Virus record (IMG/VR): IMGVR_UViG_3300032893_000142
Coordinates: 1 to 40,242 of that record
Length of the DNA: 40,242 bases
Direction: 5' to 3' (one strand)
Source: a virus
This document shows, piece after piece, positions 1 through 40,242 of the stretch; within the stretch, counting starts at the first letter, position 1, and each line of letters begins with the position of its first letter. The notes under the pieces are model-generated. The model saw only the letters and a list, made by a program, of their open reading frames with translations, had not been told where the DNA came from and searched no databases. Position numbers and translations under genes: made by a program.

Positions 1-277
1 TCTCAGCTTTGATCGTAATGCGGCTGGCCGCGATCTTCGAATCTTCGCCGTGGCGTGCGATCTCGCCAGACAGTTCAACTGAGCAAAAGCGCGAGTCGGT
101 GAGATCGTAATACGAAAACATATCGAGCGGATTCTCGACGGCGTGGAAGCCGGATTCGCACGCTTTGACTTTGCCTTCGTGCTTGTATGACTTGCTGATT
201 TCATACTGGAAATCGCGACAGGTCAGATCCTTATTGAAGGCCTTGTACGCGACGATCACTTTTTGTTCTTCAGACAT
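1..277 (-). CDS. DUF7666-like protein, N-terminal part (cut by window edge)
   Basis: This is the first 92 residues of a protein reading off the left edge. It starts at ATG 277 and aligns without gaps to the start of the complete 351-aa copy at 38477-39532 (position 1 matches 39256). The shared N-terminal block includes AYKAFNKDLTC, YEHEGKVKACESGFHA-type and NPLDMFSYYDL motifs, which I associate with phage proteins carrying the DUF7666 domain; the function of that family is unknown. The DNA copies differ at many, mostly third-codon, positions, so this is a diverged allele or paralogue and not a sequencing duplicate. The repeat domain of this copy lies beyond the window. Confidence 0.7.
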   Translation of the reverse strand, partial: MSEEQKVIVAYKAFNKDLTCRDFQYEISKSYKHEGKVKACESGFHAVENPLDMFSYYDLTDSRFCSVELSGEIARHGEDSKIAASRITIKAE

Positions 278-295
278 CAGGTTCTCCAGAGGTTT

Positions 296-418
296 TTAGC
301 AGCCCATCACGCCTGCGACCCAATCGCAGAAGGGCTGCCCGATGGTTATCGTTAAAAGCGACGCTGCGAGGAACGCCCAGAATAGGACGACGACGGCGAC
401 GCGCAAGACGGTTTTCAT
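296..418 (-). CDS. Small single-pass membrane protein, 40 aa (left copy)
   Basis: The 40-residue product begins MKTVLRVAVVVLFWAFL and has one strongly hydrophobic segment (about residues 5-28), then ends GQPFCDWVAGVMGC with two cysteines. It starts at ATG 418, overlapping the stop of the upstream 42-aa gene (ATGA), which supports translation. A near-identical copy is at 39551-39673, where the start codon is GTG. Conservation of the reading frame between the two diverged copies indicates a real gene. It is probably an inner-membrane peptide of the early region; its role is unknown. Confidence 0.6.
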   Translation of the reverse strand: MKTVLRVAVVVLFWAFLAASLLTITIGQPFCDWVAGVMGC

Positions 419-543
419 TGCAGGCACACGTCACGCATGAGGTCGACGGTGCCCAAGTACACATGACGCCCTTTCCACGGCACGTAGACATAGGAGAGGT
501 ACGCGTTGCTCAGGATCACGATGGAATAGCTCAGGTGGTTCAT
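415..543 (-). CDS. Small hypothetical protein, 42 aa (left copy)
   Basis: The start at ATG 543 is preceded by GGAGAAGTAACC, a good ribosome-binding site. The product begins MNHLSYSIVILSNAYLSYVYV and ends VDLMRDVCLQ. The counterpart at 39670-39822 shares only the VILSN core and the TVD..VCL ending, so this gene is the most diverged member of the duplicated cassette. It has no recognisable domain. It is translationally coupled to the downstream 40-aa membrane gene. Confidence 0.5.
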   Translation of the reverse strand: MNHLSYSIVILSNAYLSYVYVPWKGRHVYLGTVDLMRDVCLQ

Positions 544-545
544 GG

Positions 546-722
546 TTACTTCTCCAACACGGCGATCGTGTGATCGCCGATAGCAGCTTCGAGGGTCGCA
601 CGAGCGATCAGGCATTCGGTCTGCGCTTTCGTGCGCGGCAGGAACCCGTCCTGCGTCAGAACCAGCTCGGCGTTCCGAAGCGCCTTGATCGCGTCAACGA
701 TGTACTCAAGCTTTATCTGCAT
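546..722 (-). CDS. Small early protein, 58 aa (left copy)
   Basis: Start is ATG 722 (MQIKLEYIVDAIKALRNAE). The copy at 39824-40000 has the same length and most residues the same (MDIRLEHIVTAIKALRNAE), with changes mostly conservative. It is rich in alternating charged and hydrophobic residues and is probably a small all-helical protein. The conserved stretch ALRNAELVLTQD..LPR is found in both copies. Function is unknown. In this copy the upstream 106-aa gene overlaps the start by 17 bp. Confidence 0.6.
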   Translation of the reverse strand: MQIKLEYIVDAIKALRNAELVLTQDGFLPRTKAQTECLIARATLEAAIGDHTIAVLEK

Positions 723-1026
723 GGCAGGCTCCAGTGGCTTTGGCGATGACGAACTCGTAGTCGCTCAGGTCCATCATCGGTTCGCACGAGTTGTCGCTAC
801 AGCAGATGTTCTTGATGCAATCCATGGCATCGATCAGCGCTTCGAGCAGTTCGGGCGCAGCGGCGATCAGGGCACGGTCAGCATCACTGATGGTCATATC
901 TACGCAACCTCCGTAACAGAACGATCCGCAGCTCACTTCGGTGTGAATGATGTCTCGCCATTCACCACCGTCCTGCTCAAGTTCCCGCCCTGACCATTTC
1001 CACGGCCCCGGAGTAAAACTAGACAT
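706..1026 (-). CDS. Phage protein with TPGPWKW / IAAAPELLEAL motifs, 106 aa
   Basis: The product begins MSSFTPGPWKWSGRE and contains ADRALIAAAPELLEALIDAM, a combination seen in a widespread family of small phage early proteins of unknown function. It has a cysteine-rich middle (CGSFCYGGC, NICCSDNSC) that could bind metal. It lies between the 57-aa zinc-type gene and the 58-aa gene. The corresponding place in the right-hand copy of the cassette (40000-40002) has no insert at all, so this gene is present in only one of the two alleles. Confidence 0.65.
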   Translation of the reverse strand: MSSFTPGPWKWSGRELEQDGGEWRDIIHTEVSCGSFCYGGCVDMTISDADRALIAAAPELLEALIDAMDCIKNICCSDNSCEPMMDLSDYEFVIAKATGACHADKA

Positions 1027-1192
1027 GGCATTCTCCTTCTTCGTTGCATTTCAGGCATTCGCGATAGCCGAACTGGTCGTAGCGGTAAGGCACGCGCTTG
1101 CGGCAGTCTGAGCACCACATGCGCGGCGCCGTGTCGATGTCGGGCTCGCCGAAGTAATCGGGCTTTCCAATTTCATCCCAAAGAATTGGCAT
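1019..1192 (-). CDS. Small zinc-ribbon-like protein, 57 aa (left copy)
   Basis: Start is ATG 1192 behind GAAGGTGGCGTG. The product begins MPILWDEIGKPDYFGEPDID and contains two CxxC pairs (WCSDC near residues 28-31 and CLKC near 47-50), the pattern of a small zinc ribbon. The copy at 40002-40187 keeps the N-terminus and both CxxC pairs but has a different sequence between them. It could be a nucleic-acid- or protein-binding early factor; nothing more specific can be said. Confidence 0.6.
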   Translation of the reverse strand: MPILWDEIGKPDYFGEPDIDTAPRMWCSDCRKRVPYRYDQFGYRECLKCNEEGECHV

Positions 1193-1247
1193 CACGCCAC
1201 CTTCACGAATTGGCCGAGGGAGAAAACCTCGCTCGTGATGCTGTAGA
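1121..1247. repeat. 127-bp exact repeat, left copy
   Basis: Positions 1121-1247 are identical, base for base, to 40116-40242 at the very end of the window. The base before the match differs (T at 1120, G at 40115), so the identity begins sharply. The repeat covers the start of the small zinc-ribbon gene and the end of the 62-aa gene. A length of exactly 127 is a usual maximum k-mer in de Bruijn assemblers, so this is most likely an assembly junction. Confidence 0.9.
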
Positions 1248-1380
1248 GCTCGCGGCACATGTCGTTATGCAGGCGGCAGTCGGAGTCGGTACGCGACTTC
1301 GCGAGCCTTGCGCCGTTCGCGACAATTCGCGCCTTGAGTTCTGAGATGAAGCCTAGGGTGATCTGGCTGTTGCTTTCCAT
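1192..1380 (-). CDS. Hypothetical early protein, 62 aa
   Basis: The first gene of the leftward operon downstream of the promoter at 1414-1442. The start at ATG 1380 has GGCGAGG seven bases upstream. The product begins MESNSQITLGFISELKARI and looks helical and soluble. It runs into the zinc-ribbon gene with overlapping stop and start (TGATG). The last 18 codons recur at the right end of the window as part of the exact 127-bp repeat. No family was recognised. Confidence 0.55.
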   Translation of the reverse strand: MESNSQITLGFISELKARIVANGARLAKSRTDSDCRLHNDMCRELYSITSEVFSLGQFVKVA

Positions 1381-1413
1381 GTTTGCCTCGCCGTTCGTTG
1401 ATTCGATGGATGA

Positions 1414-1442
1414 ACTATAGTCGCAGCCATGAGACCCGTCAA
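1414..1442 (-). promoter_or_regulatory. Leftward early promoter (sigma70-type)
   Basis: On the minus strand TTGACG (1442-1437) and TATAGT (1419-1414) are separated by exactly 17 bp, a near-consensus sigma70 promoter. Transcription would start near 1407 and enter the 62-aa gene at 1380 and then the rest of the leftward small-gene cassette and, in a circular genome, the Erf/YqaJ genes. The -35 box overlaps the palindrome at 1439-1456. Confidence 0.65.
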
Positions 1443-1456
1443 CAACTTTTTGTTGA
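1439..1456. promoter_or_regulatory. Palindromic operator candidate
   Basis: TCAACAA-CTTT-TTGTTGA is a perfect 7-bp inverted repeat with a 4-bp centre. It overlaps the -35 box of the leftward promoter and lies 66 bp upstream of the HTH regulator gene, the expected place for an operator bound by that regulator. The downstream stretch to 1521 is T-rich and ends with CGGAGAG, the ribosome-binding site of the HTH gene. A rightward promoter must lie here but no clear -35/-10 pair stands out. Confidence 0.5.
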
Positions 1457-1521
1457 AAAATTGAGATTGCGCTTTTTTCTTTCGTGAGATAGAGTACACT
1501 GCATTACACGCGGAGAGCACA

Positions 1522-1758
1522 ATGAAGACACCGAAAGACCTGATCCTCGAGATCGTCGCAGCTGGGTTCACTCAGACCCAGATCTCAAAAGAGACTGGGA
1601 TCCACAAAGCGACCATTTCGAGACTTTCCCAAGGCATCAGCCAAGAAATCTCGTTTGTTCGTATGAATGCGCTGATCGAGTGCCACCGGAAGCTGATGAT
1701 GAAGGCGCGCCGGGCCGCATCGCGTCGCGCACGCATCGAGGAAACGGAGACCGCATGA
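1522..1758 (+). CDS. Small helix-turn-helix regulator (Cro/CI-like fold), 78 aa
   Basis: Residues 14-40 (FTQTQISKETGIHKATISRL) form a classical helix-turn-helix of the lambda-repressor/Cro type, followed by a very basic tail (KARRAASRRAR) that could strengthen DNA contact. At 78 aa it has no cleavage or dimerisation domain like CI, so a Cro-like early switch is more likely than a lysogeny repressor. It is the first rightward gene after the divergent control region, with GGAG at 1512-1515 before ATG 1522. The palindrome at 1439-1456 is its probable target. Its stop overlaps the next start (ATGA). Confidence 0.75.
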   Translation: MKTPKDLILEIVAAGFTQTQISKETGIHKATISRLSQGISQEISFVRMNALIECHRKLMMKARRAASRRARIEETETA

Positions 1759-1847
1759 TCCCCTTTTTTCTCGGCATGGCCTGCGGCGCCGGTATCGTCG
1801 GCGTATTCTTCTCTGCTTACGTGCAGGACTATCGGGGACGGAAATGA
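1755..1847 (+). CDS. 30-aa single-span membrane peptide
   Basis: The frame starts at ATG 1755, overlapping the HTH stop (ATGA), and ends in a TGA that overlaps the helicase ATG at 1844, so it is coupled at both ends. The product, MIPFFLGMACGAGIVGVFFS plus a polar tail AYVQDYRGRK, is one membrane span with a positively charged end. The perfect packing into the operon is the main support. Such peptides in early phage operons often modulate host membrane proteins, but no function can be assigned. Confidence 0.5.
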   Translation: MIPFFLGMACGAGIVGVFFSAYVQDYRGRK

Positions 1848-3250
1848 TCGATAGTGGGATGGAAAACTACCAAGATTTTATCGAGCGCAAACGCATGTCT
1901 GATCCTGCGTCTGGATTGATCGAAGTACCGTCTTTGAATGACGCGCTCAAGCCGCACCAGCGCGACATCGTGACGTGGGCGCTTCGCCGTGGCCGTGCCG
2001 CCGTGTTCGCTGGCACGGGACTCGGAAAGACCTTCATGCAGCTTGAGTGGGCTCGTTGTGTCTCAGAGTCGATCGACATGCCAGTCCTGATCCTCGCGCC
2101 TTTAGCTGTGGCGGCGCAGACGGAACGAGAAGGCGCGAAGTTCGGGATTGACGTCAAGCATTGCCGCGACCAGTCAGAAGTCGGCGACGCGCAAATCGTC
2201 GTGACGAACTATGACCGCCTGCAGAAATTCGACCTTGAGCACTTCGCGGGCGTGGTTCTGGATGAGTCGAGCATCCTGAAGGCATCAGACGGCAAGACGC
2301 GCACGGCGATTATCGAGGCGTTCAAGGATTATCGCTTCCGTCTGGCCTGCACCGCCACGCCGGCGCCGAACGATTACATGGAGCTCGGCAACCACGCAGA
2401 ATTCCTGGGCGTGATGACGCAAGAGGAAATGCTGGCGATGTTCTTCATCCACGACGGCGGCGAGACGCAGAAATGGCGACTCAAAGGCCATGCCAACAGC
2501 GAGTTCTGGAAATGGATGTGCTCCTGGGCGGTGATGCTGCGCAAACCATCCGATCTTGGCTATCCGAATGACGGATACGATCTGCCACCGCTGAAGATCG
2601 AACAGGTGACAGTTGCAGTCGATCATTGCCGCGCGCAAGACACGCTGTTCGTGATGCAGGCAGCGACCCTGCAGGATCGCATCAAGGAACGTCGCGAGAC
2701 TGTTGAGGAACGCTGCAAGGCGGCGGATGCAATCATTGCCCGCAAGCCGGATGTGCCATGGCTGATCTGGTGCAACCTGAACAGCGAGGCCGAATTAATG
2801 GCGAAGCTTGTTCCGGGTACGGTCGAGGTTCGAGGCTCCGATAAGGCCGAAGACAAGGAAAGCAAGATTCTCGCGTTCCTGAATGGCGACGTTCTGAACA
2901 TGGACAGCAAGCCTTCGATCATGGGCTTCGGACTCAATTTCCAGCACTGCGCCGACATGGTTTTCGTCGGCCTGAATGACTCGTACGAGCAGCTGTTTCA
3001 GGCAATCCGCCGTTGCTGGCGATTCGGCCAGACCAAGACCGTCAATGTGCATCTGATCGCCGCTGAAACCGAAGGCGCGGTAGTGGCGAATCTTCAGCGC
3101 AAAGAGGAAGACGCCGAGCGCATGGCTGAGCAGATGGTCGCACACATGCAAGACATTACCGTCGCAGCGATTCGCGGCACGCAACGAACCAAGACCGAAT
3201 ACAACCCGACCGTCGAGATGACGATTCCTGCATTCCTGGAGGCAGCGTGA
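1844..3250 (+). CDS. SNF2/DEAD-type superfamily 2 helicase, 468 aa
   Basis: An ATP-dependent DNA translocase or helicase. Residues about 36-40 (KPHQR) resemble the Q-type motif, 56-63 are the Walker A motif AGTGLGKT, about 139-143 the Walker B variant LDESS typical of SNF2-like phage helicases, about 168-172 motif III (TATPA) and about 387-395 motif VI (IRRCWRFGQ), with the arginine-rich RxxRxGQ signature of SNF2 proteins. All helicase motifs are present in order. It overlaps the methyltransferase by 4 bp. The pair is common in phages of Burkholderia and Pseudomonas; the helicase probably acts in replication or fork remodelling. The start could also be ATG 1859. Confidence 0.85.
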   Translation: MIDSGMENYQDFIERKRMSDPASGLIEVPSLNDALKPHQRDIVTWALRRGRAAVFAGTGLGKTFMQLEWARCVSESIDMPVLILAPLAVAAQTEREGAKFGIDVKHCRDQSEVGDAQIVVTNYDRLQKFDLEHFAGVVLDESSILKASDGKTRTAIIEAFKDYRFRLACTATPAPNDYMELGNHAEFLGVMTQEEMLAMFFIHDGGETQKWRLKGHANSEFWKWMCSWAVMLRKPSDLGYPNDGYDLPPLKIEQVTVAVDHCRAQDTLFVMQAATLQDRIKERRETVEERCKAADAIIARKPDVPWLIWCNLNSEAELMAKLVPGTVEVRGSDKAEDKESKILAFLNGDVLNMDSKPSIMGFGLNFQHCADMVFVGLNDSYEQLFQAIRRCWRFGQTKTVNVHLIAAETEGAVVANLQRKEEDAERMAEQMVAHMQDITVAAIRGTQRTKTEYNPTVEMTIPAFLEAA

Positions 3251-4128
3251 AAGTTTTGAACGAAAAGATCGGCAACGACTACGCCATGTACCACGCGGAT
3301 TGCGTGGAAGGCGTCTCTGGCCTCCCAGATGAATCTGTGGGCTTCTCGGTATTCAGTCCGCCTTTCGCCAGCCTGTACACGTATAGCAATAGCGATCGTG
3401 ACATGGGCAATTCGAAGGATGACGGCGCATTCGACATTCACTTCCAGTTCCTCATCAAGGAACTGTATCGCGTTCTCAAGGCCGGCCGACTGGTGTCTTT
3501 CCATTGTATGAATCTGCCGACCAGCAAGGCGCATCACGGCTTCATCGGCATTCGCGATTTCCGCGGCGACCTGATCCGCATGTTCGAGAAGGAAGGTTTT
3601 ATTTTCCATAGCGAAGTGTGCATCTGGAAAGATCCTGTGACCGCGATGCAACGCACCAAGGCTCTTGGTCTGTTGCACAAGACCATCCGCAACGATTCGA
3701 GCATGAGCCGCCAAGGAATTCCCGATTACTTGGTGACAATGCGCAAGCCCGGAAAGAACCCGGAGCCGATCGCGCACACGCATGAGGATTTCCCGGTCGA
3801 GCTCTGGCAGCAATACGCGTCGCCCGTGTGGATGGATATCAATCCGACCGATACGCTGGCATTCCGCGAGGCACGAGATGAAGAAGACGAGCGGCATATC
3901 TGCCCTCTCCAGCTGCAGGTGATAGAGCGTGCTCTGAAGCTCTGGAGCAATCCGGGCGATGTGGTGCTATCCCCCTTCGGCGGCATCGGATCGGAGGGCT
4001 ACGTATCGCTGCAGATGGGCCGAAAGTTCATCGGGTTCGAACTCAAGGAATCGTACTGGAAGGTTGCCTGCAAGAACCTTGAAGCCGCCAGGACGAGCAT
4101 GGGCGATCTTTTCGATGTTGCGGCGTGA
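3247..4128 (+). CDS. DNA methyltransferase (N4/N6, beta-class order), 293 aa
   Basis: An S-adenosylmethionine-dependent amino-methyltransferase acting on DNA bases. The catalytic motif SPPF is at residues 37-40 and the cofactor-binding motif SPFGGIGSEG near 242-251, so the catalytic motif precedes the AdoMet motif, as in the beta class. The first residue S rather than D is commoner in N4-cytosine enzymes than in N6-adenine enzymes, though phage enzymes with SPPF are not biochemically settled. It starts at GTG 3247, overlapping the helicase stop (GTGA). No cognate restriction nuclease is nearby, so it is an orphan, probably protecting phage DNA from host restriction. Confidence 0.85.
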   Translation: MKVLNEKIGNDYAMYHADCVEGVSGLPDESVGFSVFSPPFASLYTYSNSDRDMGNSKDDGAFDIHFQFLIKELYRVLKAGRLVSFHCMNLPTSKAHHGFIGIRDFRGDLIRMFEKEGFIFHSEVCIWKDPVTAMQRTKALGLLHKTIRNDSSMSRQGIPDYLVTMRKPGKNPEPIAHTHEDFPVELWQQYASPVWMDINPTDTLAFREARDEEDERHICPLQLQVIERALKLWSNPGDVVLSPFGGIGSEGYVSLQMGRKFIGFELKESYWKVACKNLEAARTSMGDLFDVAA

Positions 4129-4177
4129 GATAAGACGTTGCGCGAGGTAATCTGGCGCGCGTGAAAGGGGATGTTCA

Positions 4178-4258
4178 ATGGAACTGTTCATCGATTTCTG
4201 TATGCTCGGCGTGCTGTGCTTCGCGTTCGGCTGCCCGGTTTGGCTTGTGCGCCTGTGA
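4178..4258 (+). CDS. 26-aa membrane peptide
   Basis: ATG 4178 is preceded by AAAGGGG with seven bases of spacing, a strong ribosome-binding site. The product, beginning MELFIDFCMLGVLCFAFGC, is almost entirely hydrophobic. It stops 7 bp before the GTG of the DUF1376 gene. A longer reading of the downstream gene from 4161 runs through this stretch in another frame with an unlikely cysteine-rich sequence, so the small peptide is the better interpretation. Confidence 0.4.
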   Translation: MELFIDFCMLGVLCFAFGCPVWLVRL

Positions 4259-4265
4259 GGTGGCT

Positions 4266-5225
4266 GTGAATTATTACGAGCACCACATTGGCGATTACGA
4301 CGAGGCGACCTCGCACCTCACAGCGTGCGAGGACGGCATCTATTGCCGGCTGATTCGGAAGTACATGGCGAAGGAACAGCCATTGCCGGATGATCTGCCA
4401 GCGCTACAACGACTCGTTCGCGCGCGCACACGTGAAGAAAAAAACGCGGTCGCTTCGATACTGACCGAATTTTTTTATTTGAGGGACGGATTCTGGCATC
4501 AAAAAACGTGTGATGAGGTCATCGAGAAATTTCACGCTGGAAAACCGGAGCGCGAGGTCAAAAAAGCGAACGAGGACAACCGTCTAAAAAAACATCGAGA
4601 AGAGCGCTCAGCCTTATTCCGCGCGCTTACTGAGGTGGGAGAGCATGCACCATGGAATACCCCGATGGGGGAGTTACGGGAGATGGTGAAACGCGTTACT
4701 GCAACGGCACCAGAAACACTATCTCAGCCGTTACCTGCAACGGCACCTGCAACGCCTGCAACGGCTACCCAAACACCAATACCCAATACCCAATACCCAG
4801 ATATAAAACCCCTAGGTGGTGGAACGGACGTAGGTGGTATACCTCGCGCGACCGTCCGCCCCGCCGAACTCTCTGCGGCGATGCGTCGACATTCGATCGA
4901 AGCGCAGCCCGGAGACCCCCGAATCATCGCTGCCGCTGCCGCTGGCATAACGCCGGAGACGGTCGAGGCCGCATGCGCCGAGGCGAAATCTTCCGATCCG
5001 ACTGGTCGCGTCAAGCCCGGCTTCGTGCTTTCGATTGCTGAGCGCTGGACACGCGAGGCGCGAAGTCCGCGCGCCACCGGCAAGCCGGCTGCGGTCCCAC
5101 GCAGCTACCACGACGAGCGCGCCGACGTGATCGCGCAGCTCACCGGCCGCAAGGCCGCCCACCAAAACGAAGATGACGGAGTGATCGATGTCCACGCCCA
5201 CGCAGTCCCACGACTCGGCAGCTGA
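4266..5225 (+). CDS. DUF1376 (YdaU-like) replication initiator-like protein, 319 aa
   Basis: The start is GTG 4266, giving VNYYEHHIGDYDEATSHL, the expected N-terminus of DUF1376 proteins, with GAGGTGG upstream. Residues 1-100 are the DUF1376 domain, followed by a basic helical stretch, a Thr/Ala/Pro-rich linker (about 140-180) and a C-terminal part. In many phages this family sits where lambda O sits, just before the helicase loader, and is believed to recognise the origin. The linker is encoded by DNA with short tandem and direct repeats (4699-4838), like the origin inside lambda O. It overlaps the next gene by 38 bp. Confidence 0.75.
   Translation: MNYYEHHIGDYDEATSHLTACEDGIYCRLIRKYMAKEQPLPDDLPALQRLVRARTREEKNAVASILTEFFYLRDGFWHQKTCDEVIEKFHAGKPEREVKKANEDNRLKKHREERSALFRALTEVGEHAPWNTPMGELREMVKRVTATAPETLSQPLPATAPATPATATQTPIPNTQYPDIKPLGGGTDVGGIPRATVRPAELSAAMRRHSIEAQPGDPRIIAAAAAGITPETVEAACAEAKSSDPTGRVKPGFVLSIAERWTREARSPRATGKPAAVPRSYHDERADVIAQLTGRKAAHQNEDDGVIDVHAHAVPRLGS
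4699..4838. other. Candidate replication origin (iteron-like repeats)
   Basis: Four copies of CTGCAACG begin at 4699, 4735, 4747 and 4756; the unit CCAATAC is repeated three times head to tail at 4776-4796; an AT-rich stretch GATATAAAA follows at 4800-4808; TAGGTGGT occurs at 4813 and 4831. The 7-bp tandem unit is out of step with codons, which argues for DNA-level selection rather than protein repeats. The placement inside an initiator-like gene directly before the loader gene mirrors lambda ori. Confidence 0.45.
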
Positions 5226-5826
5226 TCCCGGCTGGCCCGTAACCGCCATTCCCCAGCGCTGGGTCGAAGCCCTGTTTGCAACGATGTCGTCGACCTACGG
5301 CGCACGCTTCGCGGATCTTTGGCGAGGAACCGAAATCGCGCAGGTCAAACGGCAATGGGGTATCGAGCTCGCGAAGCTCACCTCTGCGCAGATGAAGGCG
5401 GGCCGCGAAAACCTGATGCAGCTCGTGAAGGCGCCGACATGTCCCGAGTTCATCGCGCACTGCAGGCAGTCGCGCATGGAGGCCGCGGCGAGCACCGCAT
5501 TTCAGATCGAGAACACGCCAAAAACGACGGTCGAAGAGGCATCCCGGAATCTCGGCGCCGTGCGCAATGCGATCAACAAGCTGAGCTCATCGGAGCCGAC
5601 GGCCGAATGGGCCTACAAGCTCCTGATGCGCGGAAAGTCCGAATCGGGTGGCGAGTTGACCTACGAGATTGTGCGCTGCGCTTCGGACGCGATATCCTCA
5701 AGCGCCGGCCGCAAGGCCATTCAGGACTGCACTGATCCCGTGCTGCGTGAGGAGTACCGCATGATCCGCGATTCGATTGTCGAAGGATACCAGGCAGCAG
5801 GCCAGCCACTGTGGGGGACTCGGTGA
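5188..5826 (+). CDS. Lambda P-like helicase loader, 212 aa
   Basis: Replication protein P-like: it would recruit the host DnaB helicase to the phage origin. Support comes from the N-terminal region with LWRGTEIAQVKRQWGIEL and KAPTCPEFIAHCRQ (about residues 45-93), matching the pattern in lambda P family proteins where W...F/L blocks precede PSPGQF.AWCR. It lies directly downstream of the DUF1376 initiator-like gene and overlaps it by 38 bp, the same order as O and P. The C-terminus has a conserved-looking LREEYRMIRDSIVEGY helix. The assignment is by pattern and context and is not certain. Confidence 0.6.
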   Translation: MSTPTQSHDSAADPGWPVTAIPQRWVEALFATMSSTYGARFADLWRGTEIAQVKRQWGIELAKLTSAQMKAGRENLMQLVKAPTCPEFIAHCRQSRMEAAASTAFQIENTPKTTVEEASRNLGAVRNAINKLSSSEPTAEWAYKLLMRGKSESGGELTYEIVRCASDAISSSAGRKAIQDCTDPVLREEYRMIRDSIVEGYQAAGQPLWGTR

Positions 5827-5972
5827 TGACGATCTTTCCAGCAAAAAAGGCTCGGACCGCGAAAAAGGCTCTAGGCGGCTTTGCCGAGTTTACCCTATGG
5901 TGTGGTAGCCACACGTTCCAACCAAGCCAAATGGAACCGGTATCCACAAGCCACAGAGGCATCGAAACATGA
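5826..5972 (+). CDS. Small hypothetical protein, 48 aa
   Basis: Starts at ATG 5826 (sharing a base with the preceding TGA) and ends with a TGA overlapping the RusA ATG at 5969. The product begins MTIFPAKKARTAKKALGGFA, a basic lysine-rich N-terminus, and contains LWCGSHTFQPSQ. Exact coupling at both ends supports translation; otherwise this 143-bp gap would be unexplained. It is a possible nucleic-acid-binding protein. Confidence 0.45.
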   Translation: MTIFPAKKARTAKKALGGFAEFTLWCGSHTFQPSQMEPVSTSHRGIET

Positions 5973-6391
5973 CTGATATCCAAGCAATCCCTCCCGGCCT
6001 CTCGCAGCACATCCGCCTGCCGCTGCCGCCTTCGGTCAATTGCTATTGGCGGAAGAGCCCGCGTGGGATGTTCATCACGAAACAGGGGAAAGACTTTCGT
6101 AGAGAAGTCGCCGAGATCGTGGCCGAGCGGCAATGCCTAAAATTTGGTGCTGCACGCCTTTTCATGGCCGTGCGGCTGTGCATGAGGGACCGGAGGAAAT
6201 CAGACCTTGACAACCGTCTCAAAGCCTTGGCCGATGCTCTGGAGCATGCCGGCGTATTCGACAACGACGAGCAGATCGACGAACTGCTGATCCTGCGCGG
6301 GCCGATCGTAAAGGGCGGCGAGTGCTACGTGATGCTGTCGGTGCGAGAGACTGCCGCAGAACCGCCGCAAGGCGCATTGGAGGCCGTATGA
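5969..6391 (+). CDS. rusA: RusA-family Holliday junction resolvase, 140 aa
   Basis: A structure-specific endonuclease that cuts Holliday junctions during recombination and resolves branched DNA before packaging. The N-terminal LPLPPSVNCYWR is the typical RusA beginning. The catalytic acids fit S-D79-L-D81-N and the F-D98-N-D100 pair, matching the DxD...D arrangement of E. coli RusA. Length is near the family norm (about 120 aa) with a short C-terminal extension. It is translationally coupled to its neighbours on both sides. Confidence 0.88.
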   Translation: MTDIQAIPPGLSQHIRLPLPPSVNCYWRKSPRGMFITKQGKDFRREVAEIVAERQCLKFGAARLFMAVRLCMRDRRKSDLDNRLKALADALEHAGVFDNDEQIDELLILRGPIVKGGECYVMLSVRETAAEPPQGALEAV

Positions 6392-6537
6392 TCGAGATCT
6401 TATGCTTTTGCTTGTGGCTCTGGCTGACCGTTATCGGCGCCTTCATCGGCCTCGCTGGCGAAATCCTCATGCTGCCCGGCCGCGCCATCGCGTGGCTTGG
6501 AGAAGTGATCGTCGAGTTCGCGGAGCAATTCGAATGA
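6388..6537 (+). CDS. Small membrane protein, 49 aa
   Basis: Begins at ATG 6388 overlapping the RusA stop (ATGA). The product MIEILCFCLWLWLTVIGAFI continues GLAGEILMLPGRAIAWLG and ends acidic; it has one or two hydrophobic segments separated by a short loop. Its stop overlaps the ATG of the next gene. No family was recognised. Confidence 0.5.
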   Translation: MIEILCFCLWLWLTVIGAFIGLAGEILMLPGRAIAWLGEVIVEFAEQFE

Positions 6538-6731
6538 GTCACGCCCCAGAACCGATCCAGCGTCTCGTCGCGCGCGGAATTCGTCCGGACACGATCCCCG
6601 ATCATTGGCGCTGCGGCATCTGTGATAGCCAGGAACCGCATGTCCACGTCGAAGGTAAGCCGGGACGGCAGCGCTGGAGGGATTATGGCTACGATGTGAG
6701 AAACGAACAGAAACCACACGAGGAAAATTGA
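6534..6731 (+). CDS. Small hypothetical protein with a CxxC, 65 aa
   Basis: Starts at ATG 6534 coupled to the preceding gene. The sequence MSHAPEPIQRLVARGIRPDT is followed by WRCGICDSQEPHVHVEGKPG; the CxxC plus two nearby histidines could bind zinc. It is strongly charged at the C-terminus. Function is unknown. Confidence 0.5.
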   Translation: MSHAPEPIQRLVARGIRPDTIPDHWRCGICDSQEPHVHVEGKPGRQRWRDYGYDVRNEQKPHEEN

Positions 6732-6732
6732 C

Positions 6733-6990
6733 ATGAAACTTTGGATTCTCGCCAAGCGCGATGACTTATTACCCGGTCATGACCCATGGTCGCCTTGGTA
6801 TGACAAGATGTTTGGCCTTGTCGTCCGGGCTGAAACCGAGCAGAAAGCTCGTGAAGTTGCCAACGAAAAGTCTGGCGACGAAACGTGGGAATTTAAGGAT
6901 GCGTGGCTGAATCCGTCCTACAGCACGTGTGACGAGTTGCATTTGGATGGTGAGGAAGGGGCGATCATCATCGATTTCCGTCAAGCGTAG
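6733..6990 (+). CDS. Hypothetical protein, 85 aa
   Basis: ATG 6733 has GAGGAAAA upstream. The sequence MKLWILAKRDDLLPGHDPWS then EQKAREVANEKSGDETW and ends FRQA; it resembles small phage proteins that begin MKLWIL and contain a central helix with ARE.A...GDE. The function of these is not known. It is probably a soluble alpha/beta fold of the early region. Confidence 0.6.
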   Translation: MKLWILAKRDDLLPGHDPWSPWYDKMFGLVVRAETEQKAREVANEKSGDETWEFKDAWLNPSYSTCDELHLDGEEGAIIIDFRQA

Positions 6991-7002
6991 GGAAGGACTG
7001 AG

Positions 7003-7242
7003 ATGAAATCCGACACCGACACGCCAGAACAAAAGCTCGCGCGCAGCAACGAAGGCGGCGAGAAAAACAAACGCTCATGCACCATCGACGAGATATGGAA
7101 TGAGATTCAAGCGATGAACAGGGCCGCCGGGCCATGGGGGATGCTGCATCCGCCCTCGGCGGCGTTTTTCGATCTGCCGCATGATTGGCGCAAGGATGCC
7201 GAGCGAGCAGTACAAACGATTTCACCACGGAGCAAACCATGA
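7003..7242 (+). CDS. Hypothetical protein, 79 aa
   Basis: Starts at ATG 7003 with AAGGACTGAG upstream. A charged N-terminus (KSDTDTPEQKLARSNEGGEK) is followed by IDEIWNEIQAMNRAAGPWG and a C-terminal DWRKDAERAVQ. No domain is recognised. Its TGA overlaps the ATG of the next gene at 7239. Confidence 0.5.
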   Translation: MKSDTDTPEQKLARSNEGGEKNKRSCTIDEIWNEIQAMNRAAGPWGMLHPPSAAFFDLPHDWRKDAERAVQTISPRSKP

Positions 7243-7778
7243 CCGACACGACGAACGACCCCATCGCCGCAGCCGCGGCCAATCTCCACGACGCTGCGCC
7301 ATGCAGCACCGAGTCGAGCGTGATCCAGGAGATCCGCGAGGACATCAGCGAGCTTGAGGAGAAGATTCATCACCTGATCCATTCGGAGGCGGCCAGCGAG
7401 TCGCAGAGTGCGGCGGGGGAGCCTGGGCCAGCGCAATCGCAGACGCCGTTACTGGACCAATCCTCGTCTTCTGCGGCCCAGCCCTCGGAGTCGGTACCGG
7501 AGCAATCGGCTTCCTCGCCTACCTCGTCGGCCGAGCCGTCGGCTTCTGGTGACCTCCCAAACGCCGCTGCGTCGCCTGCGGAAAGCCCTGCCGTCGACGC
7601 CTCGGCATCGTCTGCGCAGAGTGCGTCGCCCGTCGCCGACACGCCGGCTCCCAAACCTTCCGGCGCCATCCGTGAGCACTTGCAGGCGATCCGCGCGCAT
7701 CTGAGCCTCAAGGGATTCGAGGCGGAAACCGTGGCAGCGATTCACGATTCGCTTGCGGAAATTGAGAAGCTTCTGTGA
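7239..7778 (+). CDS. Ser/Ala/Pro-rich low-complexity protein, 179 aa
   Basis: Starts at ATG 7239 overlapping the previous stop. Residues 28-48 (VIQEIREDISELEEKIHHL) form a short coiled coil, then about 90 residues are low-complexity Ser/Ala/Pro/Glu, and the last 40 residues (AIREHLQAIRAHLSLKGFEA) are helical again. This helix-linker-helix layout suits a flexible tether or virion-associated protein. It is the last gene before a likely late promoter. Function is unknown. Confidence 0.55.
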   Translation: MTDTTNDPIAAAAANLHDAAPCSTESSVIQEIREDISELEEKIHHLIHSEAASESQSAAGEPGPAQSQTPLLDQSSSSAAQPSESVPEQSASSPTSSAEPSASGDLPNAAASPAESPAVDASASSAQSASPVADTPAPKPSGAIREHLQAIRAHLSLKGFEAETVAAIHDSLAEIEKLL

Positions 7779-7800
7779 GCCACTTGACGCGCACGAACGT

Positions 7801-7829
7801 TTGATGTATTTGGGCAGTTGTGCTAATCT
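7801..7829 (+). promoter_or_regulatory. Candidate promoter before the morphogenesis genes
   Basis: The 76-bp gap holds TTGATG (7801-7806) and, 15-17 bp on, TGTGCTAATCT with an extended -10 look (TG at 7819-7820, GCTAAT at 7822-7827). A second -35-like TTGACG is at 7784-7789. A good ribosome-binding site CAGGAG follows before ATG 7855. Plausible as the start of the late or head operon, but the match is imperfect. Confidence 0.35.
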
Positions 7830-7854
7830 CGCGGCAATCCCTCAGGAGCCAATC

Positions 7855-8052
7855 ATGTCGAAATCCGGTCTGAAAGACGAAAGCAACTTCGCCGGCGCCG
7901 CCTCGTGCGCCGAGCGCATGCGTATGGCTCCGGCCGGCAGCTACCCGGGTGGCATGCCCCCGAGCGGCCCGAAGCCCGAACCGGTTCGCGTCAACAATGT
8001 TCCAATGGTCGGCAGCAAGAGCGGCGGCTTGAACAGCGGGCGCTCGAAGTAA
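7855..8052 (+). CDS. Small Gly/Ser/Pro-rich protein, 65 aa
   Basis: ATG 7855 has TCAGGAG seven bases upstream, better than the upstream in-frame alternative at 7753, which lies inside the preceding gene. The product begins MSKSGLKDESNFAGAASCAE and is rich in G, P, S and basic residues, without predicted order. It opens a set of four small basic proteins (7855-8616). Role unknown; it may be virion-associated. Confidence 0.55.
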   Translation: MSKSGLKDESNFAGAASCAERMRMAPAGSYPGGMPPSGPKPEPVRVNNVPMVGSKSGGLNSGRSK

Positions 8053-8061
8053 GCGAGCAAC

Positions 8062-8090
8062 GGCCGCTTCGGCGGCCATTTTCATTTCGC
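8062..8090 (+). terminator. Stem with UUCG tetraloop, possible terminator or attenuator
   Basis: GGCCGC-TTCG-GCGGCC is a perfect 6-bp GC stem with the very stable UUCG loop, 10 bp after the stop of the 65-aa gene, followed by ATTTTCATTT. The T-tract is interrupted, so termination is probably partial. It could also protect the 3' end of the upstream message. Confidence 0.5.
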
Positions 8091-8099
8091 GAGGCCATC

Positions 8100-8312
8100 A
8101 TGGCGAAGCTGACAACCAAAGCGCGTAAGGCGCTCCCGAAGTCCGAATTCGCCGGGCCCGACCGGAGCTATCCCGTTCCCGATAAGGCCCACGCGCGGAA
8201 CGCGAAAGCCAGAGCAAGTCAGGCGGTCAACGCCGGCCGCATGTCAAAGGCACAGGAAGCGAAGATCGACCGCAAGGCTGACAAAGTGCTCGGCAAGAGC
8301 AAGAAGAAGTAG
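8100..8312 (+). CDS. Small lysine-rich phage protein, 70 aa
   Basis: Begins MAKLTTKARKALPKSEFAGP and continues DRSYPVPDKAHARNAKARAS, a signature I recognise from a very widespread family of 60-80 aa proteins in phages of Proteobacteria, usually near head or terminase genes. Its function is unknown. It is strongly basic, with a C-terminal KADKVLGKSKKK. ATG 8100 is preceded by GCGAGG. Confidence 0.65.
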   Translation: MAKLTTKARKALPKSEFAGPDRSYPVPDKAHARNAKARASQAVNAGRMSKAQEAKIDRKADKVLGKSKKK

Positions 8313-8314
8313 CC

Positions 8315-8485
8315 ATGCCGCTCGACAAATCCGGCTCCAAGGCCAGCGTAGGAAAGAACATAGCGAAAGAGCGGGCTGCGGGAAAACCGCAAAAGCAGGC
8401 GGTCGCCATCGCCCTGAACGTCCAGCGCGAAGCGAAGAAGCCGACGCGCGGCTCGAGGACAGCGACTCACAAGGCGAAGAAATGA
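8315..8485 (+). CDS. Small basic phage protein, 56 aa
   Basis: Starts at ATG 8315 two bases after the previous stop. The sequence MPLDKSGSKASVGKNIAKER then AAGKPQKQAVAIALNVQREA is a conserved type found in many phages beside the MAKLTTKARKALP family. It is highly basic, probably disordered with one helix. Its stop overlaps the next ATG (8482). Function unknown. Confidence 0.6.
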   Translation: MPLDKSGSKASVGKNIAKERAAGKPQKQAVAIALNVQREAKKPTRGSRTATHKAKK

Positions 8486-8616
8486 AAAAGATGACGCTCA
8501 AGAGGGCCGAAGCCAAATACGAGCGCTCGGCCAAGGACAAGCGGGAAGACAAGCGCGGCGCTGAGAAGATCATGCGCGAAGCCAGCAGCAAGAAACCGGC
8601 AAAGGCCAAGCGATGA
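8482..8616 (+). CDS. Small highly charged protein, 44 aa
   Basis: Coupled at both ends: ATG 8482 overlaps the previous TGA and its own TGA overlaps ATG 8613. The product MKKMTLKRAEAKYERSAKDK and onwards is almost entirely K, R, E, D and A, so a single charged helix. Third member of the run of tiny basic proteins. Function unknown. Confidence 0.5.
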   Translation: MKKMTLKRAEAKYERSAKDKREDKRGAEKIMREASSKKPAKAKR

Positions 8617-9092
8617 GCAACCAGATTGCGATTCCCAATCCCGTAGTCATCACTGATCCGTCTGGGCGTGTGGCGCAGAGCGTCGGACAGTTCATCGCGC
8701 CGATGTATGCGGCGGTGACGCTCAATGCCGCATCCGGGACGACGCCGCAGACGGTCGTCACCGCGCCGGCTGGCCAATACATCTACGTTCTCGGCATCCA
8801 GATTACGCTTGATGCCACGTGTACTCTGGGTTCGGCCGGAATGATCAATACCACGCTCGTGGACTCTTCCGGTCCGACTGTGGCGATTCTGCGTAGCTGG
8901 CTGCCGGCGAGCTTCACGGCGCCCACCGGCCCGACTGTGTTGCGTCAGACGAGCGCGCCCGGTGCGTTCTATGGGTCCCCCGGTCCCGGCAGCACGCTGA
9001 GCTGCTCCAACTCGGTTGCGCTGACGGCCGGCTCGATCCGCGTCTCCTTCAATTACGGTTTCAGCGCCGTGCCGTTCATCATGGGGCCGTGA
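8613..9092 (+). CDS. Beta-rich putative structural protein, 159 aa
   Basis: The sequence is rich in T, S, V, G and P with alternating hydrophobics (TLNAASGTTPQTVVTAPAGQ, ITLDATCTLGSAGMINTTLV), typical of beta-sandwich phage decoration or minor tail proteins. It lies in front of the terminase genes. No signal peptide and no named family seen. A head-decoration or fibre-like role is inferred from composition and position only. Confidence 0.5.
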   Translation: MSNQIAIPNPVVITDPSGRVAQSVGQFIAPMYAAVTLNAASGTTPQTVVTAPAGQYIYVLGIQITLDATCTLGSAGMINTTLVDSSGPTVAILRSWLPASFTAPTGPTVLRQTSAPGAFYGSPGPGSTLSCSNSVALTAGSIRVSFNYGFSAVPFIMGP

Positions 9093-9295
9093 TGAGCTAC
9101 GAATCCCGAATCCGCCGCCGCGGCGAGCTCGCCCGATTCCTCGACAACGAGTGGGACGGCAAGATCCTGCAAGGTCTCTTAGACAAAGAGCGCAAGCAGC
9201 AGGTCGCGCAGATGGCATGCCGCGCGATCGGCTATCACGTCGCTCGCGCAGTGCAGCACGCAGGATGGGTGCGTCATGGCGCCCTAGCGGACTGA
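9092..9295 (+). CDS. Hypothetical protein, 67 aa
   Basis: Starts at ATG 9092, sharing a base with the preceding TGA (an adjacent GTG at 9089 is the alternative). The sequence MSYESRIRRRGELARFLDNE then KERKQQVAQMACRAIGYHV is charged and helical. Position just before the small terminase suggests a packaging or head role, but no family was recognised. Confidence 0.45.
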   Translation: MSYESRIRRRGELARFLDNEWDGKILQGLLDKERKQQVAQMACRAIGYHVARAVQHAGWVRHGALAD

Positions 9296-9303
9296 GGTGT
9301 GAA

Positions 9304-9561
9304 ATGGCCGCTCGAATGCGTAAAACACATCAAGAAGATGTGCGCGCCAAAATTCAGGCGAGTCAGCTCATAAATGTCTTGCAGGATCATGCACTTGGGA
9401 TCACTGAGGAACTGCCTGCAAGCAGACTGAAAGCAATAGAGATTCTGCTCAAGAAAAGCTTGCCAGATTTGAGCCAGTTACAGGCAGAGGTCACAGGTGC
9501 AAATGGCTCGCCGCTTGTCGTTCAAGTGATTCGATATGCCGACGATCCAACTCCCGAATAA
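9304..9561 (+). CDS. terS: Terminase small subunit-like protein, 85 aa
   Basis: Would recognise phage DNA and hand it to the large terminase. The start is ATG 9304 (MAARMRKTHQEDVRAKIQAS). The core INVLQDHALGITEELPASRL then KAIEILLKKSLPDLSQLQ matches the pattern of short phage small terminases (helical pair with EILLKK..PDLS). It overlaps the large terminase by 26 bp, the standard gene order. At 85 aa it is short, as usual for this subgroup. Confidence 0.7.
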   Translation: MAARMRKTHQEDVRAKIQASQLINVLQDHALGITEELPASRLKAIEILLKKSLPDLSQLQAEVTGANGSPLVVQVIRYADDPTPE

Positions 9562-10876
9562 CTGGAGGCCGCGCCCCTACCAGCGCGCCGCGTGGGACTA
9601 TCTAGAGCGCGGTGGCAAGCACGCAGAGCTTGTATGGTGCCGGCGGGCCGGGAAAGACGAAGTAGCGCTGCACAGAACTGCCGTGGCGGCGTTTGAGCGC
9701 GTCGGCGGCTACTGGCACATGCTTCCGATGGCGGCGCAGGCGCGCAAGGCGATCTGGAACGCCGTGAACCCGAAGACGGGCAAGAAGCGCATCGACGAGG
9801 CCTTCCCGGAGGCCATCCGGCGCAAGAAGAACGATCAGGAGATGTACATCGAGTTCGTGAACGGCTCGACGTGGCAGGTTCTCGGATCTGATAACTACAA
9901 TGCTATGGTCGGTTCGCCACCAGTAGGCATCGTCTACTCGGAATGGGCGCTCTCGAATCCCGCAGCGAAGGCGTATCTTCGACCGATCATCGCGGAGAAC
10001 AACGGCTGGCAGATCTTCATCACTACGCCGCGCGGCAAGAATCACGCGCACACGACGTACCAGGGCGCGAAGAACGATCCCGAAGCGTTCGCGCAGCTCC
10101 TGACGGCCGTCCAGACCGGGCAATACGCCGATGGCCAGCTCGACAAGCTACGCGCGGAGTATGTGCGCGACTTCGGCGAAGCGATGGGCAATGCGCTGTT
10201 CGATCAGGAGTTCATGTGCAGCTTCGAGGCGCCAGTGCTGGGCGCTGTGTACGCGAGCGAGTTGCGGGCCGCGCAGGAGCGCATCAGACGCGTGCCGTAT
10301 GACCACACGAAGCCGGTGCACATCTATTGGGACTTGGGCCGCGCCGACAAGACGACGATCTGGTTTGTGCAGCTCGCGCCGTTTGAATACCGGGTCATCG
10401 ATTACCTCGAAGGCACCGGGAAACACATCAGTGAGTACATAGTTGAACTGCAGCAAAAACGATACGTCTATGGCACATGCGGCCTCCCTCATGATGCTAA
10501 TAACGAGCTTCTGGCTTCGGCGCGCACCGTCGCGCAGCAGCTAAGGGACGCGGGATTCAAGACGAAGACGGTCACGAAGACATCGGTCGATACGCGGATC
10601 GAGGCGGCGCGCGGCGTGCTACCGCTCTGCTACTTCGACGAAGAGAAGTGCGCCGTCGGTTTGGATGCGCTGATGAATTATCGTTATGCTGTAGACGACG
10701 AAACGAAGCATTTCAGCAAGGAACCGCTGCACGACTGGGCGTCGCACGCCGCCGACGCGTTCGGATATATGGCGATCGACCTGAAAGAGCCGAAAGAAAA
10801 GATGAAAAACCTGCCGACGAGGCCGAAACGCACATTGCCGGGTCGAGCCCGCATTGATGACTGGATGGCATCATGA
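9536..10876 (+). CDS. terL: Terminase large subunit, 446 aa
   Basis: The ATP-driven DNA-packaging motor and headful nuclease. Walker A is the variant CRRAGKD at residues 35-41 (D where S/T is usual, a known variant in this terminase family), Walker B is GIVYSEWA at 131-138, the coupling motif is FITTPRGKNH near 159-168, and the RNase H-type nuclease begins with YWDLGRADKT near 262-271 and ends with DWASHAADAFGY near 401-412. All domains are intact. Its stop overlaps the ATG of an HNH gene inserted before the portal. Confidence 0.92.
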   Translation: MPTIQLPNNWRPRPYQRAAWDYLERGGKHAELVWCRRAGKDEVALHRTAVAAFERVGGYWHMLPMAAQARKAIWNAVNPKTGKKRIDEAFPEAIRRKKNDQEMYIEFVNGSTWQVLGSDNYNAMVGSPPVGIVYSEWALSNPAAKAYLRPIIAENNGWQIFITTPRGKNHAHTTYQGAKNDPEAFAQLLTAVQTGQYADGQLDKLRAEYVRDFGEAMGNALFDQEFMCSFEAPVLGAVYASELRAAQERIRRVPYDHTKPVHIYWDLGRADKTTIWFVQLAPFEYRVIDYLEGTGKHISEYIVELQQKRYVYGTCGLPHDANNELLASARTVAQQLRDAGFKTKTVTKTSVDTRIEAARGVLPLCYFDEEKCAVGLDALMNYRYAVDDETKHFSKEPLHDWASHAADAFGYMAIDLKEPKEKMKNLPTRPKRTLPGRARIDDWMAS

Positions 10877-11376
10877 AAATTGACGATCTGAGAAAAATTT
10901 TCTCGTACGATCCAGAATCGGGATGTATTACATACGTCGAAGACTCGAAATATCACCGCAAAGGAGATGTTGCCGGATTTCTCTCTGATGGGTATGTTCG
11001 ATTGTCCTTCAAAGGAAGGCATTTGAAAGGGCATCGTGTCGCATGGGCTCTTTTCTACGGCACATGGCCGAAACATGAAATTGATCATAAAAATCGCGTC
11101 CGCCATGACAATCGTCTGGAAAATCTGAGAGAAGCGAGTGATTTGGAGAACACGCTGAATCGTGTGCTTCCAAACAGGCATGGAATTGCTGGCGTGAATT
11201 TTGATTCACGCAGCAAGAAGAACCCCTACACCGCGCGCATTTCCTACTTCGACATTCGTTCCGGGAAAATGAAAAGAAAACATCTCGGGTGTTTCTCGAC
11301 GGCACAAGAGGCCCATGAGGTCTATGATTTGGCCGCTCGGATGGCTTACGGAGAGTTCTATCATGGCGCAACGTGA
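10873..11376 (+). CDS. HNH homing endonuclease with AP2 domain, 167 aa
   Basis: A DNA endonuclease of the HNH_3 type (HRVAWALFYGTWPKHEIDHK, with the catalytic H-N-H region near residues 54-90) joined to a C-terminal AP2-like DNA-binding domain (GIAGVNFDSR then KHLGCFSTAQEAHEVYDLAA). It lies between terL and portal, starting on the terL stop (ATGA) and running 14 bp into the portal gene. The DNA is clearly more AT-rich than its neighbours, a sign of recent acquisition. Free-standing homing endonucleases spread by cutting uninvaded relatives at the same junction. Confidence 0.88.
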   Translation: MKIDDLRKIFSYDPESGCITYVEDSKYHRKGDVAGFLSDGYVRLSFKGRHLKGHRVAWALFYGTWPKHEIDHKNRVRHDNRLENLREASDLENTLNRVLPNRHGIAGVNFDSRSKKNPYTARISYFDIRSGKMKRKHLGCFSTAQEAHEVYDLAARMAYGEFYHGAT

Positions 11377-13603
11377 TTCAACCATCATTCGTCGAGCGCA
11401 CGAGCGCTTCAAGAACTGCGTTCAGTGGGAGGGCCCATTCCGCCAGCGCTTCAAGGAAGACATCCGCTTCCTCTACGCCGACTCGGACAACTCCGAGCAA
11501 TGGAACGCCGCGGTGCGCGCGCAGCGTCAGATCAGCGGCCAGGTAATGGTCACGATCAACAAGACGCACACGCACTGGCTGCACGTGGTCAATCAGAACA
11601 AGGAAAACAAGCCGGAGATTCAGGTTAGCCCGACCGGCAATCAGGCGAGCTACGAGAGCGCGCAGATCTTCGAGCAGATCATCAAGCGCATCGAGTACAT
11701 CAGCGACGCGCAGACCGCCTATGACATCGCCAGCGGGTTTCAGGTGGGCGGCGGGATTGGATACTGGCGAATCGTGGCCGAATATCTCGACGAGAACAGC
11801 TTCGATCAGGAACTTTTCATCCGTCAGATCGCTGATCCGCTGTCTGTGTATATCGATCCGATGATCAAGAATCAGGACGGCTCCGACGCGCGCTTCGCGT
11901 TCATCTTCGACGACATGCCGCGCAAGGATGCCGAGAAGAAGTACGGAAAGATCGTCGTCCAAAACCAGAATTTCGGCGATTTGGCTGAGAATTGGATGCG
12001 CACTGACTCGATCCGCGTGGCCGAATACTACGAACGGAACGAGGAAAAGGAATGGATGTACGCCATCCCGACGCAGGATGACGACATCATGGTCGTGCGC
12101 GAGTCGGACATGCCGCCGGAGGGAAGGGAATTGCTCGAAGCAGCGCGCGAGCGGGGCGAAGATGTGCAGCGTCGGCGCGTCTCCAAGTGGCGCATCGACT
12201 GGTACAAGATCGTCGGTGATCAGATCGCCGAGAAATCGGTCTGGCTCGGAAAGTACATTCCGATCGTGCGCGTGCCTGGCGAGGAAATCACGATCGAGAA
12301 CCGGTTGGATCGCAAGGGCCTAGTCCGCTACCTGAAAGACGCGCAGCGGGCCTACAACTACAACGCATCGGCGGCGCTTGAGTTCGGCGCGCTCCAATCC
12401 CGCTCTCCCTACACAGCGCCGGTTGAGGCGATCGAAGGCCTGGAGGATTATTGGTCGACAGCGAACAGCCAGAATCACGCCTATCTGCCCTACAATCATC
12501 GCGCCGAGGATGGGACCGAGATCCCGATGCCGCAGCGCCAGCAGCCGCCAGCATCCGCGCCTCAGTTCATCGAAGGCATGCAGACGGCCGAGCACGAGAT
12601 GATGATGGCATCGGGCCAGTATGAGGCGACATTCAGCGCGCAGGGCAACGAAATTAGCGGCATCTCCATCGAGCAGCGCCAGAAACAGGGCGAGCGCGTC
12701 ACATTCCACTATCAGGACAATCTGGCCAAGGCGATCCGCTTTACCGGAAAGATCCTGATCGATGCCATCCCGAAGTATTACGACACGCGGCGCATCGTCC
12801 GGATCATGGACGAATCCGGCGAGGAGCACGCTATCCGGATCGATCCGCAGGCGAAACAGGCGCTACAGAAGCAGGAAGACGAGTCCGAAGCGCAGATTGC
12901 GGCGATCTTCAACCCTAACGTTGGCAATTACGATGTCATCGCGAAGTGCGGCCCGAACTTCGACACGCGCCGCGAGAAGGCATTCGATGCAATGACTCAA
13001 TTGCTGGCGGCCCAGCCGGCCATGGCCAATGTCATCGGCGATCTGTACATGGGCACCGCAGATTTCCCGTCTGCCGACAAGCTACAGGAGCGCATGCGCA
13101 ACTGGATTGCTGCGACGAACCCGGGCGCGCTCGGCGAGGGCCCAGATCCGCAGGTTCAGGCGCTCCAAGGCCAGCTAAACGAAGCCATGAAGCACGTCGT
13201 GCAGCTCCAGAACCAGCTTCAGGACAAGACGGTCAAGGAAACGATCGAGAAGCAGCGCGCGGACATGGATGCGCTCAATCATCTCGCGTTGCGCATGGAA
13301 AACGAGCGGCAGGACATGGTCAATGCGTTCAAGGCCGAAAGCGATCGCCTGAAAGTCATTGCGCCGGCGCTCGACGCTACGCAACTCGATGCGATAATCC
13401 GCAAGGCAGTCGGGGAGATGCTGACAGCGACCGATCCCGGGCAAGATCTGGATCCGGCGCGCATCGACCCGGCCAATGCCTACGCGGCAGGGATCAGTAA
13501 CGCGCTCGCGCCGATTCCAGCGTTGCAGCAGTCGAATCAGCAGGACGTAAAAGACGCAGCCATCCATCAGATGACCGGAACACCGCAGCAGCCGCCACAA
13601 TAA
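11363..13603 (+). CDS. P22-type portal protein, 746 aa
   Basis: Forms the dodecameric ring through which DNA enters and leaves the head. The start is ATG 11363 (MAQRDSTIIRRAHERFKNCV), inside the end of the HNH gene. The length (P22 portal is 725 aa), the beginning with a helical ARxRF...FR segment, the central QISGQVMVTINKTHTHWLHV and KPEIQVSP motifs and the long Q-rich C-terminal helix (QVQALQGQLNEAMKHVVQLQ), which would form the barrel, all fit the P22 portal family. The C-terminus ends in a Q/P-rich tail. Confidence 0.88.
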   Translation: MAQRDSTIIRRAHERFKNCVQWEGPFRQRFKEDIRFLYADSDNSEQWNAAVRAQRQISGQVMVTINKTHTHWLHVVNQNKENKPEIQVSPTGNQASYESAQIFEQIIKRIEYISDAQTAYDIASGFQVGGGIGYWRIVAEYLDENSFDQELFIRQIADPLSVYIDPMIKNQDGSDARFAFIFDDMPRKDAEKKYGKIVVQNQNFGDLAENWMRTDSIRVAEYYERNEEKEWMYAIPTQDDDIMVVRESDMPPEGRELLEAARERGEDVQRRRVSKWRIDWYKIVGDQIAEKSVWLGKYIPIVRVPGEEITIENRLDRKGLVRYLKDAQRAYNYNASAALEFGALQSRSPYTAPVEAIEGLEDYWSTANSQNHAYLPYNHRAEDGTEIPMPQRQQPPASAPQFIEGMQTAEHEMMMASGQYEATFSAQGNEISGISIEQRQKQGERVTFHYQDNLAKAIRFTGKILIDAIPKYYDTRRIVRIMDESGEEHAIRIDPQAKQALQKQEDESEAQIAAIFNPNVGNYDVIAKCGPNFDTRREKAFDAMTQLLAAQPAMANVIGDLYMGTADFPSADKLQERMRNWIAATNPGALGEGPDPQVQALQGQLNEAMKHVVQLQNQLQDKTVKETIEKQRADMDALNHLALRMENERQDMVNAFKAESDRLKVIAPALDATQLDAIIRKAVGEMLTATDPGQDLDPARIDPANAYAAGISNALAPIPALQQSNQQDVKDAAIHQMTGTPQQPPQ

Positions 13604-13618
13604 CCGAGAGGAAAAACC

Positions 13619-14344
13619 ATGAGCGAAATCCAAGCCACGCCGACAGAACCCGTTGAACCCGCTGCGACGCCCGCGCCCGCGGCGAATGAACCCGCACCGG
13701 CGCCGGACCATAGCTGGGTTCCGAAGCGCATCAGCGAGATTACCGCGGCGCGCCGGGCAGCAGAAGCGCGCGCGGCCGAACTTGAAGCGGAAAACGCACG
13801 TCTTCGCGCTGCTCAAACCGCGGCACCAGCCGATCCAACGAGCGCGGCCGCGCCGGTACCCGCCAATCAATCCGTCGAGCAGCTCGCGCGCGCCTATGCG
13901 GAGAAGATGGTCCGCGATCAGGCCGAAGCCAGCACGGTCAATCAGCGCATCCAGGCGATCAACGAGGCCGGCGCCAAGGAATTCGGCGATCAGTTCGAGA
14001 AGTCGGTCCAGAACCTCCAGATGGCCGGCATCGGCGGCGCGGACTTCCTGCGTGTGCTGACGAATGTCCCGAAGGCTGAGGCCGTGGTTACGTGGCTCGG
14101 CAAATCGGAGAACCTGAACGAGGCCATGCGCATGGCGACGCTCGACCCGGTGCAGATGGGTATCGAACTGACGAAGCTTTCTAGCAAGGCCGTCAAGGAT
14201 CTCAAGCCGCAGATCAGCAAAGCGCCGCCGCCGATTGAGACCGTGGGCGGTAGCGGCAACGGCGGAGACGACACGATGCCCGATCCGAAGGATTCGAAGG
14301 CATGGATGGCTTGGCGCGCCAAAACGCGGAAGTCGAGGCGCTGA
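13619..14344 (+). CDS. Scaffolding protein, 241 aa
   Basis: Guides capsid assembly and is then removed. It has a Pro/Ala-rich N-terminus, a coiled coil at about residues 45-62 (AARRAAEARAAELEAENARL), a second A/P/T-rich linker, a helical C-terminal half, and a basic C-terminal end (WRAKTRKSRR) of the kind that binds coat protein in P22 scaffold. Position between portal and coat is the P22 order. ATG 13619 follows GAGAGGAAAAACC. Confidence 0.78.
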   Translation: MSEIQATPTEPVEPAATPAPAANEPAPAPDHSWVPKRISEITAARRAAEARAAELEAENARLRAAQTAAPADPTSAAAPVPANQSVEQLARAYAEKMVRDQAEASTVNQRIQAINEAGAKEFGDQFEKSVQNLQMAGIGGADFLRVLTNVPKAEAVVTWLGKSENLNEAMRMATLDPVQMGIELTKLSSKAVKDLKPQISKAPPPIETVGGSGNGGDDTMPDPKDSKAWMAWRAKTRKSRR

Positions 14345-14361
14345 TGTATCGGCCGTTTATT

Positions 14362-14382
14362 GTTAGAATTTAGTTTTCTAAC
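14362..14382 (+). other. Hairpin upstream of the second HNH gene
   Basis: GTTAGAA-(7 nt)-TTCTAAC forms a perfect 7-bp AT-rich stem ending 14 bp before ATG 14397, with no T-run after it. It could hide the weak ribosome-binding site of the endonuclease gene in long late transcripts, a control known for T4 homing endonucleases. The rest of the gap (14345-14396) holds nothing else visible. Confidence 0.35.
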
Positions 14383-14396
14383 GATGAGTTGCCGCA

Positions 14397-14936
14397 ATGA
14401 AAAAATGCACAACTTGCAAGGCAGAGAAGGATTTCTCTGCCTTTTCTCGTAATAGCAGGGCCAAAGATGGATACGGTACAGTTTGCAAAGATTGCCACCG
14501 CATCTATCAAAAGGCATGGCAAGAAAAGAATAGGGAAAAGTGCAAGTCGTATAGCGCAAAGCATCGAGAAAAGATAGGCAACGACAAGGTTCTAGAGATG
14601 GCTCGGTTGTATCGAGAAGCCAATCGCCAGAAAACGCGTGATGCTGCGCTCAGGTGGCAAAGAGACAATCCCGGTAAGGTGAATGCTGCCAATGCGGCGA
14701 GATACGCAGCGAAATTGCGCGCGACTCCGGGATGGGCGGATCTTGAAAAGATAGCGAAAATCTATGAGGAAGCGGAAAGACTTGCGAAAGTACATGGCAT
14801 TGACTACCATGTCGACCATGTGGTACCGCTCAGGAGCAAAATAGTCTGCGGCTTGCACTGCGAAGCAAATCTCCAAATCCTTCCGGCTTTTGAGAATCGC
14901 AGTAAAGGCAATCGACGTTGGCCTGACATGCCATAG
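14397..14936 (+). CDS. HNH homing endonuclease with N-terminal zinc ribbon, 179 aa
   Basis: Begins MKKCTTCKAEKDFSAFSRNS with a second CxxC at CKDC, a zinc-ribbon found in many phage HNH nucleases. The C-terminal catalytic part is YHVDHVVPLRS (near residues 139-149) followed by GLHCEANLQILPAFENRSKG, the DH..PL...N...L....N HNH core. It splits the scaffold and coat genes, which are usually adjacent. The DNA is more AT-rich than the flanks. It is a free-standing selfish gene rather than an intron product, as no split exon is apparent. Confidence 0.88.
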   Translation: MKKCTTCKAEKDFSAFSRNSRAKDGYGTVCKDCHRIYQKAWQEKNREKCKSYSAKHREKIGNDKVLEMARLYREANRQKTRDAALRWQRDNPGKVNAANAARYAAKLRATPGWADLEKIAKIYEEAERLAKVHGIDYHVDHVVPLRSKIVCGLHCEANLQILPAFENRSKGNRRWPDMP

Positions 14937-14995
14937 TTTCTAGGCCATCTGAAGCCGTCAATTCAGATCTGTGATCGCCAGTCAGCGAGGGTTCG

Positions 14996-15059
14996 GGGTT
15001 AAGGGCGTCAGCCCGCTTGTTTACCCGGCAAGCGTGTTCGTTTTTTGAACTCTTAACCC
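14996..15059 (+). promoter_or_regulatory. Multi-hairpin (cloverleaf-like) leader of the coat gene
   Basis: An outer stem GGGTTAAG (14996-15003) / CTTAACCC (15052-15059) encloses three hairpins: GGGC/GCCC (15003-15014), CGCTTG/CAAGCG (15014-15034) and GTTC/GAAC (15036-15050). The coat ribosome-binding site AGAGAGGA follows at once (15061-15068). The fold resembles a tRNA but lacks a T-loop consensus and a normal D-loop. It probably controls coat translation or message stability. The part before it (14937-14995) shows nothing recognisable. Confidence 0.45.
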
Positions 15060-15075
15060 AAGAGAGGAACCCAAA

Positions 15076-16278
15076 ATTTCCAGTAATCTGCTGACAATCT
15101 CGATGATCACGAACGAAGCTGTTCGACTGTTCACTCAGTCGAATGCCTTCCTTCGTACCGTCAACCGTCAATACGACGACCAATTCGCGCGCACCGGTGC
15201 CAAGATCGGCAACACGCTGCGCATCCGTCTGCCGAACGATTACGTGGTCAACCAAGGCCCCGCAATCACGCCGCAAGGCACCAACGAACAGAACACCACG
15301 CTCGCCGTCGCGACTCAGGCCAACGTGCCGGTTGAGTTCGGCACCGCCGTTCGCACGATGTCGCTCGACGACTACAGCGAACGCATTCTGGCGCCGGCCG
15401 TCAACCGTCTCGCAGCCTACGTCGCGAACGACCTGATGAACGTGGCGACGACCTCGGCCAACATCGCGCCGAACTTCAGCTCGGGCACCACGCTGATTTC
15501 GCCGTCGGCTTCGACCTGGCTCCAGGCAGGCGCGAACCTCACGAACAATCTCGCGCCGGGCATGGATCGCAAGATCATCATGGACGCTCTGACGCAAGCT
15601 CGCACGGTGTCGAGCCTCGCCGGCCTGTTCAATCCGCAGCGCAAGATCGGCGAGCAGTACGAGACGGGCATGCTGACGACCGATACACTCGGCTTCGACT
15701 GGATGTACGATCAGACGACGCAAGTGCACACGGTCGGTACGTTCTCGGCTGGTACGGTCTCGGGCGGCGGCCAGACGGGCAACACGCTCGTCACCTCGGC
15801 GATCACCGGTACGCTGAACAAGGGCGACATCATCACGCTGCAAGGCGTCAACGCGATCAACCGCCTCACGGGCGCAGATCAAGGCGTGCTGCGCCAGTTC
15901 GTCGTGACGGCAAATGTATCGAGCGGCGCGACCTCGATTCCGATCTACCCCGCCATCGTCCCGGCACCGGCCGCGTTCAACACGGTCACGGCTTCGCCCG
16001 CCGGCGGCGCGACGATCTCGCTGGTGATGGCCGCGGGCAGCTCGTATCGCCAGAACTTCGCCTACTACCCCGAAGCATTCACGCTCGCGACCGCCGACCT
16101 CGAAATGCCGACGAGCGGTGTCGTCGAGGCTGCGCGGGCTGAGTTTGATGGCGTGGCCATGCGCATGATCACGGCGTACGACGTGATGAGCGACAACTTG
16201 ATAACCAGGCTCGATTGCCTATACGGCTATGCCGCGATCCGTCCGGAATGGTCCTGTATCGTTCCCGACGTGCTGTAA
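15076..16278 (+). CDS. P22-type major capsid (coat) protein, 400 aa, ATT start
   Basis: The HK97-fold coat subunit. The sequence LLTISMITNEAVRLFTQSNA then TLRIRLPNDYVVNQGPAITP matches P22 gp5-type coat proteins, and residues about 225-295 (glycine/threonine-rich, GDIITLQGVNAINRLTG) form the inserted I-domain. The first ATG (15103) has no ribosome-binding site and would cut the conserved beginning. Reading upstream, ATT 15076 lies seven bases after AGAGAGGA and gives the expected (M)SSNLLTISM start; the frame is closed by TGA at 15046. ATT is a very rare start codon. Confidence 0.9.
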   Translation: MSSNLLTISMITNEAVRLFTQSNAFLRTVNRQYDDQFARTGAKIGNTLRIRLPNDYVVNQGPAITPQGTNEQNTTLAVATQANVPVEFGTAVRTMSLDDYSERILAPAVNRLAAYVANDLMNVATTSANIAPNFSSGTTLISPSASTWLQAGANLTNNLAPGMDRKIIMDALTQARTVSSLAGLFNPQRKIGEQYETGMLTTDTLGFDWMYDQTTQVHTVGTFSAGTVSGGGQTGNTLVTSAITGTLNKGDIITLQGVNAINRLTGADQGVLRQFVVTANVSSGATSIPIYPAIVPAPAAFNTVTASPAGGATISLVMAAGSSYRQNFAYYPEAFTLATADLEMPTSGVVEAARAEFDGVAMRMITAYDVMSDNLITRLDCLYGYAAIRPEWSCIVPDVL

Positions 16279-16319
16279 GGCTGACTTTTCATAGCCTGTT
16301 CTCCTCGGTGAAGTGAGTT

Positions 16320-16353
16320 AGGCCCGGGGTCGGCTGTCCTCGGGCCTTTTTTT
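16320..16353 (+). terminator. Strong rho-independent terminator after the coat gene
   Basis: AGGCCCG (16320-16326) pairs with CGGGCCT (16341-16347), with three further inner pairs including one G-T, followed directly by seven T (16347-16353). It ends 10 bp before the ATG of the next gene. It should reduce transcription of the tail genes relative to coat. Confidence 0.85.
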
Positions 16354-16363
16354 GGAGATTCGC

Positions 16364-16654
16364 ATGGGTATCCAGGCGAAGTTTGAGATGAGCAACGTGA
16401 ACATGCGGAATTTCACGGCGCCGTATGTCTATCGCGAGTTCCCGAAGTGGGTGACGCTGGCCGATGGCTCGCAGATCATCGTGAACAACGAAGAGGAAGA
16501 ATTCGCCGCGATCGGTGAGAAGGAAGTTGCTCCGGCGGTCAATTCGACCGAGCGGGACGCTCTCCTGACGCGCGCCAAGGAGCTCGGCATCAAGACGCAT
16601 CACCGCATGAGCAACGAGACGCTGCAGCGTCTTATCAGTGATCCCCAATCCTAG
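16364..16654 (+). CDS. Hypothetical protein with C-terminal HeH/SAP-like helix pair, 96 aa
   Basis: ATG 16364 lies six bases after GGAG, better than the TTG at 16352 that sits inside the terminator. The N-terminal part (MGIQAKFEMSNVNMRNFTAP) is beta-like, and residues 63-93 (STERDALLTRAKELGIKTHH then MSNETLQRLISD) look like an HeH/LEM/SAP-type helix-extended-loop-helix, a motif often used for DNA or capsid contact. It follows the coat gene, where P22-like phages may carry head-completion or accessory capsid genes. Function unknown. Confidence 0.6.
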   Translation: MGIQAKFEMSNVNMRNFTAPYVYREFPKWVTLADGSQIIVNNEEEEFAAIGEKEVAPAVNSTERDALLTRAKELGIKTHHRMSNETLQRLISDPQS

Positions 16655-16669
16655 CTAGGAGCGTTTCCC

Positions 16670-17083
16670 GTGAAGAAGATCCTTCTGTCCCTGTGCGTCC
16701 TGTTCGGCATTTTCAGCTCGATGCAGGCTCACGCGCAGTTCAACCCGTCCTCGGGCTTTCAGACCATCACCAACCAGTGCGGCACGTTCTTCCTGCAAGG
16801 GACGACGTATTACAACTATCAGGGCACTTCGATCGGTTCGAGCCTGCCGACGTGTATCCCGCCGATAAGCGTTCAGAACAGCTCGTCTGCGCTGATCATT
16901 CCGGCGAAGTACACGAACGCGACGCTGCCCACGTGCAACGCTTCGACGGCCGGCCTCATCGCGATCGAGACGGACGGCGCGGCGAGTCCTACGTATGCCG
17001 GTGCGGCGACCGGAAGCGGCACGCTATACGTGCAGGTTCTTTGCACGAACTCGAACGGTACATACAGCTGGACCAATCATTAG
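16670..17083 (+). CDS. Exported fibre-like protein with signal peptide, 137 aa
   Basis: The start is GTG 16670 (TAGGAGCG upstream). Residues 1-22 (MKKILLSLCVLFGIFSSMQA-HA) are a clear Sec signal peptide with cleavage expected after AHA. The mature part has four or more cysteines that could form disulfides in the periplasm, and its end (ASTAGLIAIETDGAASPTYA, then GTYSWTNH) resembles modules from phage tail-fibre ends. A secreted protein in the middle of a head-tail operon is unusual; it may act in the host envelope or on released virions. Confidence 0.65.
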   Translation: MKKILLSLCVLFGIFSSMQAHAQFNPSSGFQTITNQCGTFFLQGTTYYNYQGTSIGSSLPTCIPPISVQNSSSALIIPAKYTNATLPTCNASTAGLIAIETDGAASPTYAGAATGSGTLYVQVLCTNSNGTYSWTNH

Positions 17084-17092
17084 GAGTCTTCT

Positions 17093-17839
17093 GTGAGCGT
17101 ACCTGTACCCACCACGCCGTCCGATATCCTGACGCTTGTCCTCAAGCAGGCGAACGTTGTCGGGGTGGGTCAGGTCGCCTCTGCGGAGGACATGAACGAT
17201 TGTTTCAACCTGCTGAACATGATGCTGGCGCAGCTCCAACGGCGCCGGTATTTCGTCTATCAGCTCGTGACGACGGGCTACGTCGCGACCGGCGCACAGT
17301 CCTATACGGTCGGCCCGGGCGGCAACTTCAACATCCCGCGCCCCTCGAAGATCGAATCGGCATTCTTCCGGCAGCAGTTCGGCAATCCGCAGCCGGTCGA
17401 TTACCCGCTTGAGATCCTGCGCTCGACCGAAGATTACAACCGGATATCACTCAAGTCCCTGAATGCGTTCCCGCGGTACGCGTTCTATGACATGGCATAT
17501 CCGATTGGGAATCTTTTCATCTGGCCGCTTCCGAGCAACCAGTATGAAATTTTCATCACGACGATGCTGCAGTTGCAGCAGTTCAACACGATCAACGACA
17601 CGATCGCGCTGCCGGCTGAGTACAAGCTGGCACTGCTCGATATCATGGTGCCGCGCGTGTGCCGGTTCTATGGGCTGCCGGTCGATCCGAGCGATATCGC
17701 ACGTGCGAATGGCTCGCTGAACGTGATCAAGGAAGCGAATGCGGCGATTCCGCAGTTGCAGATGCCGCCGGCGCTCAAGAATAACCGTGGAAGTACGTAC
17801 AATATATACGGGGACTTTTTCATTGGGAGTTCGCCATAA
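17093..17839 (+). CDS. P22 gp4-like tail accessory / head-completion protein, 248 aa
   Basis: Would bind under the portal and extend the channel that closes the filled head. Evidence: the N-terminal helices TPSDILTLVLKQANVVGVGQ then MNDCFNLLNMMLAQLQRRR, the pattern of packaged-DNA-stabilisation protein gp4, and position directly before the gp10-like gene. It is longer than P22 gp4 (166 aa), as in other P22-like phages of beta-proteobacteria. Start is GTG 17093 with TAGGAG upstream. It abuts the next gene without a gap. Confidence 0.75.
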   Translation: MSVPVPTTPSDILTLVLKQANVVGVGQVASAEDMNDCFNLLNMMLAQLQRRRYFVYQLVTTGYVATGAQSYTVGPGGNFNIPRPSKIESAFFRQQFGNPQPVDYPLEILRSTEDYNRISLKSLNAFPRYAFYDMAYPIGNLFIWPLPSNQYEIFITTMLQLQQFNTINDTIALPAEYKLALLDIMVPRVCRFYGLPVDPSDIARANGSLNVIKEANAAIPQLQMPPALKNNRGSTYNIYGDFFIGSSP

Positions 17840-19267
17840 ATGGCAAAACTCCCTCTCACCACTGGTGCATACGAGTCAAAAGCACTCGTAGCGGAGGCTC
17901 AGCGCTGCGTCAACCTGTACATGGAGCGAAATCCCCCGGATTCGCCCTTCCCGTACACGTGCTATCCCACGCCCGGCCTTACGCTGCTCACCACCGCTAC
18001 GCCGACGACCGGCACTGGTTGGCGCGGCCTGTATTTCGCCTCGAACGAGAAGCTTTACGGCGTCTGCGGATCGTCCGTCTACGCGATCAGCTCGACATGG
18101 GCACTGACGCTGCTTGGCAACATCACTTCCGATTCTGGCCAAGTCCAGATGATCGATAATGGCACGTATCTGGTGATCATCGACGGATCGTCTAGCGGCT
18201 GGACAGTGAAGCTTTCGGACAATACGTTCGCGCCTCTCATTTCGAGCGGCTTCGTGGGCGGAAATACGATCCAGTTCGTTGATGGGTTTCTCGTCCTGAA
18301 CAGCCCCGGGACGAATGAGTGGTATATCTCGACCGGCAACGAGATCGTCTTCGATCCGACGATGTTCGCTTCAAAGTCGGGGTTCTCCGACAATCTGGTG
18401 GGCCTCCAGATCACAAAGCGTTACGTCTACCTGCTCGGCACCGCGACGACGGAAGTCTGGTTCGATGCCGGCGACACGCCGTTCCCCTTCGATCGTCTGC
18501 CGGGCGTCTTCATGCAATACGGCTGCACGTCGGTGAATTCGATTGCGCAGATGGATGGCGATATCTACTGGCTTGCGCAGTCGCCACAAGGGGACGCGAT
18601 CATCTGCCGCACGTCGCAGTTCAACGCCGCGCAGATCTCGACGTTCGCGCTCGACAACGAGATGCAGGGATACACGGATCTCGATCAGGCGATCGCCTTC
18701 ACGTACCAGTTCGAAGGTCACTTTTTCTACCTGATCACGTTCCCGGTATCCGATGTGACGTGGCAGTATGACCTGAGCACGCAACAGTGGAATCAGCTTT
18801 CGTGGATCGATAATAACGGCGTTCTCCATCGTCACCGGGCGAACTGCTATGCGCTCGCGTATGGCTCGCCGGTGGTCGGAGATTGGGAGAACGGTCAGCT
18901 TTATCTGTGGGACGTGAACAACTTCACGGACAACGGGCAACCGATCGCGCGTATTCGTGCCTTCCCGCACGGTGTAGACGACAGTTCGAACCGGATCCAC
19001 TATCAGGAATTCATCGCCAACTTTGAAGTTGGCAATGGAGCCGGCAACGTGCCCGTTCCGGTGTTTCTGCGCTGGAGCGACACGCGCGGGCTCTCGTGGG
19101 GTAACGCGGTACAGCGTTCGCTCGGCAAGGAGGGTGAATATCTGACCTCGGTCCAATGGCGCCGCCTCGGTATGGCGCGCGATCGTGTGTTCGAGCTTTC
19201 GTGGTCTGCGCCGTGCAAGACTGCTCTTTTGGGGGCCTGGGTAGATGCCCAGTCGAACAACCAATGA
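17840..19267 (+). CDS. P22 gp10-like packaged-DNA stabilisation protein, 475 aa
   Basis: Tail-hub protein that plugs the portal vertex together with gp4. The sequence starts MAKLPLTTGAYESKALVAEA then QRCVNLYMERNPPDSPFPYT, a typical gp10 beginning, and length is almost exactly that of P22 gp10 (472 aa). The body is beta-propeller-like, with repeated W/Y-G turns and the conserved-looking TEVWFDAGDTPFPFDRLPGV. Its stop overlaps the next ATG. No truncation seen. Confidence 0.85.
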   Translation: MAKLPLTTGAYESKALVAEAQRCVNLYMERNPPDSPFPYTCYPTPGLTLLTTATPTTGTGWRGLYFASNEKLYGVCGSSVYAISSTWALTLLGNITSDSGQVQMIDNGTYLVIIDGSSSGWTVKLSDNTFAPLISSGFVGGNTIQFVDGFLVLNSPGTNEWYISTGNEIVFDPTMFASKSGFSDNLVGLQITKRYVYLLGTATTEVWFDAGDTPFPFDRLPGVFMQYGCTSVNSIAQMDGDIYWLAQSPQGDAIICRTSQFNAAQISTFALDNEMQGYTDLDQAIAFTYQFEGHFFYLITFPVSDVTWQYDLSTQQWNQLSWIDNNGVLHRHRANCYALAYGSPVVGDWENGQLYLWDVNNFTDNGQPIARIRAFPHGVDDSSNRIHYQEFIANFEVGNGAGNVPVPVFLRWSDTRGLSWGNAVQRSLGKEGEYLTSVQWRRLGMARDRVFELSWSAPCKTALLGAWVDAQSNNQ

Positions 19268-19785
19268 GCAACCTTCAGGCAAATGTCCCGCTGGTCAACA
19301 CGAAGTTCGTGGATGCGAGTGGCAACATCACGGAATCGTGGTTCATTTTCCTGATCCAGCTTTGGCGGCGCACAGGTGGCACGACACCGCCGACGACCAG
19401 CATCACGATCGACGACGTATTGGCGCTTGAGCAGACTTTCGGCATCACTGCGCCCTCGTCGTTTGATGTGCAGAGTCTGGCGGCGGCAAACGAAATGACG
19501 TTTGCGCCGGCTGTTGTGCCCCCATCGGATATCGTGGACATGATCTTTCCGCCGGCGGTCCCGCAGATCGTTGATGAAACCTTCGTCGGCGGCGTGGATT
19601 ATACGGCCGGCACGACGACGGTTCTGACGTTGAAGGAATCGTTCGCTTCGAGCGATCGCCTTTGGGTGTTCTTCGATGCCGCATTCCAGGGCGATGATCA
19701 GTATTCGCTTTCTGGAACATCGCTGACGTTCACCAGCGCGATTCCGGTGGGCACGCAGAAGGTTTATATCAAGGGGTTGAGATGA
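19264..19785 (+). CDS. Tail protein sharing a domain with the tailspike, 173 aa
   Basis: ATG 19264 overlaps the gp10-like stop. The N-terminus (LQANVPLVNTKFVDASGNIT then ESWFIFLIQLWRRTGGT) is a common phage motif in short tail or adaptor proteins placed after tail-hub genes. Residues about 105-173 form a beta domain with RLWVFFDAAFQ and IPVGTQKVYIKG that recurs at about residues 97-163 of the tailspike (27363). It may therefore be the adaptor that connects tail hub to spike, or a decayed spike relative. Confidence 0.6.
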   Translation: MSNLQANVPLVNTKFVDASGNITESWFIFLIQLWRRTGGTTPPTTSITIDDVLALEQTFGITAPSSFDVQSLAAANEMTFAPAVVPPSDIVDMIFPPAVPQIVDETFVGGVDYTAGTTTVLTLKESFASSDRLWVFFDAAFQGDDQYSLSGTSLTFTSAIPVGTQKVYIKGLR

Positions 19786-20126
19786 GTAAGCGTCTTCCAG
19801 TCGCGATACCAGCGACGGCCCTCGGCACGTCGGCCAGCACGCTCTACACGGCGCCGACCGCCACTGTCAGCACGATCGGCAATTTTTCGTTCTCGAACAC
19901 GTCGGCGTCGCCGGTGGCATTCACCGTCTACAACGTGCCGAACGCAGGCACAGCGGGGACCGGAAACATCGTCGTTCCTTCCTTCACTCTTTCGGCGGGA
20001 CAGTCGTATGTGCCGCCTCAGTTGATCGGTCTGAGCATCGCCGCGGGCTCGACCATTCAGGCGCTGGCGGGCACGGCGTCTGTGATCAATGCCCAAGGCG
20101 GCGTCTACGAATTCTCAGGGAGCTAA
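19782..20126 (+). CDS. Small beta-rich virion protein, 114 aa
   Basis: Coupled to the preceding gene (ATGA). The sequence MSKRLPVAIPATALGTSAST then LYTAPTATVSTIGNFSFSNT resembles small phage proteins with an LYTAP motif that are usually found in tail or head-decoration clusters and adopt a beta-sandwich. No signal peptide. It is probably a minor virion component, inferred from composition and location. Confidence 0.55.
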   Translation: MSKRLPVAIPATALGTSASTLYTAPTATVSTIGNFSFSNTSASPVAFTVYNVPNAGTAGTGNIVVPSFTLSAGQSYVPPQLIGLSIAAGSTIQALAGTASVINAQGGVYEFSGS

Positions 20127-20129
20127 ATC

Positions 20130-20489
20130 ATGATGACGAACACCACTCCGCAGACCTATTACGGCGTTTCCAGCGATGTCGTCACGCCGCGCGTGATTTC
20201 CATGCAGGGCCCGGGTTCGAGCACGATCTCGGCGATGTATGTGCTGTCGGCCGCGCTGACGCCTGCATCGGTCGGGGCAAACACGACAGCAGTCCAGACC
20301 TTCACCGTGAACGGTTTGGCCGTTGGCGACAGCATCGACATCAACAAGCCTTCGCATCAGGTCGGTCTGTCGATCGGGAACGTCTACGTCAGCGCCGCGA
20401 ACACGCTGCAGATCCAGTACGTGAACACGACGGCTAGCCCGATCACGCCGACGAGCGAAACGTACATCATCGGTGGGACACGTCCGTAA
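20130..20489 (+). CDS. Small beta-rich virion protein, 119 aa
   Basis: ATG 20130 follows CAGGGAGC. A Thr/Ser/Val-rich sequence with LTPASVGANTTAVQTFTVNG and VGDSIDINKPSHQVGLSIGN resembles phage proteins of the TVNGLAVGD...NKP type that occur in tail-fibre clusters. It is beta-rich and soluble. It forms, with the 114-aa gene, a pair of small virion proteins placed before two enzyme genes. Its last base overlaps the next ATG. Confidence 0.55.
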   Translation: MMTNTTPQTYYGVSSDVVTPRVISMQGPGSSTISAMYVLSAALTPASVGANTTAVQTFTVNGLAVGDSIDINKPSHQVGLSIGNVYVSAANTLQIQYVNTTASPITPTSETYIIGGTRP

Positions 20490-21067
20490 TGCGAAATTTT
20501 CTGCGCATCGCCGAGGGGATGAACGTCAAACCCCTTCTGAACGCCCTCTACAGGAAGCCTGAGCTGTGGAAGGCGGACGACTTTTTGCGCAAATTTCCGC
20601 AAGGGCCGTTCGGCGAAACCGACACGATCTATCTGCGGTTTCAGGAACATGTGCCAGTCGAGACGGACGAGGAACTGCAGCTCTATCAGCAGAACAAGCT
20701 AGCCGGCCACGATCTCCACGAATGCCCGTGGCGCCCGGAAGTGAATGAACTTCCCGAGGCGCGCACGCATATCATGGGGCTTGTGACGGCGCTCGGCGCG
20801 ACGCGCCTTGGGCGCTGCATGATCAATCGCGTTGTGCCCGGCGGGCGCATCTTTCCGCACGCAGATTCGCCTTGGCATGCCTCATATTGGGATCGCTATC
20901 ACCTCGTGCTTCAGTCGCGGCCGGGCAACACCTTCCGGTGCGAAGACGAAACGATCTGGATGCGCGAGGGTGAGATCTGGTGGTTCCAGAATGCGCTAGA
21001 GCACGAAGTGATTAACAACAGCGACGCGGACCGCATTCACCTCGTCATGGATTTGAGGTTTTCATGA
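20489..21067 (+). CDS. 2-oxoglutarate/Fe(II) oxygenase, Asp/Asn beta-hydroxylase-like, 192 aa
   Basis: A double-stranded beta-helix oxygenase of the aspartyl/asparaginyl beta-hydroxylase type. Iron ligands are H124 and D126 (FPHADS) and H172 (LEHEVIN), and R182 (DRIHLVMDLR) is placed to bind 2-oxoglutarate. All expected active-site residues are present, so it should be an active enzyme. The substrate is unknown: a phage or host protein side chain is the family-based guess. It sits between virion genes and overlaps a GNAT acetyltransferase by 4 bp, which suggests the two act together. Confidence 0.75.
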   Translation: MRNFLRIAEGMNVKPLLNALYRKPELWKADDFLRKFPQGPFGETDTIYLRFQEHVPVETDEELQLYQQNKLAGHDLHECPWRPEVNELPEARTHIMGLVTALGATRLGRCMINRVVPGGRIFPHADSPWHASYWDRYHLVLQSRPGNTFRCEDETIWMREGEIWWFQNALEHEVINNSDADRIHLVMDLRFS

Positions 21068-21516
21068 TCACTTTCGCGATCGAGAACTTCTCCGATGTCT
21101 ACGGCGAGTTGTTTCCATTGCTCGAGAAACACTACGCCGAGATTTCGACGCACAAGGATCATGGCGTGCTGCTCGATCCGATCGTGGCGGCATATCGCGC
21201 GCGCGAGGCAGACGGATCGCTTCTCATGGTGATCGGTCGTCAGGCCGGCGAGATCGTCGCATACTTCGTCTGCTTCATCGCGCCAGGACTGCACTATGCA
21301 TCGTGCCTCACGTGCTCGCCTGACATTTTCTTTGTGCGCGCCGATCTGCGCGTGGGGCGCACCGGCATCCGCATGTTCCGTTTCGTCGAGGACGAATTGC
21401 GCCGCCGCGGCGTGAAGCGCTGGGCGGTAGGCAGCAAGGTCGAGCACGACGCATCTGCGCTCTTTCGTTATCTCGACTTCCAGCCCGTCGAGACGACATA
21501 CGAAAAGTGGCTATAG
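21064..21516 (+). CDS. GNAT-family acetyltransferase-like protein, 150 aa
   Basis: A GNAT fold is indicated by the strand pattern SLLMVIGRQAGEIVAYFVCF (beta 2-4), IFFVRADLRVGRTGIRMFRF (the beta4-alpha3 acetyl-CoA loop, here RVGRTG in the place of the Q/RxxGxG/A motif) and HDASALFRYLDFQPVETTYE (beta 6-7, with the LGF-like turn). Similar GNAT-like proteins occur in podovirus tail regions, sometimes annotated as internal virion protein A. It is coupled to the hydroxylase-like gene. It could modify a virion or host protein; substrate unknown. Confidence 0.7.
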   Translation: MITFAIENFSDVYGELFPLLEKHYAEISTHKDHGVLLDPIVAAYRAREADGSLLMVIGRQAGEIVAYFVCFIAPGLHYASCLTCSPDIFFVRADLRVGRTGIRMFRFVEDELRRRGVKRWAVGSKVEHDASALFRYLDFQPVETTYEKWL

Positions 21517-21525
21517 GGGAAAATC

Positions 21526-22299
21526 ATGGTAGCAGCTGCAGTTGCAGGGGCGGCCGTTGCAGGTGTTGCCGGTTCCGCCATTTCTTCTTCGATTTCGGGG
21601 AACGCAGCTCAGAGCGCGGCCAATACGCAGGCGCAAGCCGCACAGAATGCGCAACAGCTCCAATGGCAGCAGTTCCAGCAGCTCCAGCAGAATTTGCAGC
21701 CGTACATGCAGTTGGGGCCGCAAAATATTCCCGGGCTTCAGTCTCAGCTTGGTCGACTTCAAGGAATGCAGTTTTCCTTCAATCCGACCATGCAGCAGCT
21801 CGAGCAGACGCCGGGATATCAGTTCACGCTCAATCAAGGGCTGAACACGGTCAATAATCAGCTCGCCGCGAAGGGGCTGAATTTGTCGGGTGCGCAGGCG
21901 CGAGGAATCGCCAACTATACGACCGGCTTGGCGAGCAATACGTACCAGCAGCAATACCAGAATGCCTTGCAGAACTTCATGACGAACTATGGGGTTCAGA
22001 GCGATACGTACAACCGTCTTTCTGGCTTGGTAGGTCTTGGTGAGAATGCCGCGGCCGGCGTCGGCAATGCCGGTCTGCAAACTGCTACGAACGCAGGAAA
22101 CCTGATTACCCAAGGTGCAAATGCGCAAGCGGCTGGCACGATTGGCGCCGCCAACGCGCTAAGCAGCGGCATCACCGGAGCTACGTCGTCGCTTGGCAGC
22201 AATGCGCTGCTGTATTCGCTCATGAATCCGACGAATGCGGGAGGCAACATCTACGGAAACGCGTATTCCGGCTTCGACGTTCCTTCGAACTATGGCTAA
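21526..22299 (+). CDS. DNA-ejection (gp7-type) internal virion protein, 257 aa
   Basis: A small internal protein ejected with DNA to form the channel across the envelope. It begins with an Ala/Gly/Val-rich hydrophobic segment (MVAAAVAGAAVAGVAGSAIS), followed by Q-rich helices and the family motif TPGYQFTLNQGLNTVNNQLA then QARGIANYTTGLASNTYQQQ, characteristic of the podovirus DNA-transfer protein family. ATG 21526 follows AGGGGAAAATC. It should precede the next ejection gene directly, but an HNH gene on the other strand is inserted. Confidence 0.75.
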   Translation: MVAAAVAGAAVAGVAGSAISSSISGNAAQSAANTQAQAAQNAQQLQWQQFQQLQQNLQPYMQLGPQNIPGLQSQLGRLQGMQFSFNPTMQQLEQTPGYQFTLNQGLNTVNNQLAAKGLNLSGAQARGIANYTTGLASNTYQQQYQNALQNFMTNYGVQSDTYNRLSGLVGLGENAAAGVGNAGLQTATNAGNLITQGANAQAAGTIGAANALSSGITGATSSLGSNALLYSLMNPTNAGGNIYGNAYSGFDVPSNYG

Positions 22300-22760
22300 T
22301 CGATATGCGCCCATTTTTTCCTCGACTTGATCAAATGCACCATCGCTTGCGATATGCCGTACTTTTCGGCTATTGCACGCTGGCTTTCGCGGCTCTGGCG
22401 GATGGCTTTAACGTCGGATTCGGTGAGCTTAGCGCACCCGTTTTTTTCGCCTCTTTGATCACCGAAAACTTGGCGACCCTTTTCCCACATGTCCTTAATA
22501 TTTTCGGAAATGGATCCAAGCCACAAATGCTCAGGATTCACGCATTTTCTGTTATCGCATGTATGACAGACCAGTTTTCCATCAGGTATTTCACCTTTAT
22601 GGATGAGGTAGGAAAAGCGATGCGCATATCCTTTCTTCCTAGACCAGAAGAACTCTCCATAACCGAGAGACTTATTGACGTAGCCGGTCCATTCCCAGCA
22701 TCCGGATTCGGCTCGTACGTACTTGGCATGGAATCTCTGTTTGTCTTTTTCGGTGAACAT
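22296..22760 (-). CDS. HNH_3 homing endonuclease on the opposite strand, 154 aa
   Basis: The sequence CWEWTGYVNKSLGYGEF then YAHRFSYLIHKGEIPDGKLV and CHTCDNRKCVNPEHLWLGS is a textbook HNH_3 core (H..C...C..P.HL). The C-terminal LTESDVKAIRQSRESQRAIA then EKYGISQAMVHLIKSRKKW is a helix-turn-helix DNA-binding module. It interrupts two ejection genes and overlaps the end of the upstream one by 4 bp (convergent). The TAGGAG ribosome-binding site and its own -10 box show independent expression against the late transcript. AT-rich compared with neighbours. Confidence 0.88.
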   Translation of the reverse strand: MFTEKDKQRFHAKYVRAESGCWEWTGYVNKSLGYGEFFWSRKKGYAHRFSYLIHKGEIPDGKLVCHTCDNRKCVNPEHLWLGSISENIKDMWEKGRQVFGDQRGEKNGCAKLTESDVKAIRQSRESQRAIAEKYGISQAMVHLIKSRKKWAHID

Positions 22761-22786
22761 TTCCGGGCTCCTATGTTGAGCTCTAA

Positions 22787-22792
22787 TTATAC
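22787..22792 (-). promoter_or_regulatory. -10 box of the antisense HNH gene
   Basis: The minus strand reads TATAAT (22792-22787) exactly 26 bp before the ATG at 22760, with ATAGGAG as ribosome-binding site between them. No good -35 is seen 17 bp upstream. A perfect -10 in an otherwise GC-rich phage, travelling with the selfish gene, supports an own promoter. Confidence 0.45.
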
Positions 22793-22813
22793 CGTAACGG
22801 CAGGGTGATCACT

Positions 22814-24418
22814 ATGCCGCTCGATCCAAGCATCCCCCTGGGAATCCAGCCGACGCAGGTTCCGAATCCGTTCCAGCAGATCCAGCAGCCGATCCAGACG
22901 GCGGCCGGATTGCTTCAGCTCAAGCAGAATCAACTTCAGTTGGGCGCGAATCAGGCCATCTCGCAGGCGTATGCACAGTCCGTCGATCCTTCAACCGGGC
23001 AAGTCGACTTCGGCAAGCTGCAATCGCTCGCTGCGCAGTCTGGCGCCGGCGCATTTCTGCCTCAGTTCATGGGCCAACTTTCCGCACAGCGCAATCAGCA
23101 ACAGCAATACCAGCAAGGTCAGCTTGATATGGCGCTGAAACAGCAACAGAACATTCGCGGCATGATCGGCTCTCTCGCGCTTGATCCTGATCTGGGCAAA
23201 GCCGATATGTCGCAGAAGATCGCATCGCAGATCTCCAGCGCTGTGCAGGCTGGCACGCTTCCGCTCGATCAAGGCGTGAGGGAAATTCAGAGCATTCCAA
23301 GCGATCCGAGCGCGCAGGCCGGCTGGATTCAGAATCACCTCATCAACTCACTTTCTGGCGAGGCGAAGATTCAGGCGCTGATGCCGCAGAACGTCCAAGT
23401 GCAGACCGGCGCGGGAACGGCGCTGCTCAATCGAAATCCACTCACCGGCCAGACGACGCCCGGCACGTTCGTGCAAAGCACGCTCTCGCCTGCCGAGCTC
23501 GCCGCGCCGAAGACGATCATCGGCCCGAATGGCGAACAGCGGGAAATCACGACCGCTCAATGGCTCCAATTGCAGGGCGGTGGTGGTGTACCGGGTCAAG
23601 CTGGCGGAGCCGCCGCGCCGGGAGGCTATACCGGACGCTATAACGCGCCCGCGGCAGGCAGCGAGGCGCCCGGTATCCAGACGTCGCTCGGGCCGGCACA
23701 GCAGGCCGGTTTGACGGCTGCAGGCACGTCATCGAGCGCCGCAGCGCAAAACCTCCACAATGCAGCCGCCGACGCGCCGATGCGAATCAACCTGCTCCAG
23801 AACGCGCGCGATGCGCTGTCGGTGGGCGTCGACGCCAACGGGAATCCGATCACGACGGGTCCGGGCACCGACTGGCGCAACACGGCGGCCTCGTTCGTCA
23901 ACTCGCTGGCGCCGGGTGTCGCGAAGTCGCTCGGCATCACCGGTCAGGTGCAGAGCTATGACGAGTTCAAGAAGATCCTCACGAACTATGCCTCGAGCGT
24001 CTCAGGTTCGCTCGGCACCGGCACGGATGCGCGTCTGAACGCCGCAGTGACTGGCAACGCCAATCCGAACATTTCAAATCTGGCGAACGAGGACATTCTG
24101 GCCAAGACGATCGCCGCGGAGAAGATGCGCGCCGCGCAGGACTACGCCTTCCAGAACTCAGGCCTCACGCCTGACAAGTTCAATCAATGGCAATCGCAAT
24201 GGAACAAGGCAGTGGACCCGCAGGCGTTCGTTTTCGCCTCGATGAACCCCGCGCAGCAGCAGGCATTCATCAAACGCCAGTCGCCGGCTGAGCTCGCGCA
24301 GTTCAAGGCCAACCTAGGCAATCTGGTGCGCGCGGGAGCGATTCAGTTGCCGACGCCGCCGCAACCGGTCGCGACTGCTCCGGCCGCCACGCTCCCGCCG
24401 TCGGGTGTCCCGCGATGA
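22814..24418 (+). CDS. Internal virion / DNA-ejection protein, 534 aa
   Basis: ATG 22814 has AGGGTGA six bases upstream and is preferred over GTG 22805. The sequence is Gln/Ala/Pro/Gly-rich with long amphipathic helices (FQQIQQPIQTAAGLLQLKQN, QRNQQQQYQQGQLDMALKQQ), a glycine-rich linker near residues 255-285, and a helical C-terminal half. Composition, length and position between the gp7-type gene and the transglycosylase-containing gene match the middle ejection protein of P22-like phages (gp20 role). No enzymatic motif seen. It overlaps the next gene by 4 bp. Confidence 0.7.
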   Translation: MPLDPSIPLGIQPTQVPNPFQQIQQPIQTAAGLLQLKQNQLQLGANQAISQAYAQSVDPSTGQVDFGKLQSLAAQSGAGAFLPQFMGQLSAQRNQQQQYQQGQLDMALKQQQNIRGMIGSLALDPDLGKADMSQKIASQISSAVQAGTLPLDQGVREIQSIPSDPSAQAGWIQNHLINSLSGEAKIQALMPQNVQVQTGAGTALLNRNPLTGQTTPGTFVQSTLSPAELAAPKTIIGPNGEQREITTAQWLQLQGGGGVPGQAGGAAAPGGYTGRYNAPAAGSEAPGIQTSLGPAQQAGLTAAGTSSSAAAQNLHNAAADAPMRINLLQNARDALSVGVDANGNPITTGPGTDWRNTAASFVNSLAPGVAKSLGITGQVQSYDEFKKILTNYASSVSGSLGTGTDARLNAAVTGNANPNISNLANEDILAKTIAAEKMRAAQDYAFQNSGLTPDKFNQWQSQWNKAVDPQAFVFASMNPAQQQAFIKRQSPAELAQFKANLGNLVRAGAIQLPTPPQPVATAPAATLPPSGVPR

Positions 24419-26601
24419 GCCAATATGACGACATCATCCAGCAGGCGGCTCAACAGTACAACGTTGATCCCGCGCTGATCCGCGGCGTCATCGCCACGGA
24501 ATCTTCGGGGAACCCTAAGGCGACCTCGAAGACGGGTGCTGTCGGCTTGATGCAGATCGAACCGTCGAATTACAAGGCGCTCGGTATCACCGATCCCACC
24601 GACCCGAAGCAGAACATCTTCGGCGGCGCGCAGCTGCTCTCGCAACTGCTCGATCGATTCGGCGATGTGCCGACGGCGCTAACTCATTACATCGGCGGCG
24701 ACGATCCGAAGAATTGGGGCCCGCAGACGGCCGCGTATCCGCAGAAGGTTCTCACTGCCGCAGGCATAGGAGCACCGCAAGTGGCTCAAAAATCTCAGAC
24801 GCTGCCGGGCATTCCGACTGCAGCGCAACCTGGCGGCAATCAGAGCGACGATGCGATCTTTTCGGCGTTCGCTGGTGGTGCACAACCTCAAGGCGCTGCG
24901 CAGCAGGGACCGCAATCCGACGATGCGATTTTCCAGTCGTTTGTCGGATCGGGCGCAGCGCGCGCGCCGGCATCCTTGGCACCGCAACCACAGGCGCCGC
25001 AAGCGTCCCAAGGCGAACAACCGGGGATCTTGGCATCCATCGGAGCCGGCTTGGGCCGTGGCGTGCAGGAGACCGCTCTAGGCGGTCAGCAGCTCGTCGG
25101 CCATCTTCTTCAGTCGCTAGGGTTCAATAACGCCGGTCAGTGGCTTGTGAATGACGTGAACCAAGGTTTGCAGGCTGGCGCGCAGCAGATTGCACCGTAT
25201 CAGGCCGCGCATCCGCTGGCTACCGGCATCGGCCAAGTTGGCGGCTCGATCGCCGCGACTGCACCACTCGGCGCGGTAATGCCGGCCGCGGCTTCGCTTG
25301 GCGGCATGGCTGTGCAAGGTGCAGGACTTGGCGCGCTCACTGGCGCACTCTCGCCGGTCAATCCGAACGAGCAGAATTATGGCGCGGCTAAGGCGCAGCA
25401 GGTTGGCTTAGGCGCCCTGACGGGTGGCGTGCTGTCGCCTGTTGCTGGTGCAGTCGGACGCGTCATCTCGCCGAACGTCTCTCCCGATGTTCAAGCGCTG
25501 ATACAGCGCGGCGTGACGCCGACGCCTGGGCAGATTGCGGGCGGCGCTCTGGCGCGTACCGAGGCAAAACTGACGAGCGCCCCGGGTATCGGAGATGCGA
25601 TCGTTGCCGGTCAGCGTCGCGCAGTCGATCAATTTAACCGAGCGACATATCAGGACGCTCTCGCACAGGTCGGTCAGCACTTGCCAAACAACGTCGCTAC
25701 CGGCTCAGAAGGTGTCGACTATGTTCGCACCCAACTAGGCCACCTATATGATTCGATTGCGAATCGGGCATCGCTCACCGCAGACCAGAACCTTTCCAAC
25801 GATCTGAATGCTATCCGAAACGATCTGGCCCAGACTGCTCCCGGAGCACTGAACCAGTTCGACCATATCATCAATAATCAACTTACGGCAAAGGTAACTG
25901 GCGGGGCGATTCCGCAGGGCGGCAATCTTCCGATTGGCGGAACGATGACGGGCAATCAGTGGAATGATAGCCGGTCAATGATAGCGAATTTGTCGCGCCG
26001 TCAGATCACCGGCAACGCGAATGCCGACAACTGGGCATTGCATGATGCTCTGGATGATCTGACTACGGCCCTGAATAACGCAGTTGGCCGCAGCAGCGCG
26101 CCAGATGTTCTGGCTGATCTCCAGCGCGCGAATGCAGGATGGGCGCGCTATAAGCAGATCGAGAAAGCGGCCGGGTCTATTGGGGCTTCGAACAACGGAA
26201 ATATCTTCACACCGGCTCAATACACGTCTTCGATTCGTTCTGGCTCAACGGCTGCTCAGAAAGGTACAAATAGCGGGCTGAACGCAGATTTCGCAAACGC
26301 TGCTCAGAACGTGCTCGGGTCGAAATATCCGGACTCGGGCACGGCGGGGCGCGGTCTCATGAATCTGCTCGGAAGCGGCATCTTAACAGGCGGCCTGATT
26401 ACAAATCCGACCGCGACGCTCGCTGGTCTCGGTGGCGTGGCGCTTGGATCTATCCCTTACACCCAACTCGGTCAGCGCGCGGCGGCGTCACTGCTTACAG
26501 CGCGCCCACAGTTTGCCCAGCCGGTAGGGCAGGCTGTTACGGGTCTCGGCCGCTTGGTCGTACCCGGGAGCCTCCCGGCGCTTCTTTCTGGCAGCCAATG
26601 A
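24415..26601 (+). CDS. Ejection protein with N-terminal lytic transglycosylase, 728 aa
   Basis: Residues 1-115 are an SLT-type lytic transglycosylase: YNVDPALIRGVIATESSGNP with catalytic Glu29, then GAVGLMQIEPSNYKALG and the ALTHYIGG motif. This domain cuts peptidoglycan locally so that DNA can pass. It is followed by two near-repeated segments with QSDDAIFSAF/QSDDAIFQSF (near 137-145 and 162-170), Gly/Ala-rich hydrophobic stretches (residues 200-320) that can enter membranes, and a long helical C-terminal region. The P22 gp16 position in the ejection cluster, with an added enzyme domain. Confidence 0.82.
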   Translation: MSQYDDIIQQAAQQYNVDPALIRGVIATESSGNPKATSKTGAVGLMQIEPSNYKALGITDPTDPKQNIFGGAQLLSQLLDRFGDVPTALTHYIGGDDPKNWGPQTAAYPQKVLTAAGIGAPQVAQKSQTLPGIPTAAQPGGNQSDDAIFSAFAGGAQPQGAAQQGPQSDDAIFQSFVGSGAARAPASLAPQPQAPQASQGEQPGILASIGAGLGRGVQETALGGQQLVGHLLQSLGFNNAGQWLVNDVNQGLQAGAQQIAPYQAAHPLATGIGQVGGSIAATAPLGAVMPAAASLGGMAVQGAGLGALTGALSPVNPNEQNYGAAKAQQVGLGALTGGVLSPVAGAVGRVISPNVSPDVQALIQRGVTPTPGQIAGGALARTEAKLTSAPGIGDAIVAGQRRAVDQFNRATYQDALAQVGQHLPNNVATGSEGVDYVRTQLGHLYDSIANRASLTADQNLSNDLNAIRNDLAQTAPGALNQFDHIINNQLTAKVTGGAIPQGGNLPIGGTMTGNQWNDSRSMIANLSRRQITGNANADNWALHDALDDLTTALNNAVGRSSAPDVLADLQRANAGWARYKQIEKAAGSIGASNNGNIFTPAQYTSSIRSGSTAAQKGTNSGLNADFANAAQNVLGSKYPDSGTAGRGLMNLLGSGILTGGLITNPTATLAGLGGVALGSIPYTQLGQRAAASLLTARPQFAQPVGQAVTGLGRLVVPGSLPALLSGSQ

Positions 26602-26617
26602 GCAACGGAGGCCATAA

Positions 26618-26665
26618 ATGATCGATGTTCCAGCCGACGTGCCGATGACGCGAATGATCTCGATG
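26618..26665 (+). pseudogene. 5' remnant of a small gene cut by the HNH insertion
   Basis: A strong ribosome-binding site (GGAGG at 26607-26611) and ATG 26618 open a frame MIDVPADVPMTRMISM that runs straight into the 3' end of the minus-strand HNH gene at 26666. The natural continuation is not found. The frame happens to stay open antisense through the HNH gene to 27352, which would give a 244-aa fusion of no recognisable nature. It is best read as the beginning of a lost or truncated small tail gene. Confidence 0.4.
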
Positions 26666-27340
26666 CTAGTCACTGCCCTTCTCCTTGCGTTTTGCGGCGA
26701 AATAATCGATTGCCTCTTGGCGAGTGCAGCCTGTAGCTCGCATCATGTAGAGCGCTCGCATTTTTCCGATTCCAAGTTTTCTCATGGCCTCGGCTGTCGT
26801 AATGACTTCCCCATCAAGCGTCACAAGCTTGGAATTTCTCTTGTTGGCATGCTGCTCTCTGTCGGTTGCCCATCGGCAATTTCCGGGCTCATAATTTCCG
26901 TTGTTATCAATTCGATCAATGGATTTTCCTGCTGGTCTCTCTCCCATATCGGAGAAAAACTTTTCAAAAATCAACCATTGATCGCAAACAGATATCCCTC
27001 GTCCGCCATAGGAGTGGTACGAAGAATTTTTCGGATTAGTGCATCTCTGAACCATCGATGCCCATATGTGATATTCGCTAGTACGCCTTTTCCCATGTGT
27101 ACGGCGCACGTCTCCAATGTTGAATTTTTCAGATCTGACGCATCCGCAGGATTTCGTGTTACCGCTTTTAAGAGACGATTCAAGCGTGACAATAATTTTT
27201 CCGCAATCACACTTGGCTTTGACTCGGTAAAGTTTTCCGCCTATAGGATTTGGGATCGGGTCCGCCTGTGCCATCACAACCAATCGGTCAAATCGTGTCC
27301 CGTCTGGAATAGCTCTTCGTTCCGGCATCTTAGCCACCAT
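26666..27340 (-). CDS. HNH homing endonuclease on the opposite strand, 224 aa
   Basis: A phage HNH nuclease of the type with an N-terminal zinc module (KAKCDCGKIIVTLESSLKSG then NTKSCGC) and the core YHIWASMVQRCTNP, SYGGRGISVCDQW, SIDRIDNNGNYEPGNCRWAT, closing with a helical DNA-binding tail (TTAEAMRKLGIGKMRALYMM). It sits between the ejection genes and the tailspike, transcribed against them. It is AT-rich compared with neighbours. Start is ATG 27340 or the in-frame ATG four codons later. It belongs to a different HNH subfamily from the other three in the window. Confidence 0.88.
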   Translation of the reverse strand: MVAKMPERRAIPDGTRFDRLVVMAQADPIPNPIGGKLYRVKAKCDCGKIIVTLESSLKSGNTKSCGCVRSEKFNIGDVRRTHGKRRTSEYHIWASMVQRCTNPKNSSYHSYGGRGISVCDQWLIFEKFFSDMGERPAGKSIDRIDNNGNYEPGNCRWATDREQHANKRNSKLVTLDGEVITTAEAMRKLGIGKMRALYMMRATGCTRQEAIDYFAAKRKEKGSD

Positions 27341-27362
27341 CGATTCGTATAGAGGGAATTAT

Positions 27363-29411
27363 ATGTCGGGGACTCTTCTTCCGCCAGCAGAACAACAGTG
27401 GTGCGACAGCAACGGCAAGCCGCTCGCTGGAGGCACAATCTATCTTTACGTGCCCAACACGACGACCTATAAGGCGAGTTGGCAGGACGTCAATTTGACT
27501 ACGCTCAACCCTCAGCCCATCGTCCTCGACAGCTCGGGTCGCGCGATCATCTGGGGAACGGGGGCATATCGGCAGCAGGTGTTCGATCAGTTCAACAACT
27601 TGATTTACGATCAGGTTACAACTGACACCTCGGGCGGACTCCTCGGTAACATGACAGACAACACGTATCTGTCGGGGACCGGCTTCACGCCTGGCACAAC
27701 GACGCAACTCACGTTGTCGACTGGCCCTGGCTCTGCCGCAAACATGTGGGTATTTTTTGACGCCGCCTTCCAAACGCCGGATACCTGGAGTCTGAATGTA
27801 GCCACAAATGTTGTGACGTTCAACTCGCCGATTCCTGTCGGCGTGCAGGAAGTCAACATCAAGGTTGGATCAACGATTGCTGTCGGTACGCCTGGCTCGG
27901 GGACTGTAACCGATGCTTCTGTTGCGGCCAACGCGGGTATCCAGTCGAGCAAACTCTCATACAACGAGGGCGGCGCTGGAGCCGTCACACGTACGGTCCA
28001 ATCGCGCCTGCGCGACATCGTATCGATCAAGGATTTCGGCGCAAAAGGCGACGGCACGACCGACGATACGGCAGCAATTCAGGCTGCCATGAACAGTCTG
28101 TCCAGCGGCGGAGAACTATACGTTCCGGTTGGTACCTACATCGTAAATCCTTCCGGATCGTCGGTTCTTACGTGGTCCATGTCGGAACCACTTCGGGTAA
28201 CAGGTGCCGGCGCCGGCGCTTCTATCTTGCAGACGAATTCGACAGCGAACGCATCGATTTTGAATGCCACGGCAGGCACGATTGAGCTTTCCGATATCGG
28301 TCTTTATGGTCCGGTTACTGCGGCGTCGGCGGGCACGTTGCTGACGACGGCTGTCGATCACAAGTTCACTCGTGTCGATTTCTGTCGATATTTTCATGGA
28401 TTTTCTGGAACGGCAAACGTCGGTTTGCTAGATGGATGTCATTTCGGGACGGAGTTCATCAATGGACCGATCTCGACGAGCTCAGTTGGCGCAGTTGTAA
28501 ATGGATACGCAGGCGGAATTAATTTCACCAACTGCATCGCGTATGTTCCTTCTGCACCGGTAATCACGCCAGCAGCTGGTATCAACGTCATCAGCTGCGG
28601 TGCCTGCCAGATCTCGAATAGCAATATCATTCGGCAGGGGGCGAATGTCCTTGTCAATCCGCAAAGTGGGCAGACCGTTTCTTCGCTTCAGATAAGCAAC
28701 ACCTATCTCGATTCTGCGCAGACGTATAATCTTTGGATCGCGCCTGGTACCGGAGGATCTGTCGTCCGTACATTCCTCGATCAGGTCGAATGCAGCAGTT
28801 CTGCGCAGGACGGTATCAATATCAACGGTAACAACGGAACCGTTGATGGAGTCGAAATCACTGCTTTACAGACAAATTTCTGCGCTGGAAACGGTATTAC
28901 TGTCGTCGGTGCAAATGCGAAAAATATTGATGTTAATGGTGGCGAGGCTGTAGGTAATGTTGGCTCTGGTATTTCTGTAAACAGCGGTGCGTCCGTTCGC
29001 GGGAAAGGCGTCTTCTCAGGTTCAGGGTATGGGGGAGGAGGTAATGCAGACGGGTTCTTCTGCGACGGCTCATCTACTATCGTTTTGAAGAACTGCACGG
29101 CCTCTGGAAACGCTGTGAATTATTCGGTGCCTGCATCCGCCATCGTCCAAAACTGCGACGGATTTGTGAGCGCTAATACAGGCTCATCGGCGATCCCAAA
29201 CACGGGGACATCAGTCGTCGTCTCTCACGGCCTGAGCGGCACGCCTGGTGCAGCGCAAATCCAGCTCACGCCGAACGTGTCTATGGGTTCGAACCCTGTC
29301 TATGTTGATACAACTTCGATTACGGCTACGACGTTCACCGCACGATGCGCAAGCGCTGCGAGCGGTTCATTGAATTTCTCGTGGCGCGCGACCTGTAACG
29401 GACAGCAATAA
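27363..29411 (+). CDS. Tailspike with right-handed beta-helix (pectate-lyase fold), 682 aa
   Basis: Receptor-binding spike, probably a polysaccharide depolymerase. Residues 1-95 (MSGTLLPPAEQQWCDSNGKP, then GTIYLYVPNTTTYK) form the virion-attachment part; about 97-163 is the WVFFDAAFQ domain shared with the 173-aa tail protein; about 222-245 (VSIKDFGAKGDGTTDDTAAI) is the classical start of the pectate-lyase beta-helix; about 250-600 are beta-helix coils with repeated G-N/S-N turns; the end (about 605-682) is a separate beta cap. The C-terminal half is less GC-rich, as expected for exchanged receptor-binding parts. Confidence 0.85.
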   Translation: MSGTLLPPAEQQWCDSNGKPLAGGTIYLYVPNTTTYKASWQDVNLTTLNPQPIVLDSSGRAIIWGTGAYRQQVFDQFNNLIYDQVTTDTSGGLLGNMTDNTYLSGTGFTPGTTTQLTLSTGPGSAANMWVFFDAAFQTPDTWSLNVATNVVTFNSPIPVGVQEVNIKVGSTIAVGTPGSGTVTDASVAANAGIQSSKLSYNEGGAGAVTRTVQSRLRDIVSIKDFGAKGDGTTDDTAAIQAAMNSLSSGGELYVPVGTYIVNPSGSSVLTWSMSEPLRVTGAGAGASILQTNSTANASILNATAGTIELSDIGLYGPVTAASAGTLLTTAVDHKFTRVDFCRYFHGFSGTANVGLLDGCHFGTEFINGPISTSSVGAVVNGYAGGINFTNCIAYVPSAPVITPAAGINVISCGACQISNSNIIRQGANVLVNPQSGQTVSSLQISNTYLDSAQTYNLWIAPGTGGSVVRTFLDQVECSSSAQDGININGNNGTVDGVEITALQTNFCAGNGITVVGANAKNIDVNGGEAVGNVGSGISVNSGASVRGKGVFSGSGYGGGGNADGFFCDGSSTIVLKNCTASGNAVNYSVPASAIVQNCDGFVSANTGSSAIPNTGTSVVVSHGLSGTPGAAQIQLTPNVSMGSNPVYVDTTSITATTFTARCASAASGSLNFSWRATCNGQQ

Positions 29412-29434
29412 TCTTAATGGGATAAGCGTATATC

Positions 29435-30556
29435 ATGAAAAAAATTGCTTTTGGGCTATTGCTCACATTATTTTCCACCATCGCATGCTCTGCAACGTTT
29501 CTTCCGGTTCAACTGCTCAATCCAACGGGCTCTAACTCGGGTCAGGCAATCGTCTCGACAGGCGCCTCCAGCGCGCCGGCTTGGGGCGGCATTGGTGTCA
29601 ACGGCATCTCAGCAATCGCGGCCAATACGGTTCTCGCGAATGCCACTGGCTCGTCTGCTTCGCCCACAGCGTTCGCCATGCCAAGTTGCTCGACATCGAC
29701 AAACATCCTTCAGTACACGACCAGCACTGGCTTCACTTGCAACACATCGGCATGGACCGCTGGTAACGCTGCGTCCTTCAGTACGCTCACGGCAACCGGA
29801 CAAACGAGTTTGGGGGGGGCGGCCGGCGCTGAAGCGTTCCGCGCAGTCACGACTGCGAGCGCGGTGAACTGGATTCAGGCCAGTGGGGCTACGACTGGCA
29901 GCGGCCCATCGATCTCTGCGCAGGGAAGTGATGCCAATATTTCTCTCGGTATCACTGCGAAGGGAAGCGCTAACATCTTTTTTAATACGGGTGGTGGTAG
30001 TCAGGTATTAGTCACACATACCGCTTCTTCTACTCGACAACTCACGTTGACTGGATCGAATGGTGGAAACCCGACGATTGGCACGACGGCCGGTAACGTT
30101 TCCTTCAGTTCTGCTATTGCGCCATCGACAACGGCCGGCATTATCGGCACTACTCTGGCGGATAACGCGAATGCCGGGAGTGTCGGTGAATATGTGACTT
30201 CAAGCGTGACCTCTGTTGGGATGACATCCGCCTCAATCGTCAATCTCACCAGCATCAGCCTGACAGCCGGTGATTGGGACGTGGGCGGAAACGTCATTTG
30301 CACGGGTGCATCCTCGGCCACCATCAGTAGCTTGACGACAGCAATCAACACCACCAGCGCGACGTTTCCAGCATCTCCGTTCTTCTCAGTCTTCAATGGA
30401 TTGTCCTACGCGGCAAACTCATCCGTATCGCAGCAACCTGCTGTACAGCGCGAGTCGCTTTCGTCGACTACCACTGTCTATCTGGTGACGCAACTAGTCT
30501 GGACCACGGGCACGGCATCATGCAGCGGTTTCATCCGCGCGCGCCGCGTGCGATAA
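29435..30556 (+). CDS. Exported fibre-like protein with signal peptide, 373 aa
   Basis: Residues 1-20 (MKKIAFGLLLTLFSTIACSA) are a Sec signal peptide, cut after CSA or possibly a weak lipobox at the Cys18. The mature part is Ser/Thr/Ala/Gly-rich: a fibre-like repeat region (ISAIAANTVLANATGSSASP, IQASGATTGSGPSISAQGSD) and a C-terminal domain (about 255-373) with ISLTAGDWDVGGNV and final SGFIRARRVR, which I recognise as a common tail-fibre tip. A fibre tip fused to a signal peptide, right after the spike gene, is peculiar; see findings. Cysteines are few. Confidence 0.7.
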   Translation: MKKIAFGLLLTLFSTIACSATFLPVQLLNPTGSNSGQAIVSTGASSAPAWGGIGVNGISAIAANTVLANATGSSASPTAFAMPSCSTSTNILQYTTSTGFTCNTSAWTAGNAASFSTLTATGQTSLGGAAGAEAFRAVTTASAVNWIQASGATTGSGPSISAQGSDANISLGITAKGSANIFFNTGGGSQVLVTHTASSTRQLTLTGSNGGNPTIGTTAGNVSFSSAIAPSTTAGIIGTTLADNANAGSVGEYVTSSVTSVGMTSASIVNLTSISLTAGDWDVGGNVICTGASSATISSLTTAINTTSATFPASPFFSVFNGLSYAANSSVSQQPAVQRESLSSTTTVYLVTQLVWTTGTASCSGFIRARRVR

Positions 30557-30579
30557 AACTATGCTCTAACGGGGAATAT

Positions 30580-30945
30580 ATGGATTACGACATGGCCATC
30601 GCCGAACTGAGAACGCGCCAGAGCGCGGAAGCTATTGCTATCGTCAAGCTCGATGAACGTGTTTCGAAGCACGACGAAATCATCAAGGTTCTCACGGAGT
30701 CTCTGGCGACGAAAGACGACATCGCGGATCTTCGCAGCGACATTCGGGAGCGCCTGGATCGTGATGAGCTTCTCGACGAGCGGCTCGATCATCAGCGCCA
30801 GCGCATCGCTGAACTCGAAGCCGAGCGCAAGGAAAAAAAATCGGCAGATGAGCATTCGTTTAACCGGAGGATGAGCTGGGCGATGCTCGCCATGTTTCTG
30901 TGGGAATGCGTTCTCACCTGGGTAGGTATGCATCATGGAAAGTGA
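30580..30945 (+). CDS. Coiled-coil protein with C-terminal membrane anchor, 121 aa
   Basis: ATG 30580 follows a GGGG stretch. Residues 5-90 are a long charged helix (ELRTRQSAEAIAIVKLDERV, then RLDHQRQRIAELEAERKEKK) and residues 96-116 (MSWAMLAMFLWECVLTWVGM) a single membrane span. Such proteins commonly precede holin and endolysin genes in phages. It could be a membrane-anchored lysis accessory, but lacks the N-terminal anchor and signal of an i-spanin. It overlaps the next gene by 11 bp. Confidence 0.6.
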   Translation: MDYDMAIAELRTRQSAEAIAIVKLDERVSKHDEIIKVLTESLATKDDIADLRSDIRERLDRDELLDERLDHQRQRIAELEAERKEKKSADEHSFNRRMSWAMLAMFLWECVLTWVGMHHGK

Positions 30946-31387
30946 AGGCCCATTTCTCAAGCGACTGTACCTTCGGTTCAGAAGTCCGAAGGTGTTTGTC
31001 GTTGCCTTGTGCACATTCGTCGTGACGATGTTCGCGCTGCATTTCGGCTTCGGTTATGACGCAGATTGGGGCGGCACGAACCTGACGCTCTCTATCGAGG
31101 CATCGGTCGCGAGCGCAGTGATTACCGCCGCGTTCCCTGAAATGATCCGCTTGTTGCGTTTCATCATCGATCGCCTCGAGGACTTGCATACGGTCGCCGT
31201 CGAAACCCGGCGCATCGCTGCGGACGTGCAGGAACACGGCCAGATGATCGAGAAGACGCTAAAGGGCGTCCTGCTCATTGCGGAGTCCCAGCGCGACATG
31301 CTGCTGGATCATAGGGCGCTCCTGCAGGCGCTCAACGATGGCGACGCGCGGATTTTGAAAGCGCTCACCGAAGAGGATGAATCGTGA
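30935..31387 (+). CDS. Two-span membrane protein of the lysis cassette, 150 aa
   Basis: Two hydrophobic segments at about residues 18-40 (PKVFVVALCTFVVTMFALHF) and 52-72 (LSIEASVASAVITAAFPEMI), then a long soluble helix. The first half recalls low-affinity iron-permease-like membrane proteins, but in this place a holin or holin partner is more plausible. It ends coupled to the endolysin GTG (31384). The presence of a second holin-like gene downstream leaves open which one sets lysis timing. Confidence 0.55.
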   Translation: MESEGPFLKRLYLRFRSPKVFVVALCTFVVTMFALHFGFGYDADWGGTNLTLSIEASVASAVITAAFPEMIRLLRFIIDRLEDLHTVAVETRRIAADVQEHGQMIEKTLKGVLLIAESQRDMLLDHRALLQALNDGDARILKALTEEDES

Positions 31388-31920
31388 CGCCAGATCAACT
31401 ATCGGCGGCGCTAGGCATTCCGATGGCGCGCGCGCAGATGTGGGCCGATCCTCTGACGGCGGCGGCCGAACTCTATGCGATCGATACGCCAGCGCGCCAG
31501 GCTACGTTTCTCGCGCAGATCGGACATGAGTCAGGACGCCTCGTCTTCCTCACCGAACTGTGGGGACCGACAGAGGAACAGAAGGGCTACGAGGGCCGCG
31601 CAGACCTCGGCAACACACATCCCGGCGACGGCTTTACGTACCGCGGGCGCGGCCTCATCCAGATCACCGGGCGCGCGAACTATCAGCGCGCGGGCGACGA
31701 GCTGGCACTACCCCTGATCGACCATCCCGAGCTTCTCGCGCAACCGGACAATGCTGCGCTCTCCGCCGCGTGGTTCTGGAATTCGCGTGGCTTGAGCGTG
31801 CTCGCAGATGCTGGCGACTTCGAAACCATCACGCGCCGGATCAATGGCGGGCTCAACGGGCTTGAGGATCGAGAAGCCCTCTGGAAGACGGCGAAAGCCG
31901 CATTGGGAGTTACATCATGA
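31384..31920 (+). CDS. Endolysin, glycoside hydrolase family 19 type, 178 aa
   Basis: A muralytic chitinase-fold enzyme that cuts the glycan strands of peptidoglycan. Catalytic Glu49 is in AQIGHESGRL; YEGRADLGN (69-77) and GDGFTYRGRGLIQITGRANY (81-100) are family signatures; the C-terminal RRINGGLNGLEDR is also typical. No signal peptide, so release needs a holin. GTG 31384 overlaps the preceding stop. Near the usual length of phage GH19 endolysins. Confidence 0.9.
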   Translation: MTPDQLSAALGIPMARAQMWADPLTAAAELYAIDTPARQATFLAQIGHESGRLVFLTELWGPTEEQKGYEGRADLGNTHPGDGFTYRGRGLIQITGRANYQRAGDELALPLIDHPELLAQPDNAALSAAWFWNSRGLSVLADAGDFETITRRINGGLNGLEDREALWKTAKAALGVTS

Positions 31921-32489
31921 GCGCGTGGGATTCCGCACTGAACGTCGTTAAGGCGCTTGCCCCCACATTGGCCACTGCATTAGGCGGACCATTAGCCGGG
32001 GGGGCCGTGATGGCCCTAGAAAGCGTCTTCGGCATCACGCCAAAGCCAGATGCATCAACCGATGACCGGCAGGCGACACTTGCTGCGGCGATCAGTGGTG
32101 CGACGCCCGAGCAACTCGCGGCAATGAGGGCCAAGGATCAAGATTATGCGCTCGCGATGGCACAAGCAGGATTTAAGAATACTGAGACGCTCGCGAGTTT
32201 GAACGTCCAAGATCGCGTTAGCGCACGGACGATGGAAACTTCGACGCGATCCATCATGCCCCCTTTGATGGGTTCTGCGATCATTCTAGGGAGTCTTGGT
32301 GCGACGGCAGCTATTCTATCTGGCCATGTATCGATGGCGGATACGACGACAGCAACGATGGTTGGAACCGTATTAGGCTATCTCTTCAGTGAAGCCAAGG
32401 CTGTTCTCTCGTTCTATTTCGGCTCTACAAGCGATACCGCGCAGGTCAATGACCTCCTAGCCAAATCGACGCCGCCGGAGGCGAAATGA
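31917..32489 (+). CDS. Holin of the 3-TM superfamily type, 190 aa
   Basis: It has an Ala/Gly-rich hydrophobic N-terminus (ALAPTLATALGGPLAGGAVM), a long soluble helix with AMRAKDQDYALAMAQAGFKN, and two membrane spans near residues 115-140 (MPPLMGSAIILGSLGATAAI) and 145-170 (ATMVGTVLGYLFSEAKAVLS). This arrangement matches the three-TM holin family found beside endolysins in gene-transfer agents and phages. It is coupled to the endolysin (ATGA). It would form the membrane lesion that lets the endolysin out. Confidence 0.7.
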   Translation: MSAWDSALNVVKALAPTLATALGGPLAGGAVMALESVFGITPKPDASTDDRQATLAAAISGATPEQLAAMRAKDQDYALAMAQAGFKNTETLASLNVQDRVSARTMETSTRSIMPPLMGSAIILGSLGATAAILSGHVSMADTTTATMVGTVLGYLFSEAKAVLSFYFGSTSDTAQVNDLLAKSTPPEAK

Positions 32490-32752
32490 GCAAGGTCGGC
32501 CGCTACCTTCTGAACTGGCTCATCTGGCTCGACGAAGGCGCGAATGTGGCGCGCGGAGGCGATCCGCACGAAACGATATCGAGCGTCGCAGGCAAGGCGC
32601 AGATCAAGGGCGAGCGCTGGGCGTGCGTGCTTTGCCGTGCGCTCGACTGGATACAGAAAGACCATTGCAAGAACTCGATCATGCCCGGCATCGGCGCGGA
32701 GGCGGTTGCGCCAGATGCCATCGCTCCGAATAATGCCGAGGGCGGCGCTTAG
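32486..32752 (+). CDS. Conserved small phage protein of the lysis region, 88 aa
   Basis: The sequence MSKVGRYLLNWLIWLDEGAN then DPHETISSVAGKAQIKGERW and ACVLCRALDWI belongs to a type widespread in prophages, usually next to endolysin and holin. It has an amphipathic N-terminus and a CxxC. It has no export signal and is not a spanin. Role unknown. It is the last rightward gene and overlaps the end of the leftward wHTH gene by 4 bp. Confidence 0.65.
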   Translation: MSKVGRYLLNWLIWLDEGANVARGGDPHETISSVAGKAQIKGERWACVLCRALDWIQKDHCKNSIMPGIGAEAVAPDAIAPNNAEGGA

Positions 32753-33162
32753 CCTGCCGCTGAACTACCCTGATATTCTCCGAAAAGTGCTTCGACGAGC
32801 GGATCGCGGAACGGCTTGAACGTCTCGATCCATGGCTTCGGCGAGGGATCCTCCGGCTTCGCATGCGTCTTGCGCCATACCTGATCGCCGACGGCTTTGC
32901 GCGTGGCCGGCCGCTCGACGCTCTTTCCGGGCTTCAACACCCATAGCGCTGCGGGCTTGCCCTGACGGTTGAGCGGCCAGCCGATGATGTGAGCTTTGCC
33001 ATCACGTTCTAGGTGGCGCATCGCGGAAGAGGCGGCGGTGTCTCGGAGCTCAAGCGCGTCCGCAATCTCGCGCGCTGTGCGCGGTTTCTTGTCGCTCATT
33101 AACTCACGCACTCGCTGATACGCTTTCGTTCCCGGGTTCTTCGTTATGGCGCGTTCAGTCAT
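32749..33162 (-). CDS. Winged-helix DNA-binding protein, 137 aa
   Basis: Residues 12-70 (KAYQRVRELMSDKKPRTARE then IADALELRDTAASSAMRHLE) show a winged helix-turn-helix with the recognition helix around TAASSAMRHL and the wing GKAHIIGWPLNRQGKPAALW. The AGGAGG site lies 4 bases before ATG 33162 (and 1 before the ATG at 33165). It is the last gene of the leftward operon, a likely transcription regulator of phage or host genes. The C-terminus is Pro/Trp-rich. Confidence 0.65.
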   Translation of the reverse strand: MTERAITKNPGTKAYQRVRELMSDKKPRTAREIADALELRDTAASSAMRHLERDGKAHIIGWPLNRQGKPAALWVLKPGKSVERPATRKAVGDQVWRKTHAKPEDPSPKPWIETFKPFRDPLVEALFGEYQGSSAAG

Positions 33163-33488
33163 CATCCCTCCTTTCCCTGAGCCAAGGCGGCGTCGATAGC
33201 GGCATCAAAAGATTCGCCACGAAGCGCCCAGTCGATTTCCCAATTGGGATTTCCGCTCGCGTAGTTCTTGACCGCTACGGCTTGGCGGCGCAACCAGCGA
33301 TATCGAGCTGCGTCACGCTCAAGCCCCGATGCCCGCGCAGCCTCTTCAATAGCGATCCTGACCTGAGCCTCGATATCCGAACGCAGGGCGGCGAGGTCTT
33401 TGGCTTGCTGCTCGATCAACCTATCCTTCGCGCGAATGGAGTCTGCGTAGGCGTCTAGTTGGTCGTACAGGGCATCAAGGTCGTCCAT
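33162..33488 (-). CDS. Coiled-coil hypothetical protein, 108 aa
   Basis: ATG 33488 has AAGGAGAGAGC directly upstream, so this start is chosen over one 13 codons earlier. The first 70 residues (DDLDALYDQLDAYADSIRAK, then DRLIEQQAKDLAALRSDIEA) are a coiled coil; the last part RDAARYRWLRRQAV with NWEIDWALRGESFDAAIDAA is a widespread ending in phage Ea22-like proteins (RYRWLR). Function unknown. It overlaps both neighbours. Confidence 0.6.
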   Translation of the reverse strand: MDDLDALYDQLDAYADSIRAKDRLIEQQAKDLAALRSDIEAQVRIAIEEAARASGLERDAARYRWLRRQAVAVKNYASGNPNWEIDWALRGESFDAAIDAALAQGKEG

Positions 33489-33738
33489 TGCTCTCTCCTT
33501 CAGACTTTGCGAGGGCGCGTATCTCATCCCGAATCTCGCGCAAGCTCGCCATTGTCATTTCGCATGCGATCTCACCGGCTGCGCTGTTACCGACGCTTAC
33601 CTGGTATGTTTCGAGGATGGTGATAGCCTCTTCAAGCGCCGCGGCGCGCGATGCTTGCCATGCGGCGAACAAGTCCCGATCAGTCGAGTCGCGTTCCGTC
33701 AGGTCGCACCACTTCTCAAACTTTTCACGCGTCGCCAT
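33475..33738 (-). CDS. Hypothetical protein, 87 aa
   Basis: ATG 33738 (MATREKFEKWCDLTERDSTD) is preceded by GGGGGTGAG. The FEKW...D..LFAAWQASRAAA motif is common in small early phage proteins that carry a W-x-A-S-R block, often found beside RYRWLR proteins. The rest is a charged helix. No function known. Overlaps the next gene by 14 bp. Confidence 0.6.
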   Translation of the reverse strand: MATREKFEKWCDLTERDSTDRDLFAAWQASRAAALEEAITILETYQVSVGNSAAGEIACEMTMASLREIRDEIRALAKSEGESNGRP

Positions 33739-33991
33739 GCTCACCCCCATCACACTCGATCTCGTCTTCACATGCAGCGACAGCAGATTGGAATGCCTCG
33801 CGCTTCACCCTGATAACGAACACAACGTTTTCCCACTGGCCGGTAGCGATGTCGCGCATGGAAACGCAATCCGTTCCAAACGACACCTCGACGTATCCGT
33901 GCCGTTGCTTTGCGCTAGTGATCGACTCCGAGAGAATCTGGACGCCAACGTTATCGACGCCCACATGCTGGATCAATTCGTCGAGTTTCAT
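33725..33991 (-). CDS. Hypothetical protein, 88 aa
   Basis: Starts at ATG 33991 after GAAGGAGGTGC. The sequence MKLDELIQHVGVDNVGVQIL then GTDCVSMRDIATGQWENVVF suggests a small alpha/beta fold, followed by an acidic tail. A coupled member of the leftward early operon. No family recognised. Confidence 0.5.
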   Translation of the reverse strand: MKLDELIQHVGVDNVGVQILSESITSAKQRHGYVEVSFGTDCVSMRDIATGQWENVVFVIRVKREAFQSAVAACEDEIECDGGEHGDA

Positions 33992-35799
33992 TGAGCACCT
34001 CCTTCGCCGCGCTCGATCTCGGCTTTGCGGGCGGTGACTTCACCGCGAAGCGCATATGCCAGTTGTTCCGCGTTGTAGTCCCATTGCGTCGCAGGTTGGG
34101 GCGGCGAATCGAAGCCGTCTTGTTCGTAAGTGACCGCCTCCGCGATGCAATTCGCCGCTTCTTCGATCAACTTGAGCATCCCATCGCTCATGCGATCGGC
34201 AGAAAGCGTGGAGCGGGCTGCGATGTGTTCGATCAGCGAAATTTGATCGCGTCGCCAGTCTTTCTCGTCGTGGACGTAATCAAAGCGCTCGCAAAGCAGC
34301 CGGTGAAAGTTCTTGAAGCGGTGTGAGTCATCGCTCGTGCGCTCGGTTGGCGCTTGGGTGAGAAGGGCGTCAAGCTGCTCCGCGAGGAGGTGCGGGCAAT
34401 GTGACTTGTCTGGAAGCGGTATTGTGTTGCAGCGAATCATATGCGCTGCTCGTTGAATTGTTTGCTTCTGCTCCCCGCTCAGCGCTGCTCGTGGGGCTGC
34501 TGCGCGGATTGAGAAACGTTCTCGGATTTGTGCATCTCTATCTGCGATGTCGTAAGCATCGATCTCAAACATTTTTGCGAGGCGGTGCCCATGTTCGGCA
34601 ATGAATTTTTCATCAGATTCCTCGCCGGATTGCGGTGCTGCCTCTTCGTCATCATCCCAATGAATCTTACGGGGCTTGAGCTTGGGTATTTCCCCCTTCG
34701 CTGCTTGCGGTGCTGTCGCGCGGGCTTCGTCTCGCTCCTGAACGACGCGTTTTACAGCAAGCGGCAGGCCTTCGATGGTTGCTGAGGTCTCCGGGCCGAT
34801 ATGCGCCGCACATTGTTGAATGCAAAGTGCCTGCCGATGCGTGCTCATGATTGCCGCGTCGCGTTCCGCAATAAGTGCTGCCAGTTCCTCCCACCCCGCG
34901 GATTGCGGGGAGGCGGCGCGGGCCACCGACCCTTCCGCACACTCGCCGCAGCGTAGGTCGTACCATGCGGCGCATTCAACCAAGGCGCTCGCCAGCGTCG
35001 GGTATGCTGCCGTATCCCAGCATTCCGGGTAATGGATCTTTGCTGCGAGCTTCTCCAACGCCGCGTGATCATCGACTAGGCGCTTCACGGCGCGCGGCAG
35101 GCCCTCGATGGTTGACGAAGTGTCAGGGCCGATATGCGCCGCACACTGCTGAATGCAAAGCGCCTGCCGATGCGTGCTCATGATTGCAGCGTCGCGCTCG
35201 GCTATCAGTGCCGCGCTCTCATCAGGCTGCGCCGGGCATGCATATCCGCTTGCTTCTGCCCCGCAGTCGCCCTCACAAACGCCGCAGGGCTGTGCTGCCG
35301 CATCTGCGGCGACGGTAGGCGTAGGGGCGACGTCCCACTTCGGCAATTCCTGCCAGCCTACGATCTCATCGCCTTCGCTAAGGCCGATCGGCTCAAAGAC
35401 CTCGTTGTATTCGCCGCTCATGTCGAGTCCACACACGTACCAACCATCTGCGATGAACTCGTCGCCAGATCGATCGGAAAGGCAACCGTCATCGGTGAAC
35501 TTGTTGGCAAAGTTCGCCGAAAACACGGCGACCTTACCGGGCGGATTCGATTGCGCGCGGCGCACAGCGATAATGAATTCCCAGCACTTGCCTTCGGGGA
35601 CCGGAGGCGTACCCATCTGCCACGCTACCGCCCCTCCCGCCGTATCTAAAGCGAGAGCGGCGACATCGGCCCGCACATACGCGACTTCTTCGATCATGTC
35701 GTCACCCACTGAATCTTCGCACCATGTGTGCGAGCCAAGTTCTCCCTGCTCGCGCTGGAGGTAGATGCGCTCAGGCGCCCAGTTTTTCGTCGTATCCAT
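33988..35799 (-). CDS. Large mosaic early protein with internal duplication, 603 aa
   Basis: The protein looks assembled from small early-phage modules. About residues 95-155 contain the DUF551-like DGWYVCGLDMSGEYNEVF and EIVGWQELPKWDVAP; residues about 195-239 and 306-350 are two copies of ALIAERDAAIMSTHRQALCI and following; a Cys-rich part (CGVCEGDCG) lies at about 172-180; the last third is helical. The overall role is unknown. The size is exceptional in an operon of genes under 120 aa. ATG 35799 follows AGAGGAAAC. It overlaps the next gene by 4 bp. Confidence 0.65.
   Translation of the reverse strand: MDTTKNWAPERIYLQREQGELGSHTWCEDSVGDDMIEEVAYVRADVAALALDTAGGAVAWQMGTPPVPEGKCWEFIIAVRRAQSNPPGKVAVFSANFANKFTDDGCLSDRSGDEFIADGWYVCGLDMSGEYNEVFEPIGLSEGDEIVGWQELPKWDVAPTPTVAADAAAQPCGVCEGDCGAEASGYACPAQPDESAALIAERDAAIMSTHRQALCIQQCAAHIGPDTSSTIEGLPRAVKRLVDDHAALEKLAAKIHYPECWDTAAYPTLASALVECAAWYDLRCGECAEGSVARAASPQSAGWEELAALIAERDAAIMSTHRQALCIQQCAAHIGPETSATIEGLPLAVKRVVQERDEARATAPQAAKGEIPKLKPRKIHWDDDEEAAPQSGEESDEKFIAEHGHRLAKMFEIDAYDIADRDAQIRERFSIRAAAPRAALSGEQKQTIQRAAHMIRCNTIPLPDKSHCPHLLAEQLDALLTQAPTERTSDDSHRFKNFHRLLCERFDYVHDEKDWRRDQISLIEHIAARSTLSADRMSDGMLKLIEEAANCIAEAVTYEQDGFDSPPQPATQWDYNAEQLAYALRGEVTARKAEIERGEGGAQ
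34749..34882. repeat. Direct repeat inside the 603-aa gene, copy A
   Basis: About 134 bp strongly similar to 35082-35215, offset by 333 bp (111 codons, in frame). Both encode the AERDAAIMSTHRQALCIQQC block. The differences are scattered, many silent, so the duplication is not recent, or the block came twice from different sources. Confidence 0.75.
35082..35215. repeat. Direct repeat inside the 603-aa gene, copy B
   Basis: Partner of 34749-34882. The longest fully shared stretches lie around the codons for STHRQALCIQQCAAHIG. Copy B lies nearer the N-terminus of the protein. Confidence 0.75.
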
Positions 35800-35817
35800 C
35801 GTTTCCTCTGTCTCGGG

Positions 35818-35997
35818 TTAGGCGAACAGATCGAGCTGCGCGGCGGCTTCGTCGGTCTTCATCGCCCGAAGGCGTCGCGACGCCGCCCACCGCAGAAGAG
35901 TCGCGTGCCAGCCGTGGTGGTGGCCTTGAAGCCGCACGACCATCGCCTGATGCAGATAGGTCCGCGCCATGTGGATGTGCAGCTCGCGGTCGGTCAT
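35818..35997 (-). CDS. Small hypothetical protein, 59 aa
   Basis: ATG 35997 overlaps the stop of the upstream 87-aa gene (ATGA). The product begins MTDRELHIHMARTYLHQAMV, contains a histidine-rich GHHHGWHATLLRW and ends AAAQLDLFA. The LDLFA-type end is frequent in phage early proteins. It fills the otherwise empty space before the 603-aa gene. Function unknown. Confidence 0.55.
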   Translation of the reverse strand: MTDRELHIHMARTYLHQAMVVRLQGHHHGWHATLLRWAASRRLRAMKTDEAAAQLDLFA

Positions 35998-36257
35998 GGT
36001 TTCACGCTACCGGTCTTCACCCAGCGCGCAATGCCAAGTTCGCAGGCCGTCGTCAGGCAGATTCCGTTGGCCATGCCAGCATGTGTGCGTGGGTTGCCGC
36101 AACCGCACCAGCAGGTCTTGCGTCGCCCAGGTCGCTTCGGTAGTGGCTCGCTATAGCGAACGTGGTCAAGCGAGGATCCATGCTGGCCCCAGCCATCTGT
36201 GCCGCCGCGCATCGCCGCCGAAAGTGCCCGGCGACTAAGTTTGTTCAAGTCGGTCAT
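35994..36257 (-). CDS. Small Cys-containing protein, 87 aa
   Basis: Starts at ATG 36257 (MTDLNKLSRRALSAAMRGGT). The basic centre LPKRPGRRKTCWCGCGNPRT, with CWCGC and a downstream ICLTTACELG, suggests a small zinc-binding nucleic-acid-associated fold. It is coupled to the 59-aa gene. No family was recognised. Confidence 0.55.
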   Translation of the reverse strand: MTDLNKLSRRALSAAMRGGTDGWGQHGSSLDHVRYSEPLPKRPGRRKTCWCGCGNPRTHAGMANGICLTTACELGIARWVKTGSVKP

Positions 36258-36286
36258 GGTCTATGCCGGTTACGGGTGGGGAGTTA

Positions 36287-36302
36287 GGCGGCGCTGGCCG
36301 CC
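36287..36302 (-). other. GC-rich hairpin in an operon gap
   Basis: GGCGGC-GCTG-GCCGCC is a perfect 6-bp stem in the 52-bp gap between two leftward genes. No T-run follows on the minus strand, so it is not a normal terminator; it may be an mRNA processing or stability element. Confidence 0.3.
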
Positions 36303-36309
36303 GCCGCAG

Positions 36310-36654
36310 TTAAACGTTCTTTGCTTCGACGCGCTGATTAGCTGATATCGTGCGCCATACTTCGATCTTTGCTTGAACTGCGATCATCATCCACCGAAAT
36401 TCTTCCTCTCTCTTCACGGCGTCACATAGAGCTTCCAAATGATCCATGTAGCCTTTATCGGCATACGCTTCGCGCTCTTGTGCACTTACCGCGTTATGAC
36501 CCGCGCGCTCGGCTTCCTTCATCAAGAGAGCTTTCTTACTCTTGCGAAACTCTTCCATATAGACGCGGTTAGCTCTAGCCTGAGCATATTCTAGTGCGTT
36601 GTCTCGAATGAAATCGAGGCACTTGAAAATGTTGATGTCGGAAATGTCGCTCAT
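36310..36654 (-). CDS. Helical early protein of the recombination operon, 114 aa
   Basis: The sequence MSDISDINIFKCLDFIRDNA then LEYAQARANRVYMEEFRKSK and KALLMKEAERAG is a conserved type often found directly after YqaJ exonuclease in phage operons. It is all-helical and highly charged. It may be an accessory of the exonuclease/annealing pair, by position only. Start ATG 36654 overlaps the YqaJ stop (ATGA). Confidence 0.65.
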   Translation of the reverse strand: MSDISDINIFKCLDFIRDNALEYAQARANRVYMEEFRKSKKALLMKEAERAGHNAVSAQEREAYADKGYMDHLEALCDAVKREEEFRWMMIAVQAKIEVWRTISANQRVEAKNV

Positions 36655-37418
36655 GCTGCTTTCCTCCGAAGCGCCGACTCGTACTCGTCGACGAACCGTG
36701 CGAATTCCATGAGATCGACTTCCATCGCTTCGATAAAATCATCGTCGCGCGGCGCTTCGATCATCGTGAATTGCTTCCCTGCGGCCGAAAGAGCAGGGCA
36801 GTAGAGCCCAACGTGCCACCATTGACGGCCACCAATCCACATGCAGCCTTGCGCCTGGTCGCGCACCTCAGTGATGTCGCCTTCGAGCAGGATCGGGCGC
36901 AGGCGTGCGGGATCGATGAAGCACTTGTACTCGCTTCCGCCGTTGGGATCGATCAGGCCGTCCGCGCTCGCGCCGAATACGCCGTCATCGGTCGTGATGA
37001 ACCCGGCAGACTCAACGAGAAGGCCAGTCATCGCCTCGTGCTCCATGCGCGCCTCGTGCTCCAGCTCGTGACCGCGTTTCATGGCCCATGTTTCGAATCC
37101 TTCGTCGAGCGGCTGCCCGCTGATGCGTTCGATGGCGAGGCGGAACGCATAGTCCTTCGCTACGTCGGACCAGTCGCCGATCTTCTCGCCGGCGAGCGCG
37201 CGCGTGATTATGTCGGACTTCGGGACGGCCTTATACCCGGCCTGCTCGGCGGCTTCTTTCGCTGGCATACCGCCGCGGTGCAGATCGACAAATTGCGCTT
37301 GACGTTCATCGAGGCAACCGACCTTCTTCCGGATTGTGGAGAACATACTCGCGGTAATGACACCGCTTCTGGCCTTCTTCCAAAGATCAGACCCTTGTAA
37401 GCATTCGATGATTTTCAT
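36651..37418 (-). CDS. YqaJ-type recombination exonuclease, 255 aa
   Basis: A lambda-exonuclease-fold nuclease that resects double-strand ends for annealing. The start is ATG 37418 (MKIIECLQGSDLWKKARSGV), overlapping the Erf stop. Motifs: the typical GS.LW...R.G.ITAS start, WAMKRGHELEHEARMEHEAM (with the active-site Glu) near 110-130, GVFGASADGLIDP near 145-158 (catalytic Asp) and EYKCF near 163-167 (E-x-K). All catalytic residues of the family are present. It forms a two-gene recombinase with the Erf protein. Confidence 0.85.
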   Translation of the reverse strand: MKIIECLQGSDLWKKARSGVITASMFSTIRKKVGCLDERQAQFVDLHRGGMPAKEAAEQAGYKAVPKSDIITRALAGEKIGDWSDVAKDYAFRLAIERISGQPLDEGFETWAMKRGHELEHEARMEHEAMTGLLVESAGFITTDDGVFGASADGLIDPNGGSEYKCFIDPARLRPILLEGDITEVRDQAQGCMWIGGRQWWHVGLYCPALSAAGKQFTMIEAPRDDDFIEAMEVDLMEFARFVDEYESALRRKAA

Positions 37419-38227
37419 TGCGCGGCCGCCTTGAAATCTGCAATTTTTGATTCGACGACGCTCTTGACCTGCTTGAACGCTTCCGTGTCCTTCGTAGCAC
37501 GCAACTCGGGTGCAGCCTGAGCCCAGATTCCACGAACCTCTTTCTCCGTCTTCGAGCCGTTGACGTTGTTTAGCCACTTCTCCACAATCGCCTGCACGTC
37601 GTCCGAACGCTCCGCGCCGCGACCATCGTCATCAGGGGTATCGCGTGTCGCGAGGCCTACGGCAGCCAGCAGCGAATGGCGCTCGAGGTACGATTTCGTC
37701 GAGATCATTGCCTGAATGTTGTTCTTCCCGCCCGACTGATCGAGCCCGGCTTCAAGCGTCGTTTCTTCGCTATGGCCCGCCTTGTGCGTGATGACACATG
37801 TGATGGAGATCATCCCGCCTTCACCACGGTTGGGTACCCAGCGATGGCTGAAGCCGTGCTCGGCCAGCGCCGATACGACCTTTTCGACCACGTTTCCGAT
37901 CGTCGCGTGGTCGTAGGCGGTCACGCCCTTGTCCGTGCGGAACTCGACGTGCTTGTCCTTGTAGATGGTCGGTGGATTCTTTTTGAACTCGGCCATCGCA
38001 TCAGTGAACGCCTTTCGTGCCTGGTTAGCCTCCCACTTCAGTTGCATGTCCATCAGGCGCTCAAGGCGGTCCAGATCGACATCGCTGCGTTCCATCGCGT
38101 AGCGCACGAGGTCGGCCGGCGTCGGAGTGACGCTGACAATCGGTTGTTGCGGCGCGCGCACGATGGCGCCGGGTTTCAATTCATCGACATCGAAGTCAGT
38201 TATTTCCTGCTGTGCGGTCATATTCAT
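37415..38227 (-). CDS. erf: ERF-family single-strand annealing protein, 270 aa
   Basis: A ring-forming ssDNA-annealing recombinase. ATG 38227 (MNMTAQQEITDFDVDELKPG) lies behind GAGGAAATC; an upstream in-frame ATG would add a basic, unlikely N-terminus. The ERF core is at about 75-190: FKKNPPTIYKDKHVEFRT, then YDHATIGNVVEKVVSALAEH, GMISITCVITHKAGHSEETT and SYLERHSLLAAVGLAT. It is coupled to YqaJ. The pair would repair and circularise phage DNA and drive mosaic exchange. Confidence 0.85.
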   Translation of the reverse strand: MNMTAQQEITDFDVDELKPGAIVRAPQQPIVSVTPTPADLVRYAMERSDVDLDRLERLMDMQLKWEANQARKAFTDAMAEFKKNPPTIYKDKHVEFRTDKGVTAYDHATIGNVVEKVVSALAEHGFSHRWVPNRGEGGMISITCVITHKAGHSEETTLEAGLDQSGGKNNIQAMISTKSYLERHSLLAAVGLATRDTPDDDGRGAERSDDVQAIVEKWLNNVNGSKTEKEVRGIWAQAAPELRATKDTEAFKQVKSVVESKIADFKAAAQ

Positions 38228-38276
38228 TGCGATTTCCTCAAAGGATTGAAGGGCGTCGGCGGCTAGAGCCTCAATC

Positions 38277-38474
38277 TCAGTTCCCATTGCAGGCGCTGTA
38301 GGCGATGAGGAATCCGAGCGAGATCGCCGCACCCCAAGACGCAACCACGGCCAGAACCTTGTGCAACTGCTCGGTGCGCTTGAGATACGAGAGGATCTCG
38401 CTGCTGCCATATGCTTGGCGCAGGCCATCGTCCGATAGCGTCACGACCACGTGTTCATCCTGATAGCGTTTCAT
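38277..38474 (-). CDS. Small membrane protein, 65 aa
   Basis: Starts at ATG 38474 (MKRYQDEHVVVTLSDDGLRQ). The N-terminal half is soluble and charged, the C-terminal half one membrane span (VLAVVASWGAAISLGFLIAY). It lies between the repeat protein and erf with a 49-bp gap downstream. No family was recognised. Confidence 0.55.
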   Translation of the reverse strand: MKRYQDEHVVVTLSDDGLRQAYGSSEILSYLKRTEQLHKVLAVVASWGAAISLGFLIAYSACNGN

Positions 38475-38476
38475 GG

Positions 38477-39532
38477 CTATTCCTTGACGCGCGCGAGCTT
38501 GCCGTCACGCACGCGATATTCGAAATCGGCTTCGATTCCGTCTTCGCCCACATAACCCACCGCGACACGGAATCGTTCGGCGCTCGAATCCCACCATGCG
38601 AGTGCAATGCATCCGTCTTCGCCGACCTTCGCGGTGCATCCCGCTGCAGCAGCCATGACGATGGATTTTTTGCCACTGGCCGCGAGCTGGCTGGAGTCGC
38701 CACTGGCCGCGAGCTTGCTGTAGTAGCCACTGGCCGCGAGCTGGCTGTAGTTGCCACTGGCCGCGAGCTTGCTGGAGTTGCCGCTGGCCGCGAGCTTGCT
38801 GTAGTCGCCACTGGCCGCGAGCTGGCTGTAGTGGCCACTGGCCGCGAGCTGGCTGTAGTGGCCACTGGCCGCGAGCTGGCTGGAGTCGCCACTGGCCGCG
38901 AGCTGGCTGTAGTGGCCACTGGCCGCGAGCTGGCTGTAGTTGCCACTGGCCGCGAGCTTGCTGGAGTTGCCGCTGGCCGCGAGCTGGCTGGAGTCGCCAC
39001 TGGCCGCGAGCTTGCTGTAGTGGCCACTGGCCGCGAGCTGGCTGTAGTGGCCACTGGCCGCGAGCTGGCTGGAGTCGCCACTGGCCGCGAGCTTGCTGGA
39101 GTTGCCGCTGGCCGCGAGCTTGCTGGAGTTGCCGCTGGCCGCGAGCTGGCTGGAGTTGCCACTGGCCGACTGAACGGATTCGTCGTTGGTTTTCACGTCC
39201 TTGCACAAATCCATGATCCAGCGCACAGCGTCGGTGATGATCTGCGGCAAACCGATCTCAACCTTGATCGCGATGCGGCCGGCGGCGATCTTCGAATCTT
39301 CGCCGTGACGTGCAATCTCGCCCGACATTTCCACCGAGCAAAAGCGCGAATCGGTGAGGTCGTAATATGAGAACATGTCGAGCGGGTTCTCTACCGCATG
39401 GAAGCCGGATTCGCACGCTTTGACTTTGCCTTCATGCTCATACGACTTGCCGATTTCGTACTGGAAATTGCGGCACGTCAGGTCTTTGTTGAAGGCCTTG
39501 TACGCGACGATCACTTTTTGTTCATCAGACAT
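38477..39532 (-). CDS. DUF7666-like protein with eighteen 9-residue repeats, 351 aa
   Basis: Residues 1-115 are the DUF7666-like domain (AYKAFNKDLTCRNFQYEIGK, EGKVKACESGFHAVENPLDM). Residues about 121-282 are eighteen tandem repeats of A-S-G-[NDHY]-[SY]-S-[QK]-L-A, with a decayed nineteenth. The last 60 residues (GEDGCIALAWWDS, VGYVGEDGIEADFEYRV) are the usual C-terminal domain in this family. Repeats of this type are expected to stack as a beta-solenoid, so the protein is probably an elongated binder. It is soluble with no signal. Function of the family is unknown. Confidence 0.78.
   Translation of the reverse strand: MSDEQKVIVAYKAFNKDLTCRNFQYEIGKSYEHEGKVKACESGFHAVENPLDMFSYYDLTDSRFCSVEMSGEIARHGEDSKIAAGRIAIKVEIGLPQIITDAVRWIMDLCKDVKTNDESVQSASGNSSQLAASGNSSKLAASGNSSKLAASGDSSQLAASGHYSQLAASGHYSKLAASGDSSQLAASGNSSKLAASGNYSQLAASGHYSQLAASGDSSQLAASGHYSQLAASGHYSQLAASGDYSKLAASGNSSKLAASGNYSQLAASGYYSKLAASGDSSQLAASGKKSIVMAAAAGCTAKVGEDGCIALAWWDSSAERFRVAVGYVGEDGIEADFEYRVRDGKLARVKE
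38672..39169. repeat. 27-bp tandem repeat array (18 units plus partial)
   Basis: Consensus on the plus strand is GCCACTGGCCGCGAGCTGGC plus TGTAGTG/TGGAGTT-type ends. Units vary mainly at the two or three codons for positions 4, 5 and 7 of each 9-aa repeat; the rest is nearly invariant even at silent sites, which points to recent expansion or homogenisation by unequal exchange. Confidence 0.9.
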
Positions 39533-39550
39533 TCATTTCTCCAGAGGTTT

Positions 39551-39673
39551 TCAGCAGCCCAGCATACCTGAGACCCAATCGCAAAAGGGCTGGCCGATGG
39601 TTATCGTTAAAAGCGACGCCGCGAGGAACGCCCAGAAGAGGACGACGACGGCGACGCGCAAGAAGGCTTTCAC
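39551..39673 (-). CDS. Small single-pass membrane protein, 40 aa (right copy)
   Basis: Right-hand counterpart of 296-418: (M)KAFLRVAVVVLFWAFLAASL and ending CDWVSGMLGC. Here the start is GTG 39673, where the left copy has ATG, and it overlaps the stop of the 50-aa gene (GTGA). One membrane span; role unknown. Confidence 0.55.
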   Translation of the reverse strand: MKAFLRVAVVVLFWAFLAASLLTITIGQPFCDWVSGMLGC

Positions 39674-39822
39674 AACAGGCACACAGAATCGAAGTCCACG
39701 GTCCGACGAATGACCCAATGGCGTTGCATCACCGGCAGTTCCGGATCGACGCATACCATTTCCATGTAGCAGTTCGAAAGAATCACGAGCACCGTGTGAA
39801 GGCGCGACTGGAAGCGGGGCAT
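39670..39822 (-). CDS. Small hypothetical protein, 50 aa (right copy)
   Basis: Starts at ATG 39822 (MPRFQSRLHTVLVILSNCYM) and ends DFDSVCLL. It corresponds in position to the 42-aa gene at 415-543 but is 8 residues longer and conserved only in VILSN and TVD..VCL. Too short for a family assignment. Coupled to the 40-aa membrane gene downstream. Confidence 0.45.
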   Translation of the reverse strand: MPRFQSRLHTVLVILSNCYMEMVCVDPELPVMQRHWVIRRTVDFDSVCLL

Positions 39823-39823
39823 G

Positions 39824-40000
39824 TCATTTCTCCAAAACGGTCAGCGTGTGATCGCCGATAGCAGCTTCGAGGGTCGCGCGGGCCATCAGGCATTCGGTGA
39901 CGGCTTTGCTACGCGGCAGGAATTCGTCCTGCGTCAGAACCAGCTCGGCGTTCCGAAGCGCCTTTATCGCGGTGACGATGTGTTCCAGGCGGATGTCCAT
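39824..40000 (-). CDS. Small early protein, 58 aa (right copy)
   Basis: Starts at ATG 40000 (MDIRLEHIVTAIKALRNAEL) and matches the gene at 546-722 over its full length. The gene before it in this copy is directly the zinc-ribbon gene, with one base between the ATG and that stop, whereas the left copy has the 106-aa gene there. Function unknown. Confidence 0.6.
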   Translation of the reverse strand: MDIRLEHIVTAIKALRNAELVLTQDEFLPRSKAVTECLMARATLEAAIGDHTLTVLEK

Positions 40001-40001
40001 G

Positions 40002-40187
40002 TCAGGCCTCCAATGCTTGCGGCGCGGTTTCGTCGGCGTTGCACTCGCGGCACAGCGGAATGCCGTCCATGTCCCGATCGAACAACGTTCGCCGTCGGCA
40101 TTCACAACACCAACGGCGCGGCGCCGTGTCGATGTCGGGCTCGCCGAAGTAATCGGGCTTTCCAATTTCATCCCAAAGAATTGGCAT
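40002..40187 (-). CDS. Small zinc-ribbon-like protein, 61 aa (right copy)
   Basis: Starts at ATG 40187 (MPILWDEIGKPDYFGEPDID). The first 20-odd codons are inside the exact 127-bp repeat and so identical to 1019-1192; after the first TAPR the two differ strongly, but both keep the CxxC pairs (here CCEC and CREC). The break between identity and divergence is at 40116, inside this gene. Confidence 0.6.
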   Translation of the reverse strand: MPILWDEIGKPDYFGEPDIDTAPRRWCCECRRRTLFDRDMDGIPLCRECNADETAPQALEA

Positions 40188-40242
40188 CACGCCACCTTCA
40201 CGAATTGGCCGAGGGAGAAAACCTCGCTCGTGATGCTGTAGA
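40116..40242. repeat. 127-bp exact repeat, right copy at window end
   Basis: Identical to 1121-1247 and ending exactly at the last base of the window. The sequence would continue naturally into position 1248, closing the genome into a circle of about 38,995 bp. Confidence 0.9.
40187..40242 (-). CDS. 62-aa early protein, C-terminal end (cut by window edge)
   Basis: The last 18 codons of the gene fully present at 1192-1380, identical here because it lies inside the 127-bp repeat. If the genome is circular this is the same gene and not a second copy. Confidence 0.6.
   Translation of the reverse strand, partial: YSITSEVFSLGQFVKVA

Follow-up and report, generated by a model that had tools for sequence, protein, structure and literature searches.

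We conclude that two overlapping genes of a P22-like podovirus encode two enzymes that together form a protein-modification module linked to virion assembly, with a putative substrate and a putative chemistry. The window, by which we mean the whole stretch of DNA analyzed, is an entire IMG/VR virus record of 40,242 bases. The first gene of the pair (20489..21067, + strand, ATG to TGA) encodes a predicted Fe(II)/2-oxoglutarate hydroxylase of 192 residues from family PF05118 (Asp_Arg_Hydrox), and the second (21064..21516, + strand, ATG to TAG) a predicted GNAT-fold N-acetyltransferase of 150 residues. The stop codon of the hydroxylase gene and the start codon of the acetyltransferase gene share the four bases ATGA (21064..21067, + strand), an overlap that an earlier, sequence-only reading of this DNA had pointed out; the coordinates and lengths are exact. 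Each half of the pair has precedents; our searches of the open-access literature brought up no report on the pair or its fusion.

The genes are ordered as in a P22-like podovirus, running from portal, scaffold, coat and head closure through small genes and the pair to the ejection genes. By Pfam, the portal is P22-like (PF16510, E 1e-145) and the coat of P22 type (PF11651, E 3e-30), and the head closure protein Hc3 is of the P22 stabilization protein type (17840..19267, + strand, phrog_578 E 5e-101). Two small + strand genes precede the hydroxylase, one of 114 residues (19782..20126) matched only by phrog_30535 at E 0.001, and one of 119 residues (20130..20489) with no confident family in Pfam or PHROGs, whose stop overlaps the hydroxylase start by one base (TAATG). 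Downstream, also on the + strand, are genes for a gp7/phrog_598-type DNA ejection protein of 257 residues with an Ala/Val-rich N-terminus (21526..22299, phrog_598 E 2.4e-36), a second ejection-region protein of 537 residues, assigned by position and with no family match in Pfam or PHROGs (22805..24418), and an ejection-region protein of 728 residues with an SLT transglycosylase domain (24415..26601, PF01464 E 3.6e-23). These neighbors bear out the position within a virion operon claimed by the sequence-only reading, and from this position we infer that the pair is expressed late. The same reading had named the spike as a possible target of the pair, a suggestion that finds no support: the spike-like gene (27363-29411) is about 6 kb away, and the neighbor kept in P22-like phages is the gp7-type ejection protein.

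An HNH endonuclease gene on the - strand (22296-22760, phrog_59 E 2.5e-31) separates the first and second ejection-region genes, and a + strand open reading frame (22305-22808) is largely antisense to it. Elsewhere in the window, overlapping genes on the - strand (36651-38428) encode a RecE-like exonuclease and an Erf-like annealing protein. A near-identity DNA search of phages with the window returned no match.

By its profile score, the hydroxylase is clearly a member of PF05118, with an E of 6.6e-17 and 62.2 bits against a curated cut-off of 22.6. Residues H124, D126, H172 and R182 are all found where the sequence-only reading had located an intact active site; we take the first three to be the Fe(II) triad HxD...H and R182 to be the arginine that binds 2-oxoglutarate. 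This quartet is intact in 219 of 225 distinct hydroxylase sequences among the matches listed, in a comparison that reaches down to ~26–28% identity. Five of the six exceptions are truncated or broken sequences, and in the sixth (L346) Asn replaces Asp. The predicted AlphaFold model has a pLDDT of 87.7. The known members of the family, AspH, LpxO, L-proline cis-4-hydroxylase and OlsC, share with the window hydroxylase the family score and the HxD...H motif plus Arg, and its model matches the members with solved structures. In contrast to them, it is a short phage form of 192 residues encoded inside a virion operon. The NCBIfam equivalog models of LpxO and OlsC score it far under their cut-offs (18.6 of 500 and 17 of 450 bits, respectively).

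The predicted structure of the 21064-21516 product clearly has a GNAT fold, although the assignment is weak by sequence. The PF00583 match reaches 14.0 bits, under the cut-off of 20.7, and phrog_1249 ('acetyltransferase') is matched at E 7e-9. The best PDB matches of the AlphaFold model (pLDDT 89.1) are acetyltransferases, with E about 1e-6 to 1e-5 and TM about 0.7, and the model also matches GNATs of other phages by structure. We therefore base GNAT membership on the fold and phrog_1249, not on the PF00583 profile, in agreement with the GNAT-like label given earlier to this gene.

Conservation of the pair among relatives, on which the sequence-only reading had made its interpretation depend, is widespread and extends to fusion of the two genes. 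The survey combined three profile scans, each limited to its best 80 (out of 495, 191 and 494 confirmed stretches, respectively), with earlier loci, giving 230 distinct hydroxylase 3' ends, 214 of them with at least 700 bases downstream. Among the matches listed, a GNAT frame ends within 700 bases downstream of the hydroxylase in 176 of these 214 loci, and both domains share one open frame, as a natural fusion, in 20 of them; the pair is thus not an accident of one contig. Another 4 of the 214, among the same matches, keep the GNAT in an altered layout: TerL lies between the two genes (L338), the GNAT stands ahead of the hydroxylase (L347), the hydroxylase is frameshifted into two with an intact GNAT after it (L061, 5215-5796), or an HNH-like ORF, recognized by eye, separates the two (L211, 5907-6359). 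In 14 of the 214, among the matches listed, the GNAT profile used found no GNAT; some of the GNAT-less hydroxylases adjoin unrelated genes, such as a helicase (L351) or, by eye, kinase-like and sulfotransferase-like ORFs (L360/L361).

The matches listed contain 22 ORFs in total with both domains, always with the hydroxylase first. Eight of these fusions were sampled with Pfam; PF05118 scores above its cut-off in all eight and PF00583 in six. An HNH-like ORF also comes after one fusion (L355); as in L211, insertions of this kind seem to be drawn to the region. Two frames (L348 and L356) were considered as fusions to a virion protein and rejected, their extra N-terminal frame being an open reading with no credible homology.

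Close relatives give a similar picture: both genes are present in 119 of 124 loci from close IMG/VR relatives and two genome loci, and every close-relative IMG/VR locus examined that has the GNAT also has the hydroxylase. A single-sequence search left the hydroxylase alone in five of the 124. Three of these (L055-L057, which share coordinates) have a divergent GNAT overlapping the hydroxylase, as read in L055, and in the remaining two the sequence ends too early. The spacing between the two genes is -4 in 63 of 122 loci and between -4 and +4 in 114 of 122, several loci sharing a contig. Contigs of Paraburkholderia silvatlantica and Cupriavidus basilensis also contain relatives. When the search started from the GNAT, 61 of 71 distinct loci had a hydroxylase next to it and 10 had none, a result that leans towards hydroxylase-linked GNATs because the query alignment included such GNATs. 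In Vibrio phage 1.253.O, GP100 and ct2os315, the GNAT has head or structural genes as neighbors and no hydroxylase match in the stretch examined.

Both enzymes are under strong purifying selection. In pairs of at least 80% identity, the median dN/dS is 0.077 for the hydroxylase (591 pairs) and 0.099 for the GNAT (436), compared with 0.087 for the ejection protein (50); values of 0.41 and 0.44 came from saturated pairs and were dropped. Distances between loci correlate with r 0.78 for hydroxylase and GNAT (205 loci), only slightly above the 0.72 for GNAT and ejection protein (134 loci), so the co-divergence of the two enzymes alone is not special. A quick tree of 110 hydroxylases, with long branches and many weakly supported forks, places the P22-like loci apart from a TerL-portal group, where fused forms are interspersed with split ones. 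The distribution of the two forms on this tree requires at least four changes, and the starred branches alone force at least two for the fused state.

The pair is found in two virion-gene slots. In the first, seen in the window and in Pseudomonas phage PfAn1, it lies between head-closure-side genes and P22-like ejection genes; in P22-like relatives the gp7/phrog_598-type ejection gene comes directly after the GNAT. PfAn1 reproduces the layout of the window, with a 52.8% identical hydroxylase (annotated merely as hypothetical), a GNAT 3 bases on and the ejection genes next, among them that of ejection protein XRX11818. In the second slot, represented by Limnohabitans phage DC33 and the contigs L298 and L320, the pair lies between a large gene and a T7-like portal, from which one small gene separates it; in L298 the large gene is the terminase and the portal belongs to phrog_332. 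ORF8 of DC33 is a 28% identical hydroxylase, overlapped by 4 bases by a GNAT relative. The taxonomy of the DC33 record (PQ492659.1) says Inoviridae, and its neighbor layout is that of the tailed-phage contig L298 (terminase, portal, coat). In ctXG1253, which has the hydroxylase without the GNAT, a DNA ejection gene follows after 2 bases (phrog_21132, E 1e-48).

In both slots, the product of the next gene has an Ala/Val-rich N-terminus. The mean Ala fraction over residues 2–22 of the downstream proteins is 0.32 (n = 177, after exclusion of 17 loci with too little sequence and 3 with no ATG candidate), compared with 0.12 in 1264 control ORFs, and V-A-[AV]-[AVI] occurs inside the first 26 residues in 123 of 136 downstream ejection proteins. 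At GNAT loci lacking the hydroxylase, the downstream N-terminus is often different. A small second residue is present in 158 of the 177 downstream proteins versus 68% of the 1264 control ORFs, a modest enrichment that covers only ATG starts and partly reflects errors in start calling. In several loci (L176, L179, L182, L183, L187, L188 and others), the ejection gene seems to start not at an upstream ATG but at the Val of VAAA, with a codon other than ATG. We considered this N-terminus as a mark of modification and rejected it. As controls, we took 10 of 25 records of phages that also encode this ejection protein (E 1e-35 or better); both enzymes are absent from the stretch examined in all 10, and in 6 of them the ejection protein begins MSVVA[AT]AV. 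The N-terminus is thus a property of the ejection protein and no evidence of modification.

Loci of the TerL-portal group encode a small protein downstream, which cannot be called an ejection protein with confidence. Its resemblance to the P22-type ejection protein is unconvincing in the N-terminal part (hhalign probability 13%, with the HNH-like row of L355 left out of the small class), and hhalign likewise gives no support for a relation between the P22-type ejection protein and T7 gp14. The small class weakly matches LUZ19 gp29 (E 4e-4 among 6 sequences), a match that is compositionally suspect.

Natural fusion, together with adjacency and co-occurrence, points to the same substrate for both enzymes, and the virion-gene neighborhoods suggest that this substrate is a virion protein or is produced together with one. 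Taken by itself, functional coupling of hydroxylase and GNAT is, in our judgement, probable. The fuller reading that we favor, tentatively and at a little short of an even chance, is that the pair forms an active, coupled protein-modification module of podoviruses with one shared substrate at assembly, most likely the product of the downstream gene. That product is our best guess from position: the gp7-type ejection protein here, and elsewhere the small product, Ala/Val-rich at its N-terminus, of the gene that precedes the portal. The hydroxylase, with Fe(II), O2 and 2-oxoglutarate, would hydroxylate a side chain of this candidate substrate, and the GNAT would move an acetyl group from acetyl-CoA onto an amine of it, at the N-terminus or a Lys. 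Such modification may tune the stability of the protein, its packing in the head, or its membrane insertion once ejected. Both enzymes are presumed to be catalytic; our confidence in any particular modified residue or chemistry is low.

If the substrate is the ejection protein, oxygen and acetyl-CoA would be tied to phage infectivity. T7 gp14 is described in a review as the first protein ejected and as forming an outer-membrane pore (PMC8954989). A bolder proposal, which we hold to be unlikely, is a dedicated two-step machine of oxygenase and acetyltransferase, sometimes one bifunctional enzyme, whose compound modification would make an injected virion protein a working membrane channel. If true, it would constitute an oxygen-dependent maturation step of the phage ejection apparatus and account for the GNATs found repeatedly beside ejection genes. 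Whichever substrate holds, each fusion protein gives biochemistry a convenient single target.

The pair could instead modify a host protein and merely be transcribed with the virion genes, like Rac, a reading to which we give a low but appreciable probability. Rac (LUZ19 gp28, Phikmvvirus) is a GNAT in a corresponding slot, its gene lying directly before and overlapping that of gp29 ('phage particle protein'), followed by the portal. It is reported to bring about cleavage of the alpha subunit of host RNA polymerase and to require its acetyl-CoA pocket (PMC7552054). Rac and the window GNAT both match phrog_1249, at E 4.9e-4 (weak) and 7e-9, respectively; the direct sequence link between them is weak, with an HMM E of 4.9e-4 in a six-sequence set and an hhalign probability of 5%. 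Against a host target, the GNAT of LKA1 in the corresponding place causes no alpha cleavage, as the same study reports (PMC7552054), and so the slot would be general and the known host effect genus-specific. Host take-over, furthermore, would not require the pair to stay so strictly with virion genes in two different layouts. LUZ19 also differs in having its own RNA polymerase, and no hydroxylase is among the 12 features, several of them hypothetical, annotated over 9 kb of its genome.

A small-molecule (auxiliary metabolic) module, in which the pair would hydroxylate and acetylate a free amino acid or a metabolite of that kind, is a quite unlikely alternative. Among the folds closest to the hydroxylase model are those of proline 3-hydroxylase (Z 15.4) and L-proline cis-4-hydroxylase (Z 14.7), and antibiotic and polyamine acetyltransferases are among the PDB matches of the GNAT model. 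AspH, a protein hydroxylase, scores about equally (Z 14.0); with such similar values, the fold cannot tell a protein from a free amino acid as substrate. In the accessible text of the DC33 report, ORF8 is called an aspartyl/asparaginyl beta-hydroxylase and placed under metabolic potential, with no discussion there of the adjacent GNAT (PMC12195039). A metabolic role is at odds with a pair fixed among virion genes in two layouts.

That both folds are catalytically idle, with a structural or chaperone-like role in assembly, we regard as very unlikely. The acetyl-CoA loop of GNATs has the motif R/QxxGxG/A; in our alignment, R96 is present in 198 of 203 rows and G/A101 in 191 of 203, and positions 97–100 are variable, as an idle fold would allow. 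The near-invariance of the hydroxylase quartet across distant sequences speaks against this reading. T7 gp13, encoded in the slot ahead of gp14-gp16 and labeled 'probable scaffold' by Pfam (PF11090), would be a precedent for it; a sequence relation between T7 gp13 and the window GNAT is not supported (hhalign probability 0.1%, GNAT profile against the single T7 sequence), and the window GNAT has no PF11090 match in Pfam. In cobaviruses and SIO1, a GNAT (pc40) adjoins the genes of internal virion proteins, as in the window, and its authors compare it with T7 gp13; the accessible text reports no hydroxylase partner (PMC6775973).

Phages carry many GNATs; that the two genes are ordinary morons travelling together without a common role is nevertheless hardly credible given the fused and adjacent loci among the matches listed and the strong purifying selection. 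In the Bcep22-like phage JC1, a GNAT gene overlapping a virion-associated gene is called a moron in the available part of its description (PMC9144972). Phage GNATs located by virion genes have been read previously as morons, metabolic genes, counterparts of T7 gp13 and RNA polymerase inactivators. The module that we favor adds a conserved, sometimes fused hydroxylase partner, a clue that the slot may encode protein modification tied to assembly.

Other proteins are found before the ejection gene in further podoviruses. Vibrio and Shewanella podoviruses (L442, L443, L444, L446, L447 and L448, at ~2180-2785) have there a protein that is rich in His and, to the eye, resembles a cupin, matched in PHROGs to tail fibre/adhesin and called a structural protein in the X14 record. 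We rejected it as a relative of the hydroxylase, with an hhalign probability of 0.7% and no hydroxylase match. In PAE2 (L440, 2327-2734) and phiAX1 (L441, 2405-2686), the same slot is occupied by short proteins whose likeness to GNATs is weak or visual only, the PAE2 protein matching PF13420 at E 0.027; these are possibly degenerate GNATs.

Follow-up and report, generated by a model that had tools for sequence, protein, structure and literature searches.

A terminal 127-base overlap in a viral contig points to an apparently complete P22-like phage genome joined to a second allele of a small-gene block

The complete circular Salmonella phage SEN22 (Lederbergvirus) carries one DUF7666-family gene, which lies between exodeoxyribonuclease VIII and a set of repressor, replication and helicase genes. 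Genomes packaged by a headful mechanism are circularly permuted, and a divergent layout is the usual arrangement of the early region in lambdoid and P22-like phages. In short-read assembly, k=127 is commonly the final k of metaSPAdes runs. Contigs from metaSPAdes and MEGAHIT that break at repeats or branching paths are reported to keep end overlaps of exactly the maximal k (maxK; COBRA study, PMC10914622), and COBRA joins and 'self_circular' calls are based on these overlaps. The window analyzed here, which is the whole of IMG/VR record IMGVR_UViG_3300032893_000142 (40,242 b), shares with them a one-k overlap at a branching vertex and a contig that stops at non-unique paths, but its end matches an internal site and not the other end, owing to an attached alternative arm. 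Assembly overlaps of this general kind are already known as an ordinary by-product of short-read assembly. Those parts of citing papers that name metaSPAdes for the JGI workflow give no k value. We conclude with high confidence that the 127-base repeat in the window represents a k-mer vertex left by short-read de Bruijn assembly with k=127, in which a P22-like circle of ~38,995 bp was joined to a 1,120-bp second allele; the window is thus apparently a complete P22-like phage genome plus that allele (Table 1).

Table 1 Coordinates of the inferred unit genome, the two arms, the repeated 127 bases and the genes of the small-gene block
Feature	Coordinates	Strand	Evidence
Unit genome, 38,995 bp, circular in assembly; circular permutation expected in particles	1248–40242		Inferred: gene order, relatives, graph simulation
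Alternative left arm, a second allele of the small-gene block; runs off the contig start inside the array gene	1–1120	-	Arm alignment
Block allele continuous with the backbone (right arm)	39256–40115	-	Arm alignment
Internal copy of the 127 bases, where left-arm and right-arm incoming paths meet	1121–1247		Exact repeat and graph simulation
Terminal (right) copy of the 127 bases, vertex of the graph	40116–40242		Exact repeat and graph simulation
DUF7666 gene of the second allele, N-terminal part, cut by the contig start	2–277	-	Arm comparison
58-aa gene, left allele (counterpart 39824–40000)	546–722	-	Arm comparison
106-aa phrog_1273 protein, left allele only	706–1026	-	PHROG match and arm comparison
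57-aa zinc-ribbon-like gene, left allele (Pfam match below cut-off)	1019–1192	-	Pfam and arm comparison
DUF7666/phrog_4433 protein with 27-bp (9-residue, xLAASGxxS) repeat array at 38672–39156; truncated second copy at 2–277	38477–39532	-	Domain/PHROG match and repeat analysis
58-aa gene, right allele (counterpart 546–722)	39824–40000	-	Arm comparison
61-aa zinc-ribbon-like gene, right allele	40002–40187	-	Arm comparison

The window shares with P22-like phages (Lederbergvirus, including SEN22) the P22-type portal, major head and Hc3 families (phrog_156, phrog_283 and phrog_578, with matches annotated 'P22 like portal protein'), an exonuclease leftward of the DUF7666 gene, a divergent early region and one DUF7666 gene. 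It differs from them in that its proteins are distant (43% for the portal against the best-ranked named phage) and in having a helicase and methyltransferase pair beside the regulator. A megablast search with positions 1–20000 returned no phage match. Genes for the terminase large subunit, portal, major head protein, head-closure protein Hc3, a transglycosylase-containing virion protein and tail proteins are read rightward, as are the early genes, which begin with a small helix-turn-helix regulator (1522–1758) and include the helicase, methyltransferase and a primosomal protein. The exonuclease, Erf and DUF7666 repeat genes are read leftward. When the ends are joined, a single leftward run extends from ~1380 back through 40242 to ~34 kb and points away from the rightward early genes, and the recombination genes (exonuclease, Erf) lead back to the regulator and replication genes. 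A circular assembly is consistent with the circularly permuted, terminally redundant DNA that headful packaging would produce.

Three further observations concern this gene complement. The helicase/methyltransferase pair (1844–4128) is ~82–84% identical at the DNA level in two other loci (L004, L005), the rest of which show no DNA similarity to the window, and this suggests that the pair may have been transferred as a module. The Erf (37415–38428) and exonuclease (36651–37577) ORFs overlap by 163 bases as listed; the true start of one or both probably lies later. The gene at 33988–35799 (- strand, 603 aa), whose only PHROG match is phrog_6628 (unknown function), contains exact repeats of 20 and 26 bp with 333-bp spacing at 34793–35187, suggestive of an internal duplication in the protein.

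Exact-repeat comparison of the whole window showed that the last 127 bases, which end on the final base of the record (40242), are identical to an internal stretch (Table 1), and that this match cannot be extended to the left, as the preceding bases mismatch. No other exact repeat in the window comes near this length: those within the 27-bp array do not exceed 80 bp, and those shared by the arms do not exceed 40 bp. Upstream of the two copies, positions 1–736 and 39256–40015 are homologous with 79% identity, and the full arms align at 80% identity with the 127 bases counted and 77% without them. At this level of identity, the chance of a 127-base identical run is ~1e-14 at a given place. The two observations from which the initial annotation had started, an exact match of the terminal 127 bases to 1121–1247 and homologous but diverged sequence before each copy, were both confirmed by these comparisons.

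To analyze the assembly, compressed de Bruijn graphs were built from the circle 1248–40242 (38,995 bp) and the alternative arm joined to the backbone. At k=127, the graph consisted of exactly two edges per strand, 1–1247 and 1121–40242, and these spell the window exactly with their 127-base overlap. At k=99, the loop edge ended at 40214 instead of 40242, and at k = 33, 55 and 77 the array, with its exact repeats as long as 80 bp, tangled and broke the backbone. The array is intact in the window, therefore k was >80, provided that this was a plain short-read graph assembly. Among the standard k values, only 127 reproduced the contig from the circle and the alternative arm, and the overlap has the length of a standard maximal k and stops at the contig end. 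Built from the window's own sequence, the simulation addresses sufficiency and the best-fitting k, and is not proof that reads cross both joins. None of the 23 other whole records examined ends in a 127-base copy of this kind, and the pattern is thus not common in this small set; one of these records (L053) has a 126-base copy at its start, 135 bases away. Exact-pattern scans found no second record with the 127-mer core and none with a stretch common to both arms, among scanned records from which near-identical ones may be missing.

Related records were compared for the number of copies of the block. The DUF7666 N-terminal domain was found in 10 of 12 related records searched, with one copy in each of the 10. 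In a record of 40,454 b (IMGVR_UViG_3300032893_000141; hereafter, G001), the repeat gene is split, its C-terminal part standing at the start of the sequence and its N-terminal part at the end (L054, L033), and the small-gene block is present once, after the array gene. The ends of G009 and G012 are likewise cut within the repeat gene. The three appear to be full-length genomes that were opened within the array, as would be expected of circular assemblies broken at a repeat. They break inside the array, therefore their ends also meet. Three other loci (L034, L035 and L036) carry the array gene and the helicase on one contiguous record, 2–3 kb apart; in the window, the corresponding distance over the inferred join is ~1.3 kb. 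Once the circle is closed, the gene order of the window is comparable with that of SEN22 and of these contiguous relatives.

The array itself comprises about 18 nine-residue units in the DUF7666/phrog_4433 protein. The DUF7666 N-terminal domain is widespread in phages and in bacterial genomes of many phyla, and many draft bacterial contigs end just past it (within 400 bases in 17 of 80 tabulated loci). The array is often a site of contig breakage.

Over the 92 codons of the DUF7666 gene common to both arms, 34 bases differ, and 27 of the 34 lie at third codon positions; therefore, each form has evolved as a functional gene, and sequencing errors do not account for the left arm. At the level of codon comparison, this demonstrates purifying selection between the alleles and identifies the left arm as a real, selected allele. 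The alleles diverge inside the zinc-ribbon-like gene, 24 codons past its start. The phrog_1273 gene at 706–1026, an extra gene on which the initial annotation was silent, has no counterpart in the right arm or in the block copy of G001, and a close carrier of the left allele was not found (relatives of the encoded protein are only 33–35% identical). The single block copy of G001 is a mosaic, closer to the right arm in places and to the left arm elsewhere; this would fit alleles of one locus shuffled by recombination, and argues against two separate loci. It is conceivable, and we propose it only tentatively, that the arms are alternative forms of an exchangeable accessory block beside the repeat-array gene, swapped by phage-encoded Erf recombination within one phage population, so that the record would have captured a standing polymorphism. 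Where the alleles of the window separate, G001 has two stretches similar to the zinc-ribbon-like gene (L033:9099–9170 and 9414–9551), possibly a duplicated small gene.

In the explanation that we favor, the true molecule would be the genome of a P22-like phage, ~38,995 bp long and circular on assembly, and two alleles of the small-gene block beside the DUF7666 repeat gene would coexist in the sample, with one and the same 127-mer as their point of entry into the shared backbone. The assembler would have attached the alternative arm to the backbone, gone once round and halted on meeting the vertex again, leaving the 127-base overlap at the record end. Both junctions should then be present in the reads, and we infer that the second allele came from a related phage in the same sample, with a sub-population of the same phage as an alternative source. 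The initial annotation had proposed a two-path node at a maximal k-mer of 127, which is supported by the exact reproduction of the window in the k=127 graph. Its closed genome of about 38,995 bp (1248–40242) agrees with the graph simulation, the single-copy relatives and the SEN22-like circular order, and its reading of 1–1120 as a second allele gains from the finding that the arms behave as two natural alleles. The observation and interpretation of the initial annotation, including its warning that a linear reading counts the small-gene cassette twice, were thus right in substance; the array gene of the block is single in relatives.

Headful phages offer another route to two alleles of one block at both ends of one sequence, in the form of terminal-redundancy heterozygotes. 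Packaging of the P22 type yields ends with terminal redundancy, and a redundancy of ~1.2 kb could physically be heterozygous; the portal and Hc3 proteins of the window belong to families of this P22-like, headful kind. A genuine diverged tandem or terminal duplication, with both copies in each molecule, for example after recombination before headful packaging, is nevertheless very unlikely here. Permuted headful ends would give no single end that assembles, the identical stretch would need a length of exactly 127 bases and an end coinciding with that of the record, the array gene is truncated in its left copy, and none of the 10 relatives with the gene has both copies. In contrast to a heterozygote, a border at 127 bases and a left copy that is cut short indicate an origin in the assembly and not in the molecule. 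The tandem-duplication reading was therefore rejected on the single copy in relatives and a border of exactly k.

It is extremely improbable that a recombination tract or attachment-like site, instead of an assembly vertex, accounts for the 127 bases. Sharply bordered stretches of exact identity can result from recombination, and the genes for an Erf-type annealing protein and a YqaJ/RecE-like exonuclease lie nearby, but the right border is the record end, which is no biological border, the length equals a standard k, and the tract sits within ordinary coding sequence. No tRNA gene that might suggest an attachment site was found in the window. An assembly overlap could also have arisen with the arms in the opposite roles, if the backbone natively carried the left arm and the right arm belonged to another strain and was attached via the array, in which case the closed genome should use 1–1120. 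Both arms reach the same 127-mer, so on sequence alone either could be the majority form, and the array is a frequent assembly break site. We consider this exchange of roles unlikely, however, as the right arm is continuous with the repeats of the array gene itself and with the erf and exonuclease genes, a k of 127 can resolve repeats as long as 80 bp, and the left arm is short and truncated.

With an assembly vertex as the preferred origin of the overlap, a record unmarked as closed becomes an apparently complete genome of ~38,995 bp. Its genome length, gene counts and 'linear' status are due for correction: 40116–40242 duplicates 1121–1247 and is to be counted once on closing the genome, and the small-gene block, including the truncated DUF7666 gene, is no longer counted twice. 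The window represents a class of complete genomes missed by terminal-repeat tests, in which the end of the circle overlaps an internal site and a second allele is attached in front. More such genomes, together with their strain alleles, would be recovered by searching catalogues for contigs that end in k bases also present at an internal site. For the phage itself, the biological point is a modest one, namely allelic variation beside a repeat gene.
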